Part shown: piece by piece, positions 1 through 46,972 of the stretch | Layout of the letters: each line of letters begins with the position of its first letter | Position numbering within the stretch: position 1 is the stretch's first letter | Source: a virus | Strand: one strand, 5' to 3' | IMG/VR virus record: IMGVR_UViG_3300008267_000817 | Coordinates: 1-46,972 of that record | DNA length: 46,972 nt | Made by a program: the position numbers and the translations under genes | Notes under the pieces: generated by a model | What the model saw: only the letters and a program-made list of their open reading frames with translations | The model's database searches: none | Told to the model about the DNA's origin: nothing

Positions 1-25
1 TGGTTCCACAAAAAAAATAGAAATA

Positions 26-481
26 ATGAACAAAGTATTTAGAACAATTCATAATGAGGTTATTCCAGATATTGTGAGTCACACCTTGGAAGTTTTAACC
101 GAATGTCCTTATGCTGAAGTTCATATTGGTACTGACTCCCAAAACCATAGAAGAAGTACCGTTTATGTAACCGTGATTGCTTATAGATATGGGAATCGAG
201 GTGTCCATTATATTCTTCACAGACAAAAGGTGAAAAAAATAAAAGATAAATGGACCAGATTATGGAATGAAGCGGATTATTCAATTGAAGTTGCCGAATG
301 GTTAACAAAAAAAATAAATGTGAAGGTCGAAATTGATTTGGATTATAATAGTGATGAAAAATATTTTAGTTCAAAGTTGGTTCAACCGGTTGTTGGGTGG
401 GCGGCATCATTGGGTTATAAAACAAATATAAAACCCCACAATCAAATTGCAACAAAGGCGGCAGATCATCATTGTCGTTAA
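26..481 (+). CDS. YkuK-like RNase H-fold protein
   Basis: A 151-residue protein resembling the DUF458/YkuK family, which adopts a ribonuclease H-like fold. The GTDSQ motif at residues 35-39 supplies the first acidic residue of such a fold, and acidic residues recur at E102, D104 and D106 in a predicted strand. The C-terminus ends in ATKAADHHCR, giving a late Asp and His typical of the family end. Start ATG at 26 follows an A-rich leader without Shine-Dalgarno sequence. It is followed directly by tRNA-Cys, so it may be co-transcribed with tRNAs. The family is poorly characterised. RNA or DNA cleavage is an inference from the fold. Confidence 0.7.
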   Translation: MNKVFRTIHNEVIPDIVSHTLEVLTECPYAEVHIGTDSQNHRRSTVYVTVIAYRYGNRGVHYILHRQKVKKIKDKWTRLWNEADYSIEVAEWLTKKINVKVEIDLDYNSDEKYFSSKLVQPVVGWAASLGYKTNIKPHNQIATKAADHHCR

Positions 482-484
482 TAT

Positions 485-570
485 GTAAGTGTGGGTGAGT
501 GGTTGAAACCATCGGTCTGCAAAACCGATAGACGTAATGTCTCCCGTCAGTTCGAATCTGACCACTTACT
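485..570 (+). tRNA. tRNA-Cys (GCA) with long variable arm
   Basis: Seven-pair acceptor GTAAGTG/CACTTAC, discriminator U (usual for Cys), anticodon stem TCGGT/ACCGA with loop CTGCAAA (anticodon GCA), and T arm GTCAG-TTCGAAT-CTGAC. At 86 nt it is longer than a normal tRNA-Cys because the variable region forms its own stem (AGAC/GTCT around GTAAT), a class II feature normally seen in Leu, Ser, Tyr and Sec tRNAs. No CCA is encoded. It sits 10 bases upstream of tRNA-Leu. Confidence 0.85.
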
Positions 571-579
571 CAACAAAAT

Positions 580-665
580 ACCCTCGTGGTGGAATGGCAG
601 ACACATCCGGCTTAGACCCGGATTCCTTTAAAATGGGAGTGAGAGTTCGAATCTCTCTGGGGGTA
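580..665 (+). tRNA. tRNA-Leu (TAG)
   Basis: Class II tRNA of 86 nt. Acceptor ACCCTCG/TGGGGGT (two G-U pairs), Leu-type D arm, anticodon stem TCCGG/CCGGA with loop CTTAGAC (anticodon TAG), T arm GAGAG-TTCGAAT-CTCTC, discriminator A. It lies between tRNA-Cys and smpB and is probably part of the same transcript. Confidence 0.87.
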
Positions 666-679
666 CAAAAACAAAAAAG

Positions 680-1090
680 ATGAATATTACAAATAAGAAG
701 GTTAGATTTGAATATGAGATTATTGAAAAATATTCTTGTGGTATTGTTTTGGTTGGTAATGAAGTTAAATCCATTAAAGATGGTAAGGTCAGTATTGTCG
801 ATACATATTGTTTCATTAAAAATGGTGAAATGATTGTTAAGAACCTAAATATTACCTCATCTGAAGATAAAAGGGATATCAAATTACTCCTAAATAAAAA
901 GGAAATTAATGACATCGAAAAACGATTGGATAAGGGTTTAACGATTGTTCCTTATAGAATATTCACCAACGACAAGGGATTAATTAAATTGGAAATTGTT
1001 ATTGGTAGGGGTAAAAAATTATTCGATAAAAGGGAATCACTAAAAAAGAAAGATCAAGAGAGGGATATGTTAAAAAATATTAAAAAGTGA
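680..1090 (+). CDS. smpB: SmpB, tmRNA-binding protein
   Basis: A 136-residue homologue of SmpB, which binds the tRNA-like end of tmRNA and brings it to stalled ribosomes. The family signature GNEVKSI is at residues 26-32 (bacterial GxEVKSL), the helix RDIKLLLNKKEI at 65-76 matches the conserved RKLLLxxxEI, and the basic C-terminal segment GRGKKLFDKRESLKKKD at 109-125 matches the DKR-containing tail that takes the place of mRNA in the decoding centre. Length is slightly below the usual 150-160 residues. Start ATG 14 bases after tRNA-Leu. Its partner tmRNA is encoded on the minus strand at 17924-18331. Confidence 0.95.
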   Translation: MNITNKKVRFEYEIIEKYSCGIVLVGNEVKSIKDGKVSIVDTYCFIKNGEMIVKNLNITSSEDKRDIKLLLNKKEINDIEKRLDKGLTIVPYRIFTNDKGLIKLEIVIGRGKKLFDKRESLKKKDQERDMLKNIKK

Positions 1091-1091
1091 T

Positions 1092-1119
1092 TTTGTATTT
1101 GACTTTTTTATTATATTTG
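1092..1119 (+). promoter_or_regulatory. Host-type promoter
   Basis: TATATTTG at 1112-1119 matches the Bacteroidota -7 element TAnnTTTG; TTTG at 1092-1095 is a candidate -33 element but at short spacing. It lies 19 bases before the ATG at 1139. Confidence 0.6.
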
Positions 1120-1138
1120 TAGTCTAAATATCTAACAT

Positions 1139-1750
1139 ATGAAAGTAATATTTTTTATTCTATCGATATTGATTACCACTTTAAGTTTTTCCCAGGATTC
1201 AATTGTTGAATATTATAATGAAATTACAAAATCAACAGAATTTACAAAAAAACAAAACGAATTACAAAGATGGAAATCGGATGTAAAAATTTACGTTGAT
1301 GGGATTTGTGATTCCGTTACAGAAGTTGAACTTTACAAAGTTGTTAACGAACTAAATGATTTAATTGAATCTATCGAAATAAGTGTAGTTAATGACAAGT
1401 CTGAAGCCAATTTAATAGCCTTTTTTGGGTTTTGTTCTAAATATGATAAGATTGAGCCACAGGCAATACCTTATTCTGGAAATAATTATGGGTTATTTGT
1501 GGTTTACACAAATAATAATATAATAACCAATGGTAGTTTCTATGTCGATGTTGTAAGATGTGAATGGTTGGATGAATCCTTAATAAAAGAAACAAAAAAA
1601 CATTTAGTTAGAGAAGAATTAACTCAAGCATTAGGTTTATATAACGATTCTATGAAATATCCTAATAGTATTTTTTATCAAGAATTTTCTTTTACAACAG
1701 AATATACTGAATTAGATAAGGAAGTGATTAGAATGCACTATAACAAATAA
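1139..1750 (+). CDS. Exported DUF2927-like protein
   Basis: A 203-residue protein with a clear signal peptide (basic residue, hydrophobic core, cleavage near SFSQ/DS at about residue 20). The C-terminal half contains HLVREELTQALGLYNDS at about 150-166, which matches the DUF2927 signature REELTQxLGLxND, a putative zinc-peptidase relative in which the HExxH-like helix is modified. It has its own host-type promoter and ends exactly where the convergent gene's stop begins. Export to the periplasm or surface of the infected cell is inferred. Superinfection control or envelope modification are possible roles but unproven. Confidence 0.65.
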   Translation: MKVIFFILSILITTLSFSQDSIVEYYNEITKSTEFTKKQNELQRWKSDVKIYVDGICDSVTEVELYKVVNELNDLIESIEISVVNDKSEANLIAFFGFCSKYDKIEPQAIPYSGNNYGLFVVYTNNNIITNGSFYVDVVRCEWLDESLIKETKKHLVREELTQALGLYNDSMKYPNSIFYQEFSFTTEYTELDKEVIRMHYNK

Positions 1751-2533
1751 TTAAGCTGTTTTTGTAACACCCACCATAGAACCTAAACCTGGAATCCCAA
1801 CGTATAATAAATAATCAGCATAACCTTTATATTCAGGACAATAACCATCGACGATACGTATCCTAATATAATCTGTGATTGGTTTCAACCCATTTACTCT
1901 TAACGCTTTAACAATATCTTGATTATTGTCGACATACGGTAATTTTGCTCCGGCATCACCTTTTGTTACAATTGCTAAAGAAGCTTTAGATGGTTCTAAT
2001 TCGTAAGCATTATTACCCCCTTTTTCAATAAAAGGTTTTGTAATATCACCAGAATAATTTGTGGTTATTTCCCGATTAAAAAGATATAAATAATTTTGTG
2101 AAGCGTTTCCCATATTTTGAGGATAAGCTGAACCAACATACCAAGCTCTTGGTATGAAACTACCTAAAATAAAATCATCTACACTATTATTTTGTAATGC
2201 GAATCTTTCCATTTTTAAATAATCGTTCATTTTTTGTTTGGTGATTAATATTGTTTTTCCTAAAATACCACTTAACATCGATTGTTGTCCACCTAAATAT
2301 TTTAACATAGAATTATTAAAAATATTAGCCTCAAAACCATATTGATTACTGGTAGGATTCCATTTTAAAAATTCCTTGAATCCAGGAATTGTCATAACAC
2401 TCGCCGCATTACCACCACCTATTTGGGGTTGTGTCTGCGTTTGCCCTGTAGGTGTTGCTTGTTCTTTTAAAATAGTATTCTTATATAAACCAAGAATTCT
2501 TGATTTTTCTTCTTCCGTGATTAAAAATTTCAT
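1751..2533 (-). CDS. Putative virion protein with capsid-targeting N-terminus
   Basis: A 260-residue protein of unknown fold. It begins MKFLITEEEKSRILGLYKN, an amphipathic helix, and reaches ILKE at residue 24, an L-x-E site of the kind cut by T4-type prohead proteases. A Q/T/P-rich linker (residues 25-40) follows, as expected after a removable leader. The remainder is a mixed globular domain with no recognisable motif. Upstream on the minus strand lies the TATTTAT motif shared with structural genes. Head-internal cargo is an inference. Confidence 0.6.
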   Translation of the reverse strand: MKFLITEEEKSRILGLYKNTILKEQATPTGQTQTQPQIGGGNAASVMTIPGFKEFLKWNPTSNQYGFEANIFNNSMLKYLGGQQSMLSGILGKTILITKQKMNDYLKMERFALQNNSVDDFILGSFIPRAWYVGSAYPQNMGNASQNYLYLFNREITTNYSGDITKPFIEKGGNNAYELEPSKASLAIVTKGDAGAKLPYVDNNQDIVKALRVNGLKPITDYIRIRIVDGYCPEYKGYADYLLYVGIPGLGSMVGVTKTA

Positions 2534-2547
2534 TTGTTAATTTATTT

Positions 2548-2554
2548 ATAAATA
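2548..2554 (-). promoter_or_regulatory. Candidate late promoter (TATTTAT)
   Basis: TATTTAT on the minus strand, about 15 bases upstream of the gene starting at 2533. Confidence 0.45.
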
Positions 2555-2577
2555 TATCATACTAATTAAAATATTAT

Positions 2578-2585
2578 TATATTTG
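2578..2585 (+). promoter_or_regulatory. Host-type promoter -7 element
   Basis: TATATTTG, 24 bases before the ATG at 2610. Confidence 0.55.
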
Positions 2586-2609
2586 TATCATTAATTAAAA
2601 CTAAAACTT

Positions 2610-3032
2610 ATGAAAAACTTGTTTCTTTTAATCGTTATGTTTATTTCGATTATATCTTTTTCACAAAAACTCATTATTAATGTTTTTGAAATGCAATCAT
2701 CATATATTCACGATTATTTAACAACAAACTCTGTCCGAAATTTAAAAGTAACCAGTAACGAGACAAAAGTACCTGTTGATGGTTCTTACATAATTAATTT
2801 AAACACAAATACTTTAATATTTTTGGATCAAAGCGTTGAATATGAATATCCGATTAAAGTCACGAAATTATCGGACAATAAAATGCAAATACAGATTTTA
2901 GATACGGATTGGAATGTGGGGTTAATCGTAAATACTGATTTGAAAAATGAAAGTATTTTATGGTATAATATTTTGGATGTTATAACCGAAATTACAATAT
3001 TCTCAAAATTTGAAATTGTGAAATCTATATAA
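2610..3032 (+). CDS. Small exported protein, paralogue of 3657-4076
   Basis: A 140-residue protein with a signal peptide (MKNLFLLIVMFISIISFSQ, cleaved near residue 19). The mature part is predicted to be mostly beta-strand. Its end, VNTDLKNESILWYN...FEIVKSI, aligns with ISLDPKNETFDWFS...FEIIKDF of the exported protein at 3657-4076, so the two are paralogues. It has its own host-type promoter and a bidirectional terminator behind it. Function unknown; it acts in the periplasm or outer surface if exported as predicted. Confidence 0.65.
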   Translation: MKNLFLLIVMFISIISFSQKLIINVFEMQSSYIHDYLTTNSVRNLKVTSNETKVPVDGSYIINLNTNTLIFLDQSVEYEYPIKVTKLSDNKMQIQILDTDWNVGLIVNTDLKNESILWYNILDVITEITIFSKFEIVKSI

Positions 3033-3062
3033 AAAAAATAAGGGACAATTTCGTCCCTTTTA
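3032..3062. terminator. Bidirectional terminator
   Basis: Hairpin AAGGGAC/GTCCCTT with an A run on the left and T run on the right, between convergent genes. Confidence 0.8.
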
Positions 3063-3063
3063 T

Positions 3064-3576
3064 TTATGGTTTTTTTGTGGGTGTGGGTAAAGCGGGTTTT
3101 GCTGCAAAATTCTTAGTCATCATTTCAACAGCCTTTGGTTTAATAGCGTTTAAAGCACTAATTACTTCAGAACTATACCTTCTGGTTTTTATATGTTTAC
3201 CGTATCCTTGTGTTGGGTCACTACCATCAAAAAATGCTGAAATAGCCGATATTAATGTTTTTGGTGCTGCGTAAACATCTAAATCAGTCGTACTATTATT
3301 CCACGATAAAGTATTAACACCCCATTTAATTTCATAACATACTGATGGTGGATTTTGTCCTTTTAATTCAACACGTTTAGTTTGAAATGTATCAATTTTA
3401 GCGTTTGGGTATTTTTGATTTAAACTATTTACAATACTATTTGCGTAATTAACAATATTAAATATTGTATCTTGAAGGTATTTGTCCTTATTTGGATCAA
3501 CATTGGTTTGTTCATTAATAACGCGTTTAACAATTCTAACTAAATCTGATTCTGTCAATCTAATAACTTTTTTCAT
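3064..3576 (-). CDS. Putative virion protein, VKRVINE leader
   Basis: A 170-residue protein whose first 22 residues run from MKKVIRLTESDL to VKRVINE and are identical to those of the protein at 16630-17097, although the rest of the two proteins is unrelated. The leader is a basic amphipathic helix ending I-N-E, the I/L-x-E specificity of T4 gp21-type prohead proteases. The body (residues 23-155) has no recognised motif and the end is K/P/T-rich (PALPTPTKKP). A minus-strand TATTTAT motif lies about 15 bases upstream. Likely role: a protein packaged in the head and processed during maturation. Confidence 0.65.
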   Translation of the reverse strand: MKKVIRLTESDLVRIVKRVINEQTNVDPNKDKYLQDTIFNIVNYANSIVNSLNQKYPNAKIDTFQTKRVELKGQNPPSVCYEIKWGVNTLSWNNSTTDLDVYAAPKTLISAISAFFDGSDPTQGYGKHIKTRRYSSEVISALNAIKPKAVEMMTKNFAAKPALPTPTKKP

Positions 3577-3590
3577 AATATTTTTTATTT

Positions 3591-3597
3591 ATAAATA
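3591..3597 (-). promoter_or_regulatory. Candidate late promoter (TATTTAT)
   Basis: Minus-strand TATTTAT, about 15 bases before the start at 3576. Confidence 0.45.
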
Positions 3598-3621
3598 TAA
3601 ATTAAGTTAAAAAAAAATGTG

Positions 3622-3629
3622 TATATTTG
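3622..3629 (+). promoter_or_regulatory. Host-type promoter -7 element
   Basis: TATATTTG, 27 bases before the ATG at 3657. Confidence 0.55.
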
Positions 3630-3656
3630 TAGTGTAATCAATTAAAACTAAAACTT

Positions 3657-4076
3657 ATGAAATTAATTCTTTTTATTATCACATTATTTGTTATCAATAT
3701 TGTTAATTCACAAACAATCAGAGTTAAGGTTTATGAAACCGTTGAATATTTCAAATACGACACTTCCGGTATTTTAAACGCAATTACAACAACTTATGAA
3801 CCAACGAACTTCAATTATGGTGATTGTGAATATGTAATTGATTTAACAAATAATAAAGATGAATTCTATAGGGGTGGTGTTTTAGAAACTCAAAGTGATA
3901 TAACATATATTAATTATGGTGATTTATATATTGTTAATTTCTTATATGATGGTTTTGATGTTGGGGTTGTTATTAGTTTGGATCCAAAAAATGAAACATT
4001 CGATTGGTTCTCAAAAACTGGTGATTATTATGAAATATCAAAAGGTTTAAGATTTGAAATAATAAAAGATTTTTAA
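3657..4076 (+). CDS. Small exported protein, paralogue of 2610-3032
   Basis: A 139-residue protein with a signal peptide (MKLILFIITLFVINIVNSQ, cleavage near residue 19). The mature region shares length, predicted strand pattern and C-terminal sequence with the exported protein at 2610-3032. It has no cysteine pair or catalytic signature. The near-identical upstream leader (ATTAAAACTAAAACTTATGAAA) of both genes supports a duplication. Function unknown. Confidence 0.63.
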   Translation: MKLILFIITLFVINIVNSQTIRVKVYETVEYFKYDTSGILNAITTTYEPTNFNYGDCEYVIDLTNNKDEFYRGGVLETQSDITYINYGDLYIVNFLYDGFDVGVVISLDPKNETFDWFSKTGDYYEISKGLRFEIIKDF

Positions 4077-4092
4077 AAAAAATATTAAAAAC

Positions 4093-4122
4093 TTGACACT
4101 TTTAAAAACTACCATATATTTA
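4093..4122 (+). promoter_or_regulatory. Promoter of the 4.1 kb leader RNA
   Basis: TTGACA starting at 4093 and TATATTTA at 4115-4122, spaced 19 bp, close to the host -33/-7 pattern. Confidence 0.5.
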
Positions 4123-4145
4123 TATCAAAAATAATAAAACCGCAA

Positions 4146-4214
4146 ATGAAAAATTTACACATATCATTGATAGGGGGCGATTTGGCTGAGGAAACTTTCA
4201 AGGAGAGGGTGTAA
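4146..4214 (+). CDS. 22-residue peptide in an attenuator-like leader
   Basis: An ATG at 4146 opens a 22-codon reading frame (MKNLHISLIGGDLAEETFKERV) directly downstream of a promoter and upstream of a terminator, with no further gene before it. The last codons contain GAGAGGG, complementary to the CCCTCTC half of the terminator stem, so translation could affect termination. It may be a leader peptide, or the transcript may be a small non-coding RNA. No homologue is recognised. Confidence 0.35.
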   Translation: MKNLHISLIGGDLAEETFKERV

Positions 4215-4237
4215 TAATTATATACAATATTTTGAAG

Positions 4238-4266
4238 CCCCTCTCTAACAAAGAGGGGTTTTTTGT
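4238..4266 (+). terminator. Rho-independent terminator
   Basis: CCCCTCT/AGAGGGG stem (7 bp) with seven-base loop and TTTTTTG. It ends the short transcript starting near 4128. Confidence 0.85.
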
Positions 4267-4282
4267 TTAGAGGTGTTGTGTA

Positions 4283-4334
4283 ATTAAAAAAAAAGTTTTA
4301 TATTTGTAAAACAAAAGACAAAGGTTCTTTGACA
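4283..4334 (+). promoter_or_regulatory. Promoter and boxA-like leader of tRNA locus
   Basis: TATATTTG at 4299-4306 is a host-type -7 element. Downstream, GGTTCTTTGACA at 4323-4334 resembles boxA, the NusB/NusE-bound antitermination signal found in rRNA leaders. The tRNA-Leu follows at 4348. Confidence 0.6.
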
Positions 4335-4347
4335 TAATGGTGATAAT

Positions 4348-4428
4348 GGTCCGGTGGTGAAATTGGTATACACGTTCGGCTTAAGATCGAATGCGAAATG
4401 CGTGAGAGTTCGAGTCTCTCCCGGACTA
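4348..4428 (+). tRNA. tRNA-Leu (TAA)
   Basis: Class II tRNA of 81 nt. Acceptor GGTCCGG/CCGGACT, Leu-type D arm, anticodon stem TTCGG/TCGAA with loop CTTAAGA (anticodon TAA), short variable arm, T arm GAGAG-TTCGAGT-CTCTC, discriminator A. It is the first RNA of the 4.3-7.4 kb locus and the most ordinary one in it. Confidence 0.82.
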
Positions 4429-4440
4429 CAAACACATAAA

Positions 4441-4514
4441 CTTTGGTTCCCACACAGCGGTGAGACGGGCTAAGTTAGATACAAATTCTCGGAGCTGGGA
4501 GTAGAAAGCCAAAG
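4441..4514 (+). ncRNA. tRNA-sized structured RNA, no T arm
   Basis: A 74-nt segment closed by CTTTGG/CCAAAG and extended by TTCCCA/TGGGAG with an eight-base internal loop; an inner GAGA/TCTC pairing is possible. It follows tRNA-Leu by 12 bases and precedes the next promoter, so it is probably the last RNA of that transcript. It has no canonical T loop or anticodon arm. Function unknown. Confidence 0.4.
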
Positions 4515-4545
4515 AGCGTGTTTTAAAAAAAAAGTTTAAAAAAGA

Positions 4546-4577
4546 TTTGGTAGATTAAAATAAAATACATATCTTTG
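4546..4577 (+). promoter_or_regulatory. Host-type promoter
   Basis: TTTG at 4546-4549 and TATCTTTG at 4570-4577 separated by exactly 20 bp. Near-copies occur at 5807 and 6788, each heading a group of tRNA-like RNAs. Confidence 0.75.
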
Positions 4578-4590
4578 TAGAACAAACAAC

Positions 4591-4741
4591 GGAGGTAGGG
4601 AAGTTAGAAATGGTAACCCTACCTCCAGAAAAAGGAAGAAAGTTCATTGAAATTAAAAATATTGTGGTTGTAAGAAACGGGAAACTCGTTAAGTGTATCA
4701 ACCTGTTAGATTAAGATAGTGAAACGAGAGTTTAATCTAAC
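4591..4741 (+). ncRNA. 5' leader RNA with two ten-pair hairpins
   Basis: The transcript from the 4546 promoter begins almost at once with GGAGGTAGGG/CCCTACCTCC (4591-4600 with 4617-4626, a perfect ten-pair stem). A second perfect ten-pair stem GTTAGATTAA/TTAATCTAAC joins 4705-4714 to 4732-4741. AACGAG in its loop can pair with CTCGTT at 4685-4690. No convincing reading frame is seen. This looks like a structured non-coding leader before the tRNA-like genes; role unknown. Confidence 0.5.
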
Positions 4742-4761
4742 TACTAAACTACAATAAAAAT

Positions 4762-4868
4762 AGTCAAGTGGCGGAATTGGTAGACGCTGGGAGATAATAC
4801 TCAAAACTCCTTGGGGTAAGGTGAATCTCACACTTATCTCGTGATAGGTTCGAATCCTTCTTTGACTA
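4762..4868 (+). tRNA. tRNA-Leu-like (CAA) with enlarged anticodon loop
   Basis: Acceptor AGTCAAG/TTTGACT and Leu-type D arm GGCGGAATTGGTAGACGC are intact. The anticodon stem GGGAG/CTCCT closes a 13-base loop consisting of a normal CTCAAAA loop (anticodon CAA) preceded by six extra bases ATAATA. The variable region is 38 nt and the T stem has only three good pairs (AGG/CCT). Total 107 nt. It is either a degenerate tRNA or a precursor from which an insert is removed. Confidence 0.5.
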
Positions 4869-4873
4869 CAATA

Positions 4874-4948
4874 TAGCAGGCGGGAGGTATAGTATCTCAC
4901 CAGTCTCATAAGCTGGTTTAACTTGGTGCGATGCCAAGGCGTTGCTAC
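4874..4948 (+). tRNA. tRNA-Met-like (CAT)
   Basis: Anticodon stem CCAGT/GCTGG with loop CTCATAA (anticodon CAT), short D arm GAG/CTC, T stem CTTGG/CCAAG but with the atypical T loop TGCGATG, and a six-pair acceptor (TAGCAG/TTGCTA) separated from the T stem by extra bases. It follows the preceding tRNA-like gene by five bases. Possibly functional as Met or Ile2 tRNA, but the T loop and acceptor are abnormal. Confidence 0.5.
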
Positions 4949-4952
4949 TAAA

Positions 4953-5014
4953 TAGGATGGATAGGTGGAAGGGCCTTTCCTGAAAGACGGCTTGCTAGGC
5001 CCGTGTCCATCCTA
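4953..5014 (+). ncRNA. Two-stem hairpin RNA
   Basis: TAGGATGGA (4953-4961) pairs perfectly with TCCATCCTA (5006-5014), and inside it GGGCCT (4971-4976) pairs with AGGCCC (4997-5002) around a 20-base loop. Size and position resemble the neighbouring tRNA-like units, but there is no T arm. Function unknown. Confidence 0.5.
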
Positions 5015-5098
5015 AATTTATAGCAAACCAAGCTTTACTACAATACGGGTTCATACCTGTGGGTTAGGGGTGACGGTCAGGAAAGACTGACAATTTAT

Positions 5099-5180
5099 GC
5101 TGACGCGCCGGTGGATGTTTATATCATCTATGTCCGTATAGGAAAGTTTAAAAAAATTGGTTCGAGTCCAATCGTCAGTA
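5099..5180 (+). tRNA. tRNA-like RNA, no D arm (TAT loop)
   Basis: Acceptor GCTGACG/CGTCAGT and a perfect T arm ATTGG-TTCGAGT-CCAAT are present. GGATG/CATCT closes a seven-base loop TTTATAT, which would be an anticodon arm with TAT (Ile AUA). Only eight bases lie between acceptor and this arm, so there is no D arm. The 26-nt variable region contains a TCC/GGA hairpin. Immediately upstream, GTCAG/CTGAC and ACGGG/CCTGT hairpins lie between 5044 and 5092. Confidence 0.45.
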
Positions 5181-5403
5181 CGGGAGTGTATACAGTAGAG
5201 TTCAGCTTGAGAGAGGATGGTAACACGCACTTAAAAGGGTGGTTACAAGGGATCAAGCCGTTTTTCAGTTTAAGGGCGATAAAAACTGCCGTTGTTGATG
5301 AGATAGGTTTAACGTATAAACTTTGCTCCGTGATGTTAGTAGGATTGATCCCCTCATTCACGTAAATGTGATGAAACGAAACCCAAAGGAGTAGTCACAA
5401 CTT
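5181..5403 (+). ncRNA. Structured RNA segment, no gene recognised
   Basis: No credible coding frame and no tRNA parts. GGGATCAA (about 5249) can pair with TTGATCCC (about 5345), closing a domain of about 100 bases that contains a CAGTTT/AAACTG hairpin. It probably belongs to the same long transcript as the flanking tRNA-like RNAs. I looked for group I and group II intron core motifs here and saw none. Confidence 0.35.
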
Positions 5404-5474
5404 GCAGATATGGTATAAAGGCATTACATCTGGCTTCCAACCAGAAGAATTCGGATCGTTCCCGGATATCTGCT
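5404..5474 (+). tRNA. tRNA-Gly (TCC)
   Basis: Acceptor GCAGATA/TATCTGC (7 perfect pairs), discriminator U as usual for Gly, anticodon stem TCTGG/CCAGA with loop CTTCCAA (anticodon TCC), D arm GTA/TAC with GG in the loop, T stem TTCGG/CCGGA. The T loop reads ATCGTTC and not TTCGANT, which is unusual. 71 nt. Confidence 0.68.
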
Positions 5475-5569
5475 CAAAGTTCGGAGTAATTAACCGAACC
5501 TAACAAGAAGATGGGTCATATAGCCAAAGGTAATTTGTCGACACTAATTCCTGTCTGTCCTCTTGATTA

Positions 5570-5644
5570 ACTACTTATGGTGTAAACTTGGGTTGCACAT
5601 CGGCAATCGCCGAAGGGTTGTAGGTTCGAATCCTATGGGTAGTT
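5570..5644 (+). tRNA. tRNA-like RNA with four-base anticodon loop
   Basis: Acceptor ACTACTT/GGGTAGT, D arm and T arm (GTAGG-TTCGAAT-CCTAT) look normal, but the anticodon position holds TCGGC/GCCGA closed by the tetraloop AATC (5605-5608). No triplet can be displayed in the usual seven-base loop, so decoding is unlikely. 75 nt. Confidence 0.5.
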
Positions 5645-5672
5645 CAAAAAAATAAACAATTAAAAACAATGA

Positions 5673-5819
5673 ATGATGAAGGAAGTTTTATCAGGGACTT
5701 GTGAATCAGGAAGGGTTAAATTTGTTAAAACTAACATAAAAACTGATTTATTAAGAACCTTAAAGAAAAAATTTAGGGTTAGAACCCAACAAAAATTAAA
5801 AAAAGATTTGGTGGATTGA
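5673..5819 (+). CDS. Small basic protein (48 aa), doubtful
   Basis: An ATG-ATG start opens 48 codons of coherent, lysine-rich sequence (MMKEVLSGTCESGRVKF... ending LKKKFRVRTQQKLKKDLVD), unlike the stop-rich frames around it. It follows a tRNA-like RNA by 28 bases, and its stop codon overlaps the start of the next promoter. It could be a small nucleic-acid-binding protein, or a chance frame in RNA-coding DNA. No homologue recognised. Confidence 0.35.
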   Translation: MMKEVLSGTCESGRVKFVKTNIKTDLLRTLKKKFRVRTQQKLKKDLVD

Positions 5820-5838
5820 AATAAAATACCTATCTTTG
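5807..5838 (+). promoter_or_regulatory. Host-type promoter
   Basis: TTTG at 5807-5810 and TATCTTTG at 5831-5838, 20 bp apart; a near-copy of the promoter at 4546. Confidence 0.75.
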
Positions 5839-5854
5839 TTAAACAAATAAGGAA

Positions 5855-6110
5855 AAAAGTTCTTTGAAAAAATTGATAGTGATCGCCTCTACGGAAGTTG
5901 TCGACAAACTACGTAGGTTAAGGATAGATAACACCCACTGCCGGTGCACCATAAAACTTAAAAAGGCAGTTAAGATTGGAAATAGGCGGGTACACCAACA
6001 CTATCAACATTATTGTGTTGTTCCCTTGAGAAAGGAATTGCGGTGGGAGATTGTCTTGATTTGGATTTAACCTAGCATGAATCACAACACAGAGGACTTC
6101 TCATCCTCAA
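5855..6110 (+). ncRNA. boxA-like leader and structured RNA domain
   Basis: The transcript starts with a boxA-like AAAGTTCTTTGA at about 5857-5867. TTGATAGTG (about 5873) pairs with CACTATCAA (about 6008), enclosing a domain with CTACG/CGTAG around a GTTGTCGACAAAC hairpin and an ACTGCC/GGCAGT pairing. A reading frame from TTG at 5864 exists but overlaps boxA and the stems, so I regard this as RNA. Function unknown. Confidence 0.5.
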
Positions 6111-6113
6111 AAT

Positions 6114-6205
6114 AGTCAGGTTGGTACAAGGTCGGTTCGAGTCCGATGGAAGGTCGTGGATGTCGGGTAGCACCCTGTATCAAGGTTCGATTCCTTGACT
6201 GACTA
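6114..6205 (+). tRNA. tRNA-like RNA with two T-arm hairpins
   Basis: Acceptor AGTCAG/CTGACT, terminal T arm CAAGG-TTCGATT-CCTTG. In the anticodon position there is a second T-arm-like hairpin, GTCGG-TTCGAGT-CCGAT (6131-6147). If that hairpin served as an anticodon arm its triplet would be CGA. A GGGT/ACCC hairpin lies between the two arms. The D arm is missing. 92 nt. Same acceptor family as the elements at 6456, 6836 and 7191. Confidence 0.5.
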
Positions 6206-6212
6206 CAAATAT

Positions 6213-6322
6213 GGGTACACTTATGGAAGGTGGAAATAAAACTCTCAATATTGGGAGAAGTGGGGTTACCGTATAACTGATGGCCCCGTTGGTTAGTTTG
6301 GGTTCGAGTCCCAATGTATCCA
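6213..6322 (+). tRNA. tRNA-like RNA, 110 nt, expanded centre
   Basis: Acceptor GGGTACA/TGTATCC and T arm TTGGG-TTCGAGT-CCCAA are intact, discriminator A. The centre holds CTCTC/GGGAG around a six-base loop AATATT, a GGGG/CCCC helix containing GTTA/TAAC, and a D-loop-like GTTGGTTAG placed just before the T arm. Parts of a tRNA therefore appear in an unusual order. Starts eight bases after the previous unit. Confidence 0.45.
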
Positions 6323-6327
6323 CAAAT

Positions 6328-6414
6328 AGTTAGGTGGTGGAATGGTACTACGGTGGAGGTAGACGCAGTAATGTAGTCCCAAAACAAATACAGGCTCGAC
6401 TCCTATCCTGACTA
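6328..6414 (+). tRNA. tRNA-like RNA with Leu-type fragments
   Basis: Acceptor AGTTAGG/CCTGACT; T arm ACAGG-CTCGACT-CCTAT with one mismatch. Pieces of a Leu-type D arm occur twice (GTGGAATGGTA and GGTGGAGGTAGACGC). GGTACTAC pairs with GTAGTCCC (one mismatch) in place of an anticodon arm. GACGCAGTA (6362-6370) is exactly complementary to TACTGCGTC (6522-6530) in the next unit. 87 nt. Confidence 0.45.
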
Positions 6415-6455
6415 TAGTTCGTTTATGGAACGAATCTTAAATAATTTCATATGCT

Positions 6456-6575
6456 AGTCAGGTGGCGAGCGGAACACGCCCCGAAAGTGGAGAGTAACAA
6501 TGCCAACGGGACTCACGGAGATACTGCGTCCACAGCTGATGGTATCTATCACCGGTTCGAATCCGGTCCTGACTT
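6456..6575 (+). tRNA. tRNA-like RNA, 70-nt insert for anticodon arm
   Basis: Acceptor AGTCAGG/CCTGACT, D arm GGCG/CGCC and T arm ACCGG-TTCGAAT-CCGGT are perfect. Between D and T arms lie 70 bases with no standard anticodon arm; they contain GATAC/GTATC around CTG/CAG. Total 120 nt. The layout recalls the tRNA-like domain of tmRNA, where a long insert replaces the anticodon arm, but no tag frame is evident. Confidence 0.5.
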
Positions 6576-6779
6576 CAGGTCGTCTTTTTTGAAGCTCGCC
6601 CAAGTGAGTCCCATTGTTGAGACGTTAAAGTAACAAAGGTAGAAATGTTGGGGTTTGGCAAGTTGACCAGAAACTGCGGTCTCTTTTTTTACCGAAGGGG
6701 GTTTCCAAGACCTTAAATAGAAACTTCAAACGACAGAAACAAAAAGGGGGTAACACCTTAATTCCCCCTTTATTTTTTA
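6576..6779 (+). ncRNA. 3' structured RNA domain with terminator
   Basis: GTCG plus TTTGAAG near 6579-6594 pairs with CTTCAAACGAC at 6725-6735, closing a 150-base domain. Inside, GACC/GGTC followed by seven T (6665-6690) could be an early terminator. Behind it, AAGGGGG/CCCCCTT followed by a T-rich tract (6744-6778) is a strong terminator. This ends the transcript that starts near 5840. No reading frame of quality. Confidence 0.5.
6741..6778 (+). terminator. Rho-independent terminator
   Basis: Seven-pair stem AAGGGGG/CCCCCTT, loop TAACACCTTAATT, then TATTTTTT. Confidence 0.85.
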
Positions 6780-6787
6780 AAAAATAG

Positions 6788-6818
6788 TTGGTAGATTGAA
6801 ATAAAATACATATCTTTA
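6788..6818 (+). promoter_or_regulatory. Host-type promoter
   Basis: TTG at 6788-6790 and TATCTTTA at 6811-6818, 20 bp apart; third near-copy of the promoter at 4546. Eighteen bases before a tRNA-like RNA. Confidence 0.65.
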
Positions 6819-6835
6819 TTAAACCAAAATAAAAT

Positions 6836-6932
6836 AGTCAGGTGGAACTTTGGTCCAGGTGTGGTTCGAACCCACACTTTACTGAGAAGTAAAAGCATAT
6901 GGGCAACGTAGGTTCGATTCCTACCCTGACTA
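6836..6932 (+). tRNA. tRNA-like RNA with two T-arm hairpins
   Basis: Acceptor AGTCAGG/CCTGACT, terminal T arm GTAGG-TTCGATT-CCTAC, D-like hairpin TGGA/TCCA. The anticodon position holds a perfect T-arm-like hairpin GTGTGG-TTCGAAC-CCACAC (6859-6877), whose middle triplet is CGA, followed by a long variable-type stem TTTAC/GTAAA. 97 nt. With the element at 6114 this is the second case of a T-arm copy in the anticodon position. Confidence 0.5.
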
Positions 6933-6947
6933 CTAAAAATTAAAATT

Positions 6948-7184
6948 ATGAAAAAGGAAGAATTAGAAAAACTATATCAAGAACGAAGATTAATTAAAGA
7001 ATTAATCCATTTAGACAGACCTAGATATAATCACTTGGAAACTCGTTCACATGAAATTAAGACAAAAATCAATAGTGAATATGCTCCAGTTGAGACGGGA
7101 TTTTTTATGATGTATGATGCAATGTTGGCACAACGGATTACACAGATTGGGATAGAAAATCTAAAAGAATCATTAGGAAATTAA
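6948..7184 (+). CDS. Small helical protein of unknown function
   Basis: A 78-residue, mostly helical and charged protein (MKKEELEKLYQERRLIKEL...), predicted coiled coil in its first 50 residues. It lies between two tRNA-like RNAs and so is probably co-transcribed with them. ATG at 6948 follows an A-rich leader. No family recognised. Confidence 0.65.
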   Translation: MKKEELEKLYQERRLIKELIHLDRPRYNHLETRSHEIKTKINSEYAPVETGFFMMYDAMLAQRITQIGIENLKESLGN

Positions 7185-7190
7185 GATTTT

Positions 7191-7253
7191 AGTCAGGTGG
7201 CGGAAGGGTAAACGCACTACAATCAGCAACAGGTTCGAATCCTGTCCTGACTA
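7191..7253 (+). tRNA. 63-nt tRNA-like RNA without anticodon arm
   Basis: Acceptor AGTCAGG/CCTGACT, D arm GCG/CGC with a GGG-containing loop, T arm ACAGG-TTCGAAT-CCTGT and discriminator A are all present. Only 13 bases (ACTACAATCAGCA) separate D and T arms, so there is no anticodon arm at all. It begins six bases after the stop codon of the preceding gene. Confidence 0.55.
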
Positions 7254-7258
7254 CAATC

Positions 7259-7424
7259 GGTTGCTTGATTCCTGGTAGTATAGCAACACCCATTGGGATA
7301 TTCGGGAAAATTCCGTGAATGGGGGCGTAAGCAAAGGGTGACTTACAATGGTGGAGTGCCAAAAACAAAAGAAACGAGACATAGGGGTGATCTTATGTTG
7401 GTTACAAATCTCCACCTTTTTTAA
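7259..7424 (+). ncRNA. Structured leader RNA before methyltransferases
   Basis: Successive stems GTTGCT/AGCAAC, CCCATT/AATGGG (with an inner GGAA/TTCC), GTAAG/CTTAC and GGTGGAG (7350-7356)/CTCCACC (7410-7416) fill this 165-base stretch. The last one is followed by TTTTTT, so transcription may stop or be attenuated just before the methyltransferase operon. The frame that runs through here into the first methyltransferase is not supported by methyltransferase homology. Confidence 0.5.
7350..7422 (+). terminator. Possible attenuator ahead of methyltransferases
   Basis: Seven-pair stem GGTGGAG/CTCCACC with a long loop and six T, ending 15 bases before the first methyltransferase ATG. Confidence 0.5.
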
Positions 7425-7437
7425 AATTAAAAAAATT

Positions 7438-8352
7438 ATGAATGTATTAAGTGTATTTGATGGATTATCCTGTGGTCAGATTGCGTTAAATCGAGTTGGT
7501 ATTAAATATGATAAATATTTTGCCAGTGAAGTGGATAAACACACAATAAAGGTAACCCAACATAATTATCCAAACACAATACAACTGGGTGATGTAACAA
7601 AAGTCAAAGGTTCTGACTTACCAAAAATTGATTTATTATTTGGTGGATCACCATGTCAAGGTTTTTCATTTGCTGGTAAACAATTAAATTTTGAGGATTC
7701 AAGAAGTAAGTTGTTTTTTGAATTCGTTAGATTAAAAAATGAATTACAACCAAAATATTTCTTATTGGAGAATGTGGTGATGAAACAAGAGTTTCAAGAT
7801 GTTATTACAGAATATTTGGGTGTTGAACCAATCAAGATAAATAGCAATTTAGTTTCCGCACAGACAAGGGAACGATTATACTGGACAAATATCCCAAACA
7901 TCAATCAACCTGAAGATCTTGGAATCACATTAAATGATATATTGGAAGATATTGGTGTCAATGGTGAAGTGTTTGATAGAACAAAATTAAATAAGGCGAC
8001 AATACTTGGACGAAGATTGAACGAACAAGGGAAACGAGACGACTATAATAAAAGCATTCCAATTTCACAATGTCTGGAAGTAAGGGCAAGCAACCGGGAT
8101 AAAAGTAATTGTATTACAACGGTGGCAAAGGATAATGTTTTAACAACGATGCCGATTGGACGACACGTCGATGCGTTTAAGAAAAAATTACCATTTAGAT
8201 ATTATACAATTAAAGAATATTGTAGATTGCAAACTGTGCCGGATGATTATTTTGATGGTGTTGCATCAGAGAATCAAATTAGAAAAATGATTGGGAATGG
8301 GTGGACAGTTGATGTAATCGCCCATATATTTAAAGAAATTAAAGAATTATGA
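7438..8352 (+). CDS. DNA cytosine-5 methyltransferase, copy 1
   Basis: A 304-residue C5 DNA methyltransferase that transfers a methyl group from S-adenosylmethionine to cytosine in DNA. Motif I is FDGLSCGQIAL (6-16), motif IV GGSPCQGFS (69-77) with catalytic C73, motif VI ENV (111-113), motif VIII QTRERLYWTN (142-151), motif X at the end (MIGNGWTVDVIAHIF). I start it at ATG 7438, because the other two copies begin with the same MNVLS; the frame extends 30 codons further upstream through an RNA structure. First gene of a four-gene operon with ATGA overlaps. Likely use: protecting phage DNA from restriction. Confidence 0.92.
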   Translation: MNVLSVFDGLSCGQIALNRVGIKYDKYFASEVDKHTIKVTQHNYPNTIQLGDVTKVKGSDLPKIDLLFGGSPCQGFSFAGKQLNFEDSRSKLFFEFVRLKNELQPKYFLLENVVMKQEFQDVITEYLGVEPIKINSNLVSAQTRERLYWTNIPNINQPEDLGITLNDILEDIGVNGEVFDRTKLNKATILGRRLNEQGKRDDYNKSIPISQCLEVRASNRDKSNCITTVAKDNVLTTMPIGRHVDAFKKKLPFRYYTIKEYCRLQTVPDDYFDGVASENQIRKMIGNGWTVDVIAHIFKEIKEL

Positions 8353-9203
8353 ATGTATTAAGTCTGTTTGACGGATTATCCTGTGGTCAGATTGCTCTTA
8401 ACAAGGTCGGAATTAAATATGATAAATATTTTGCGTCAGAAATTGATAAACCAGCGATTAAAGTAACCCAACATAACTATCCAAACACAATACAAATCGG
8501 TGATGTGACACAAGTTAAAGGGTCTGATTTACCAAAAATTGATTTACTTATTGGTGGTAGTCCTTGTCAATCTTTTTCAAATGCCGGGAAGGGAGAAGGT
8601 TTTGATGGTAAAAGTGGTTTATTTTGGGAGTATGTTAGATTATTAAAAGAAGTTAAACCAACCTATTTTTTATTGGAGAATGTCAAAATGAAAAAAGAAT
8701 GGCAGGTAATAATTTCCAAAGAATTAGGGGTTGACCCAATACTAATAAATTCAAACCTGGTTTCAGCTCAAAATAGGGAACGATTGTATTGGACAAATAT
8801 TCCAAATATTGAAAAACCAATAAACAAAAACATCTTTATTGAAGATATTTTAGATGAAACTTTTGACGAAAAATATTGGTTACCAGAAAAAAATTCAAAC
8901 TTATTAAGGAATAAGGTTGATTTAACAAACGCACCCAATCTTTGTTGTATTGATGTATATAATAAAAAATATAAAACCGATAGGAAATCACCAACATTAA
9001 CATTGCCACATCACAATTCTTTAAGATTTTATCAAAATGGTAATATAAGGAAATTAACACCAAACGAATGTGAAAAATTACAAACGGTACCGATTAATTA
9101 TACTAATGTTGATTTATCTGATATTCATAGATATGCTATGTTAGGTAATGGGTGGACAGTGGATGTGATTGCTCATATATTTAAAGAAATTAAAGAATTA
9201 TGA
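8349..9203 (+). CDS. DNA cytosine-5 methyltransferase, copy 2
   Basis: A 284-residue paralogue of copy 1 overlapping it by ATGA. The motifs are in the same places: FDGLSCGQIAL (7-17), GGSPCQSFS with catalytic C73, ENV, QNRERLYWTN, and the C-terminal GNGWTVDVIAHIFKEIKEL shared word for word. The region between motif VIII and the end, where C5 enzymes carry the target recognition domain, is shorter and unrelated to copy 1 (e.g. EDILDETFDEKYW...), so a different target sequence is expected. Confidence 0.92.
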   Translation: MNVLSLFDGLSCGQIALNKVGIKYDKYFASEIDKPAIKVTQHNYPNTIQIGDVTQVKGSDLPKIDLLIGGSPCQSFSNAGKGEGFDGKSGLFWEYVRLLKEVKPTYFLLENVKMKKEWQVIISKELGVDPILINSNLVSAQNRERLYWTNIPNIEKPINKNIFIEDILDETFDEKYWLPEKNSNLLRNKVDLTNAPNLCCIDVYNKKYKTDRKSPTLTLPHHNSLRFYQNGNIRKLTPNECEKLQTVPINYTNVDLSDIHRYAMLGNGWTVDVIAHIFKEIKEL

Positions 9204-10090
9204 ATGTATTAAGTCTGTTTGATGGGATGTCCTGCGGACAATTAGCACTACAAAAATCCGGTATTAAATATGATAAATATTTTGCATCAGAAATCGATAA
9301 ACACGCAATACAAGTAACCCAACATAATTTCCCAGAAACAATTCAGGTTGGAAACATTATAGGGTTGGATACCTCTACCCTACCAAAGATAGATTTAGTT
9401 TTTGGTGGTAGTCCTTGTCAATCTTTTAGTCGGTCTGGTGATGGGTCTGGGTTTGATGGTAAGAGTGGATTATTTTGGGAATTTATTAGAATTCTAAATG
9501 AAGTTAAACCAAAATACTTTTTACTTGAGAATGTTGAAATGAAAAAGGAATGGGAAAAAATTATTACCGATGCTGTTGGTGTTGAACCAGTTATGATTGA
9601 TAGTAAGTTTTTTTCAGCGCAAAAGAGACAAAGATTATACTGGACAAACATCCCATTTGACAAAAACATTGAAGATAAGAACATTCATATACTTGATATT
9701 TTACAACCGAATGGAACTGAAAAAACAATTAACGACCACCCCTTGGTTCTTGATATTAATGAAGAAGGGTTTAAAATCCGTAATGGAACAAAAAAGGGTT
9801 ATTTATATGCTAACAATGGGGATTGTGTTAATTTGGAAGTACCAAAAAGTAAAACAAGAAGGGGAAGGGTTAGTATTGGAAAAACTAACACACTAAACAC
9901 CGCTTGTAATTATGGTGTTATTGTGGATGGAAATATGCGAGAACTAAATATTTTAGAATATGAACGACTCCAAACATTACCAGATAATTACACATCATTG
10001 GCAACACTCAACCAAAGGAAAAAAATGATTGGGAATGGGTGGACAGTAGATGTAATTGCACATATATTTAAAAAAATTAAAGAACTATGA
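9200..10090 (+). CDS. DNA cytosine-5 methyltransferase, copy 3
   Basis: A 296-residue third paralogue overlapping copy 2 by ATGA. FDGMSCGQLAL, GGSPCQSFS with catalytic Cys near residue 73, ENVEM, QKRQRLYWTN and MIGNGWTVDVIAHIF are all intact. The recognition region (about 155-250) again differs from both other copies. It is slightly more divergent in the N-terminal half than copies 1 and 2 are from each other. All catalytic residues are present, so it is likely active. Confidence 0.92.
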   Translation: MNVLSLFDGMSCGQLALQKSGIKYDKYFASEIDKHAIQVTQHNFPETIQVGNIIGLDTSTLPKIDLVFGGSPCQSFSRSGDGSGFDGKSGLFWEFIRILNEVKPKYFLLENVEMKKEWEKIITDAVGVEPVMIDSKFFSAQKRQRLYWTNIPFDKNIEDKNIHILDILQPNGTEKTINDHPLVLDINEEGFKIRNGTKKGYLYANNGDCVNLEVPKSKTRRGRVSIGKTNTLNTACNYGVIVDGNMRELNILEYERLQTLPDNYTSLATLNQRKKMIGNGWTVDVIAHIFKKIKEL

Positions 10091-10482
10091 CATTAAAAGA
10101 AAAAATCAATGCAGATTTTATGTCCGCATTTAAAAACAAAGAAACAGATAAGAAAAACTTCCTGGGTGTTGTTAAGGGTGAAATACAAAATGAAGAAGGT
10201 AGATCAGGTGAAATCACTGATGAAGGTGTTATGAATATTCTTCGCAAAATGGAAAAATCATTAAAACAAACCAATACACCAGAATCATTACAAGAATTGG
10301 AATATATTAAACCATATTTGCCACAATTAATGGGTGAAGAACAAATTCGTGAAATCATATCAGGATATAAAACAAACGGATTAAATAATGTCGGTCAAAT
10401 GATGGGTGAGTTTAATAAGAACTTCAAAGGATTAGCTGATAATAAATTGGTTAGTCAAGTAATAAAAGAAATGTTAAATTAA
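10087..10482 (+). CDS. YqeY-like (GatB/YqeY domain) protein
   Basis: A 131-residue protein matching the GatB/YqeY family: N-terminal MTLKEKINADFMSAFKNKETDKKNFLGVVK, central LPQLMGEEQI and C-terminal segment NVGQMMGEFNKNFKGLADNKLVSQVIKEML. The domain also forms the tail of the GatB subunit of tRNA amidotransferase, where it contacts tRNA, so a link to the neighbouring tRNA-like RNAs is possible but unproven. It overlaps the third methyltransferase by ATGA and closes that operon. Phages of Bacteroidota often carry such a gene. Confidence 0.88.
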   Translation: MTLKEKINADFMSAFKNKETDKKNFLGVVKGEIQNEEGRSGEITDEGVMNILRKMEKSLKQTNTPESLQELEYIKPYLPQLMGEEQIREIISGYKTNGLNNVGQMMGEFNKNFKGLADNKLVSQVIKEMLN

Positions 10483-10514
10483 CTGATGGAATTGTTTATG
10501 TTAATTTTATTTTT

Positions 10515-10522
10515 TACATTTG
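10515..10522 (+). promoter_or_regulatory. Host-type promoter -7 element
   Basis: TACATTTG, 33 bases before the tRNA-like RNA at 10556. Confidence 0.55.
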
Positions 10523-10555
10523 TATTGTCAATTAGAAAAAGAAGATAATTGGTAA

Positions 10556-10671
10556 GGTCAGAAGCGTAATGAGGCATGGTGCCGAGTCCCCAAGACCAAT
10601 AGTTCCAGACACTTGTGGGTTCTATGGAGTCGTAAGGTTGCTCATTGTGGGTTCGAATCCCACTCTGATCT
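10556..10671 (+). tRNA. tRNA-like RNA, 116 nt, no D or anticodon arm
   Basis: Acceptor GGTCAGA/TCTGATC and T arm GTGGG-TTCGAAT-CCCAC are perfect. The 84 bases between them are closed by AATGAG/CTCATT and contain a GGCA/TGCC hairpin; there is no D arm and no recognisable anticodon arm. The order acceptor, long helix, T arm is that of the tmRNA tRNA-like domain. It stands alone behind its own promoter, 3 kb from the other tRNA-like RNAs. Confidence 0.5.
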
Positions 10672-10688
10672 CTAAATTTTAAAATATT

Positions 10689-10964
10689 ATGACAGAAAAA
10701 GAACAAGAATTGATTGATGAAATTATGGATTACTTCAACTTTGATAAAGTTGCCAAGGTAATGACGTTTTTGGAATGGAAGTGGATTAGTGCTGAAGATG
10801 GGATTCCTTCTGTTGGTGAAATTAGACAATCAGCCAGACGATTATTAAAAGATGCAATTAAAAATAAAACAACAATTGGAACTGGTGGTTTAAGAGCAAC
10901 ATACGATGATGGTTATTTACACCTTGAATTTATTTTAACAGAATTTGATTCATCTATTGATTAA
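10689..10964 (+). CDS. Conserved phage protein of unknown function
   Basis: A 91-residue protein of a type I recognise only as a recurrent phage hypothetical: an N-terminal helix with FDKVAKVMTFLEWKW (residues 18-32), a middle helix VGEIRQSARRLLKDAI, and a C-terminal strand pair GGLRATYDDGYLHLEFILTEF. It follows the tRNA-like RNA by 17 bases and is probably on the same transcript. No catalytic residues evident. Confidence 0.7.
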   Translation: MTEKEQELIDEIMDYFNFDKVAKVMTFLEWKWISAEDGIPSVGEIRQSARRLLKDAIKNKTTIGTGGLRATYDDGYLHLEFILTEFDSSID

Positions 10965-10978
10965 TAAAGAATAAAATT

Positions 10979-11185
10979 ATGAAAGAAACAATATTAACCG
11001 CTTTATCATTATGTTTAACAATTTTATTTGTTTCTGTTGGTCTTCTACTATCAGTATATTTTATTTCAAATGAACTTGGGTTTCTGACATTCATATCTGG
11101 AGCAATAGGTTATTCATTAGTATTGAGACCGGCGGTTAGTGAATGGGAACAACGATTCAAAAAGTGGTTCAAAATTGAAAAGTAA
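10979..11185 (+). CDS. Small membrane protein, two helices
   Basis: A 68-residue protein with two predicted membrane helices (about residues 5-29 and 32-51) and a charged C-terminal tail EWEQRFKKWFKIEK. It sits just before the holin-like gene and could be part of the lysis cassette, for example a second holin or antiholin. That role is inferred from position only. Confidence 0.6.
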   Translation: MKETILTALSLCLTILFVSVGLLLSVYFISNELGFLTFISGAIGYSLVLRPAVSEWEQRFKKWFKIEK

Positions 11186-11207
11186 ATACTTTTCTGTGTT
11201 TTTATGA

Positions 11208-11214
11208 TATTTAT
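11208..11214 (+). promoter_or_regulatory. Candidate late promoter (TATTTAT)
   Basis: TATTTAT, 32 bases before the holin ATG at 11247. Confidence 0.5.
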
Positions 11215-11246
11215 TTAATACAAATAAACCATAAAAACAAATTTTT

Positions 11247-11417
11247 ATGAAACTTACGAGAGAACAAATCCTTGGAATTGCAAGACACACACTAACTTTT
11301 ATTGGTGGTATTGTTGTTATGAAAGGATATGCTGATGAAGCAACTGTTACACAAATTGTTGGTGGTATTGTAACATTAATTGGTGCCGTTTGGTCGATTG
11401 TTGTTAAAAATAATTAA
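11247..11417 (+). CDS. Putative holin, 56 aa
   Basis: A 56-residue protein that begins MKLTREQILGIARHTLTF and has two hydrophobic segments, about 14-27 and 36-54, the second with LIGAVWSIVVK. This pattern matches short holins of Bacteroidota phages: an amphipathic start, a GG-containing first helix, and a WS motif before a lysine end. Holins form holes in the inner membrane that release or activate the lysins. It is followed by a terminator, and a two-domain lysin is encoded 1.2 kb downstream. Confidence 0.72.
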   Translation: MKLTREQILGIARHTLTFIGGIVVMKGYADEATVTQIVGGIVTLIGAVWSIVVKNN

Positions 11418-11430
11418 CATTAAAACTAAT

Positions 11431-11461
11431 AACCTCATCTTTTTTTGGTGGGGTTTTTTTG
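11431..11461 (+). terminator. Rho-independent terminator
   Basis: AACCTCA/TGGGGTT stem with T-rich loop and seven T, behind the holin gene. Confidence 0.8.
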
Positions 11462-11470
11462 TTTATAATA

Positions 11471-11477
11471 TATTTAT
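11471..11477 (+). promoter_or_regulatory. Candidate late promoter (TATTTAT)
   Basis: TATTTAT, 17 bases before the ATG at 11495. Confidence 0.5.
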
Positions 11478-11494
11478 TAATTAAAAAGAATTAT

Positions 11495-12106
11495 ATGAAT
11501 GGTTGGGTTGAAATAATAATAGCTTTTATGACCGGTATTTTAGGTCCTTTATCAGTACTTTTCCTAAAAAATTATTTTGATAAAAGAAAACAAAAACCAG
11601 ATATGGTTGTAGATGCGTTAAGGATAAGTGAATTAGTAACACATAAAATAGATGAAATTAAAGATGGGTTAAAAGCTGATCGAGTTTGGGTTACTCAGTT
11701 TCACAATGGAGGACATTTTTATCCAACAGGTAAATCGATTACAAAGTTTTCAATTATGTACGAATCAGTAGGTACTGGTGTTTCATCCGTTCAAAGTAAT
11801 TACCAAAATATTCCGGTACATCTTTTTTCTAAATCATTAAACCAACTTGTAACTGCCGACTCTATTGAAATTCCAGATTTTGAGGATGTTGCGATTGCAA
11901 CATATGGTTTGAAGTATGCTGCTGAAGAAAGTGGTAATAAATCAGCTTATCTTTTTGCAATTAAAACAATAGATGGTAAATTCATTGGTGTTTTAGGTAT
12001 TGACTACACAAAAAATAAAGTTAAGTTAGACGATGAGGTAATAAATAATATTATGATTCATGCATCATCGTTGGGTGGTGTCTTAATAAATCATTTATCA
12101 CAATAA
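11495..12106 (+). CDS. Membrane-anchored GAF-like protein
   Basis: A 203-residue protein with one N-terminal membrane helix (about residues 3-27) followed by a basic stretch (DKRKQK) and a soluble domain resembling GAF: a helix with LVTHKIDEIKDGLKADRVWVTQFHNGG, central strands, and SAYLFAIKTIDGKFIGVLGIDY near the end. I chose ATG 11495, because the upstream part of the frame lies in the terminator of the holin gene and the TATTTAT motif lies just before 11495. GAF domains bind small molecules or act in regulation. A lysis-timing role is speculation from the holin neighbourhood. Confidence 0.65.
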   Translation: MNGWVEIIIAFMTGILGPLSVLFLKNYFDKRKQKPDMVVDALRISELVTHKIDEIKDGLKADRVWVTQFHNGGHFYPTGKSITKFSIMYESVGTGVSSVQSNYQNIPVHLFSKSLNQLVTADSIEIPDFEDVAIATYGLKYAAEESGNKSAYLFAIKTIDGKFIGVLGIDYTKNKVKLDDEVINNIMIHASSLGGVLINHLSQ

Positions 12107-12131
12107 TTTTTTAAATATTAAAATTATTTCA

Positions 12132-12139
12132 TATCTTTG
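12132..12139 (+). promoter_or_regulatory. Host-type promoter -7 element, nearly leaderless
   Basis: TATCTTTG ending four bases before the ATG at 12144, so the transcript should start at or next to the start codon. Confidence 0.6.
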
Positions 12140-12143
12140 TGGT

Positions 12144-12614
12144 ATGAATATATTTTTTCTTGATTTTGATACAAAAAAATGTGCGGAATATCATTGTGAT
12201 AAACACGTCGTTAAAATGATACTTGAAACCGCACAATTATTATGTGGATCACATTGGATTGCAGGTAGTGAAGCACCATATAAATTATCACATAAGAATC
12301 ATCCTTGTTCTATTTGGGTTAGAGAATCACTTTCAAACTATCTATATTTATGTGATTTGGGTTTAGAACTCTGTAAAGAATATACCTATCGATACGGCAA
12401 AAGACATAAATCACAAGACATAATAGAATGGTGTTTAACAAATAAACCAAATATCCACGATGTTGATTTTACTTGTCCACCACTTGCTATGGGTGATGAA
12501 TATAAAATTGGTAATGATATTATCGAATCTTATAGAAACTATTATATAAAAGCAAAAAAAGATTTTGCACTATGGAAAAATAGACCAATTCCAGATTGGT
12601 TTATATTTATATAG
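12144..12614 (+). CDS. Pyrimidine-dimer glycosylase-like protein
   Basis: A 156-residue protein with the N-terminal pattern MNIFFLDFDTKKCAEYHCDKHVVKMILETAQLL split over residues 1-33 and later HKNHPCSIWVRES, EYTYRYGKRHKS and a C-terminal TCPPLAMGDEYK. This conserved phage family is usually assigned to the pyrimidine dimer DNA glycosylase domain (Pyr_excise, T4 DenV type). The assignment is family-based, and catalytic residues are not certain by eye. A nearly leaderless host-type promoter suggests early expression. Confidence 0.62.
   Translation: MNIFFLDFDTKKCAEYHCDKHVVKMILETAQLLCGSHWIAGSEAPYKLSHKNHPCSIWVRESLSNYLYLCDLGLELCKEYTYRYGKRHKSQDIIEWCLTNKPNIHDVDFTCPPLAMGDEYKIGNDIIESYRNYYIKAKKDFALWKNRPIPDWFIFI
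12604..12610 (+). promoter_or_regulatory. Candidate late promoter (TATTTAT)
   Basis: TATTTAT ending six bases before the ATG at 12617, inside the end of the preceding gene. Confidence 0.4.
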
Positions 12615-12616
12615 AT

Positions 12617-13807
12617 ATGAAACGCATTATATATGAAAGTATAGTATCATCTGGATTACCTAATGTTAAATTTGGTGATAATATTGTTGGTAATTCAACA
12701 CCGTCAAAAGATAAAATTAATCAAGAACTTCTTAAAGATGTTAGTGACGCAGCGAAAAAAGCTGGTGTTGAAGTAACTATCACAACCGCAGTTACTGGAC
12801 ATAAAAAAGGATCACGACACGAAACCGGAAATGCAATTGATATTGCAATGGTTGATGGTAAAGGATTTTCTGGTGGTGAACAACAAGCTAAAAAGTTAGG
12901 GATTTATGATTCAATTCAAAAATTCGTTGATGCTTTAATATCAATGGGTTATAAAAAAAATAGTGAAAAAGGAAACGATAAAGCTGTTTTAACTTTTGGT
13001 TTTCCAGGACATGACAACCATATTCACGTATCAAGAAAAAGTGGTATGGGTTCAGAACCAAAAACTATTGAAGATTTGAAAAAAGATTTAGATATTCCGG
13101 AAGATGATACATTCGCATATATCGATATTTCCAGTTCATCAACAATGAAAGGAAAAAACCAAACATTAAAAAATGATAAGTATTTTGTATTACATCATAC
13201 GGCAGGTAGAGGAACCCCAAAAGATGTGGTAAATATTTTAAATAAAAGAGGACTTGGTATTCAATGGGTTATTGATAGAAATGGTAAATTATATAAAACA
13301 TTACCATCTGGAAATTTCGGACAACACGTCGTCCCAAATAAGTCATCAGCACCAAAGGATTTATCAAATAGAACAGCACAAGGTGTTGAAATTATTGCCA
13401 GTAACGATAGGGATATTTTACCACAACAATGTAAAACGGCACTTAAATTAGTAAAACAATTGGGATATCCGTTAAGTAATATCTATGGACACGGAGAACT
13501 ACAAACAAATAAAGAATCAACAGAAGGTCAAACTTGTAAACAATATATTATAAGTAATTATGGTAAATCACCAGAACAACTAAAAATAAGTTCAGACGAT
13601 ACTGAAATCTCGACAACTAAAAAACAAAATCAAAGTTCCGATACAATAAAATCTTTAGAAGATTTAATGTCAGTACCAGAAGATGAGAGAAGATCAAAAT
13701 ATAAAGAGTTTTTGGCTAAAAATTTCAAGTTATTTGAAAATAGTGGTTTAAAGAAAAGATCTCCAAAAATCAATGAAGATATAGAAAGAATTAAAAAATT
13801 ATTATAA
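12617..13807 (+). CDS. Two-domain peptidoglycan hydrolase: M15 peptidase and amidase
   Basis: A 396-residue lysin. Residues 30-140 form an M15-type zinc carboxy- or endopeptidase: SRHETGNAIDIAM gives the zinc ligands H68 and D75, and GHDNHIHVS gives H135/H137. Residues 185-315 form an N-acetylmuramoyl-L-alanine amidase (amidase_2/PGRP): VLHHTAGRG with H193/H194 and YGHGELQTNKE...GQTC with H292 and C307. A helical tail ends NEDIERIKKLL. The start MKRIIYE ends in I-Y-E, like the capsid-type leaders of other genes here, so it may be virion-associated. I chose ATG 12617, as the earlier in-frame start lies inside the previous gene. Confidence 0.88.
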   Translation: MKRIIYESIVSSGLPNVKFGDNIVGNSTPSKDKINQELLKDVSDAAKKAGVEVTITTAVTGHKKGSRHETGNAIDIAMVDGKGFSGGEQQAKKLGIYDSIQKFVDALISMGYKKNSEKGNDKAVLTFGFPGHDNHIHVSRKSGMGSEPKTIEDLKKDLDIPEDDTFAYIDISSSSTMKGKNQTLKNDKYFVLHHTAGRGTPKDVVNILNKRGLGIQWVIDRNGKLYKTLPSGNFGQHVVPNKSSAPKDLSNRTAQGVEIIASNDRDILPQQCKTALKLVKQLGYPLSNIYGHGELQTNKESTEGQTCKQYIISNYGKSPEQLKISSDDTEISTTKKQNQSSDTIKSLEDLMSVPEDERRSKYKEFLAKNFKLFENSGLKKRSPKINEDIERIKKLL

Positions 13808-13812
13808 TTTTC

Positions 13813-13843
13813 TTGACACAACCAAATATTTATCATATGTTTG
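13813..13843 (+). promoter_or_regulatory. Host-type promoter
   Basis: TTGACA from 13813 and TATGTTTG at 13836-13843, 20 bp between TTG and the -7 element. Confidence 0.7.
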
Positions 13844-13868
13844 TAATGTAATTTAAAAACAAGAAAAA

Positions 13869-14018
13869 ATGAGTGAGATACAAAATGAAGTAGTTGAGGT
13901 TGAAATCTACGGATACATCAACAGAAAAGGTCAAAAGGTATATACACCTAATTTGGAATTCGCCAAAATTATGGCAAACAAATATGGTGAAGGAAAACTT
14001 TTTATTGAAAATAAATAA
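13869..14018 (+). CDS. Small protein of unknown function (49 aa)
   Basis: A 49-residue frame starting MSEIQNEVVEVEIYGYINRKG and ending EGKLFIENK. A well-placed host-type promoter lies upstream and codon use looks coding. It may be a small strand-rich protein. It lies just before the promoter of the 0.9 kb structured RNA. No family recognised. Confidence 0.6.
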   Translation: MSEIQNEVVEVEIYGYINRKGQKVYTPNLEFAKIMANKYGEGKLFIENK

Positions 14019-14036
14019 AAAAGTTTTATAAAAAAC

Positions 14037-14067
14037 TTGACAAGTTAAGATAAATGTTTTAACTTTG
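14037..14067 (+). promoter_or_regulatory. Promoter of the 0.9 kb ncRNA
   Basis: TTGACA from 14037 and TAACTTTG at 14060-14067, 20 bp between TTG and the -7 element; a boxA-like AAAGTTCTTTGA follows at about 14092-14103. Confidence 0.75.
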
Positions 14068-14955
14068 TAAAACAAAATCGGAAAAGTCCGAAAAGTTCTT
14101 TGAAAAATGAATTATCCGTTCAGGAGTAAGAAATGAAACTGATAAAGATATTGGGCTGTGTATAGTCCTTAAATAAACTGGGAAACCAGGATAAAGTGAA
14201 TTATTTGTGTAAGTGATTTGCGGTTTGGGAAACTGAACTTGAGTACACAAGCGGGATACCGTTTAACCTTTAGTACCGAGGGCAACGCTGTAGGGAAAGT
14301 GGTTAAATGATTAGGCGATGTGGGTCGTCTGATTGAAGTGGGAACACTAATAGGAATAACCCGTAGGAATATTGTAAAAAATAGAATTATCCAATTTTAT
14401 TATTGCGTGTTCCAATATTATAGGATACTTAAAACCGAAAGGTATGTTAATGTACGGGTGGTGCCGTTACTAACCTTGATAAACTTCTACCAAGGAGTTA
14501 ATCTCGAAGTAGTCTTGAAATATGGAAATGGGGACATTTCAGAGAGTAGTTAAGTATCGATTCGTCCAAAAGATGGGTTGGCTTGGTTGGCGGACCACTA
14601 CTTTCACAATCCACAACACAAATACTTTATGGAAAAGTAATAAAACTATTATTAAACTACAGAAAGGAAAAGCGTCCGTCAGGTTTGGATGAAAGGTGAC
14701 TACATAGTCACGGGTTGTCCGTGGCACATAAGGATCCCAAGTCTGAGTGTAATTATCCGAAAAACCTTTAGTCCCGCAAGGACGAACTGGGGAGGCATCC
14801 TCGGAAAGAGTCAAGTAAGATGAGAGTAATTCAAACCTCAAGGCAATAATGACTCAAAAGGTTCTCAAAAACAGGTGTAATCTCAGCCTTATATTTAAAA
14901 ACAAAAAATCTTATAAGAAAAAAAATTAACGGACAACGGATGGTTGTCCTTTTTT
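14068..14955 (+). ncRNA. Large structured non-coding RNA
   Basis: Nearly 0.9 kb between a strong promoter with boxA-like leader and a strong terminator, without a credible reading frame. Hairpins are dense and several carry GNRA-type loops: CTGG-GAAA-CCAG (14178-14189), ACC-GAAA-GGT (14434-14443), GTCC-CGCAA-GGAC (14771-14783), plus GTGACTA/TAGTCAC (14696-14711) and GAGG/CCTC (14792-14802). Phages carrying tRNA arrays sometimes encode very large ornate RNAs such as GOLLD and ROOL, and this is the right size and setting. I cannot assign it to either class by eye. It is not RNase P RNA as far as I can see. Confidence 0.65.
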
Positions 14956-14956
14956 C
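14931..14956 (+). terminator. Rho-independent terminator
   Basis: GGACAAC/GTTGTCC with a five-base loop and six T, ending the large ncRNA. Confidence 0.88.
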
Positions 14957-14966
14957 GTTTATGATA

Positions 14967-14973
14967 TATTTAT
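14967..14973 (+). promoter_or_regulatory. Candidate late promoter (TATTTAT)
   Basis: TATTTAT, 19 bases before the ATG at 14993. Confidence 0.5.
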
Positions 14974-14992
14974 AGTTTATAGAATTGAACAT

Positions 14993-16564
14993 ATGGAAAA
15001 ATCTCTAATTATAGAAGAAATTAATAGAATCAACTTTCTAATGAACTTTGACACAAACAAAAGTTTTGAAGATCAGAAGTTATTACAAATATCCGAACAA
15101 CTTATATTTGAACAAGCAAAACCACAACAAAAACAAGGTCAACAGCAACTAACACCAGAACAAATCCAAGCTGCGAAACAAAAAATTCAAGCAAGTGCCA
15201 ATAAAACAGCATATGCAATTTTTGGTGAATTAATGAAAGCTTTTGATATGGATGGTGACAAAGATTTGAAAGATAATGATGGAACTAATGAAGGTGCAGC
15301 ATTAGCGGCAATCAAAAAAATTCAGAATAAAGAAACTCTTGATGCTTTAAATAAGTATATTGCAAACTGGAAACAATATCCTAATCTTAAAACTTGGTTG
15401 AATGCCGAAATGAGTGATTTTGATGGTGAGTATGGTGATATCTGGAATAAATTAGAAAAGATGGGTTATGCCGGTGCTAACAGAAATGTATTATTAAAAG
15501 TTGCTGGTGCAACACCAGTTGGTGCTATAATCAAAGGTGCTGATAAAGCTATCGACTCTTTAAGAGGTTTATCATTAGAACAAATAATGGAAGGGTTTAG
15601 AGAAATTGTAAATGGTATTGGTGGAACTGTAGCAACATTAATTTTAAGTGCGATTCCAGGGGGACAGGCTGCAAATATGTTAATTTATGGTGCGTTGACT
15701 GCTTGGGATTTCGTTCAAATGGATAAAGGTAAGGGTAATTTTTTTGATACAATTTTAGATACATTTTCATTATTACTATCAGGAATTGGATTACAGAGTT
15801 CATTAAAACCATTACAAGGGACTAAAGCGGTTCTTGGTGCTGAAAAAACGGCGGTTGGGTTTTTTGGAAAAATGGCTCAGAAATTCCCAAAATTAAGTCA
15901 ATTTTTCAATAGCATTGTTAGTAAAATTGCCGGTGGTGCGAAGTGGGTTATTGATGGTATTAAAAAAGGTGTTACCTGGTTAATTACAAAATTATCCTTT
16001 TTAAAGAATTTCGGTAATATGTTATTAGGTGCGCTAAATAAGGTTACAACTTTTTTAGGTGATATTGTGAACGCAATAAAAGGAACCGCTGGAAAAGTAG
16101 TCGCGAAGGTCGCACCAAAAACAACAGCATTATTACAAAAAGGGACAGCGTATTTTACGGCATACGCAAAAACAAAATTAGGTCCAATATTTCAATCAAT
16201 TGAGAATACTTTGGGTAAAGATGTAATGGGTGAATTAAATGAAAAAGTTGTTGATTGGATTAAAGATAAAATATTTGAGATGGGTTCTGAAGCAACAACA
16301 GAAAAAGTAAGACCTGTCATTTGTCAAGCAGGTAAAACATATTGTAATACTTTTGATACTATTATGAATGGTGTTGTTACCGCACATTCAACAAAAGGAG
16401 TTAAAAAAGCTGGAACTGAAACAGTGCATTTAGCAAAAGGAGTTAAAAAAGCTGAAACCGGAATTGAAAAAGCTGAAAAAATAGCTGGAGCAACTAAAGC
16501 TGGAACTGAAACAATACATAAAGGTCTTGAAGCCACTGGTGAAGAAGAAGGTGGTGAAGCTTAA
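14993..16564 (+). CDS. Putative virion protein with hydrophobic helices and EF-hand-like loop
   Basis: A 523-residue protein. Residues 1-40 form a helical leader ending LIFE (I-F-E, possible prohead protease site), followed by a Q-rich linker (KPQQKQGQQQL). DMDGDKDLKDND near residue 81 looks like a calcium-binding EF-hand/dockerin-type loop. Long glycine- and alanine-rich hydrophobic helices occur near 205-265 and 330-370 and could insert into membranes. The C-terminus has imperfect repeats of GVKKAGTETVH. A virion protein delivered with the DNA is plausible; no homologue recognised. Confidence 0.6.
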   Translation: MEKSLIIEEINRINFLMNFDTNKSFEDQKLLQISEQLIFEQAKPQQKQGQQQLTPEQIQAAKQKIQASANKTAYAIFGELMKAFDMDGDKDLKDNDGTNEGAALAAIKKIQNKETLDALNKYIANWKQYPNLKTWLNAEMSDFDGEYGDIWNKLEKMGYAGANRNVLLKVAGATPVGAIIKGADKAIDSLRGLSLEQIMEGFREIVNGIGGTVATLILSAIPGGQAANMLIYGALTAWDFVQMDKGKGNFFDTILDTFSLLLSGIGLQSSLKPLQGTKAVLGAEKTAVGFFGKMAQKFPKLSQFFNSIVSKIAGGAKWVIDGIKKGVTWLITKLSFLKNFGNMLLGALNKVTTFLGDIVNAIKGTAGKVVAKVAPKTTALLQKGTAYFTAYAKTKLGPIFQSIENTLGKDVMGELNEKVVDWIKDKIFEMGSEATTEKVRPVICQAGKTYCNTFDTIMNGVVTAHSTKGVKKAGTETVHLAKGVKKAETGIEKAEKIAGATKAGTETIHKGLEATGEEEGGEA

Positions 16565-16592
16565 AAAAAAAGTAGTTTTTAACAAACTATAG

Positions 16593-16599
16593 TATTTAT
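16593..16599 (+). promoter_or_regulatory. Candidate late promoter (TATTTAT)
   Basis: TATTTAT, 30 bases before the ATG at 16630. Confidence 0.5.
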
Positions 16600-16629
16600 A
16601 TATAAAATAATAAAAACAAAAAAATAATT

Positions 16630-17097
16630 ATGAAAAAAGTTATTAGATTAACAGAATCAGATTTAGTTAGAATCGTAAAAAGAGTTATTAATGAATCTGA
16701 AACTGCTGCAACAGGTGGTGCAAAACCAGTATCTACTGAAAATGGAAAAAACGCATTTAAATTAATAAAGGCGGGAGTTGACGGTAATAATAAAGATACT
16801 ATGGCAAAAGGGATTTATACTATTAAAACAAAAGAAGATTACGATACTGTTATGAGACATATTCATAAATATATTGGTAAGTACCCAACTATTTTGGGTT
16901 ATTTAGCTAGTGTTTGGGAAAAAGTTAGTCAAGGTTCAAATTTGTTTGGTATATGGTCTAGCTCCAATAATTGGTTAAGTGATTTGGAGAGACATTTATA
17001 CCAATTCAACACTAATGAATCTGCCGCAACTGCAAGTGCTATGGGTAATTCACCAGGTAGAACTTTTAATGATGGTACTTTTAAACCGAGAAATTAA
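16630..17097 (+). CDS. Putative virion protein, VKRVINE leader
   Basis: A 155-residue protein with the same 22-residue leader, ending VKRVINE, as the minus-strand protein at 3064-3576. After E22 a small-residue linker (SETAATGGAKPVS) precedes a helical domain and a Ser/Ala/Gly-rich tail. The body has no recognised motif. The identity of leaders between unrelated bodies points to a transport or processing signal and not to common ancestry of the whole gene. Head-internal cargo is the best guess. Confidence 0.65.
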   Translation: MKKVIRLTESDLVRIVKRVINESETAATGGAKPVSTENGKNAFKLIKAGVDGNNKDTMAKGIYTIKTKEDYDTVMRHIHKYIGKYPTILGYLASVWEKVSQGSNLFGIWSSSNNWLSDLERHLYQFNTNESAATASAMGNSPGRTFNDGTFKPRN

Positions 17098-17110
17098 AAT
17101 TTTATATATA

Positions 17111-17139
17111 AAAAAAAGGAGGATTATACCTCCTTTTTT
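17111..17139. terminator. Bidirectional terminator
   Basis: AGGAGG/CCTCCT stem flanked by A and T runs, between convergent genes. Confidence 0.82.
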
Positions 17140-17852
17140 GTTTTAATATAAATTAAAAATATTACCCCCCCAACCATTCCACCAATGTGACCAACTGACG
17201 AACCCAAGTAGTCGTAATCCAGAGGAAAAAAATTCATTATATTTAAATATATTTCATATAAACCAATACCAATCAACACAAACACCCCAATTTTTTTAAT
17301 CTGTCTTATGTTAAAAATTATAAACGCGGTGATAAAACCAAAAACAGATCCAGACGCACCAATACCGGAATAGTTTGATTTTATATATCGTTCTATAATT
17401 TTACGAGTTTCTTTTGGATAGAAATAGGAATTAAATTCGTTGAGTTTTTTATAATCAATACCTATATTTGTTAGTTTTTTTGATGTATATTCAAATTCTG
17501 AATTCTGTGACAAATTATAAAATAACCCACAACTTATACCAGATAATAGATACATCAGAATGTATTTTTTAAACCCAAACATCCTTTCAAACGAAACTGA
17601 AAATAACACTAAAAAAATTAAGTTTAATATTATATGGATTGGATAATAATAACTATGAACAAACATAGATGTTAATAGTTGATAAATTCTAAAATTATCT
17701 GAATGTGTTGAATAAACACCCAAATAACTATTAATATCGAATGAAAAACAAAATAAAGAAATTAAACTAACTAAATAAACACCAAGGTTTATCCCAACGA
17801 TTAATTTCACCCCCTTTGGTAAATTAACAAAATATGATTTGATTTTTTTCAT
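17124..17852 (-). CDS. Rhomboid intramembrane serine protease
   Basis: A 242-residue membrane protein with six or so predicted helices and rhomboid hallmarks: HIILN (H73 to N77, the conserved HxxxN of helix 2), GASGS with catalytic S167, and GHIGGMVGG with catalytic H222. A poorly conserved segment of about 40 residues (118-160) sits between helices 3 and 4. Rhomboids cleave membrane proteins within the bilayer. The start is supported by a TACCTTTG promoter element four bases upstream, giving a leaderless transcript. Rhomboids are uncommon in phages. Its target could be a host envelope protein. Confidence 0.88.
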   Translation of the reverse strand: MKKIKSYFVNLPKGVKLIVGINLGVYLVSLISLFCFSFDINSYLGVYSTHSDNFRIYQLLTSMFVHSYYYPIHIILNLIFLVLFSVSFERMFGFKKYILMYLLSGISCGLFYNLSQNSEFEYTSKKLTNIGIDYKKLNEFNSYFYPKETRKIIERYIKSNYSGIGASGSVFGFITAFIIFNIRQIKKIGVFVLIGIGLYEIYLNIMNFFPLDYDYLGSSVGHIGGMVGGVIFLIYIKTKKEV

Positions 17853-17856
17853 ACAA

Positions 17857-17864
17857 CAAAGGTA
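17857..17864 (-). promoter_or_regulatory. Host-type promoter -7 element, leaderless
   Basis: TACCTTTG on the minus strand, four bases before the rhomboid start codon. Confidence 0.6.
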
Positions 17865-17883
17865 ATATTATTTTTTAAATAAA

Positions 17884-17919
17884 CAAAAAAAATCCCACCA
17901 TAATTAAATGATGGGATTT
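17884..17919 (-). terminator. tmRNA terminator
   Basis: Minus-strand hairpin ATCCCATCAT/ATGGTGGGAT followed by eight T, directly behind the tmRNA 3' end. Confidence 0.88.
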
Positions 17920-17923
17920 AAAG

Positions 17924-18331
17924 TGGATCCGGAGGGATTCGAACCCTCGTCCGGTTCGTCTTGTCTAAAAGACAACTACATGCTTAGGTTGGTATTTTCT
18001 AACACCCCAAACTATCTAATTTTAATTTGATTAGAAACAAAGTTGATTTGTTCTTCACTATCGTAAATCAACAACCAATAGACGATTCGATTTCGGGTTC
18101 AATCGTAATTCACCTTAAAGGACTTCTGTTGCTAGGTTATATATCCACCGACCCCCGTTTCCGTAAACTTCTTAAGCTACAGTAACTTCAGAACCTCTTA
18201 CTAATCCAAGAGTTTCCATTTTGTTTAGCACATTGCCAGTTGTTTTTGTAAATCAGTTTTTAACGAGATTAATTCAGTCTCGGCATGCTTCCTTTATTCA
18301 ACCAACGCCCGTCAAATCCAAAAACGGACCC
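17924..18331 (-). ncRNA. ssrA: tmRNA (transfer-messenger RNA)
   Basis: About 408 nt. The ends form GGGTCCG/CGGATCC with a G-U at the third pair, the alanine identity determinant; discriminator A, CCA not encoded. The T arm is GAGGG-TTCGAAT-CCCTC, and the 5' part carries GGATTTGACGGGC and GCATGCCGAG as in bacterial tmRNAs. By analogy with Bacteroidota tmRNAs the resume codon is GGC at 18237-18235, giving a 21-codon tag that starts GNVLNK and ends RGSEVTVA before TAA (18174-18172). The TAA lies in the loop of a CTGTA/TACGG stem, where tag stops normally sit. Partner smpB is at 680. Confidence 0.93.
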
Positions 18332-18337
18332 ATATTA

Positions 18338-18389
18338 TCAAAGAACTTTATATAAATACAAATATAAATATATTTATTTAATATGGCAA
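18338..18389 (-). promoter_or_regulatory. tmRNA promoter and boxA-like leader
   Basis: On the minus strand TTG at 18389-18387 and TATATTTG at 18366-18359 are 20 bp apart; AAAGTTCTTTGA (18349-18338) lies just before the tmRNA 5' end. The -33 element overlaps the first codons of the divergent gene at 18383. Confidence 0.75.
18371..18377 (+). promoter_or_regulatory. Candidate late promoter (TATTTAT)
   Basis: TATTTAT ending five bases before the ATG at 18383. Confidence 0.42.
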
Positions 18390-19429
18390 GTGAAACATAC
18401 GAATTTTTAAAAAAAATCGCTCAAGGTGAAGAAATTAGTAGATGGGAATATCCAGATAAACTAATTTCATATGTTGATTATAGAAGTAAGATACCAAAAA
18501 TCACAATAACATTTGATGATGATGATGACTTTTTAGATATTTTTGATATTAATCGTGATAGTGATGATAGATACGCTTGGGCTAAATTTATGGGTAATTA
18601 TTATAGTGATGATTACGATAGATATCGATATGAGGATGATTGGGATGAAGGTTATATTATTCAAAACTTCAATCATACAAATATTGAAAAACTTGAAACT
18701 ATTTTAAGACTAACCAACCCAACTTTAAAACTTGGGGATGACAATAGATTGGAAGTTGCGAAATTCCTTGATAAAATGTTTTCAAGTCAGATTGATGAAT
18801 TGGTCTATGATTATGGGTTAGCACACAGTGAATGTGTTACAAGAGCTGTTAAAGAAACAATATTAAAAGATGTTAAGAATCCATTTTATAAATTTGGCAT
18901 TATTGAAATGACAACTGCGTATAAGTTTCAAACATCTGTTAAAATACTTCTCAAATTATATAATTTGTTAGAAGCCGAAAATGAAGATTTAAAAGGTTTA
19001 TTAAAATTAATATATGAAAAATATGGTGATAAAAGTGTTGGTGGTTGGAATGAATTAGAATATAATGCTTGGTGTGATGATTATGATAAAGAAAGCGAAC
19101 AAGAAAATATTGGTAAAGTTTTAGATAGTATAATAGAGTCCGTTGAAGATGATTTGAGTGATGAAATTGTTGATTTTGATGAATATAATAAATTATATGC
19201 TATGGTACTTAAACTCGGTGGTTTTAATAAATTAATTAAATTTCCAGAAAAAAATATTGAAGTTGTTTTTGAAGATATAAATATAAATACAGGTAAACTA
19301 ATCTTTAAGGTTTGGAAAAATAGTAAGGTTGAAAGAAGGTCTGTTGATAATATTGATGATTTAAATTTAACTCTGTATCATCCAGAATTATTTGAAAGTG
19401 TTAGAAGAATATTAAAAAAACTTTTATAA
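18383..19429 (+). CDS. Acidic protein of unknown function
   Basis: A 348-residue soluble acidic protein with clusters of Asp (FDDDDDFLDIFDINRDSDDRY near 49-69) and Asp/Tyr-rich stretches. No domain recognised. The end, ELFESVRRILKKLL, resembles the basic amphipathic tail of the lysin at 12617 (NEDIERIKKLL), possibly a shared C-terminal signal. It is divergent from the tmRNA gene and overlaps that gene's promoter. Confidence 0.65.
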   Translation: MASETYEFLKKIAQGEEISRWEYPDKLISYVDYRSKIPKITITFDDDDDFLDIFDINRDSDDRYAWAKFMGNYYSDDYDRYRYEDDWDEGYIIQNFNHTNIEKLETILRLTNPTLKLGDDNRLEVAKFLDKMFSSQIDELVYDYGLAHSECVTRAVKETILKDVKNPFYKFGIIEMTTAYKFQTSVKILLKLYNLLEAENEDLKGLLKLIYEKYGDKSVGGWNELEYNAWCDDYDKESEQENIGKVLDSIIESVEDDLSDEIVDFDEYNKLYAMVLKLGGFNKLIKFPEKNIEVVFEDININTGKLIFKVWKNSKVERRSVDNIDDLNLTLYHPELFESVRRILKKLL

Positions 19430-19444
19430 ATCAAATATTATTTC

Positions 19445-19452
19445 TATATTTG
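19445..19452 (+). promoter_or_regulatory. Host-type promoter -7 element, leaderless
   Basis: TATATTTG, four bases before the ATG at 19457. Confidence 0.6.
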
Positions 19453-19456
19453 TGGT

Positions 19457-20242
19457 ATGGAAAGAAATTTTGGATTATTAAAAGAAATATTATCAATTCC
19501 CACAAAAACTTATCAAGAAGGTTTAATGGTTGAGTTTATTTGTAATTGGTTGGAAGAGAATAAAATTCCATTCTATGTGGATCAATTCAATAATATTTAC
19601 GCGACAAAACAAACTGAAGATTATGTTCCCCATTTTCCTTGTGTTGTTGCTCATACGGATACGGTTCATAATTTAGACTCAATAAATGTTGTTGAAGAAA
19701 TGCTTCCGAATGCACAAGGGGAAATAAAATTAGCACTCAAGGCTTATAATAATAACGAAAATCCAACTGGTATTGGTGGGGACGATAAATGTGGTGTGTT
19801 TGCTTGTCTTGAGTTATTAAACGAATTACCAAATTTAAAAGCCGCATTTTTTGTCGCTGAAGAAACTGGGTGTAAAGGTTCTTTTAATTCGGATCCGGTG
19901 TTTTTTGAAAGTGTTGGTTATGCAATTCAGTTTGATGCCCCGGAAAATAATATGATTTCTGAATATCTGATGAGCAAACCTATGTTTGATAGGGATTCTG
20001 AATTTTTTAATGTTGGTGGTCGTTTAATTACAGAACACTTTCCAGGTGATACACAATATCACAAACACCCATATACAGACATATATCCAATAAATCAGAT
20101 GTATAATATTTCTTGTTTTAATATATCAATTGGTTATTACAATTATCACACACGAAACGAATATGTTGTTGTTGAAGACACATACAATGGTATTAAAGTC
20201 GGTAAGTTAATGATTGAAGAACTTGGTTATACCAAACACTAA
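19457..20242 (+). CDS. M20/peptidase T-like metallopeptidase
   Basis: A 261-residue enzyme with the zinc-peptidase motifs of the M20/M28/M42 clan: VVAHTDTV (H66, D68), GIGGDDKCG (bridging Asp at 109-110), FFVAEETGCKGS (E135/E136), and a late YHTRNEY histidine. These families remove amino acids from peptides in the cytoplasm. It is shorter than PepT (about 400 residues) and appears to lack the lid/dimerisation domain. Standing next to a Clp-like unfoldase, it could finish degradation of peptides from proteolysis. Its leaderless host-type promoter suggests early expression. Confidence 0.82.
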   Translation: MERNFGLLKEILSIPTKTYQEGLMVEFICNWLEENKIPFYVDQFNNIYATKQTEDYVPHFPCVVAHTDTVHNLDSINVVEEMLPNAQGEIKLALKAYNNNENPTGIGGDDKCGVFACLELLNELPNLKAAFFVAEETGCKGSFNSDPVFFESVGYAIQFDAPENNMISEYLMSKPMFDRDSEFFNVGGRLITEHFPGDTQYHKHPYTDIYPINQMYNISCFNISIGYYNYHTRNEYVVVEDTYNGIKVGKLMIEELGYTKH

Positions 20243-20243
20243 T

Positions 20244-20274
20244 AAAAAAGGAGGGTTTTTAATCCTCCTTTTTC
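20244..20274. terminator. Bidirectional terminator
   Basis: AAAAAGGAGG/CCTCCTTTTT between convergent genes; its right half lies in the last codons of the Clp-like gene. Confidence 0.8.
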
Positions 20275-22322
20275 TTTCTACCTTTTTTCTTTGGTTCTGG
20301 TTTTGCACCATCCCCAATTTCTATTGTCTGGTCATCACCTTCACCTTTGACAAATAATATATATTCTTTGTCTTCCTGAACATTACCCAATAATATTTTT
20401 TCAGAAATTAAATCTTCTATTTTATCTTGGATTGCTCGTTTAATTGGTCTGGCACCATATTGTTCGTCAAAACCAACTTTAGCGATTAAATCTATTACCG
20501 AATTTTCATACGATACTTTGTATTTCATTGATGTTAATCTACCAATTAGTTTGTCAATTTCAAGTTTAACAATTTTATCAATGTGTTCTTTTTTCAAAGA
20601 GTTAAAGATTACAACATCATCAATCCTATTTAAAAATTCTGGAGCAAAAAACTTACTTAATTCTTTCTTCAGAATATCTCTCTTATATTCTTCTTGAACA
20701 ACATCACTATTACTTGTTGACTTAAACCCAACACCGGTTCCAAATTCTTGTAATTTTTTAACACCAATATTTGATGTCATAATAATTAAACAATTTTTAA
20801 AGTTAATTTTTCTACCAAGACCATCAGTTAAATGTCCATCATCTAACATTTGAAGGAGTGTTGCAAAAATATCTTTATTTGCCTTTTCAATTTCATCAAA
20901 TAAGATTACAGAATATGGTTTGTTTTTAACTTGTTCAGTTAATTGCCCACCTTCTTCGTGACCAACATATCCTGGAGGAGATCCGATTAAACGAGATATC
21001 GTGTGTTTTTCTTGATATTCAGACATATCAACTCTAATTAGATTATCTTCATTACCAAAAATTTCTTTTGCCAATTTTTTCGCTAAGAATGTTTTACCAA
21101 CACCAGTTGAACCAAGGAAAATGAATGAACCTATCGGTCTATTTGGATCCTTAATCCCTACTCTATTTCTTCTAATTGCCTTTGAAATCTTTTTAACTGC
21201 TTCTTCTTGACCTATTACCGAACTACCTAAAGAACTTTCCAAATTCACCAATGAATTTTTTTCATCAATATTGATTTTACTCACCGGTATTTTTGTCATA
21301 TTAGATACAACTTCATAAATTAATTCTTCAGGAATACCTCGTTTACTATTTTTTAGTTCTTCTTCGAATTTTTTCTTTTCATCATCAAGTTTTGATAAGA
21401 TATTTTTTTCACGATCACGAAGTTCTGCTGCTAATTCGTATTTTTGTTTTTTAATAACATCAACCTTTTCTAATTTAATATCCGCCGCTTCTTGTTTTAA
21501 TTTTTCTATATGTTCCGGAAGTTTTATATCAATTTGCATTCTTGAACCAACCTCATCTAAAATATCAAAGGCTTTATCTGGAAATTCACGATCAGTAATA
21601 TATCTATCGGCTAATTCAACACATAGTAGTAATGATTCATCTGTATAATTTACTTTATGATGTTCTTCATATTTTTCTTTACTTTGTTTTAAAATTTCAA
21701 ATGTTTCTTGTTTTGTTGATGGGTCAACAATAATTTTTTGAAATCTTCTTTCTAACGCACCATCTTTTTCAAAATGTTTTCTATACTCATCAAGAGTTGT
21801 CGCACCAATACATTGGATTTCACCCCTTGATAAGGCCGGTTTAAAGATGTTTGATGCATCCAAAGACCCAGAACTATTTCCGGCTCCAACCATTGTATGA
21901 ATTTCGTCAATAAAGATTATAATGTTTGGGTTTTGTTGAAGTTCTTCAATTATTACCTTCATTCTTTCTTCAAACTGACCACGATATTTTGTCCCAGCAA
22001 CAATTGAATTAATATCTAACGATACAATTCTCTTATCTGATAAATTTTTAGGACATTCACCATCGTGAATCATCATAGCTAAACCTTCAACAATGGCAGT
22101 TTTACCCGCACCAGGTTCACCAATAATAATTGGATTATTCTTTTTCCTTCTGGATAACACTTGTGCTATTCTTAAAATTTCTTTTTTTCTACCTATTACC
22201 GGATCTAATTTACCTTGTTCGGCTAATTTAATTAAATCTTTACTGAAGTTATCCAACACTGGTGTTCCACCATCACCTTTTTTTTTGTTTTTGTCTCCGT
22301 CATCTACAAATTCTATTGCCAT
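20259..22322 (-). CDS. ClpC/ClpA-like AAA+ unfoldase
   Basis: A 687-residue Hsp100 unfoldase with two AAA+ modules: Walker A GEPGAGKT (68-75) and Walker B IIIFIDE (134-140); second Walker A GSTGVGKT (404-411) and Walker B VILFDE (472-477). The usual N-terminal Clp_N domain is absent. A short middle region includes KYELAAELRDREKNIL (294-309), the UVR-type motif found in ClpC. GTGVGFKSTS (528-537) places VGF where ClpA/ClpC/ClpX carry the ClpP-docking loop, suggesting it feeds host ClpP. ClpP itself is not in the window. The C-terminus is basic (KKKGRKKKED). Divergent from the UVR protein gene. Confidence 0.92.
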   Translation of the reverse strand: MAIEFVDDGDKNKKKGDGGTPVLDNFSKDLIKLAEQGKLDPVIGRKKEILRIAQVLSRRKKNNPIIIGEPGAGKTAIVEGLAMMIHDGECPKNLSDKRIVSLDINSIVAGTKYRGQFEERMKVIIEELQQNPNIIIFIDEIHTMVGAGNSSGSLDASNIFKPALSRGEIQCIGATTLDEYRKHFEKDGALERRFQKIIVDPSTKQETFEILKQSKEKYEEHHKVNYTDESLLLCVELADRYITDREFPDKAFDILDEVGSRMQIDIKLPEHIEKLKQEAADIKLEKVDVIKKQKYELAAELRDREKNILSKLDDEKKKFEEELKNSKRGIPEELIYEVVSNMTKIPVSKINIDEKNSLVNLESSLGSSVIGQEEAVKKISKAIRRNRVGIKDPNRPIGSFIFLGSTGVGKTFLAKKLAKEIFGNEDNLIRVDMSEYQEKHTISRLIGSPPGYVGHEEGGQLTEQVKNKPYSVILFDEIEKANKDIFATLLQMLDDGHLTDGLGRKINFKNCLIIMTSNIGVKKLQEFGTGVGFKSTSNSDVVQEEYKRDILKKELSKFFAPEFLNRIDDVVIFNSLKKEHIDKIVKLEIDKLIGRLTSMKYKVSYENSVIDLIAKVGFDEQYGARPIKRAIQDKIEDLISEKILLGNVQEDKEYILFVKGEGDDQTIEIGDGAKPEPKKKGRKKKED

Positions 22323-22352
22323 AATTAAAAGTTTTTTTATTCAAGTTTAATT

Positions 22353-22359
22353 ATAAATA
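22353..22359 (-). promoter_or_regulatory. Candidate late promoter (TATTTAT)
   Basis: Minus-strand TATTTAT, 30 bases before the Clp-like start at 22322. Confidence 0.45.
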
Positions 22360-22386
22360 GGTTTTTAGTCAATATTTTTAATTAAT

Positions 22387-22432
22387 TGACAAATTGTCAG
22401 TTATAAATAATTATACTTATGACATTTTGTCA
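22387..22432. promoter_or_regulatory. Twin operator-like inverted repeats
   Basis: TGACA-AAT-TGTCA at 22387-22399 and TGACA-TTT-TGTCA at 22420-22432: two dyads with identical five-base arms, centres 33 bp (three helical turns) apart, in the intergenic region of the divergent Clp-like and UVR-protein genes. This suggests cooperative binding of a dimeric repressor to both promoters. Confidence 0.65.
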
Positions 22433-22496
22433 TACTTTATTTTTGGTATAGTTTTAGTAAAATTGATGTCAAAATAAACCTATAAAAAATAAAAAA

Positions 22497-22865
22497 ATGT
22501 TTAGTAGAAATTTTGAAAGATTATTTAACGAGTTCTTTAACTCTGATCCATTCTTTGGTAATGGAAATAACTGGGATAAGAAATCCTTCCAATCACCAGA
22601 TGGGTCAATTTCATTTACCTATATCACAAATAAAAAAAGTGATAATAAAAAATCAGATGAATTAATATCACTAAAAGAAGAATTAAACTTAGCTGTTGAA
22701 GAACAAAATTTTGAGCTAGCGGTAGAGTTGAGGGATAAAATTAAAAATCTTGAAGAAAATAACGAAAAAATAAGTGAACTTAACAAAGAACTTGAGGATT
22801 GTATTAAAACACAAGACTTTGAACGAGCGATAGAAGTTAGAGACAAGATTAACTCCCTAAAATAA
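22497..22865 (+). CDS. UVR-motif protein, possible Clp adaptor
   Basis: A 122-residue protein. Residues 1-45 are aromatic and Asn-rich (MFSRNFERLFNEFFNSDPFF). Two UVR motifs follow: EELNLAVEEQNFELAVELRD (about 60-79) and ELEDCIKTQDFERAIEVRD (about 97-115), each an LxxxVxxExFExAxxLRD-type helical hairpin. UVR motifs occur in UvrB, UvrC, ClpC and the ClpC activator McsA. McsA-type zinc-finger cysteines are absent. The divergent neighbour is a ClpC-like unfoldase with its own UVR-type segment and shared operators, so an adaptor or activator role is a reasonable inference. Confidence 0.75.
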   Translation: MFSRNFERLFNEFFNSDPFFGNGNNWDKKSFQSPDGSISFTYITNKKSDNKKSDELISLKEELNLAVEEQNFELAVELRDKIKNLEENNEKISELNKELEDCIKTQDFERAIEVRDKINSLK

Positions 22866-22870
22866 ACAAG

Positions 22871-22896
22871 ATCCACCTCAAAAGGGTGGATTTTTG
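22871..22896 (+). terminator. Rho-independent terminator
   Basis: ATCCACC/GGTGGAT stem with T run, behind the UVR-protein gene. Confidence 0.82.
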
Positions 22897-22929
22897 TTTT
22901 GTATAAAATATATTTAAATAAAAAAAGTT

Positions 22930-23175
22930 ATGGCAATCACAAGAGAAGAAATTAGTGGAACAAAGATTCTAAACGAAGTTGAGTCTTCAAATATAGTTAG
23001 AACAGAATACGATACTACAACTAAAAAAATGATAGCTGAATTTAAGAATGGTATGAAATACGAATATGATGATGTCCCACATCAAACTTATACATCATTT
23101 AGAACCGCAAAATCACAAGGTTCATTCTTTAATCTTAATATTTCGAAAGTTTTTAAATATAAGAAATTAAGTTAA
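22930..23175 (+). CDS. KTSC-domain protein
   Basis: An 81-residue protein matching the KTSC domain: VESSNIVRTEYDTTTKKM followed by FKNGMKYEYDDVPHQTYTSFRTAKSQGSFFNLNI across residues 38-74. The domain is common in phages and is sometimes fused to lysyl-tRNA synthetase-like or nuclease proteins; its activity is unknown. Confidence 0.85.
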   Translation: MAITREEISGTKILNEVESSNIVRTEYDTTTKKMIAEFKNGMKYEYDDVPHQTYTSFRTAKSQGSFFNLNISKVFKYKKLS

Positions 23176-23188
23176 TTCATTTCCAGTA

Positions 23189-23195
23189 TATTTAT
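23189..23195 (+). promoter_or_regulatory. Candidate late promoter (TATTTAT)
   Basis: TATTTAT, five bases before the ATG at 23201. Confidence 0.42.
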
Positions 23196-23200
23196 ATATA

Positions 23201-23932
23201 ATGGATAAAGATTTAATTAAAAGTTTTGAACCCCAAAAAGAATTAAACCCAAGTATTTGGGATACAAATGGTGGTGAACCAAAAATTAAGAAAGAAATTA
23301 GAAAAAAGTTATTAGAAATTTCTTATGAGTTTATTGATTTTTTAGATATTAATATTGTTATTACAGATATAATATTAACCGGTTCGTTATCCAACTATAA
23401 TTGGTCGAAATATTCTGATTTTGACTTACATATCGTTGCGAATTTCCAACAATATCCAGAGAATCAAATTGAGTTATACGAAAAACTATTTAACCTAAAA
23501 AAAATGTTATTTAATCAAAAACACGATATAACAATTAAAGGTTATGAAGTTGAGCTTTATGTTCAAAACGAAACTGAATCACATTTTTCAAGTGGTGTAT
23601 ATTCTGTGTTATTTGACGAATGGTCTAATATACCAAAAAAAGAAGATATAACAATTGATAAAGAACTTCTCAAAGATAAAGCTAAACAATGGATGAAAAT
23701 GATTGATGAATTAATTGATAGTGTAAAAGACGAAGACATTGATTCAGCAAAAGATTTAATAAAGAAATACAAGGATAAGTTGAAGAAATTTAGAACTTGT
23801 GGTTTGGAAAAAGGTGGCGAGTATTCAATTGAGAATTTAGTCTTTAAGATATTACGTAGAAATGGTTATATTGAAAAACTACACAATTTAACAAACGATA
23901 TTGTTGATAAAAATTTATCAATGAATCAATAA
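23201..23932 (+). CDS. Nucleotidyltransferase-fold protein
   Basis: A 243-residue protein with the pol-beta-type nucleotidyltransferase signature LTGSLSNYNWSKYSDFDLHIV (split at residues 59-79): G61-S62 followed by the metal-binding pair D73/D75. A third acidic residue may be E in GYEVELYV (about 115-122). The C-terminal half is helical. Such proteins transfer nucleotides to proteins, RNA or small molecules; the substrate cannot be read from sequence. Similar enzymes are frequent in T4-like phages of Bacteroidota. Confidence 0.78.
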   Translation: MDKDLIKSFEPQKELNPSIWDTNGGEPKIKKEIRKKLLEISYEFIDFLDINIVITDIILTGSLSNYNWSKYSDFDLHIVANFQQYPENQIELYEKLFNLKKMLFNQKHDITIKGYEVELYVQNETESHFSSGVYSVLFDEWSNIPKKEDITIDKELLKDKAKQWMKMIDELIDSVKDEDIDSAKDLIKKYKDKLKKFRTCGLEKGGEYSIENLVFKILRRNGYIEKLHNLTNDIVDKNLSMNQ

Positions 23933-23967
23933 TTTATTAAAAAACAAAATAAACTTAAATATTGATA

Positions 23968-23974
23968 TATTTAT
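23968..23974 (+). promoter_or_regulatory. Candidate late promoter (TATTTAT)
   Basis: TATTTAT, 33 bases before the ATG at 24008. Confidence 0.5.
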
Positions 23975-24007
23975 TAAGAAAAAATAATTTATTTAAAAAA
24001 TTATATT

Positions 24008-25525
24008 ATGGGAGGACTAAAACCTATCGGAAGTGAAAAACTACAAGGAATGGATAAAATTCGTAGAATTATGGAAATTGCAACATATAACGAAAACAAA
24101 CCAAATCCGATAAATGAAAACAGAAATACTGAATACACACTATCTTTAGCTGATGGTAATGTTTATGCTATTGTTAAAGAAAAACAAGGTTATATTATTA
24201 AAACAGCAATTAATGAAAGTGAATCTGAATATATTGAACCGATTAGAGAAAGAAAGTATTATAGATCATATTCTGAAGCATTAAAAAGATTAAATTTAAT
24301 GGCCAAAGAATTAAATTCTCTACACGGAAATAAAAAAGGTATCTCTCTCTTCGAAGAAGACGAAAAAAAAAAAGATAAACAATATTTCTTAAAGACCAAT
24401 ACCGGTCAAAAAAATCAAGAAACACCAGCTCCGTCAACACCGGATATGGCTGCCGTACCAGCAACAGGTGCGACAACACCTCCTACACCAGTTCCAGCTA
24501 CAACTGGTGCAACAACACCACCAGCAACAGGTGGTGAATTGGGAGAGCAAGCTGTTGACCCAACACAAGTTCCGGTAGACCCTACAGCAACAGCAACACC
24601 CGTAGATCCAACACAAGTTCCAGCGGATCCTACTGCAGTACCAGTAGATCCTATGGCAGTACCAACTGGTGAAGAAATACCAATGGAAGAACCAGAAATG
24701 GATATGGAAGAACCGGAAGATGATACTGAAGGTGAAAAAGATAAAAAAGAAGAAGTTAGTTTTAAAACAATTCAAAAACTTACTGGTAGATTATCACAAA
24801 AAATTAGAAAATATACTGATGAAGAAGATATGACTTCTGATGATACAAAATACATTATAAATTCTATTTTATCATCACTTGATTTAGAAGTTTTAGACGA
24901 TGAAGATGTTGATGAAATTATTGATAGATTAGAAGGTGAAGAAAGTGAAGATGAAGGTGATGAAGAAGGTATGAATCCAGAAGATATGGCTGGTGAAGAA
25001 ATGGGTGGTGAAATTGAAGGAATGCCAGAACCAGGATTAGAAGGAGCACCTGAAGCACCTAAAACAACACCACAACCAGAATTAGGAGAAGGTTATGATA
25101 ATTTATCAGATGCTTTTACTGAAAAATTTAAAGGAGCTTTTACTGCTGGTGTTGCCAATGAAATGATGGAAGATTCTGACAATTACCCAAAACACGGTGC
25201 TGCCGGAAAAAGACATAGACATTTAGAACACGGGACATTTGGTGAATCAAAAGTAGATAAGATAATTTCAAAATATTTTAAAATTGATGAAAATGAAATT
25301 TTAATAAAAGAAGAAGAAAATAGAAAAAGAATTGAAAAAAATATCGAAAATAATTCAAAAAGAATTAAAGTTCTATCAGAAAGTGTTTCACAAGAAAGAA
25401 CATCTTTAAAATTTGTTGAAAAATTCCCAAAATCACAACTAATTGGTAAAACCAAGACTGGAAATTTAATTTTCAAAAATAAAGAAAAACATTACAGAAT
25501 TTCAACTAACGGAAAATTATTATGA
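24008..25525 (+). CDS. Putative head protein with low-complexity linker
   Basis: A 505-residue protein. The N-terminal segment runs to NPINE at residue 37 (I-N-E, possible prohead protease site). Residues about 140-235 are a Pro/Thr/Ala linker with repeats of VDPTxVP, then a strongly acidic region, and the end is lysine-rich. It heads a tight run of genes (overlapping or spaced by a few bases) leading to the terminase. Expected to be a structural or core protein; no fold recognised. Confidence 0.65.
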   Translation: MGGLKPIGSEKLQGMDKIRRIMEIATYNENKPNPINENRNTEYTLSLADGNVYAIVKEKQGYIIKTAINESESEYIEPIRERKYYRSYSEALKRLNLMAKELNSLHGNKKGISLFEEDEKKKDKQYFLKTNTGQKNQETPAPSTPDMAAVPATGATTPPTPVPATTGATTPPATGGELGEQAVDPTQVPVDPTATATPVDPTQVPADPTAVPVDPMAVPTGEEIPMEEPEMDMEEPEDDTEGEKDKKEEVSFKTIQKLTGRLSQKIRKYTDEEDMTSDDTKYIINSILSSLDLEVLDDEDVDEIIDRLEGEESEDEGDEEGMNPEDMAGEEMGGEIEGMPEPGLEGAPEAPKTTPQPELGEGYDNLSDAFTEKFKGAFTAGVANEMMEDSDNYPKHGAAGKRHRHLEHGTFGESKVDKIISKYFKIDENEILIKEEENRKRIEKNIENNSKRIKVLSESVSQERTSLKFVEKFPKSQLIGKTKTGNLIFKNKEKHYRISTNGKLL

Positions 25526-25929
25526 ATTATCTGATCTATATAAATGGTTTAGGTCCAAATTATAAAGGTGAAAATATATATGAATTTATATTTTCAGACA
25601 CTTTGGAAGTTTGGGGTGAAAATTGGGAAACAAAACCAGCTAATGGTTATCCATCACCACCGGATATGGAATACATCAAAAAAGTTGGAATACTACATAA
25701 GGGGAATATGACATTAGATTTGGTTCAAGAGTCTGATGTTTTTTCTGTTTTAGATTCTATGGATGGTGTGTTATGTTTAGGTTGGGAAAAAGAAAGTAAT
25801 GAAGTTGATTTTTCTGTTATCAAAAGGTTGGTTTTCAAATTCGGAGAAACAGAACAAGAAATAAAAGATAAATTGTACGAAAGAGACATAATTTTAGAAT
25901 TTGAAAAAAAAATGGTTTATGAAAACTAA
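25522..25929 (+). CDS. Conserved protein of unknown function
   Basis: A 135-residue protein overlapping the previous gene by ATGA. It has a mixed strand/helix pattern with many aromatic residues (YINGLGPNYKGENIYEFIF, WGENWETKPANGYPSPPDMEY). Its end overlaps the next gene. The position in a head-gene run suggests an assembly or completion role, but no family is identified. Confidence 0.7.
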   Translation: MNYLIYINGLGPNYKGENIYEFIFSDTLEVWGENWETKPANGYPSPPDMEYIKKVGILHKGNMTLDLVQESDVFSVLDSMDGVLCLGWEKESNEVDFSVIKRLVFKFGETEQEIKDKLYERDIILEFEKKMVYEN

Positions 25930-26938
25930 AAAATACATACAAATATTATTAGAAAATGGTATTAAGCCTAATACTATTTCAGAATTAAATTTAACACAGA
26001 TTGAAGTTTTAGCTAAAAGATTTTTAAAACAAAATTTGAACGAAGAAGTAAAACAAACTGTTACAAATGTTACTTATGACCCTAACAACGCAACAGACCA
26101 AAAAAACTTAGCATCTAAAGGAATTCATATAGATCCCGCAACCAAAAAAATATCTATGACTTTAGGTTCTACAGGAGAAATGAGTGAAGATGAAAATATA
26201 AATGTTATTAACGACCCAGACGCTACAAGTGGTGGTATGCCAACAACTGAAGGTGAAATGACTGAAAGATTTGAATCAAAAGCTCAACAAGGTTTGTTCT
26301 GGGCTAGATGTAATAATTCATCAGGCAAAACAAAAGAAAAGTGGTGTAAAATGGCAAAAGAATTTTCAGATAGCACATCTAAAAAAAAACATCCAGAAAA
26401 AACTGTAAAAAAGAAAACAACCAAAGAAAATTACGAACAATTCTTGGAAGATAGAATCGTTGAAATGATGGATGATTATATCAATCCAGCTATGACAAAA
26501 GGTAATTTAGTTCAATCTGTTAATGAAAGAAAAAATTCTGAACCTTTTATGTTGAAACAACCGAAAAAAAATACTATGTTTTCGAAAGATGAAGGAAAAG
26601 AAATGAAAAGACCAATTGGAAGAATGTTTTCAGCAGGTGGTGAAATGGCTGAAGAAACAAAAGAAAAAGAACGAACAAAAGAAAGAACAAAAGAAAAGGA
26701 TAAGGGTAGAAAAAACCCATTCCAACCAAAACACAAACCAGCACCAAAAGCTAAAAAAGAATTTAAAGAACAAACAATAGCACCAGTAAGACCGGGAACA
26801 AAAGAACGAACAAAAGAAAAAGATCCAGGTAAGAAGAATCCATTCCAACCAAAACACAAACCAGCACCAAAAGCAACTGGTGACAAAGAAATACCAACTT
26901 GGCTTAGTTGGAATAAACTTGGTGTGAAATTAAAATAA
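25919..26938 (+). CDS. Putative head-associated basic protein with repeats
   Basis: A 339-residue protein. I start it at ATG 25919 (MKTKKYIQILLENG...), since this yields a leader ending LKQNLNE at residue 42, like other capsid-type leaders; an in-frame ATG lies at 25901. The central part is Lys-rich, with WARCNNSSGKTKEKWCKMAKE near 125-145. The C-terminal 100 residues contain two copies of ERTKEKDxGxKNPFQPKHKP, a basic, probably disordered DNA- or capsid-binding tail. No family recognised. Confidence 0.65.
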   Translation: MKTKKYIQILLENGIKPNTISELNLTQIEVLAKRFLKQNLNEEVKQTVTNVTYDPNNATDQKNLASKGIHIDPATKKISMTLGSTGEMSEDENINVINDPDATSGGMPTTEGEMTERFESKAQQGLFWARCNNSSGKTKEKWCKMAKEFSDSTSKKKHPEKTVKKKTTKENYEQFLEDRIVEMMDDYINPAMTKGNLVQSVNERKNSEPFMLKQPKKNTMFSKDEGKEMKRPIGRMFSAGGEMAEETKEKERTKERTKEKDKGRKNPFQPKHKPAPKAKKEFKEQTIAPVRPGTKERTKEKDPGKKNPFQPKHKPAPKATGDKEIPTWLSWNKLGVKLK

Positions 26939-26945
26939 TTTAAAA

Positions 26946-28217
26946 ATGGGAAATTTAACAAATAGAGAAATTGATAATATCGTAAAAAGAGTTTTAAACG
27001 AAGCTCCAATTGATTATGAAGGATCGGATAGAATGGATCCGAGTATCGAAAGAAAAATTTTGGGTAAAGAAACACCATATTCGAAACACCCAGCGATGCC
27101 AAAAATGAGTAGAGATTTCGTTGAACTCGTTTCTTCAAAAAGATTTAATGATACTGTTAGTAAGTTAAGAACTGTTCTCCAAAGAACAACTGGTTCAACA
27201 GCACAACTAAGTAGTAGAAATCCTTTAATGAGTTTAATGATGTTGGTTTCACAAGCGATTCAACAAACATCAAGAATTGAAAGTAGATACAAAGATGACC
27301 TTGAAAATATGGCCGTTGAATTAGTTAAAAAAGAACTTGGAATACCAGCCGGACAATTACAATTTGACGCAAAACTTATTGGTACGGGTCAAAGTGAATC
27401 AACTCAAAGGATGCGAAGACAAGCTGAAGAACCATCAAGAGAAGAAATGACACAAGCTTTTAAGAGTGCTCAAGAACACGAAAATGACGTTGAAGCATTT
27501 TTAGATGCTATGGATAATTTTGATATGGAAAGAGCAAAAAGAAGAATGATAAATGCTCTTATTGGTGGTGCAGCAAAAAAAGGACAATATATGTATCATT
27601 TGGTTTCGGAAAAATTAAATGATATTAATCCAGATTTAATTGAATACTATAGTTTATCAACAGCAATTGTAGATCACCTATACTGGTTATACCCAGAAGA
27701 AACTTTGGCGGCAATGTCAGGACAAGGTGGTGGTGAAATTGGTACATCAGAAGTTGATGACACAACAGACCCACCAACAGTAATTGCAAGAGGTGTTAAT
27801 TTTCCAACTCTGGTTCACGAACTTGTTAAAGGTGTTCACGAAGTTCTTGGAACTCAAGGACTACCTGATGACCCAAGACAAGCTGAAATGGTAATGGCGG
27901 CAGAAGATACGGTTCCAGCTGAAGCTTGGGATTTAAAATTAGGTCCAGTATTTTGGGAATTATTACAAAAATCATACCCACTTGATATTTTAAGTGAAGA
28001 TGATAAAAAACACATTCAGTTGTATCTTTTTAGTAAGATAAGTGCAATGCCGGCAAAAGAATTCTTTGATTTATTTAAAGATGTGTTAGAAGAAAAACCA
28101 TCTGGAAAACAAAAAATACAAAGAATGGTTGACGAACTTGTTAACGAACTAAAAGAAGATGATGAAAATGAAGAAGATGAGGAAGATGATGATATTTTAT
28201 CACAATTAGGATTATAA
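26946..28217 (+). CDS. Putative virion protein with VKRVLNE leader
   Basis: A 423-residue, mostly helical protein. The first 19 residues (MGNLTNREIDNIVKRVLNE) are a shorter version of the VKRVINE leader seen at 3064 and 16630. The body includes a long helical domain and ends in a very acidic tail (KEDDENEEDEEDDDILSQL). It lies seven bases downstream of the previous gene and directly before the terminase operon. Structural or packaging-associated function inferred from leader and position. Confidence 0.65.
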   Translation: MGNLTNREIDNIVKRVLNEAPIDYEGSDRMDPSIERKILGKETPYSKHPAMPKMSRDFVELVSSKRFNDTVSKLRTVLQRTTGSTAQLSSRNPLMSLMMLVSQAIQQTSRIESRYKDDLENMAVELVKKELGIPAGQLQFDAKLIGTGQSESTQRMRRQAEEPSREEMTQAFKSAQEHENDVEAFLDAMDNFDMERAKRRMINALIGGAAKKGQYMYHLVSEKLNDINPDLIEYYSLSTAIVDHLYWLYPEETLAAMSGQGGGEIGTSEVDDTTDPPTVIARGVNFPTLVHELVKGVHEVLGTQGLPDDPRQAEMVMAAEDTVPAEAWDLKLGPVFWELLQKSYPLDILSEDDKKHIQLYLFSKISAMPAKEFFDLFKDVLEEKPSGKQKIQRMVDELVNELKEDDENEEDEEDDDILSQLGL

Positions 28218-28236
28218 ATAAAACATAACATTCAAT

Positions 28237-28269
28237 AAACCCCCTTTTATGAAAATAACTGGGGGTTTT
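28237..28269 (+). terminator. Rho-independent terminator
   Basis: AACCCCC/GGGGGTT stem with T run ahead of the terminase gene. Confidence 0.8.
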
Positions 28270-28271
28270 GA

Positions 28272-28278
28272 TATTTAT
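28272..28278 (+). promoter_or_regulatory. Candidate late promoter (TATTTAT)
   Basis: TATTTAT, 14 bases before the terminase ATG at 28293, immediately after the terminator. Confidence 0.55.
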
Positions 28279-28292
28279 ATAGAAAAATCTTT

Positions 28293-30065
28293 ATGAGTTT
28301 ATCAAAAGAACAATTAATGTTAGAATATGTTAGATGTATGAAGGATACCCCATACGCGTTAAGAACATATTTACAAACATATGATAATACGGTATCAAAA
28401 TATGTCCCATTAGAATTATTTCCGGATCAAATATCACTCCTCAAAGATTATGAAGAATATGAGGAAAATATAGCATTAAAATATCGACAAGCCGGTGTAT
28501 CAACAGTAACCGCCGCTTGGGTATCAAAAAAACTTGTATTTGCAAAAAAAGAAAGACCAGAAAAAATATTGATTATTGCAAACAAACTCGACACCTCAAT
28601 GGAGATGGCAAATAAAATTAGAGCTTTTGTTGATCAGTGGCCAAGTTGGGTTGGAACTGGATTTTCAGCTGATAAGAACTCACAAAGACACTATAAATTA
28701 ACAAATGGTTGTGAAGTGAAAGCTGTTGCAACATCACGAGATGCGTTAAGGGGTTATACACCAACAGTTCTCGTTTTTGATGAGGCCGCGTTTATCGAAG
28801 CCGATGGTGATTTCTGGGCAGCTTGTATGGCATCACTATCTACCGGTGGTAAAGTAATTGTTGTTTCAACACCAAACGGATATGACCCAATTTATTATGA
28901 AATTTACAATCAAGCAACAAAAGGAATTAATAACTTTAAAATTTCTGAAATGTTTTGGTGGAAGGATCCGAGATATTCGAAAGATTTATATTTGGTTCCA
29001 ACTGATGATATGGTTGATTACCTTTTGAATAAAGAAGAAAAAGACCATAGTAAAAACATATCGTTTGGAGATAGTGACCCTTATGGTAGAGATTATGAAA
29101 AAATAAAAGAACTTTTTAACCAAGGATACAAACCATGCTCAACTTGGTATGAAAAAATGGTTAAAAAACTAAAATATGATAAAAGGAAGATAAACCAAGA
29201 GCTTAATTGTGAGTTTCTTGGGTCTGGTGATAATGTATTTGACTCAAAACAATTGGATTATATTAAAACAAATACAATACAAGACGCACCAAATAAAATG
29301 ATGGGTAACGCTCTTTTAATGTGGAAAGAACCAATACAAGGTCATAAATACATTATGGGTGTTGATGTTTCTCGTGGTGATAGTGAAGATTTTTCATCAA
29401 TCCAGATAATTGATTTTGATGAAAGAGAACAAGTTCTGGAATATGTTGGAAAAATCCCACCTGATGCACTTGCTGAAATAGCATATAAATGGGGAATGAT
29501 GTATAATGCATTTTGTGTTGTGGATATTACTGGTGGTATGGGAATTACAACCGTAAGAAAGATGCAGGAATTAGGTTATAAAAATTTATACATTGATGGT
29601 GTTGATTCTATGAATATTTGGGCTGTAAATAAAAGTACTGTAGATAAAATACCAGGAATAAACTTTAACAATAAACGAGTTCAGATAATTGCCGCATTTG
29701 AAGAATATGTTAGACACAAATTTAAGATAAGGAGTGTTAGATTATATAACGAAATGAACACATTTGTTTATGTAAATGGAAGACCAGATCACCAAAAAGG
29801 ACAACACGATGACCTTATTATGGGTATATCAATGGCAATTTATGTTGGGGAATCATCATTTCAAAAATTAGAAAAAGTAACAGAAAAGACAAAAATTATG
29901 ATTGAATCTTGGACTGTTGCAAATAACGATTCAGTTGGAAAACAAATTCATTTTGACCCTATGGTTCCAAATATGAACGCACAAAACGATAGATTTAGTA
30001 GGGATAATTCTGGACCATCCAGACGAGATTATATGGAATATGGTTGGTTATTTGGTAAAAGATAA
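28293..30065 (+). CDS. Terminase large subunit (gp17-like)
   Basis: A 590-residue packaging motor protein. The ATPase domain has a deviant Walker A YRQAGVST (64-71), as in T4 gp17 (SRQLGKT), Walker B VLVFDE (159-164) and a coupling motif STPNG (about 196). The RNase H-like nuclease domain begins around residue 350 with IMGVDVSRGDSEDFS and continues with VDITGG and a late HDDLIMG acidic pair. It docks on the portal, pumps DNA into the prohead and cuts the concatemer. No small subunit is recognised next to it. Confidence 0.93.
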   Translation: MSLSKEQLMLEYVRCMKDTPYALRTYLQTYDNTVSKYVPLELFPDQISLLKDYEEYEENIALKYRQAGVSTVTAAWVSKKLVFAKKERPEKILIIANKLDTSMEMANKIRAFVDQWPSWVGTGFSADKNSQRHYKLTNGCEVKAVATSRDALRGYTPTVLVFDEAAFIEADGDFWAACMASLSTGGKVIVVSTPNGYDPIYYEIYNQATKGINNFKISEMFWWKDPRYSKDLYLVPTDDMVDYLLNKEEKDHSKNISFGDSDPYGRDYEKIKELFNQGYKPCSTWYEKMVKKLKYDKRKINQELNCEFLGSGDNVFDSKQLDYIKTNTIQDAPNKMMGNALLMWKEPIQGHKYIMGVDVSRGDSEDFSSIQIIDFDEREQVLEYVGKIPPDALAEIAYKWGMMYNAFCVVDITGGMGITTVRKMQELGYKNLYIDGVDSMNIWAVNKSTVDKIPGINFNNKRVQIIAAFEEYVRHKFKIRSVRLYNEMNTFVYVNGRPDHQKGQHDDLIMGISMAIYVGESSFQKLEKVTEKTKIMIESWTVANNDSVGKQIHFDPMVPNMNAQNDRFSRDNSGPSRRDYMEYGWLFGKR

Positions 30066-30072
30066 TATTTAT
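30066..30072 (+). promoter_or_regulatory. Candidate late promoter (TATTTAT)
   Basis: TATTTAT ending four bases before the ATG at 30077. Confidence 0.4.
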
Positions 30073-30076
30073 TGTT

Positions 30077-30340
30077 ATGGGTTTAGCAAGAAGAAAAGTA
30101 TCTGGTAGAATAATAGGTGGTTCAAGATTGGTGGTTGACGGACAACCAATATTCTCAACAATTAAATATGTTCCAGACATTCGAAAAACAAGGAAACGAG
30201 AAGACTTTGTTGAAGGTGCGGAACCACCAGTCCCAACAACAACCACGACAACAACTCAATTTGTCGAAACTTGTAATATTGAGACTCAACAATTTGAAAT
30301 ATTAACAACACAAGATAATTCAAGACTAATTTGGTGTTAA
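30077..30340 (+). CDS. Small protein of unknown function
   Basis: An 87-residue protein between terminase and portal. It is basic at the start (MGLARRKVSGRIIGGSRLVV), has a run of seven threonines after PPVP (about 54-60), and ends with two cysteines. Threonine-run linkers are common in decoration or fibre-like structural proteins, but no function can be assigned. Confidence 0.6.
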   Translation: MGLARRKVSGRIIGGSRLVVDGQPIFSTIKYVPDIRKTRKREDFVEGAEPPVPTTTTTTTQFVETCNIETQQFEILTTQDNSRLIWC

Positions 30341-30377
30341 ACATTTAGTATTGGAGAAATATAGGTAAATTTTAAAT

Positions 30378-31937
30378 ATGGAAAAAAATAATCTAACTAT
30401 TTGGCAGAAACTATCAAAAACATTTGGTCCAAACTCACTTTTAAATATGGATCAATCAAGTGTGAAATTAGATAAAACTGTTTTATTAAAAACACCAAAT
30501 AAACAAGAATACGAAAAAGAAAAACTTGAATATCAACAAACTTTATTTTTAAGTAATCAATGGCAAAAAATTGAAAATAATTTATACGCTCAAGCGGTGT
30601 ATTACGAACCAAATAGGATTTCAGCGTTTTATGATTATGAATCAATGGAATATACTCCAGAAATTTCAACAGCACTTGACATATATTCAGAAGAATCAAC
30701 AACACCAAATCAAGATGGTTATGTATTGCAAATTTATTCTGAATCAAAAAGAATTAAATCAATATTAACGGATTTATTTAATAATGTATTAGATATCGCA
30801 ATTAACTTACCAATGTGGGTTAGAAATACTTGTAAATATGGTGATAATTTTGTTTATCTAAAATTAGACCCTGAAAAAGGTATTGTTGGATGTTTTGAAG
30901 ATGCGATGTTAATATATCGAACATCAAGAGCACCAGAAAGAAGGGTATTTAAGGTGTTTGTTGGAAATATGGACGATAAGGATGTTGAAGCTTACGTACA
31001 ACGAGTTGCTAATAAATTTAAAAGAGACCAAGTTGTTGATTCTAAAACTGGTAATGTTGATTTACGATTTAACCAAATGGCCGTAGACCAAGATTATTTT
31101 ATTCCAGTTAGAGATCCTGCAGCAACAATGCCAATTGAAACATTACCGGGTGCTCAAAACTTATCTGAAATAGCCGATATTGAATATATTCAGAAAAAAC
31201 TTGTAACAGCTTTAAGAATACCAAAAGCATTTTTAGGTTTTGAAGAACCGGTTGGTAATGGAGATAATTTATCTTTACTTGATATTCGTTTTGCTAGAAC
31301 AATCAATAAAATACAAAAAAGTATGATTGCCGAATTAAATAAAATTGCAATCATTCATTTATTTTTATTGGGTTTTGAAGACGAATTACATAACTTCACA
31401 TTAGGATTGACAAATCCATCTAAACAAGCTGATTTACTTATGGTTTCAGTTTGGAAAGAAAAAATATTACTATATAAGGATATGGTAACTGAAATTCCAA
31501 ACACATTACAACCAACTTCTGCAACTTGGGCTAAAAAACATATATTCGGATTTTCGGATGATGAAATTAAACTTGAAATCCAACAAGTTAGAATGGAAAG
31601 AGCTGTGGCTGCAGAGTTGGCTAATACAGCAACCGTTATTACACATACTGGTATGTTTGATAATATCGACAAGTTATATAAAACTGTGTCTGGTGAAACT
31701 GTAACCGCTGGTGGAGCAGCATCAGGTGGAGCACCACCACCAGCACCAGGTGGAGAAGCTGGTGGACCACCACCACCTCCGGGAGGAGAACCTATGATGG
31801 ATAGTGTTGAAAAAAGAAATTACAACATACTTTTAGAAAGTGATAATTTGACGGAAGATGATTATATTGATTTATCAAAAGGTAGGAATTCATTAGGTGA
31901 TATTGAAAAAGAATTGGATAAATTACTAAATGGGTAA
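30378..31937 (+). CDS. Portal protein (gp20-like)
   Basis: A 519-residue protein at the expected position after the terminase. The sequence shows features of T4-type portals: an N-terminal wing domain with MEYTPEISTALDIYSEES and VRNTCKYGDNFVYLKLDPEKGI, the central PVGNGDNLSLLDIRFARTINKIQKSM stretch leading into the stem/clip helices, and a C-terminal crown. An unusual Pro/Gly/Ala-rich insert (about residues 448-474) precedes the last helical segment. The dodecameric portal forms the packaging pore and the neck attachment site. Confidence 0.88.
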   Translation: MEKNNLTIWQKLSKTFGPNSLLNMDQSSVKLDKTVLLKTPNKQEYEKEKLEYQQTLFLSNQWQKIENNLYAQAVYYEPNRISAFYDYESMEYTPEISTALDIYSEESTTPNQDGYVLQIYSESKRIKSILTDLFNNVLDIAINLPMWVRNTCKYGDNFVYLKLDPEKGIVGCFEDAMLIYRTSRAPERRVFKVFVGNMDDKDVEAYVQRVANKFKRDQVVDSKTGNVDLRFNQMAVDQDYFIPVRDPAATMPIETLPGAQNLSEIADIEYIQKKLVTALRIPKAFLGFEEPVGNGDNLSLLDIRFARTINKIQKSMIAELNKIAIIHLFLLGFEDELHNFTLGLTNPSKQADLLMVSVWKEKILLYKDMVTEIPNTLQPTSATWAKKHIFGFSDDEIKLEIQQVRMERAVAAELANTATVITHTGMFDNIDKLYKTVSGETVTAGGAASGGAPPPAPGGEAGGPPPPPGGEPMMDSVEKRNYNILLESDNLTEDDYIDLSKGRNSLGDIEKELDKLLNG

Positions 31938-31944
31938 TATTTAT
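31938..31944 (+). promoter_or_regulatory. Candidate late promoter (TATTTAT)
   Basis: TATTTAT, 15 bases before the ATG at 31960. Confidence 0.5.
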
Positions 31945-31959
31945 TAAAAAATAATTAAA

Positions 31960-32673
31960 ATGAAATTTGGTATTATAAAAAGTAAAATAGAAAATATTTT
32001 AACCGAAAGTTTTGTTAAAAATTCATTCAAGGATCAAATCTTTGTTTTTGAAGAATTAGTATTAAAAAACAAAAACATCAAAAAATTATATTTTCTATAT
32101 GATGAACTATCATCAAATAAAGGATTGGATAAAAATTTAGCTGAAAGTTTTATTAACGAATGTATTACTATATTCGAAAATACTACTAACAAAATTTCAC
32201 CAAATGAAATTAAAGAATTGGAACTTTGGGTTAGTGAAGTAAAAAGTGAAAATAATTATGAAAATATTGATAATCTATTTTCATCAAATTTAGCATTACT
32301 TGAAAATAAACTAAAAAGTAGAAATCTAATCTCTGAAAACTTACAGAAATCAATCGAAACACCAGTTGAAATTAACGCAACTTTAGATGAGATTGTTGAA
32401 ACTGCGAATAAAACAATTAATGATTATATCTTAACTTTAAGTGAATCTGAAAGATTAAAAGTTAAAAACATATTAAAAGAATCAGATGAAAAACTACAAG
32501 TTAAGTTTGATTTACTTAAAGAAAGTGTTGTTGAAAAACTTACAGAACTTAAAGAAAACGAAGACAATAAAGAAGTATTAACAAAAATAGATGAAACAAT
32601 TCAAAAAGTTCAGGTCGAAAATTTTGATAGGTTAAACTATTTGAAACTAAAAGAACTGGAAAGGGATTTATAG
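31960..32673 (+). CDS. Helical prohead-core-like protein
   Basis: A 237-residue, almost entirely helical, Lys/Glu-rich protein. It sits between portal and protease, where T4 encodes core proteins gp67 and gp68. The leader MKFGIIKSKIENILTE (I/L-x-E at residue 16) suggests processing by the prohead protease. Coiled-coil prediction is likely throughout. Identity with T4 core proteins cannot be shown by eye. Confidence 0.62.
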   Translation: MKFGIIKSKIENILTESFVKNSFKDQIFVFEELVLKNKNIKKLYFLYDELSSNKGLDKNLAESFINECITIFENTTNKISPNEIKELELWVSEVKSENNYENIDNLFSSNLALLENKLKSRNLISENLQKSIETPVEINATLDEIVETANKTINDYILTLSESERLKVKNILKESDEKLQVKFDLLKESVVEKLTELKENEDNKEVLTKIDETIQKVQVENFDRLNYLKLKELERDL

Positions 32674-32850
32674 ATTTGTAAAATTTTCTTTAAATTTTGC
32701 CTTATTTAAAATCTGTCTATTTTTGACAGATTTTTTTTTATATTCTTTTTTTTCGTTTAATTGGTTATTTTGTCTGGTTTTAATAACCTTACTTTTTAAC
32801 TCCTTGAGTGCTCTTTCAATCCCACCCTTATTTACTTTAACTATTAGCAT
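32668..32850 (-). CDS. rpsU: Ribosomal protein bS21 homologue
   Basis: A 60-residue basic protein matching bS21: MLIVKVNKGGIERALKELKSK (cf. bacterial xxVxVxxxExxxxALRRxKRK) followed by a KTR...LNEKKEYKKKS and a helical basic tail. bS21 sits at the 30S platform by the 3' end of 16S rRNA. In Bacteroidota bS21 helps bury the anti-Shine-Dalgarno sequence, so a phage version could alter mRNA selection. It is encoded alone on the minus strand inside the head operon and overlaps the end of the upstream plus-strand gene by six bases. Other large phages also carry bS21. Confidence 0.85.
   Translation of the reverse strand: MLIVKVNKGGIERALKELKSKVIKTRQNNQLNEKKEYKKKSVKNRQILNKAKFKENFTNL
32709..32739 (+). 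terminator. Terminator embedded in the bS21 gene
   Basis: AAATCTGTC/GACAGATTT with T run. It would end the plus-strand transcript, yet on the minus strand it encodes part of the bS21 tail. Confidence 0.7.
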
Positions 32851-32931
32851 AAATTTTTTATTATATTTGATATATATAACAATAATATGTAAATTTTCAT
32901 TAAATAAACCACAAACGCATGAAAAATATTT

Positions 32932-33399
32932 ATGAAAAAAGGAAAAACAATAAAACTAACTGGTTTTAGAACATCAAAGGTTCATTTTGGAACTGTTGAT
33001 TCAAAAGAATTTAAATCACTATACTTAAACATTCAAACTTGGGTTGAACCAAAACAAGATACCGAAAATTGGAGTCGTGTTGTGTTAAACTTAAACCGAG
33101 CTGTGAAACATTCTGTATATGAACATATTGATAAAACAATGTTTGATGATAAATTTATCGTCGATTTAGATTTAAGAACATCTGGGTTACAATTAAAAAA
33201 GAAATCATTTATGAATTTAGAAATTAATTTATTCCTAAATGATGAGGTCGATTTTAAATCGTTGATTCTAAAAAGAAATTTAAAAAAATTAACAAAAGAC
33301 ATATTTTCAGATGTATTCACAAATAACGAATATTTTAAATTTTATTTAACAAAAAATGGAAATTCCAAGGTTGCCGTAGTAAAAACCGAAAAGGTTTAA
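32932..33399 (+). CDS. Conserved head-operon protein
   Basis: A 155-residue protein with a strand-rich N-terminal half (VHFGTVDSKEFKSLYLNIQTWVEP) and a lysine-rich C-terminus. It directly precedes the prohead protease. No motif recognised. The position suggests a head assembly or decoration role; a T4 counterpart is not evident. Confidence 0.65.
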   Translation: MKKGKTIKLTGFRTSKVHFGTVDSKEFKSLYLNIQTWVEPKQDTENWSRVVLNLNRAVKHSVYEHIDKTMFDDKFIVDLDLRTSGLQLKKKSFMNLEINLFLNDEVDFKSLILKRNLKKLTKDIFSDVFTNNEYFKFYLTKNGNSKVAVVKTEKV

Positions 33400-33406
33400 T
33401 ATTTAT
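33400..33406 (+). promoter_or_regulatory. Candidate late promoter (TATTTAT)
   Basis: TATTTAT, 14 bases before the protease ATG at 33421. Confidence 0.5.
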
Positions 33407-33420
33407 AATAAAATTTAATT

Positions 33421-34146
33421 ATGAAAATTTTAGCACCAAACGAAATAGGTAGGGGAATTCTTATTGAATACGATGCCGGTTATATTAACCCAAAGAGTGA
33501 GAATAACCATTTCATAATGGAATCCAAGTCTTTTTTAGACCATTCAAAACCATTTGAATTCTATGCTGTTTTACAAAAATATAATACACCAAATAGAAAC
33601 GGAAGAGTATATCCGGAAAAAATTCTAAAAAGAGAAGCTGATAATTATAAAAAAATGATTGAGAAAGGAACTTCGCTTTCGGAACTTAACCACCCAGAAT
33701 CTTCATTAATAGATTTAGATAGAGTATCACATATGATTACTGATATTTGGTGGGATGGTCCAGTATTATTAGGAAAGTTAAAATTATTAACATCACCAGG
33801 TTTTCACGAAAGAGGTATTGTATCTACAAAAGGTGATATGGCTGCCAATTATTTAAGACAAGGGGTTACACTTGGAATTTCTTCTCGTGGTGTTGGATCC
33901 TTAAAGAAAGTTGGGGAACAAAATGAAGTTCAAGATGATTTTGAATTAATCTGTTTTGACCTTGTGTCTTCACCATCAACACCTGGAGCTTATTTATTTT
34001 TGGATAAAGATGATCGTCATAAATTTGATGAAAATTTGGATGAAGAAAATAAATTGAGAGACCAAAGAATTTCTGGAATGGGTGAAGATAGTTTAGATAA
34101 AACAAAAAATTTAATGAATAGATTGTCATCTTTTCTTGATAAATAA
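33421..34146 (+). CDS. Prohead protease (gp21-like)
   Basis: A 241-residue serine protease of the T4 gp21 type. ELNHPESS carries the probable catalytic H91, and TLGISSRGVGS carries the nucleophile S154 or S155, in the order and spacing of phage maturation proteases. FDLVSSPSTPGA (about 180-191) matches the conserved downstream segment. It trims scaffold, core and capsid proteins after I/L-x-E inside the prohead, consistent with the leaders on many proteins here. It lies between core-like and scaffold genes, as in T4. Confidence 0.9.
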   Translation: MKILAPNEIGRGILIEYDAGYINPKSENNHFIMESKSFLDHSKPFEFYAVLQKYNTPNRNGRVYPEKILKREADNYKKMIEKGTSLSELNHPESSLIDLDRVSHMITDIWWDGPVLLGKLKLLTSPGFHERGIVSTKGDMAANYLRQGVTLGISSRGVGSLKKVGEQNEVQDDFELICFDLVSSPSTPGAYLFLDKDDRHKFDENLDEENKLRDQRISGMGEDSLDKTKNLMNRLSSFLDK

Positions 34147-34185
34147 AAAAAATGTTTCTATTATTTGAATAAATAAATAATAATT

Positions 34186-34401
34186 ATGGAACAAGGAGAA
34201 AAGTATTTTGTAGCAAAAATTTCATCAGATCTTTTGGATAATGAATCTGGTCGTGTAAAAAAAGTAAAAGAAGAAAAATTGGTATTAGGTTATACACCAA
34301 CGGATGTTGAGGCTAAAGTCACTAAAGTTTATGAAAACTATACGATGGACTGGAGAATCACTTCAATAACTGAAAGTAAAATTGATGAGGTTATAGATTA
34401 A
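34186..34401 (+). CDS. DUF4494-like small protein
   Basis: A 71-residue protein resembling DUF4494, a family seen almost only in Bacteroidota and their phages: a first strand with KYFVAKIS, VLGYTPTDVEAKVTKVYE (the family's sFTEAEa-like helix) and a final TSITESKIDEV. Function unknown. It separates the protease from the scaffold gene. Confidence 0.6.
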   Translation: MEQGEKYFVAKISSDLLDNESGRVKKVKEEKLVLGYTPTDVEAKVTKVYENYTMDWRITSITESKIDEVID

Positions 34402-34423
34402 TCTTAAAACTAATATTTAATGA

Positions 34424-34449
34424 AAGACGGACATTTGTTCGTCTTTTTT
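34424..34449 (+). terminator. Rho-independent terminator
   Basis: AAAGACG/CGTCTTT stem with T run. Confidence 0.78.
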
Positions 34450-34484
34450 ATTTTTAGTTGTTTTTTTTTGTAAAAATTTTAAAT

Positions 34485-34520
34485 AAAAAAGGGAAATATT
34501 AATTTATTTCCCTTTTTTAT
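34485..34520. terminator. Bidirectional terminator-like hairpin
   Basis: AAGGGAAAT/ATTTCCCTT flanked by A and T runs, just before the scaffold gene. Confidence 0.75.
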
Positions 34521-34551
34521 TACCAAAAAAGGATTTTTTACAAAATCAACA

Positions 34552-34558
34552 TATTTAT
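34552..34558 (+). promoter_or_regulatory. Candidate late promoter (TATTTAT)
   Basis: TATTTAT, 20 bases before the scaffold ATG at 34579, right after the terminators. Confidence 0.55.
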
Positions 34559-34578
34559 TATGAAAACAACTAAAACAA

Positions 34579-36057
34579 ATGAGTAAAAAATCTATGGTTG
34601 AAGAAGCTTTGTTACAAATTAAGAGTGTTGAACAAGCTATTAACAAAAATGCAGAAGGAATACTTTCATCAACAATGAAGAAAGAAATCAGTTCTCTAGT
34701 AAAAGAATCTCTTATGGAACAAGAGGAGATTGAAAATCCTGAAACTACCGATGAACCTATGGAACCAGAAATGATGTCTGAACCAGAAATGGGAAGTGAT
34801 GAACCAGAAATGATTGATGGTGATTCTGCTGACATTGAAGGTGAAGAACCAGAAATGGATGATATGGGTGGTATGGAAGATGATGAAGAAATGCCTACTG
34901 ATGACGAGACAGTGGATTTAACCGGAGCGTCAGATGCTGAGGTATTAAAGGTATTCAAAGCCATGGGTGATAATGACGGAATTGTTGTTACAAAGGACAA
35001 CAATGTTATTACATTAAATGATGGTGATGATGAATACATAATAAAAATAAATGAACAATTAGAAAAAGAGAACATGGAAAAAGAATTAGAAGAAATGTTT
35101 AATGAAGAGTGGGAAGATATGGATGATTTCGACTTTGAAGAAGAAGAGGAAGAAGACGATATGTCTGATTTTTTTGATTCTGAAGAAGATGAAGAAGATG
35201 AAGAAGAACTTTTTGAAATGGACGACTTCGATTTTGAAGAAGACGAAGAAGAAGATGAAGAAGAAGATGAAGATGATTTTGATAATTTTGGTGGTGATGA
35301 GCTTGAAGAAACAATCTATGAGATTGAAATGGATGAAGATGCTTTCGGAACTGAATTAGAAGAAATGATGTATGAATCTAAATCATTCAAACCAAAAGGT
35401 AATGTTGGTAAAGTTAAAAAAGTAAATTATACCTCAAATACTAAAGGTGGATTTGACGAAAAGAAAAAAGAAGCATTCGGTAAAGGTACTAAAGCTGTTG
35501 GAACCGGTAAAGCAAAGTTTGAGTACAAGGATGGTGAAAATCTTGATGGTGAATTTAAAGTAAAACCAAAAAAGGTTGAAACTAAAGAAGCTTCCAGATT
35601 CGTTAAACCAATCGAAAGAAAAGTTAAAAGAGGTCTAATGGCAGCACCAAAACATTTAAAAGAAGAAGTTGAAGAATTAAGAAGTAAAAATGATGAATAC
35701 AAAAAAGCTCTTGATTTATTCAGAACTAAATTAAATGAAGTTGCGGTATTTAATTCAAATTTAGCTTATGCTACAAGATTATTTACAGAACACTCAACAA
35801 CTAAACAAGAAAAAATCAATATTCTACGAAGATTTGACGATGTAGAAACTTTAAAAGAATCTAAAAATCTTTATAGAAGTATTAAAAATGAAATCTCAAA
35901 TAACTCATTAACAGAGAGTACTTCATTGAATGAATCTTTTGAAAGAAAGGTATCTAAAGCACCAGCTTCTGGATCCGCAGTAAATTTAATTGAATCAAAA
36001 ACATATGAAAATCCTCAATTTATGAGAATGAAAGATTTAATGACAAAAATAAAATAA
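34579..36057 (+). CDS. Prohead scaffold protein (gp22-like)
   Basis: A 492-residue, very acidic and helical protein between the protease and major capsid genes. Long runs of Glu/Asp with Met (about 50-115 and 165-260) are followed by a basic segment (270-350) and a C-terminal coiled coil (LKEEVEELRSKNDEYKKALDLF). Composition and position match T4-type scaffolds, which are degraded by the prohead protease during expansion. Several L-x-E and I-x-E sites are present. The sequence itself is too low in complexity for confident homology. Confidence 0.75.
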   Translation: MSKKSMVEEALLQIKSVEQAINKNAEGILSSTMKKEISSLVKESLMEQEEIENPETTDEPMEPEMMSEPEMGSDEPEMIDGDSADIEGEEPEMDDMGGMEDDEEMPTDDETVDLTGASDAEVLKVFKAMGDNDGIVVTKDNNVITLNDGDDEYIIKINEQLEKENMEKELEEMFNEEWEDMDDFDFEEEEEEDDMSDFFDSEEDEEDEEELFEMDDFDFEEDEEEDEEEDEDDFDNFGGDELEETIYEIEMDEDAFGTELEEMMYESKSFKPKGNVGKVKKVNYTSNTKGGFDEKKKEAFGKGTKAVGTGKAKFEYKDGENLDGEFKVKPKKVETKEASRFVKPIERKVKRGLMAAPKHLKEEVEELRSKNDEYKKALDLFRTKLNEVAVFNSNLAYATRLFTEHSTTKQEKINILRRFDDVETLKESKNLYRSIKNEISNNSLTESTSLNESFERKVSKAPASGSAVNLIESKTYENPQFMRMKDLMTKIK

Positions 36058-36091
36058 ACTTAAAAAAGTAAACTTTTTTAAACAATCGTAT

Positions 36092-36098
36092 ATTTATT
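36092..36098 (+). promoter_or_regulatory. Candidate late promoter (TATTTAT)
   Basis: TATTTAT, 38 bases before the capsid ATG at 36137. Confidence 0.5.
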
Positions 36099-36136
36099 TA
36101 TACATAACAATAAAATAAAGCTAAAAAATAAAAAAA

Positions 36137-37844
36137 ATGGGAGCATTATTAGAATCAGGTCTTGTTGGTAACATCGGTTTAAAACACCTTAAAGTTATCA
36201 AAGAAGATACAATTAACAAATGGGATAAATTAGGATTCCTTGAAGGCTAAATTGTTAGCTAACGATATCGTTTCTGTACAAGCAATGAACTTACCTATCG
36301 GTAAATTGTTCTACTTCGTACCTCGTATCCAAGGATACCAACAAACTAACCCTACTGATGTTGCAACTCACTACTCACCTGTTGGTTCACCATCAAATCC
36401 AGGTACTAGTGGACTTGGAGACGGTTATCCAAACCAACCAGGTGCTTTCGCTAAAAATCTTTATGATTTATTTTACGAAGGTTCTGAAGCTAGTCTTGAT
36501 CCAGCTGGTTTATTTGATTATTCAAAAGGTAAATGGTCTGCGGTTACTGCATCTACAAACGCTATCGTATGGAATAGTGCTGGTGGTTTTGACAATGCAA
36601 ATGGTGCTTATGATGGTAAAAATATCAGAAAAGTTCTTATCAAACTTTGTGATTTCAGAACATTAGGTGATGGTGCTGGTAAACTAATCGGACCTGATGG
36701 AAATGAAGTTGATACTGAAACTTTCTTATCTGACTTGAAAATTTTCGCTAATACTGATTTTACAGAAAGTGGTGACACTTGTAATGTTGTTTGGGATGAT
36801 GCTAATAATATTGGTAAACCATTATTATTTAGAGTTGTAACACAACAATATGGTAAAGGAATTGTTAATTATGGTCAAAATGTGAAAACAACTTTCCCTA
36901 ATGACGGAAATGGTGGTTCATATTATGATATCTGTGATTCAACAGGTTGTATCTATTTAGAAGTTGATTTATCTTGTCCTGCATGTTTTAATTGTGGTGC
37001 TGATTCATTAGATGGTTATACAGGAACAACAATTGACACATTAGCAAATGGTGATTTTACAGCTGTTTATAGAACTTACGAAAACCTTGAGTTCGCTGAC
37101 GAAATCGGTGAAGTATCTTTTGATCTTGAGTCTGTAACTGTATCTGTTACTGAAAGAAAATTAAGAGCTCAATGGTCTCCAGAACTAGCACAAGACGTTG
37201 CTGCGTTCCATAACATCGATGCTGAAGCTGAATTGACAGCTTTATTGTCTGAACAAGTTGCAGCTGAAATCGACCGTGAAATCCTTAGAGACCTTAGAAA
37301 AGGTGCTGCTTGGAACTTACGTTGGGATTACAACGGATGGAGAAGATTGAACTTGACAACTTCTTACACTCAAAAAGATTGGAATCAAACTTTGATTACT
37401 GCAATCAACCAATTGTCTGCACAAATCCACAAATCTACTTTAAGAGGTGGTGCAAACTGGATTGTAGTATCTTCTGAAATTTCTGCAATCTTTGATGATT
37501 TAGAATACTTCCACGTATCTAACGCTTCTCCGGAGCAAGATCAATACAATATGGGTATTGAAAGAGTTGGAACATTGGCTGGTCGTTACCAAGTGTATAG
37601 AGATCCTTACTTCCCACCAAACACAATCTTGTTGGGTCACAAAGGAACATCTTTACTTGACACTGGTTACATCTACGCACCGTATGTACCTCTTCAATTA
37701 ACACCTACAATGTATAACCCATTCAACTTTACACCGATTAAAGGTATTATGACTCGTTATGCTAAGAAAATGGTTAACAACCGTTTCTACGCTAGAGTAA
37801 CTGTTGATGGTGTTCGTACATTTGATTTAAGAGAATTGAGATAA
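36137..37844 (+). CDS. Major capsid protein (gp23-like), frame change near residue 35
   Basis: T4-type major capsid protein. The first frame (ATG 36137) gives MGALLESGLVGNIGL...INKWDKLGFLEG and stops at TAA 36248-36250. The rest (36240-37844, 534 codons) is open in the +1 frame and carries the capsid features NLPIGKLFYFVPRIQG, a long insertion with GNVVW-type strands, and the C-terminal KGIMTRYAKKMVNNRFYARVTVDGVRTFDLREL. A +1 shift at CTT-GAA or GGC-TAA would join them; a restart at TTG 36240 or ATG 36285 is the alternative. Codon use in this gene is less AT-biased than its neighbours (e.g. GTAACTGTT, CGTTAC), as in highly expressed genes. Confidence 0.88.
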
Positions 37845-37866
37845 TCAAAATCTTAAAAATATAAGG

Positions 37867-37896
37867 AAAAGGTCAGATTAATCTGACCTTTTTTTA
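37867..37896 (+). terminator. Rho-independent terminator
   Basis: AAAGGTCAGA/TCTGACCTTT with four-base loop and T run, behind the capsid gene. Confidence 0.9.
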
Positions 37897-38064
37897 TTTA
37901 TAATAAATTTTAATTTTAAGTATTACTTACTACCAACCTATGTAATTATACTTACTTTGTATTATGTTGTCTATCGTATTTTGGACTCATATCGTACCCT
38001 AAAAATAGGGTTTTGACCCCTATTAATCATATCTATTAGTGTAAATAAAAACAAACTAATAGAA

Positions 38065-39391
38065 ATGAAAAACTTAAAAACAACAATCACAACAATCTTA
38101 ATCAGTTTAATCACCTTCGTATCATTTGGACAAGATGAAGGTAAAATTTGGGTAACAATAAAAAATACTAAAGTTGTTCCGACAATAGTAGGTGATGAAG
38201 AATTGGTTTCATCTGACCCATCATTCAATAAAACAATGAAACAACTAAATGTTAAATCGGTTGAAAAGTGCTCAATCGGCATGGGCATTTACAAATGGTG
38301 ACACTTCAATTACTATTGGTATATCGGATCAAAATTTCTATCCTAATCACGAAGAATTAATCGGTAAAATTAAACATTATGACCAAACAAACACAGCAAC
38401 AAGGACACACGGTACGGCCGTGGCAGCAATAGCCGCAGGTAATACCAATAATAACATCGGATTAAGTTCAATTGGATATAATAGTTCATTAGGACTTTAT
38501 AGAATGAATTATAACGACGCATTAGTAGCATCTTACGCCGGTTGTAAGGTTATAAATTTAAGTTGGGCTTCAAGTTGTTCATACAATCCATACGCACAAG
38601 TAGCAATTAATGAAATATACAATAACGGAACATTTATTGTTGCTTCAGCGGGAAATGGTACGACTTGTGGAAACCCATCGGCTTTAGTGTATCCCGCTTC
38701 ATATAGTAATGTTTTTTCTGTTTCAAGTATCGGTTCAAACGATTCCCACATTTCATCATATGGTACAACACATCAACATAACACTAAAGTTGATTTAGTC
38801 GCACCCGGATATAATGTACCATTAACAACATCTCCTGGTTTATATACAACATCAAATGGTACATCATTTGCCGCACCATTTGTTTCAGGAACTGTAGCTT
38901 TAATGTTATCTTTAAAACCAGATTTAACAATGAATCAAATTGATTCAATATTAAGAGTTACTGCAGTTAATATTGATTCCATTAATCCTCAATTTATTGG
39001 AACATTAGGTTCAGGTAGATTAAATTCCGGAGCGGCAGTTCAGAGTGTTTGGAATATGGTTAATGTTGTTGATGATGGTAATAATGGTCACGGAAACGAC
39101 GATAATGGTGTTGACAACTCAAATCCTGGTAATGGTGGAAACAATAACGGTAATCACAATGGTAATAATGGTGTTTATAGTGATGGTGTGATGGTTGCTG
39201 GACAAGTACCGGGTAATAATGGTGGAAACAGGATGTCAGTTATAAATCTCGATAAACCAATCAGTGATGATGTGACTAACTATATGGTTGTTGATATGAG
39301 TGGTAAGTATGTTAATTTAGATGAATCACCATCAGGTATGTATTTTATAATCGACAATGGAATAATCGTTAAACGAATCTTTAAAAGCTAA
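38065..39391 (+). CDS. Exported subtilisin-like protease, frame-disrupted, T9SS tail
   Basis: S8-type serine protease interrupted by a one-base frame change. Frame 1 (38065-38301) encodes a signal peptide (cleaved near FGQ) and a short prodomain; frame 2 (open from 38249) encodes the catalytic domain: ITIGISDQNF (Asp), RTHGTAVAAIAAG (His), and NGTSFAAPFVSG (Ser). The frames join around GTTGAAAAGTGCT (about 38262), where one A fewer gives VESAQSAWAF. After an Asn/Gly-rich linker (NDDNGVDNSNPGNGGNNNGN) the last 70 residues look like a type IX secretion sorting domain (ISDDVTNYMVVDMSGKYV...SGMYFIIDNGIIVKRIFKS). It may be a real pseudogene or a base-call error. Confidence 0.82.
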
Positions 39392-39395
39392 AATT

Positions 39396-39497
39396 ATGAA
39401 AAAATTATTATCAAACAATATCGGTTTATTTACCACAATTTTTCTAACATATTTTTCTTTTTGTATGGTGTTAAAAATAATAATTACAAATGGTTAA
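39396..39497 (+). CDS. Short hydrophobic peptide, doubtful
   Basis: A 33-codon frame (MKKLLSNNIGLFTTIF...) with one hydrophobic segment begins five bases after the preceding stop. It resembles the signal peptide of an exported protein whose remainder is missing. Probably a remnant or a chance frame. Confidence 0.25.
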   Translation: MKKLLSNNIGLFTTIFLTYFSFCMVLKIIITNG

Positions 39498-39543
39498 ATA
39501 TTCATTTATTTAAAAAAAAATTGATTATTGTTGATTTTTTTGA

Positions 39544-39550
39544 TATTTAT
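39544..39550 (+). promoter_or_regulatory. Candidate late promoter (TATTTAT)
   Basis: TATTTAT, 31 bases before the ATG at 39582. Confidence 0.5.
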
Positions 39551-39581
39551 TATATAGGGGGTTTTTTAAATTTTATTTACA

Positions 39582-41579
39582 ATGAAACATTTATTTTTTT
39601 TATTTACGATATTTTTGTCGTTAATTTCATACTCACAATGTACTGGGTATCAGATATATGAGAGTTTTTCATCATCATTACCAACACAAGGAGGTACTTG
39701 GGTTGCAACATCTATGGGTTATAGTACTACACCCGTTCGAACTGGCACATACACATCAACATTTAATGGTAAAGACGATGCACTTAGAACCCCATTAATT
39801 TCAAACCCAGGAGTATTAAGTTTATGGTATAGAAGAAGTTCAAATACTACAGCATGGACTTTAAATGTTCAAACATCAACTGATGGAACGACTTGGACAA
39901 CAAGAGGTTCTGTTACATCACCAAGTGCGACTTGGACGCAATACACATTAAATATTGGTGCTTTAGGTTTAACTAATGTATATATAAGATTAGTGGATGC
40001 CAGAGCGTCAGGAACTCACGAAAGATATGTCGATGATTTTAGTATAACTTCAACAGTTTCAAGTGAAAATACATTGTTTCCCGCAATATCAAATTGTTCA
40101 CAAACAATATCTAACGGAACAACATATACATTTACAGATATCGGTGGTTCAAGTGATTCGTATAGTAATAATATGTCTCAGACATTTACTTTTTCACCAG
40201 GGACTGCAGGTATGAAAGTAGAGATTAATTTTTCTTCACTTGTTGGTGAATTGGGTGCTGGTGGTACCTTATATGATTATATTAGAGTATATAATGGCCC
40301 AAATACTTCATCAACATTAATAGGAACTTATACGTCTACACCAGCCAATCCTATCGCATCAACAGCAAGTGGTGGTGAATTAACAGTAACATTTACCTCT
40401 GACGTATCAACAGTAAATGCTGGTTGGGTATCCACCATTTATTTGATTAGTAATTGTATAAAACCGACTTCATTATCTTTATCTTCAACATCGTCTACTT
40501 CAGCAAATATGTCGTGGACTGCAGCATCACCCGCACCTTCTTCTGGATATGAATGGGAAATTAGAACATCCGGTGTTGGTGGAAGTGGTTCTACGGGTTT
40601 GACAACAAGTGGGACAACCGCCGCTGGTGTTGTAACAGCGTCAACATCATTATTAACACAAAACACAACATACACATTATATGTAAGATCAAATTGTGGT
40701 GGTGGTGATTATAGTGGATGGGCATCTTCGTCCACAATGACAACACCTTATACACCACCATCAAATGATGATCCAGCAAATGCAGTAGAATTAACAATTA
40801 ATGAATCATTAGGGTATGTAACATACACAAACGCTAATTCAACGGGGACAACAGGTTCACCAACACCAGGATGTGCTTCTTACATATCTAAAGATGTTTG
40901 GTTTAAAGTGATTGTCCCTAATAATGTTACAATTTTGGATTTTGATACTCAAGCTGGTGATATTACAGATGGTGGTATGGCGATATATAGAGGTACATCA
41001 AGTTCAATGACATTAATAGAATGTGATGATGATGATGGATTAGATGGTTTAATGCCGTGGATTTATCGTGAAGATTTTATTAGTAATGAAACTATTTTTG
41101 TTAGAATATGGGAATATGATGGTGATGTGTCAGGAACATTTAAAATTTTGGTTAGTACTCCACAAGCATTACCAGTAGTGTTAAAACATTTTGATGGTGT
41201 TGTGTATCCATTATTCAATGTGTTAAAATGGTCGACAGAGAGTGAAAGTAATTCGGATTATTTTTCAATCCAAAGAAGTTCTGATGGGTATGATTGGAGA
41301 AATATCACATCCGTTAAAGCAGCAGGTAATTCAAATGAAGAGCTTAAATATTCATTTATTGATTCGTATATGAATAACGGATATGTTTATTATAAGTTGA
41401 TTCAATATGATTTTGATGGTAAGTCGAAGGAGTATGGACCGATAAGTTTATATTATTCACCAATTGGTAAAAAAGTTGTTAAATACATAAATTCAATGGG
41501 TCAAGAAGTCGATCCATCAACGAAGGGAATTATTTTTGAGGTTTATGATGATGGGACTATGAAGAAGATAGTTAAATAG
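39582..41579 (+). CDS. Exported multidomain adhesin-like protein with T9SS tail
   Basis: A 665-residue exported protein. Signal peptide (cleaved near YSQ, residue 19); a jelly-roll/MAM-like domain (about 20-155, QIYESFSSSLPTQGG...YVDDFSI); a CUB-like domain (about 165-290, beginning NCSQTISNGTTYTFTDIGG); a fibronectin type III-like domain (about 292-390, with SANMSWTAASP and YTLYVRSNCGG); a strand-rich domain with acidic DDDDGLDG; and a C-terminal type IX secretion sorting domain (last 90 residues, VVKYINSMGQEVDPSTKG...DGTMKKIVK). Such proteins are carried across the outer membrane by the host. It could act in adhesion, exclusion or virion attachment. Confidence 0.82.
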   Translation: MKHLFFLFTIFLSLISYSQCTGYQIYESFSSSLPTQGGTWVATSMGYSTTPVRTGTYTSTFNGKDDALRTPLISNPGVLSLWYRRSSNTTAWTLNVQTSTDGTTWTTRGSVTSPSATWTQYTLNIGALGLTNVYIRLVDARASGTHERYVDDFSITSTVSSENTLFPAISNCSQTISNGTTYTFTDIGGSSDSYSNNMSQTFTFSPGTAGMKVEINFSSLVGELGAGGTLYDYIRVYNGPNTSSTLIGTYTSTPANPIASTASGGELTVTFTSDVSTVNAGWVSTIYLISNCIKPTSLSLSSTSSTSANMSWTAASPAPSSGYEWEIRTSGVGGSGSTGLTTSGTTAAGVVTASTSLLTQNTTYTLYVRSNCGGGDYSGWASSSTMTTPYTPPSNDDPANAVELTINESLGYVTYTNANSTGTTGSPTPGCASYISKDVWFKVIVPNNVTILDFDTQAGDITDGGMAIYRGTSSSMTLIECDDDDGLDGLMPWIYREDFISNETIFVRIWEYDGDVSGTFKILVSTPQALPVVLKHFDGVVYPLFNVLKWSTESESNSDYFSIQRSSDGYDWRNITSVKAAGNSNEELKYSFIDSYMNNGYVYYKLIQYDFDGKSKEYGPISLYYSPIGKKVVKYINSMGQEVDPSTKGIIFEVYDDGTMKKIVK

Positions 41580-41583
41580 CCTG

Positions 41584-41796
41584 TTATTCAACAGATATAG
41601 ACCTAATTGCCTTTGATATTACTTCGGTTTCACCAATAGTATATGCACCCCTTTTATACGCTGCTTTTACTGATTCAATTAAATAATAAACCGCATGTTC
41701 TTGGTTCATTGTAGAAAGGATTGCCTCTAAATGTTCTTCATTTAATAAGTCAATCGTCCCAAATAAATTACCAAAGTTAGTATTTGTGTTTTCCAT
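41584..41796 (-). CDS. Small helical protein
   Basis: A 70-residue helical protein (NEEHLEAILSTMNQEHAVYYLIESVKAAYKRGAYT). The pattern resembles many small phage proteins without known function. It is divergent from the gene at 41819 with 22 bases between starts. Confidence 0.65.
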   Translation of the reverse strand: MENTNTNFGNLFGTIDLLNEEHLEAILSTMNQEHAVYYLIESVKAAYKRGAYTIGETEVISKAIRSISVE

Positions 41797-41805
41797 AATA
41801 TTAGA

Positions 41806-41812
41806 TATTTAT
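41806..41812 (+). promoter_or_regulatory. Candidate late promoter (TATTTAT)
   Basis: TATTTAT, six bases before the ATG at 41819; the sequence TAGATATTTATAA lies between two divergent starts. Confidence 0.42.
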
Positions 41813-41818
41813 AATTAA

Positions 41819-42714
41819 ATGATAGACGATAAAAGAATAAAAGAAATAATTAGAGAAGCAACATCTGATGGTGGGGGTAGAGGTTCTTATGTTGCACCAC
41901 TATCACCAGGGATTCGTTTATTTAAGAAAAATGAAAATGGACCATTTACAATACCGGTATCAAAATATGATTCACCAGAATTAGAATATGATAGTTATGA
42001 CGGTAAAATGGATACACCAAAGAGTAAAATAAAAAAAATAGAAAAAATAGCAAAAAAAGTTACAAATTATATTAAAACACATCCAGATAAATTTACAAGT
42101 GATGATGATGGGAATAATATAAATCCAACACCCGGAAAAAATAAAAAAATTGTCCCAATAAATGAAGCTAACACTTCAGTAACCGCTGGTGAGTTTAACG
42201 CACCATTTTCTTTGGGTCTAAAAAAATGGTCGAATTCAACATTAGCACCGTTTGATTATGAAGTAGACCATCACACTAATCATAATGCGAAAAAAATTAA
42301 TTTAAAAAATAATAAAAAAACTAACATACATTATAAGGGTCCAGAATTTTTTAAAAAATTAAAAGATGAAACGCATCCAGTTCATACGATAAGTGAAGAT
42401 TTGGCCGTTTGGTTTGGTAAGAAGAAAAAACCGAAAGGATCTTCACAACCAAAAGGACCTTGGGTTGATATTTGTAGGAAAGTTGACGGAAAACATCCAC
42501 CTTGTGGTAGGTCTGATGCTGACAAAGGTTCTTACCCAAAATGTAGAGCAGCTCACAAAAAAAAGCGGCTTGTCAACAAAAAAGAAAGGCTGAAAAAAAT
42601 GACCCACAAAGAGGTAAAGGACAAAAACCGGTTATGACTTCCTACAAAACAAAAAAGGAGTCGGTTGACTCCTTGGTTTCTAAAATCATTTTAGAACTTA
42701 GAAATTCTTTCTAA
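41819..42714 (+). CDS. DUF5872-like virion protein, frame change at an A run
   Basis: The leader MIDDKRIKEIIRE (I-R-E at residue 13) is capsid-type. A long Lys-rich middle leads to GPWVDICRKVDGKHPPCGR...YPKCRAAHKK (about 220-255), the Cys-rich DUF5872 signature seen in phages and some giant viruses. In the first frame it then runs into unlike sequence and stops at 42637. One base more in the A8 run near 42558 restores AACQQKRKAEKNDPQRGKGQKPVMTS and continues to TAA at 42712-42714, matching the family's usual K/R-rich end. I therefore give the longer coordinates. Convergent with the next gene. Confidence 0.72.
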
Positions 42715-43116
42715 TATATTATGTAAAGAATTTTTGATTTGTGAGTTTACAACATCTTCATAATCAAGTCTGCGTTTTTCGGCTTCATTATCAAAGACAT
42801 ATGTAATTCGTTCCCAACCTCTTTTTGAAAGTTTAACATCATAATGATAGACGTGATTTGTTAAATCGATTCTTCCATCATTCATTGTAATGAAAATATC
42901 CATTTCTTTGTTTTCCAAATATCTTTTTTGGGACATTGGTGCAATCATAAACTTGGTGTTTTTATTTTTGATAGCCTTGAGACATATCTGAAAACAAGCC
43001 TTTTCATATAATGAAATATCTTCTTCTTGATTCGATAAAGCACTGCCACCTTTGAGCGACCAGATATACATTTTCAACTTAATTCTCTTAAAAAACCTTT
43101 CAATTCTATCTTTCAT
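42691..43116 (-). CDS. Protein of unknown function
   Basis: A 141-residue basic protein with a strand-rich middle (FMIAPMSQKRYLENKEMDIFITMNDGRIDL) and helical ends. It overlaps the preceding minus-strand gene (43106-43531) by eleven bases, so the two are co-transcribed. No motif recognised. Confidence 0.7.
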   Translation of the reverse strand: MKDRIERFFKRIKLKMYIWSLKGGSALSNQEEDISLYEKACFQICLKAIKNKNTKFMIAPMSQKRYLENKEMDIFITMNDGRIDLTNHVYHYDVKLSKRGWERITYVFDNEAEKRRLDYEDVVNSQIKNSLHNILERISKF

Positions 43117-43531
43117 ATCTTATAATTTTATTTGTTCCTTTACATACTTGAACGGCGTAACCATTTGCATAAGCACTTGGGTAAACATCAAATTTTGATT
43201 TAGCAGCTGCTTTACCTCTAGCGCATAATTTTGTTCCGGTTTTTTTCTTACCTTCACTTAAAGTATCATCATAATCATTATCAGAATCACCACCTTCAGT
43301 TTCATTCATTATAAAATCAAAAACCTGATCCATATTATTTTTTGCTTCAGCTATATGGTCTTGAGCCCAATCGTGTCCGTTTTCTAAAATCGATTCAATC
43401 TCATCTTGGTCTAAATCCAAAAGTAATTCACATTGCCTTTTCATTTGCTCAAGGTTTGAGAAGAACATATATCTATTAGACCTATGTTCTTCTTCTTTTA
43501 ATACCTTTTTTATTATTTTATTTAAACTCAT
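43106..43531 (-). CDS. DUF5872-like protein with capsid-type leader
   Basis: A 141-residue protein. The leader MSLNKIIKKVLKE (L-K-E at residue 13) is followed by a helical domain and an acidic linker (GGDSDNDYDDTLSEGKKK). The C-terminal KLCARGKAAAKSKFDVYPSAYANGYAVQVCKG (split around residues 101-132) is a motif I know from many marine and giant-virus-like proteins. The leader and the virion-gene context suggest a packaged basic protein. Function unknown. Confidence 0.75.
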   Translation of the reverse strand: MSLNKIIKKVLKEEEHRSNRYMFFSNLEQMKRQCELLLDLDQDEIESILENGHDWAQDHIAEAKNNMDQVFDFIMNETEGGDSDNDYDDTLSEGKKKTGTKLCARGKAAAKSKFDVYPSAYANGYAVQVCKGTNKIIRYER

Positions 43532-43536
43532 AACTA

Positions 43537-43716
43537 TTAACTATTTAATCCGTTAGGCCCTCCAAGGGTAATCATATTAAGTTGTGTTACTTGATTTCCA
43601 TATTCATCAGCCCAAACTGGATGTGGAGGTATAATTTGTCTTGTTATTGTTGTTCCCGAACCAGTACAAACTTCTTGACAAATGATTGTTTCTGTATTAG
43701 CGCTTAGATCTGCCAT
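43537..43716 (-). CDS. Small protein next to tail genes (59 aa)
   Basis: A 59-residue frame starting MADLSANTETIICQEVCTGSG and ending LNMITLGGPNGLNS, with a Cys pair (residues 13 and 17). It fits exactly between the stop of one minus-strand virion gene and the start of the next, with few bases left over, which supports coding. Possibly a small tail or decoration protein. Confidence 0.65.
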   Translation of the reverse strand: MADLSANTETIICQEVCTGSGTTITRQIIPPHPVWADEYGNQVTQLNMITLGGPNGLNS

Positions 43717-43727
43717 ATTATAATTTT

Positions 43728-45194
43728 TTATTTTTTATTTACTATTTGGAATTTAATTGTTCTCTTATAAGTATTTACTTCTCCAGAAGAAATCACTTTT
43801 AAATCAACATAATATTCATTTGGTATTTTATCTCTCGTATCGAAAATAAAATAGTATTCATTTGGTGTTCTATTTAATTTAGACCAGTCTTGGACTTGAA
43901 CTTCGGTATTACCCTCTCTAACATAGATTCTATAATAAGCGTCAACCTTTGGTAACATCTTATTTGTTGTATATGCTTGTTTTATAATAACACCAACTTT
44001 TCTAATATCTGTATTTAATATTTTTTCGTCTTGTTTAATACCAAAGAAATCAAATCCGTAGATTGCCGGATCATTTGTCGATATTCCCATTTGTATATTT
44101 TTCTGAACCGGATATATTGTAAATTCATTATACACATCTGGTAATGCAAATCCATCCATAGATATGTTCTTCCAAATGTCTTGAAACATACACGGTGTTT
44201 TATAACCCAAAAGTGGTGGGATTACAACTTCATAAATACCTTTTGTCTTTTGACAAGATTGTAAATTAGATAATCCTTGTATTGGGTCACCATTCATATC
44301 GGCAATTGTAACTAATGGTGGATTATCTAAATTTTTAAAATCACCACCTTCATAAATGTATAGATATAACTTATTTACTTTTCCTAAAGAAAATGAGTTT
44401 CTATCATCTTCGATTAAATCATCATATGTTGTTTCCAAAAATGGTTCATAAAATGTTTGAGTATGTCTTGTAAAGAACCCAACAGAATAAGAACCAGTCG
44501 TTCCACTTAAATTTTCAACTTGTGGAACATAAGCAATACCCCAACCAACACAATTTGGTATTCCACCATTAAGTAGGTTGTTAATTTCATCCGTCATATC
44601 AAATTCAATGTTTTCATCACCGAATTGAAAATGTTGTTTGTCAACGATTGTAAGTCCGGAATACGGGAATAAACCACCATTCATATTATCATAAATCCCT
44701 GGTTGTTCCCAAATACCAATTGTTGTTGTTTGATACCAATTTGATGGTCTATCAGAATAATTTTTATCATTTGGTATTTCTGTGATTACATCATAATAAT
44801 CATAACCAACACCTTCATCCCAATTTTGCGGTTGGTCGGAATCATAATCAACATAAGGAATTCTGAATAAAATAAGGTCGAATGATGTTGCTCTTAATCT
44901 TTGTTGTGAAGTTTTATCATTTAAAAATTCTTTATCAAAATATGATGTGTTTGTCATTCTCAAAGTATGTTTCATTGTTGTTGTGCAACCAGTTGAAATT
45001 GAAATTACACCTTGTGAAACTTTTTCATTAAGAAGTTTTAAATCCAAATCAAATATGAATCTACTAAATCCGGTTGGTCTTGCAATTCCACTATCCCCAT
45101 AAAAAAGATCAACAACTGGATTTCGACCGGTATTTACAAAACTTTCAGAAATGATTGTATTGTTCTTACTAAAATATGAATTATTTATTGACAT
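43728..45194 (-). CDS. Virion structural protein, tail or baseplate
   Basis: A 488-residue, strand-rich protein with no membrane segment or catalytic motif. It has repeated aromatic and Asn/Gly turns (GVGYDYYDVITEIPND, WEQPGIYDNMNGGLFPYSG), typical of phage tail and fibre-associated proteins. The C-terminal 120 residues look like Ig-like or fibronectin-like strands. It lies directly downstream of the baseplate gp5-like gene, supporting a baseplate or tail role. Exact identity unknown. Confidence 0.68.
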   Translation of the reverse strand: MSINNSYFSKNNTIISESFVNTGRNPVVDLFYGDSGIARPTGFSRFIFDLDLKLLNEKVSQGVISISTGCTTTMKHTLRMTNTSYFDKEFLNDKTSQQRLRATSFDLILFRIPYVDYDSDQPQNWDEGVGYDYYDVITEIPNDKNYSDRPSNWYQTTTIGIWEQPGIYDNMNGGLFPYSGLTIVDKQHFQFGDENIEFDMTDEINNLLNGGIPNCVGWGIAYVPQVENLSGTTGSYSVGFFTRHTQTFYEPFLETTYDDLIEDDRNSFSLGKVNKLYLYIYEGGDFKNLDNPPLVTIADMNGDPIQGLSNLQSCQKTKGIYEVVIPPLLGYKTPCMFQDIWKNISMDGFALPDVYNEFTIYPVQKNIQMGISTNDPAIYGFDFFGIKQDEKILNTDIRKVGVIIKQAYTTNKMLPKVDAYYRIYVREGNTEVQVQDWSKLNRTPNEYYFIFDTRDKIPNEYYVDLKVISSGEVNTYKRTIKFQIVNKK

Positions 45195-45207
45195 TTACTT
45201 TTTTATA

Positions 45208-45214
45208 ATAAATA
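45208..45214 (-). promoter_or_regulatory. Candidate late promoter (TATTTAT)
   Basis: Minus-strand TATTTAT, 13 bases before the start at 45194 and overlapping the end of the upstream gene. Confidence 0.45.
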
Positions 45215-46762
45215 TCAATTGATACGAATATTTTGATTTAGAATTGTAGTATTTGCGTTTAATATCTTTTGGAGGATGTCTTCGGTGTTTGTTCCGTCCG
45301 TCCCAACCGGAACTGGTGGTAGACCTGGAAAAGCATGGACGTGTGAAACCAAAAACTTAACGATTAGATTTATTAGAGACATAAGTTGGTCTCCTCTAAC
45401 CATCGCATCTGTTTGATTAACCAATTCTTTTGTAAATTTATTTTGGTCGATTCCATATAATGTTCCTTGTAAATCTATTTTTGTTTTTGATGGAATTGCA
45501 TCAGATTTATGTGATAAAAAGTATAAATAATCACCACCCATCGCTCCATATGTAACCGGTGTTTGGTTATATATTGAACCATCAACCGTTTCTTTTTTGA
45601 AAGTTGGTTGTTGTCCCACAACATTTTGTTCCCAAATTAAAGAATATCCACCAACTTTATTTGCTGGTGAAAGTTTAATTTTATCAAAAAACTTTAATAA
45701 ATTTTGTTCGCTATTAACAAGCGCTAAATCACCAGAATTTAATAATTCGGAATTATTTTTTGTTGGTCTAAAATAAAACGGAAATTGATTTGTAATTGTT
45801 AAACCATCTTGTGCTGGATACGAAGTATAACCACTTATATTTATTTTTCCTTCATTGGTTCCTTGTATAAATTGATTAATAATTGAAACACTATCATCAA
45901 CGGATAAACCAGTAAATTTTAATTCATATAATTTTGTGTTTATAAAGTTTGATAAGTCTGAAGACATAAATACTTTATCACTTTGTGTTTCTGGTGCGTC
46001 CTTTAGTGTATATAATTTAATATTACCATCGAAAGTTGACCCAGTTGTCGATAAATTTGTGATTTCCCATTCAACAAGACTTTTTACTTGTTTTGGGATT
46101 ATTTTTGTTGTTGTTACGGTTGTTGAACCAGTATTTACCTTTTCTAAACCAAATGTTGACACTTGGACGAATGACCTCTTATCGTTTTTTTGTGGTATAT
46201 TAAAATCAGCACTTGAAGATGTTAATGGGTTTAACTTTCCGGATCTTAATAGAACATAATCATCTCTCACAATAACATCAGAAGTTCCTCTACCAAGAAT
46301 TGCGTTATCACCTGGTTCTGGATATATCCCATAAACTTCTGGTTTTGTAATTCCAGTTCTTCTATCTCTTAATTCATTTGCTTGTTTAAAATATTCACCA
46401 CTAGCAAGCATTGCTTGTGAATTTGTGTATAATTCTTTGAAATTGTTTTGTGGTCTTGTTATTGGACCTTGGATATAGAATTTACTATTATCTAATCGTT
46501 CCCTCTTATCATAGAATAATATATTAACATATTCTTGTTCTTTTGGGACTTGATTTACATAATAAGGTAAAAGTGGTAGACAAATAAATGGGTCTTTTGA
46601 AGTCCACTTATCATTTTCTTCATCCCAGTTTTCTGGTAATGAATCTTGATACCTTTCAAATAATGGAACAACACGAACTCTACCCAACATCATTGGATCC
46701 TTATTGTCATTCACATAACCCGGAAAAATTACCTTATTTTGAAACCACGCTTCTTGACTCAT
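45215..46762 (-). CDS. Baseplate hub/spike protein (gp5 OB-fold-like)
   Basis: A 515-residue protein. The N-terminal region FPGYVNDNKDPMMLGRVRVVPLFERY (about 13-38) has the DPxxLGRVRV signature of the gp5/VgrG OB-fold that starts T4-type baseplate spikes. A second block GDNAILGRGTSDVIVRDDYVLLRSGK (about 150-175) resembles the segment used in gp5-like proteins of Bacteroidota phages. No lysozyme domain is recognised, unlike T4 gp5. The last 80 residues contain VSHVHAFPGLPPVP, a possible metal-binding or trimerising end. Confidence 0.78.
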   Translation of the reverse strand: MSQEAWFQNKVIFPGYVNDNKDPMMLGRVRVVPLFERYQDSLPENWDEENDKWTSKDPFICLPLLPYYVNQVPKEQEYVNILFYDKRERLDNSKFYIQGPITRPQNNFKELYTNSQAMLASGEYFKQANELRDRRTGITKPEVYGIYPEPGDNAILGRGTSDVIVRDDYVLLRSGKLNPLTSSSADFNIPQKNDKRSFVQVSTFGLEKVNTGSTTVTTTKIIPKQVKSLVEWEITNLSTTGSTFDGNIKLYTLKDAPETQSDKVFMSSDLSNFINTKLYELKFTGLSVDDSVSIINQFIQGTNEGKINISGYTSYPAQDGLTITNQFPFYFRPTKNNSELLNSGDLALVNSEQNLLKFFDKIKLSPANKVGGYSLIWEQNVVGQQPTFKKETVDGSIYNQTPVTYGAMGGDYLYFLSHKSDAIPSKTKIDLQGTLYGIDQNKFTKELVNQTDAMVRGDQLMSLINLIVKFLVSHVHAFPGLPPVPVGTDGTNTEDILQKILNANTTILNQNIRIN

Positions 46763-46970
46763 ATTCTTTTAATAATGTGTTGTATGTTAGTTCTAATTTA
46801 TCCAAGTGGTCGGTCATTTTAAATAGATTTTCTTTTGTTAATTCAAAATCTTTTTTAATAAATTCCAAAGCCAAGATTAAATCTTTATTTGACCTTTCTT
46901 TATAATCTTTAATTATTTCAACAACCTTTGTTGATTCAATTTTTTCTATATTAAGTTCCTTTTTTTCCAT
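46734..46970 (-). CDS. Small coiled-coil protein
   Basis: A 78-residue, highly charged helical protein (MEKKELNIEKIESTKVVEIIKDYKERSNKDL...) with a heptad-like pattern. It overlaps the start of the baseplate gene by 29 bases, so translation is probably coupled. Complete at both ends; its start lies two bases from the window edge. Could be a tail-assembly chaperone by position; unproven. Confidence 0.65.
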   Translation of the reverse strand: MEKKELNIEKIESTKVVEIIKDYKERSNKDLILALEFIKKDFELTKENLFKMTDHLDKLELTYNTLLKEYESRSVVSK

Positions 46971-46972
46971 AA

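Follow-up and report, generated by a model that had tools for sequence, protein, structure and literature searches.

Why should two viral proteins whose bodies belong to separate families begin with the same 22 residues? The question is raised by a window of 46,972 bases, an entire virus record, that encodes a T4-like head module and in which the following features lie far apart on opposite strands:

3511..3576, minus strand: type-1 leader of 22 amino acids, MKKVIRLTESDLVRIVKRVINE (profile, alignment)
3064..3576, minus strand: leader-bearing orphan protein of 170 amino acids, with a ATATTTAT box about 20 nt upstream
16630..16695, plus strand: type-1 leader with the same protein sequence as that at 3576 (profile, alignment)
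16630..17097, plus strand: leader-bearing protein of 155 amino acids with a body unlike that at 3576; upstream box present

The initial annotation of this DNA had pointed out two identical leaders on differing bodies, and alignment bears this out: MKKVIRLTESDLVRIVKRVINE forms the N-terminus of both proteins (named here, like all others, by the gene's start position) residue for residue, and the leader DNA agrees at 61 of 66 nt, all differences being synonymous. An ortholog search with the 3064-3576 protein gave none. Elsewhere in the window (7348-10090), three similar tandem genes read, from their sequence, as cytosine-DNA methyltransferases.

Related records were located via the head maturation protease, and five large ones were taken whole (G001, 257 kb; G002, 291 kb; G003; G004; G007). 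A 22-column profile, built from 26 seeds drawn from the same genomes, matches, at E<0.01 and seeds included, 41 of the 1,203 N-termini encoded by six related phage records, as opposed to none of 1,203 reversed and none of 6,015 shuffled control N-termini; given these clean controls, the profile itself is specific even though seeds are counted among the 41. Elsewhere in the proteins it matches 1 of 618 internal and 1 of 650 C-terminal segments, both of which are genuine additional leaders, one in tandem and one C-terminal. A single protein of G002 (224728-225318; L141:4728-5318) carries two leaders approximately 100 residues apart. The type-1 leader, MKKIIRLTESDLTRIVKRVIxE, has a helical hydrophobic moment of 0.66, reached by 1.2% of shuffles, and where the helix is longer or shorter by one residue, the hydrophobic-x-E motif moves along with it. 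A tblastn search of annotated phages with the 22-residue leader gave no match, which says nothing about absence, the query being too short for such a search. No paper surfaced in a full-text literature search with the leader string as query, and the literature yielded no virion proteomics for this clade.

The profile search in other phages that had been suggested at the outset finds the leader repeatedly, and a DNA scan of IMG/VR with leader residues 1-9 as the only query extends it to at least 480 confirmed loci. The best 80 of these encode 61 distinct proteins with 50 unrelated body clusters; Glu22 and a hydrophobic residue 20 are each present in all 61, and conservation ends abruptly at Glu22, with none from residue 23 on. 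As these 80 loci were ranked by full-length similarity, the constancy of Glu22 is partly selected, and ortholog families therefore serve as the independent test. Applied to 84,980 genomes of cellular species, the same residue 1-9 scan yielded only five loci, in three MAGs, one of which also encodes Peptidase_S77.

Ortholog comparisons bear on the further leaders of the window, listed below with a slash marking the boundary behind the final Glu where flanking residues are given:

26946..27002, plus strand: leader MGNLTNREIDNIVKRVLNE of a 423-aa protein upstream of the terminase large subunit gene (orthologs)
43493..43531, minus strand: short leader MSLNKIIKKVLKE (orthologs)
41819..41857, plus strand: short leader MIDDKRIKEIIRE (orthologs, several with a C-terminal leader too)
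31960..32007, plus strand: 16-aa leader MKFGIIKSKIENILTE of a protein between portal and protease (orthologs)
2462..2533, minus strand: candidate leader MKFLITEEEKSRILGLYKNTILKE (one ortholog, ending ISE/Q)
14993..15112, plus strand: candidate 40-aa leader ending LIFE/Q (ortholog comparison)
12617..12637, plus strand: candidate 7-aa leader MKRIIYE/S of an amidase protein (one ortholog, MKFKIRE/S)

The 26946 leader ends ...NIVKRVLNE/AP, and the third leader with VKRVLNE that had been reported is accordingly seen here. In its orthologs, [ILVM]xE/[AD] is found in all 25 scorable sequences (4 more being unscorable by pattern), while the leader ahead of the kept site varies in sequence and length, down to MLKE/AP. 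An AlphaFold model presents the leader as a separate, low-confidence helix (residues 6-17) ahead of a well-predicted body. A fold search with this body gave weak likeness to metallopeptidase or zinc-peptidase-like helical folds (Z at most 5.7), nothing informative in the PDB, and one uncharacterised phage protein in BFVD; H291, E292, and K295 are invariant in the body of the 26946-28217 protein. In the 41819 orthologs, leader length ranges from about 10 to 21 residues and the ending is [ILV]xE/[AVS] (14 of 15 scorable), and the 31960 orthologs retain LxE or FxE in 53 of 58. In the 43531 family, the conserved RYMFFSNL is preceded by a 22-aa leader, a leader of about 13 aa, or none, and the leader-bearing members aligned retain the E; structure prediction for this family was too uncertain for a fold search. 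Members of the same family (43106-43531, minus strand) end in a C-terminal tail, KLCARGKAAAKSKFDVYPSAYANGYAVQVCKG or KLWQQSLAWARARYDVCPSAYCNGAAVKRY, a second swapped module. Of the eleven leader genes originally proposed, six (3576, 16630, 26946, 41819, 43531, and 31960) are thus strongly backed by orthologs or the profile, and those at 2533, 14993, and 12617 are plausible but thin, with one to four ortholog sequences each. The remaining two were dropped: at 25919 some orthologs have Asp in place of the Glu, and 24008 shows no conserved site.

The single shared leader first envisaged gives way to at least three types that can stand in for one another, with lengths of about 11, 16, and 22 residues and the common ending [ILVF]-x-E, plus some C-terminal copies. 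The short second-half type (e.g., MKSLIRKILKE) has 64 N-terminal matches where 9.1 are expected (7-fold), a count to which type-1 leaders contribute through their own second half. The front type (e.g., MKFILTESQYKKIIFE) has 26 where 1.1 are expected (23-fold) and is followed by [ILVMF]xE in 17 of 23, exceeding all 2,000 shuffles. Given that [ILV]xE at N-termini shows only a modest excess genome-wide, the motif by itself was not taken as evidence. A leader of any type heads 91 of the 1,203 genes, 44 of which have no homolog among the 1,203. Orthologous bodies carry differing leader types or no leader at all, and a distant relative of the 14993 protein (25% identity) bears a type-1 leader in place of the 40-aa one. 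In some members of the 41819 family the type-1 leader stands at the C-terminus, as in ...VTLTETDLMRIVRRVLNEQ; three orthologs (L045:14447-15097, L042:19110-19760, and L261:2731-3681) carry a leader at the N-terminus and another at the very C-terminus. A general C-terminal tail motif was found not to be widespread, being essentially limited to the 41819 and 18383 families.

The protease that would act on such sites is encoded within the head module of the window, which comprises:

28293..30065, plus strand: terminase large subunit, TerL (head module marker)
30378..31937, plus strand: portal protein (head module marker)
33421..34146, plus strand: head maturation protease, Peptidase_S77, T4 gp21 family (Pfam profile)
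34579..36057, plus strand: acidic protein between the protease and the major capsid protein (position, composition)
36137..37844, plus strand: major capsid protein gene, phrog_138 (protein at 36240)

The assignment of a T4 gp21-type protease at 33421 is confirmed by PF03420 (79.3 bits vs. a curated cut-off of 27) and by a match to the T4 gp21 structure 5jbl (E 5e-13). Across 77 sequences H91, S154, and S155 are invariant, with H91 and S154/S155 marking what we take to be the catalytic His and Ser positions, and the protease's own N-terminal segment has an [IL]xE ending in 75 of 77. The acidic protein is a putative scaffold or internal core protein in the gp22 position and, judging by position and composition, the presumed receptor of the leaders. 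The capsid-protein propeptide of relatives ends INE/A or INE/S (e.g., LINE/A) in all 24 variants. Relative to these, the capsid gene of the window is missing 137 nt at 36137-36260, out of frame, and with them the propeptide cleavage site, which probably reflects a misassembly or a broken gene. Behind the capsid gene (38249-41579) come a subtilase and a CUB/fn3 protein, the latter of which starts like a signal peptide. Among leader-bearing records, every one in which a T4-type capsid gene was found also has Peptidase_S77. The protease occurs in 12 of the 16 leader records above 100 kb; the remaining 4 also lack the capsid gene and are for that reason regarded as fragments.

A further link between leader and structural genes is provided by the box ATATTTAT (scored as TATTTAT), which precedes 58 of the 91 leader genes vs. 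295 of 1,112 others (p 1.6e-12); among orthologs of the structural genes of the window, 32 of 60 have it. The Bacteroidetes-type TAnnTTTG box precedes 3 of the 91 leader genes vs. 119 of the 1,112 others. Boxes of two kinds thus occur genome-wide: ATATTTAT, at some 20 nt from the start of structural and leader genes, and TAnnTTTG, ahead of the rest. ATATTTAT is a candidate late promoter of the clade, which would imply late transcription of the leader genes. As to the clade, a ribosomal protein S21 gene (32668-32850, minus strand; E 4e-6, just under the Pfam cut-off) sits on the reverse strand within the head module and places the window among the bS21-encoding phages. In the consulted part of their published description, these phages likewise carry a reverse-strand S21 gene within the TerL-portal-protease-capsid region and are assigned predicted hosts among freshwater Bacteroidetes, and no leader system is described in that part (PMC9723584).

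When 100 leader-bearing proteins were compared with Pfam, few matched, and the majority of bodies are orphans. Domains tied to peptidoglycan make up most of the clear matches (phage lysozyme, LysM, M23, GH19, and peptidoglycan-binding domains), and no replication enzyme was among the matches; comparison of the leader bodies with PADLOC gave marginal matches only.

These features invite comparison with known systems. In T4, gp21 cleaves after L/I-x-E (PMC9026906), and fusions to the capsid-targeting sequence (CTS) are packaged (PMC9026906; PMC9958956). The gp21-cut CTS of IPI-III and gpAlt resembles the present leaders in being a short N-terminal propeptide on unrelated bodies with a hydrophobic-x-E end, and T4 likewise has its Peptidase_S77 protease within the head gene cluster. 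Processing affects both termini of Alt (PMC9026906), as it may in the 41819 family. The leaders of IPI-III, of which IPII and IPIII have MKTYQEFIAE in common, are nevertheless unrelated in sequence to types 1-3, and the leader profile has no credible match on T4 (best E 0.07, for a frame of 34 codons). The present system further differs in its three architectures plus C-terminal copies, its mostly orphan bodies, its Bacteroidetes hosts, and its scale, with 23 leader genes in each of the contigs G001 and G002 as opposed to T4's handful. In phage P1, the N-terminal 30 residues of DarB suffice to bring a reporter into the capsid (PMC9024508), but the Dar system comprises a few anti-restriction proteins, with no common leader repeated on many orphans. 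In SPN3US and phiKZ, several head proteins are similarly cut after a Glu motif and internal proteins are ejected (PMC10052503); in SPN3US, however, the motif is A-x-E and the propeptides, mostly of 111-254 residues with two short ones (20 and 24), include no modular common leader. Flavobacterium phage vB_FspM_immuto, whose capsid protein (43% identity) makes it the closest cultured relative from Bacteroidetes, combines a T4-type head module, annotated prohead core protease included, with a capsid propeptide ending IVSE/A. By profile search the type-1 leader is absent from immuto, so the protease does not imply this leader; immuto has a shared leader of its own, MENFDLKKFLVENKLTxNSKxLxE, on four proteins, which suggests that leader sequences are lineage-specific. 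The shared leaders of immuto (L263-L266) also include MENFDLKKFLVENKLT... and MKKQILSEQF...IITE.

Taken together, the leaders most likely load proteins into the head, such that the likely cargo may be read off the genome. They are probably capsid-targeting propeptides, T4-like in function while not demonstrably homologous to those of T4. The T4-like signal initially proposed, tied to a gp21-type head protease, is strongly favored by leader swaps, the shared propeptide ending, co-occurrence with the protease, and the shared box; it has no sequence relation to the T4 CTS. Mechanistically, a short leader, helical where modelled and amphipathic in types 1 and 2, would bind the prohead core and carry any protein fused to it into the growing head. 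The Peptidase_S77 prohead protease would then cleave after the final [ILVF]-x-E and free the mature protein, which would stay in the head with the DNA, some of it probably to be ejected into the next host. We consider it likely that leader proteins are taken into the head and cleaved, and we lean slightly toward many of them being injected. For proteins with orthologs that lack a leader, packaging would be optional. Several points weigh against this account: the leaders show no sequence similarity to MKTYQEFIAE of T4; [ILV]-x-E is a weak motif, with Glu common at helix ends; the recognisable bodies, mostly peptidoglycan hydrolases, could act at lysis or in the tail; some orthologs have no leader; and the fold of the 26946 body matched nothing informative.

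Several other explanations were weighed against packaging. The head protease might cut the leaders of proteins that serve in structure or assembly (in the core, in the neck, or on the capsid inner surface) and not as injected cargo, as suggested by the 26946, 31960, and 41819 families, which are conserved head-module members, and by the protease and capsid protein bearing the same ending; most bodies, however, are singletons or patchy (44 of 91 without homolog; 50 clusters from 61 proteins), unlike essential structure, which renders this account unlikely. It is improbable that the leader is an uncleaved docking helix for the scaffold, tail, or another complex, with Glu merely its end. Whether they measure about 11, 16, or 22 residues, leaders close with hydrophobic-x-E, even with a shortened helix, and the capsid propeptide has the same ending where T4-type capsid proteins are cut, although the high type-1 hydrophobic moment (0.66) and the helix predicted, at low confidence, ahead of the body in two families would suit docking.

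The lysozyme, LysM, M23, GH19, and peptidoglycan-binding domains among the recognised bodies could instead indicate that the leader targets the host envelope or holds lytic enzymes inactive until lysis. The same leaders nevertheless head many proteins without such domains and contain no hydrophobic signal or membrane segment, and head-packaged muralytic proteins, such as T7 gp16, are known in other phages, leaving this explanation very improbable. Movement of the leader among unrelated genes, lastly, could reflect recombination or duplication of a cassette that acts as DNA and has no function in the protein. Within genomes, nucleotide identity is about 0.73 inside the leader but falls to 0.35 ahead of it and 0.31 behind it, such that DNA conservation is limited to the 66 nt of the leader; within these, amino acids are conserved, the same codon is used at a frequency of 0.57 vs. 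0.52 expected, and synonymous sites are near saturation. With codon choice near-random and flanking DNA unrelated, the cassette is rejected as having next to no probability, and the leader is a protein-level signal.

The proteins that large phages inject are mostly unknown and, for uncultured phages, hard to learn. If the leaders are packaging tags, each genome labels its own virion cargo: the six records offer 91 candidates and IMG/VR hundreds of others, nearly all of unknown function. They would also provide a loading tag that is short and portable and comes from beyond the T4/E. coli world, and they would show that packaging tags can multiply, be exchanged between orthologs, and give way to others from one lineage to the next. 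A bolder proposal, which we hold tentatively and at somewhat less than even chance, is a general address code whereby more than 20 fast-changing proteins per virion, among them counter-defence and wall-degrading effectors for injection, are loaded by swappable N- or C-terminal tags. Were this code true, the injected effector set of many uncultured phages could be catalogued from sequence alone.
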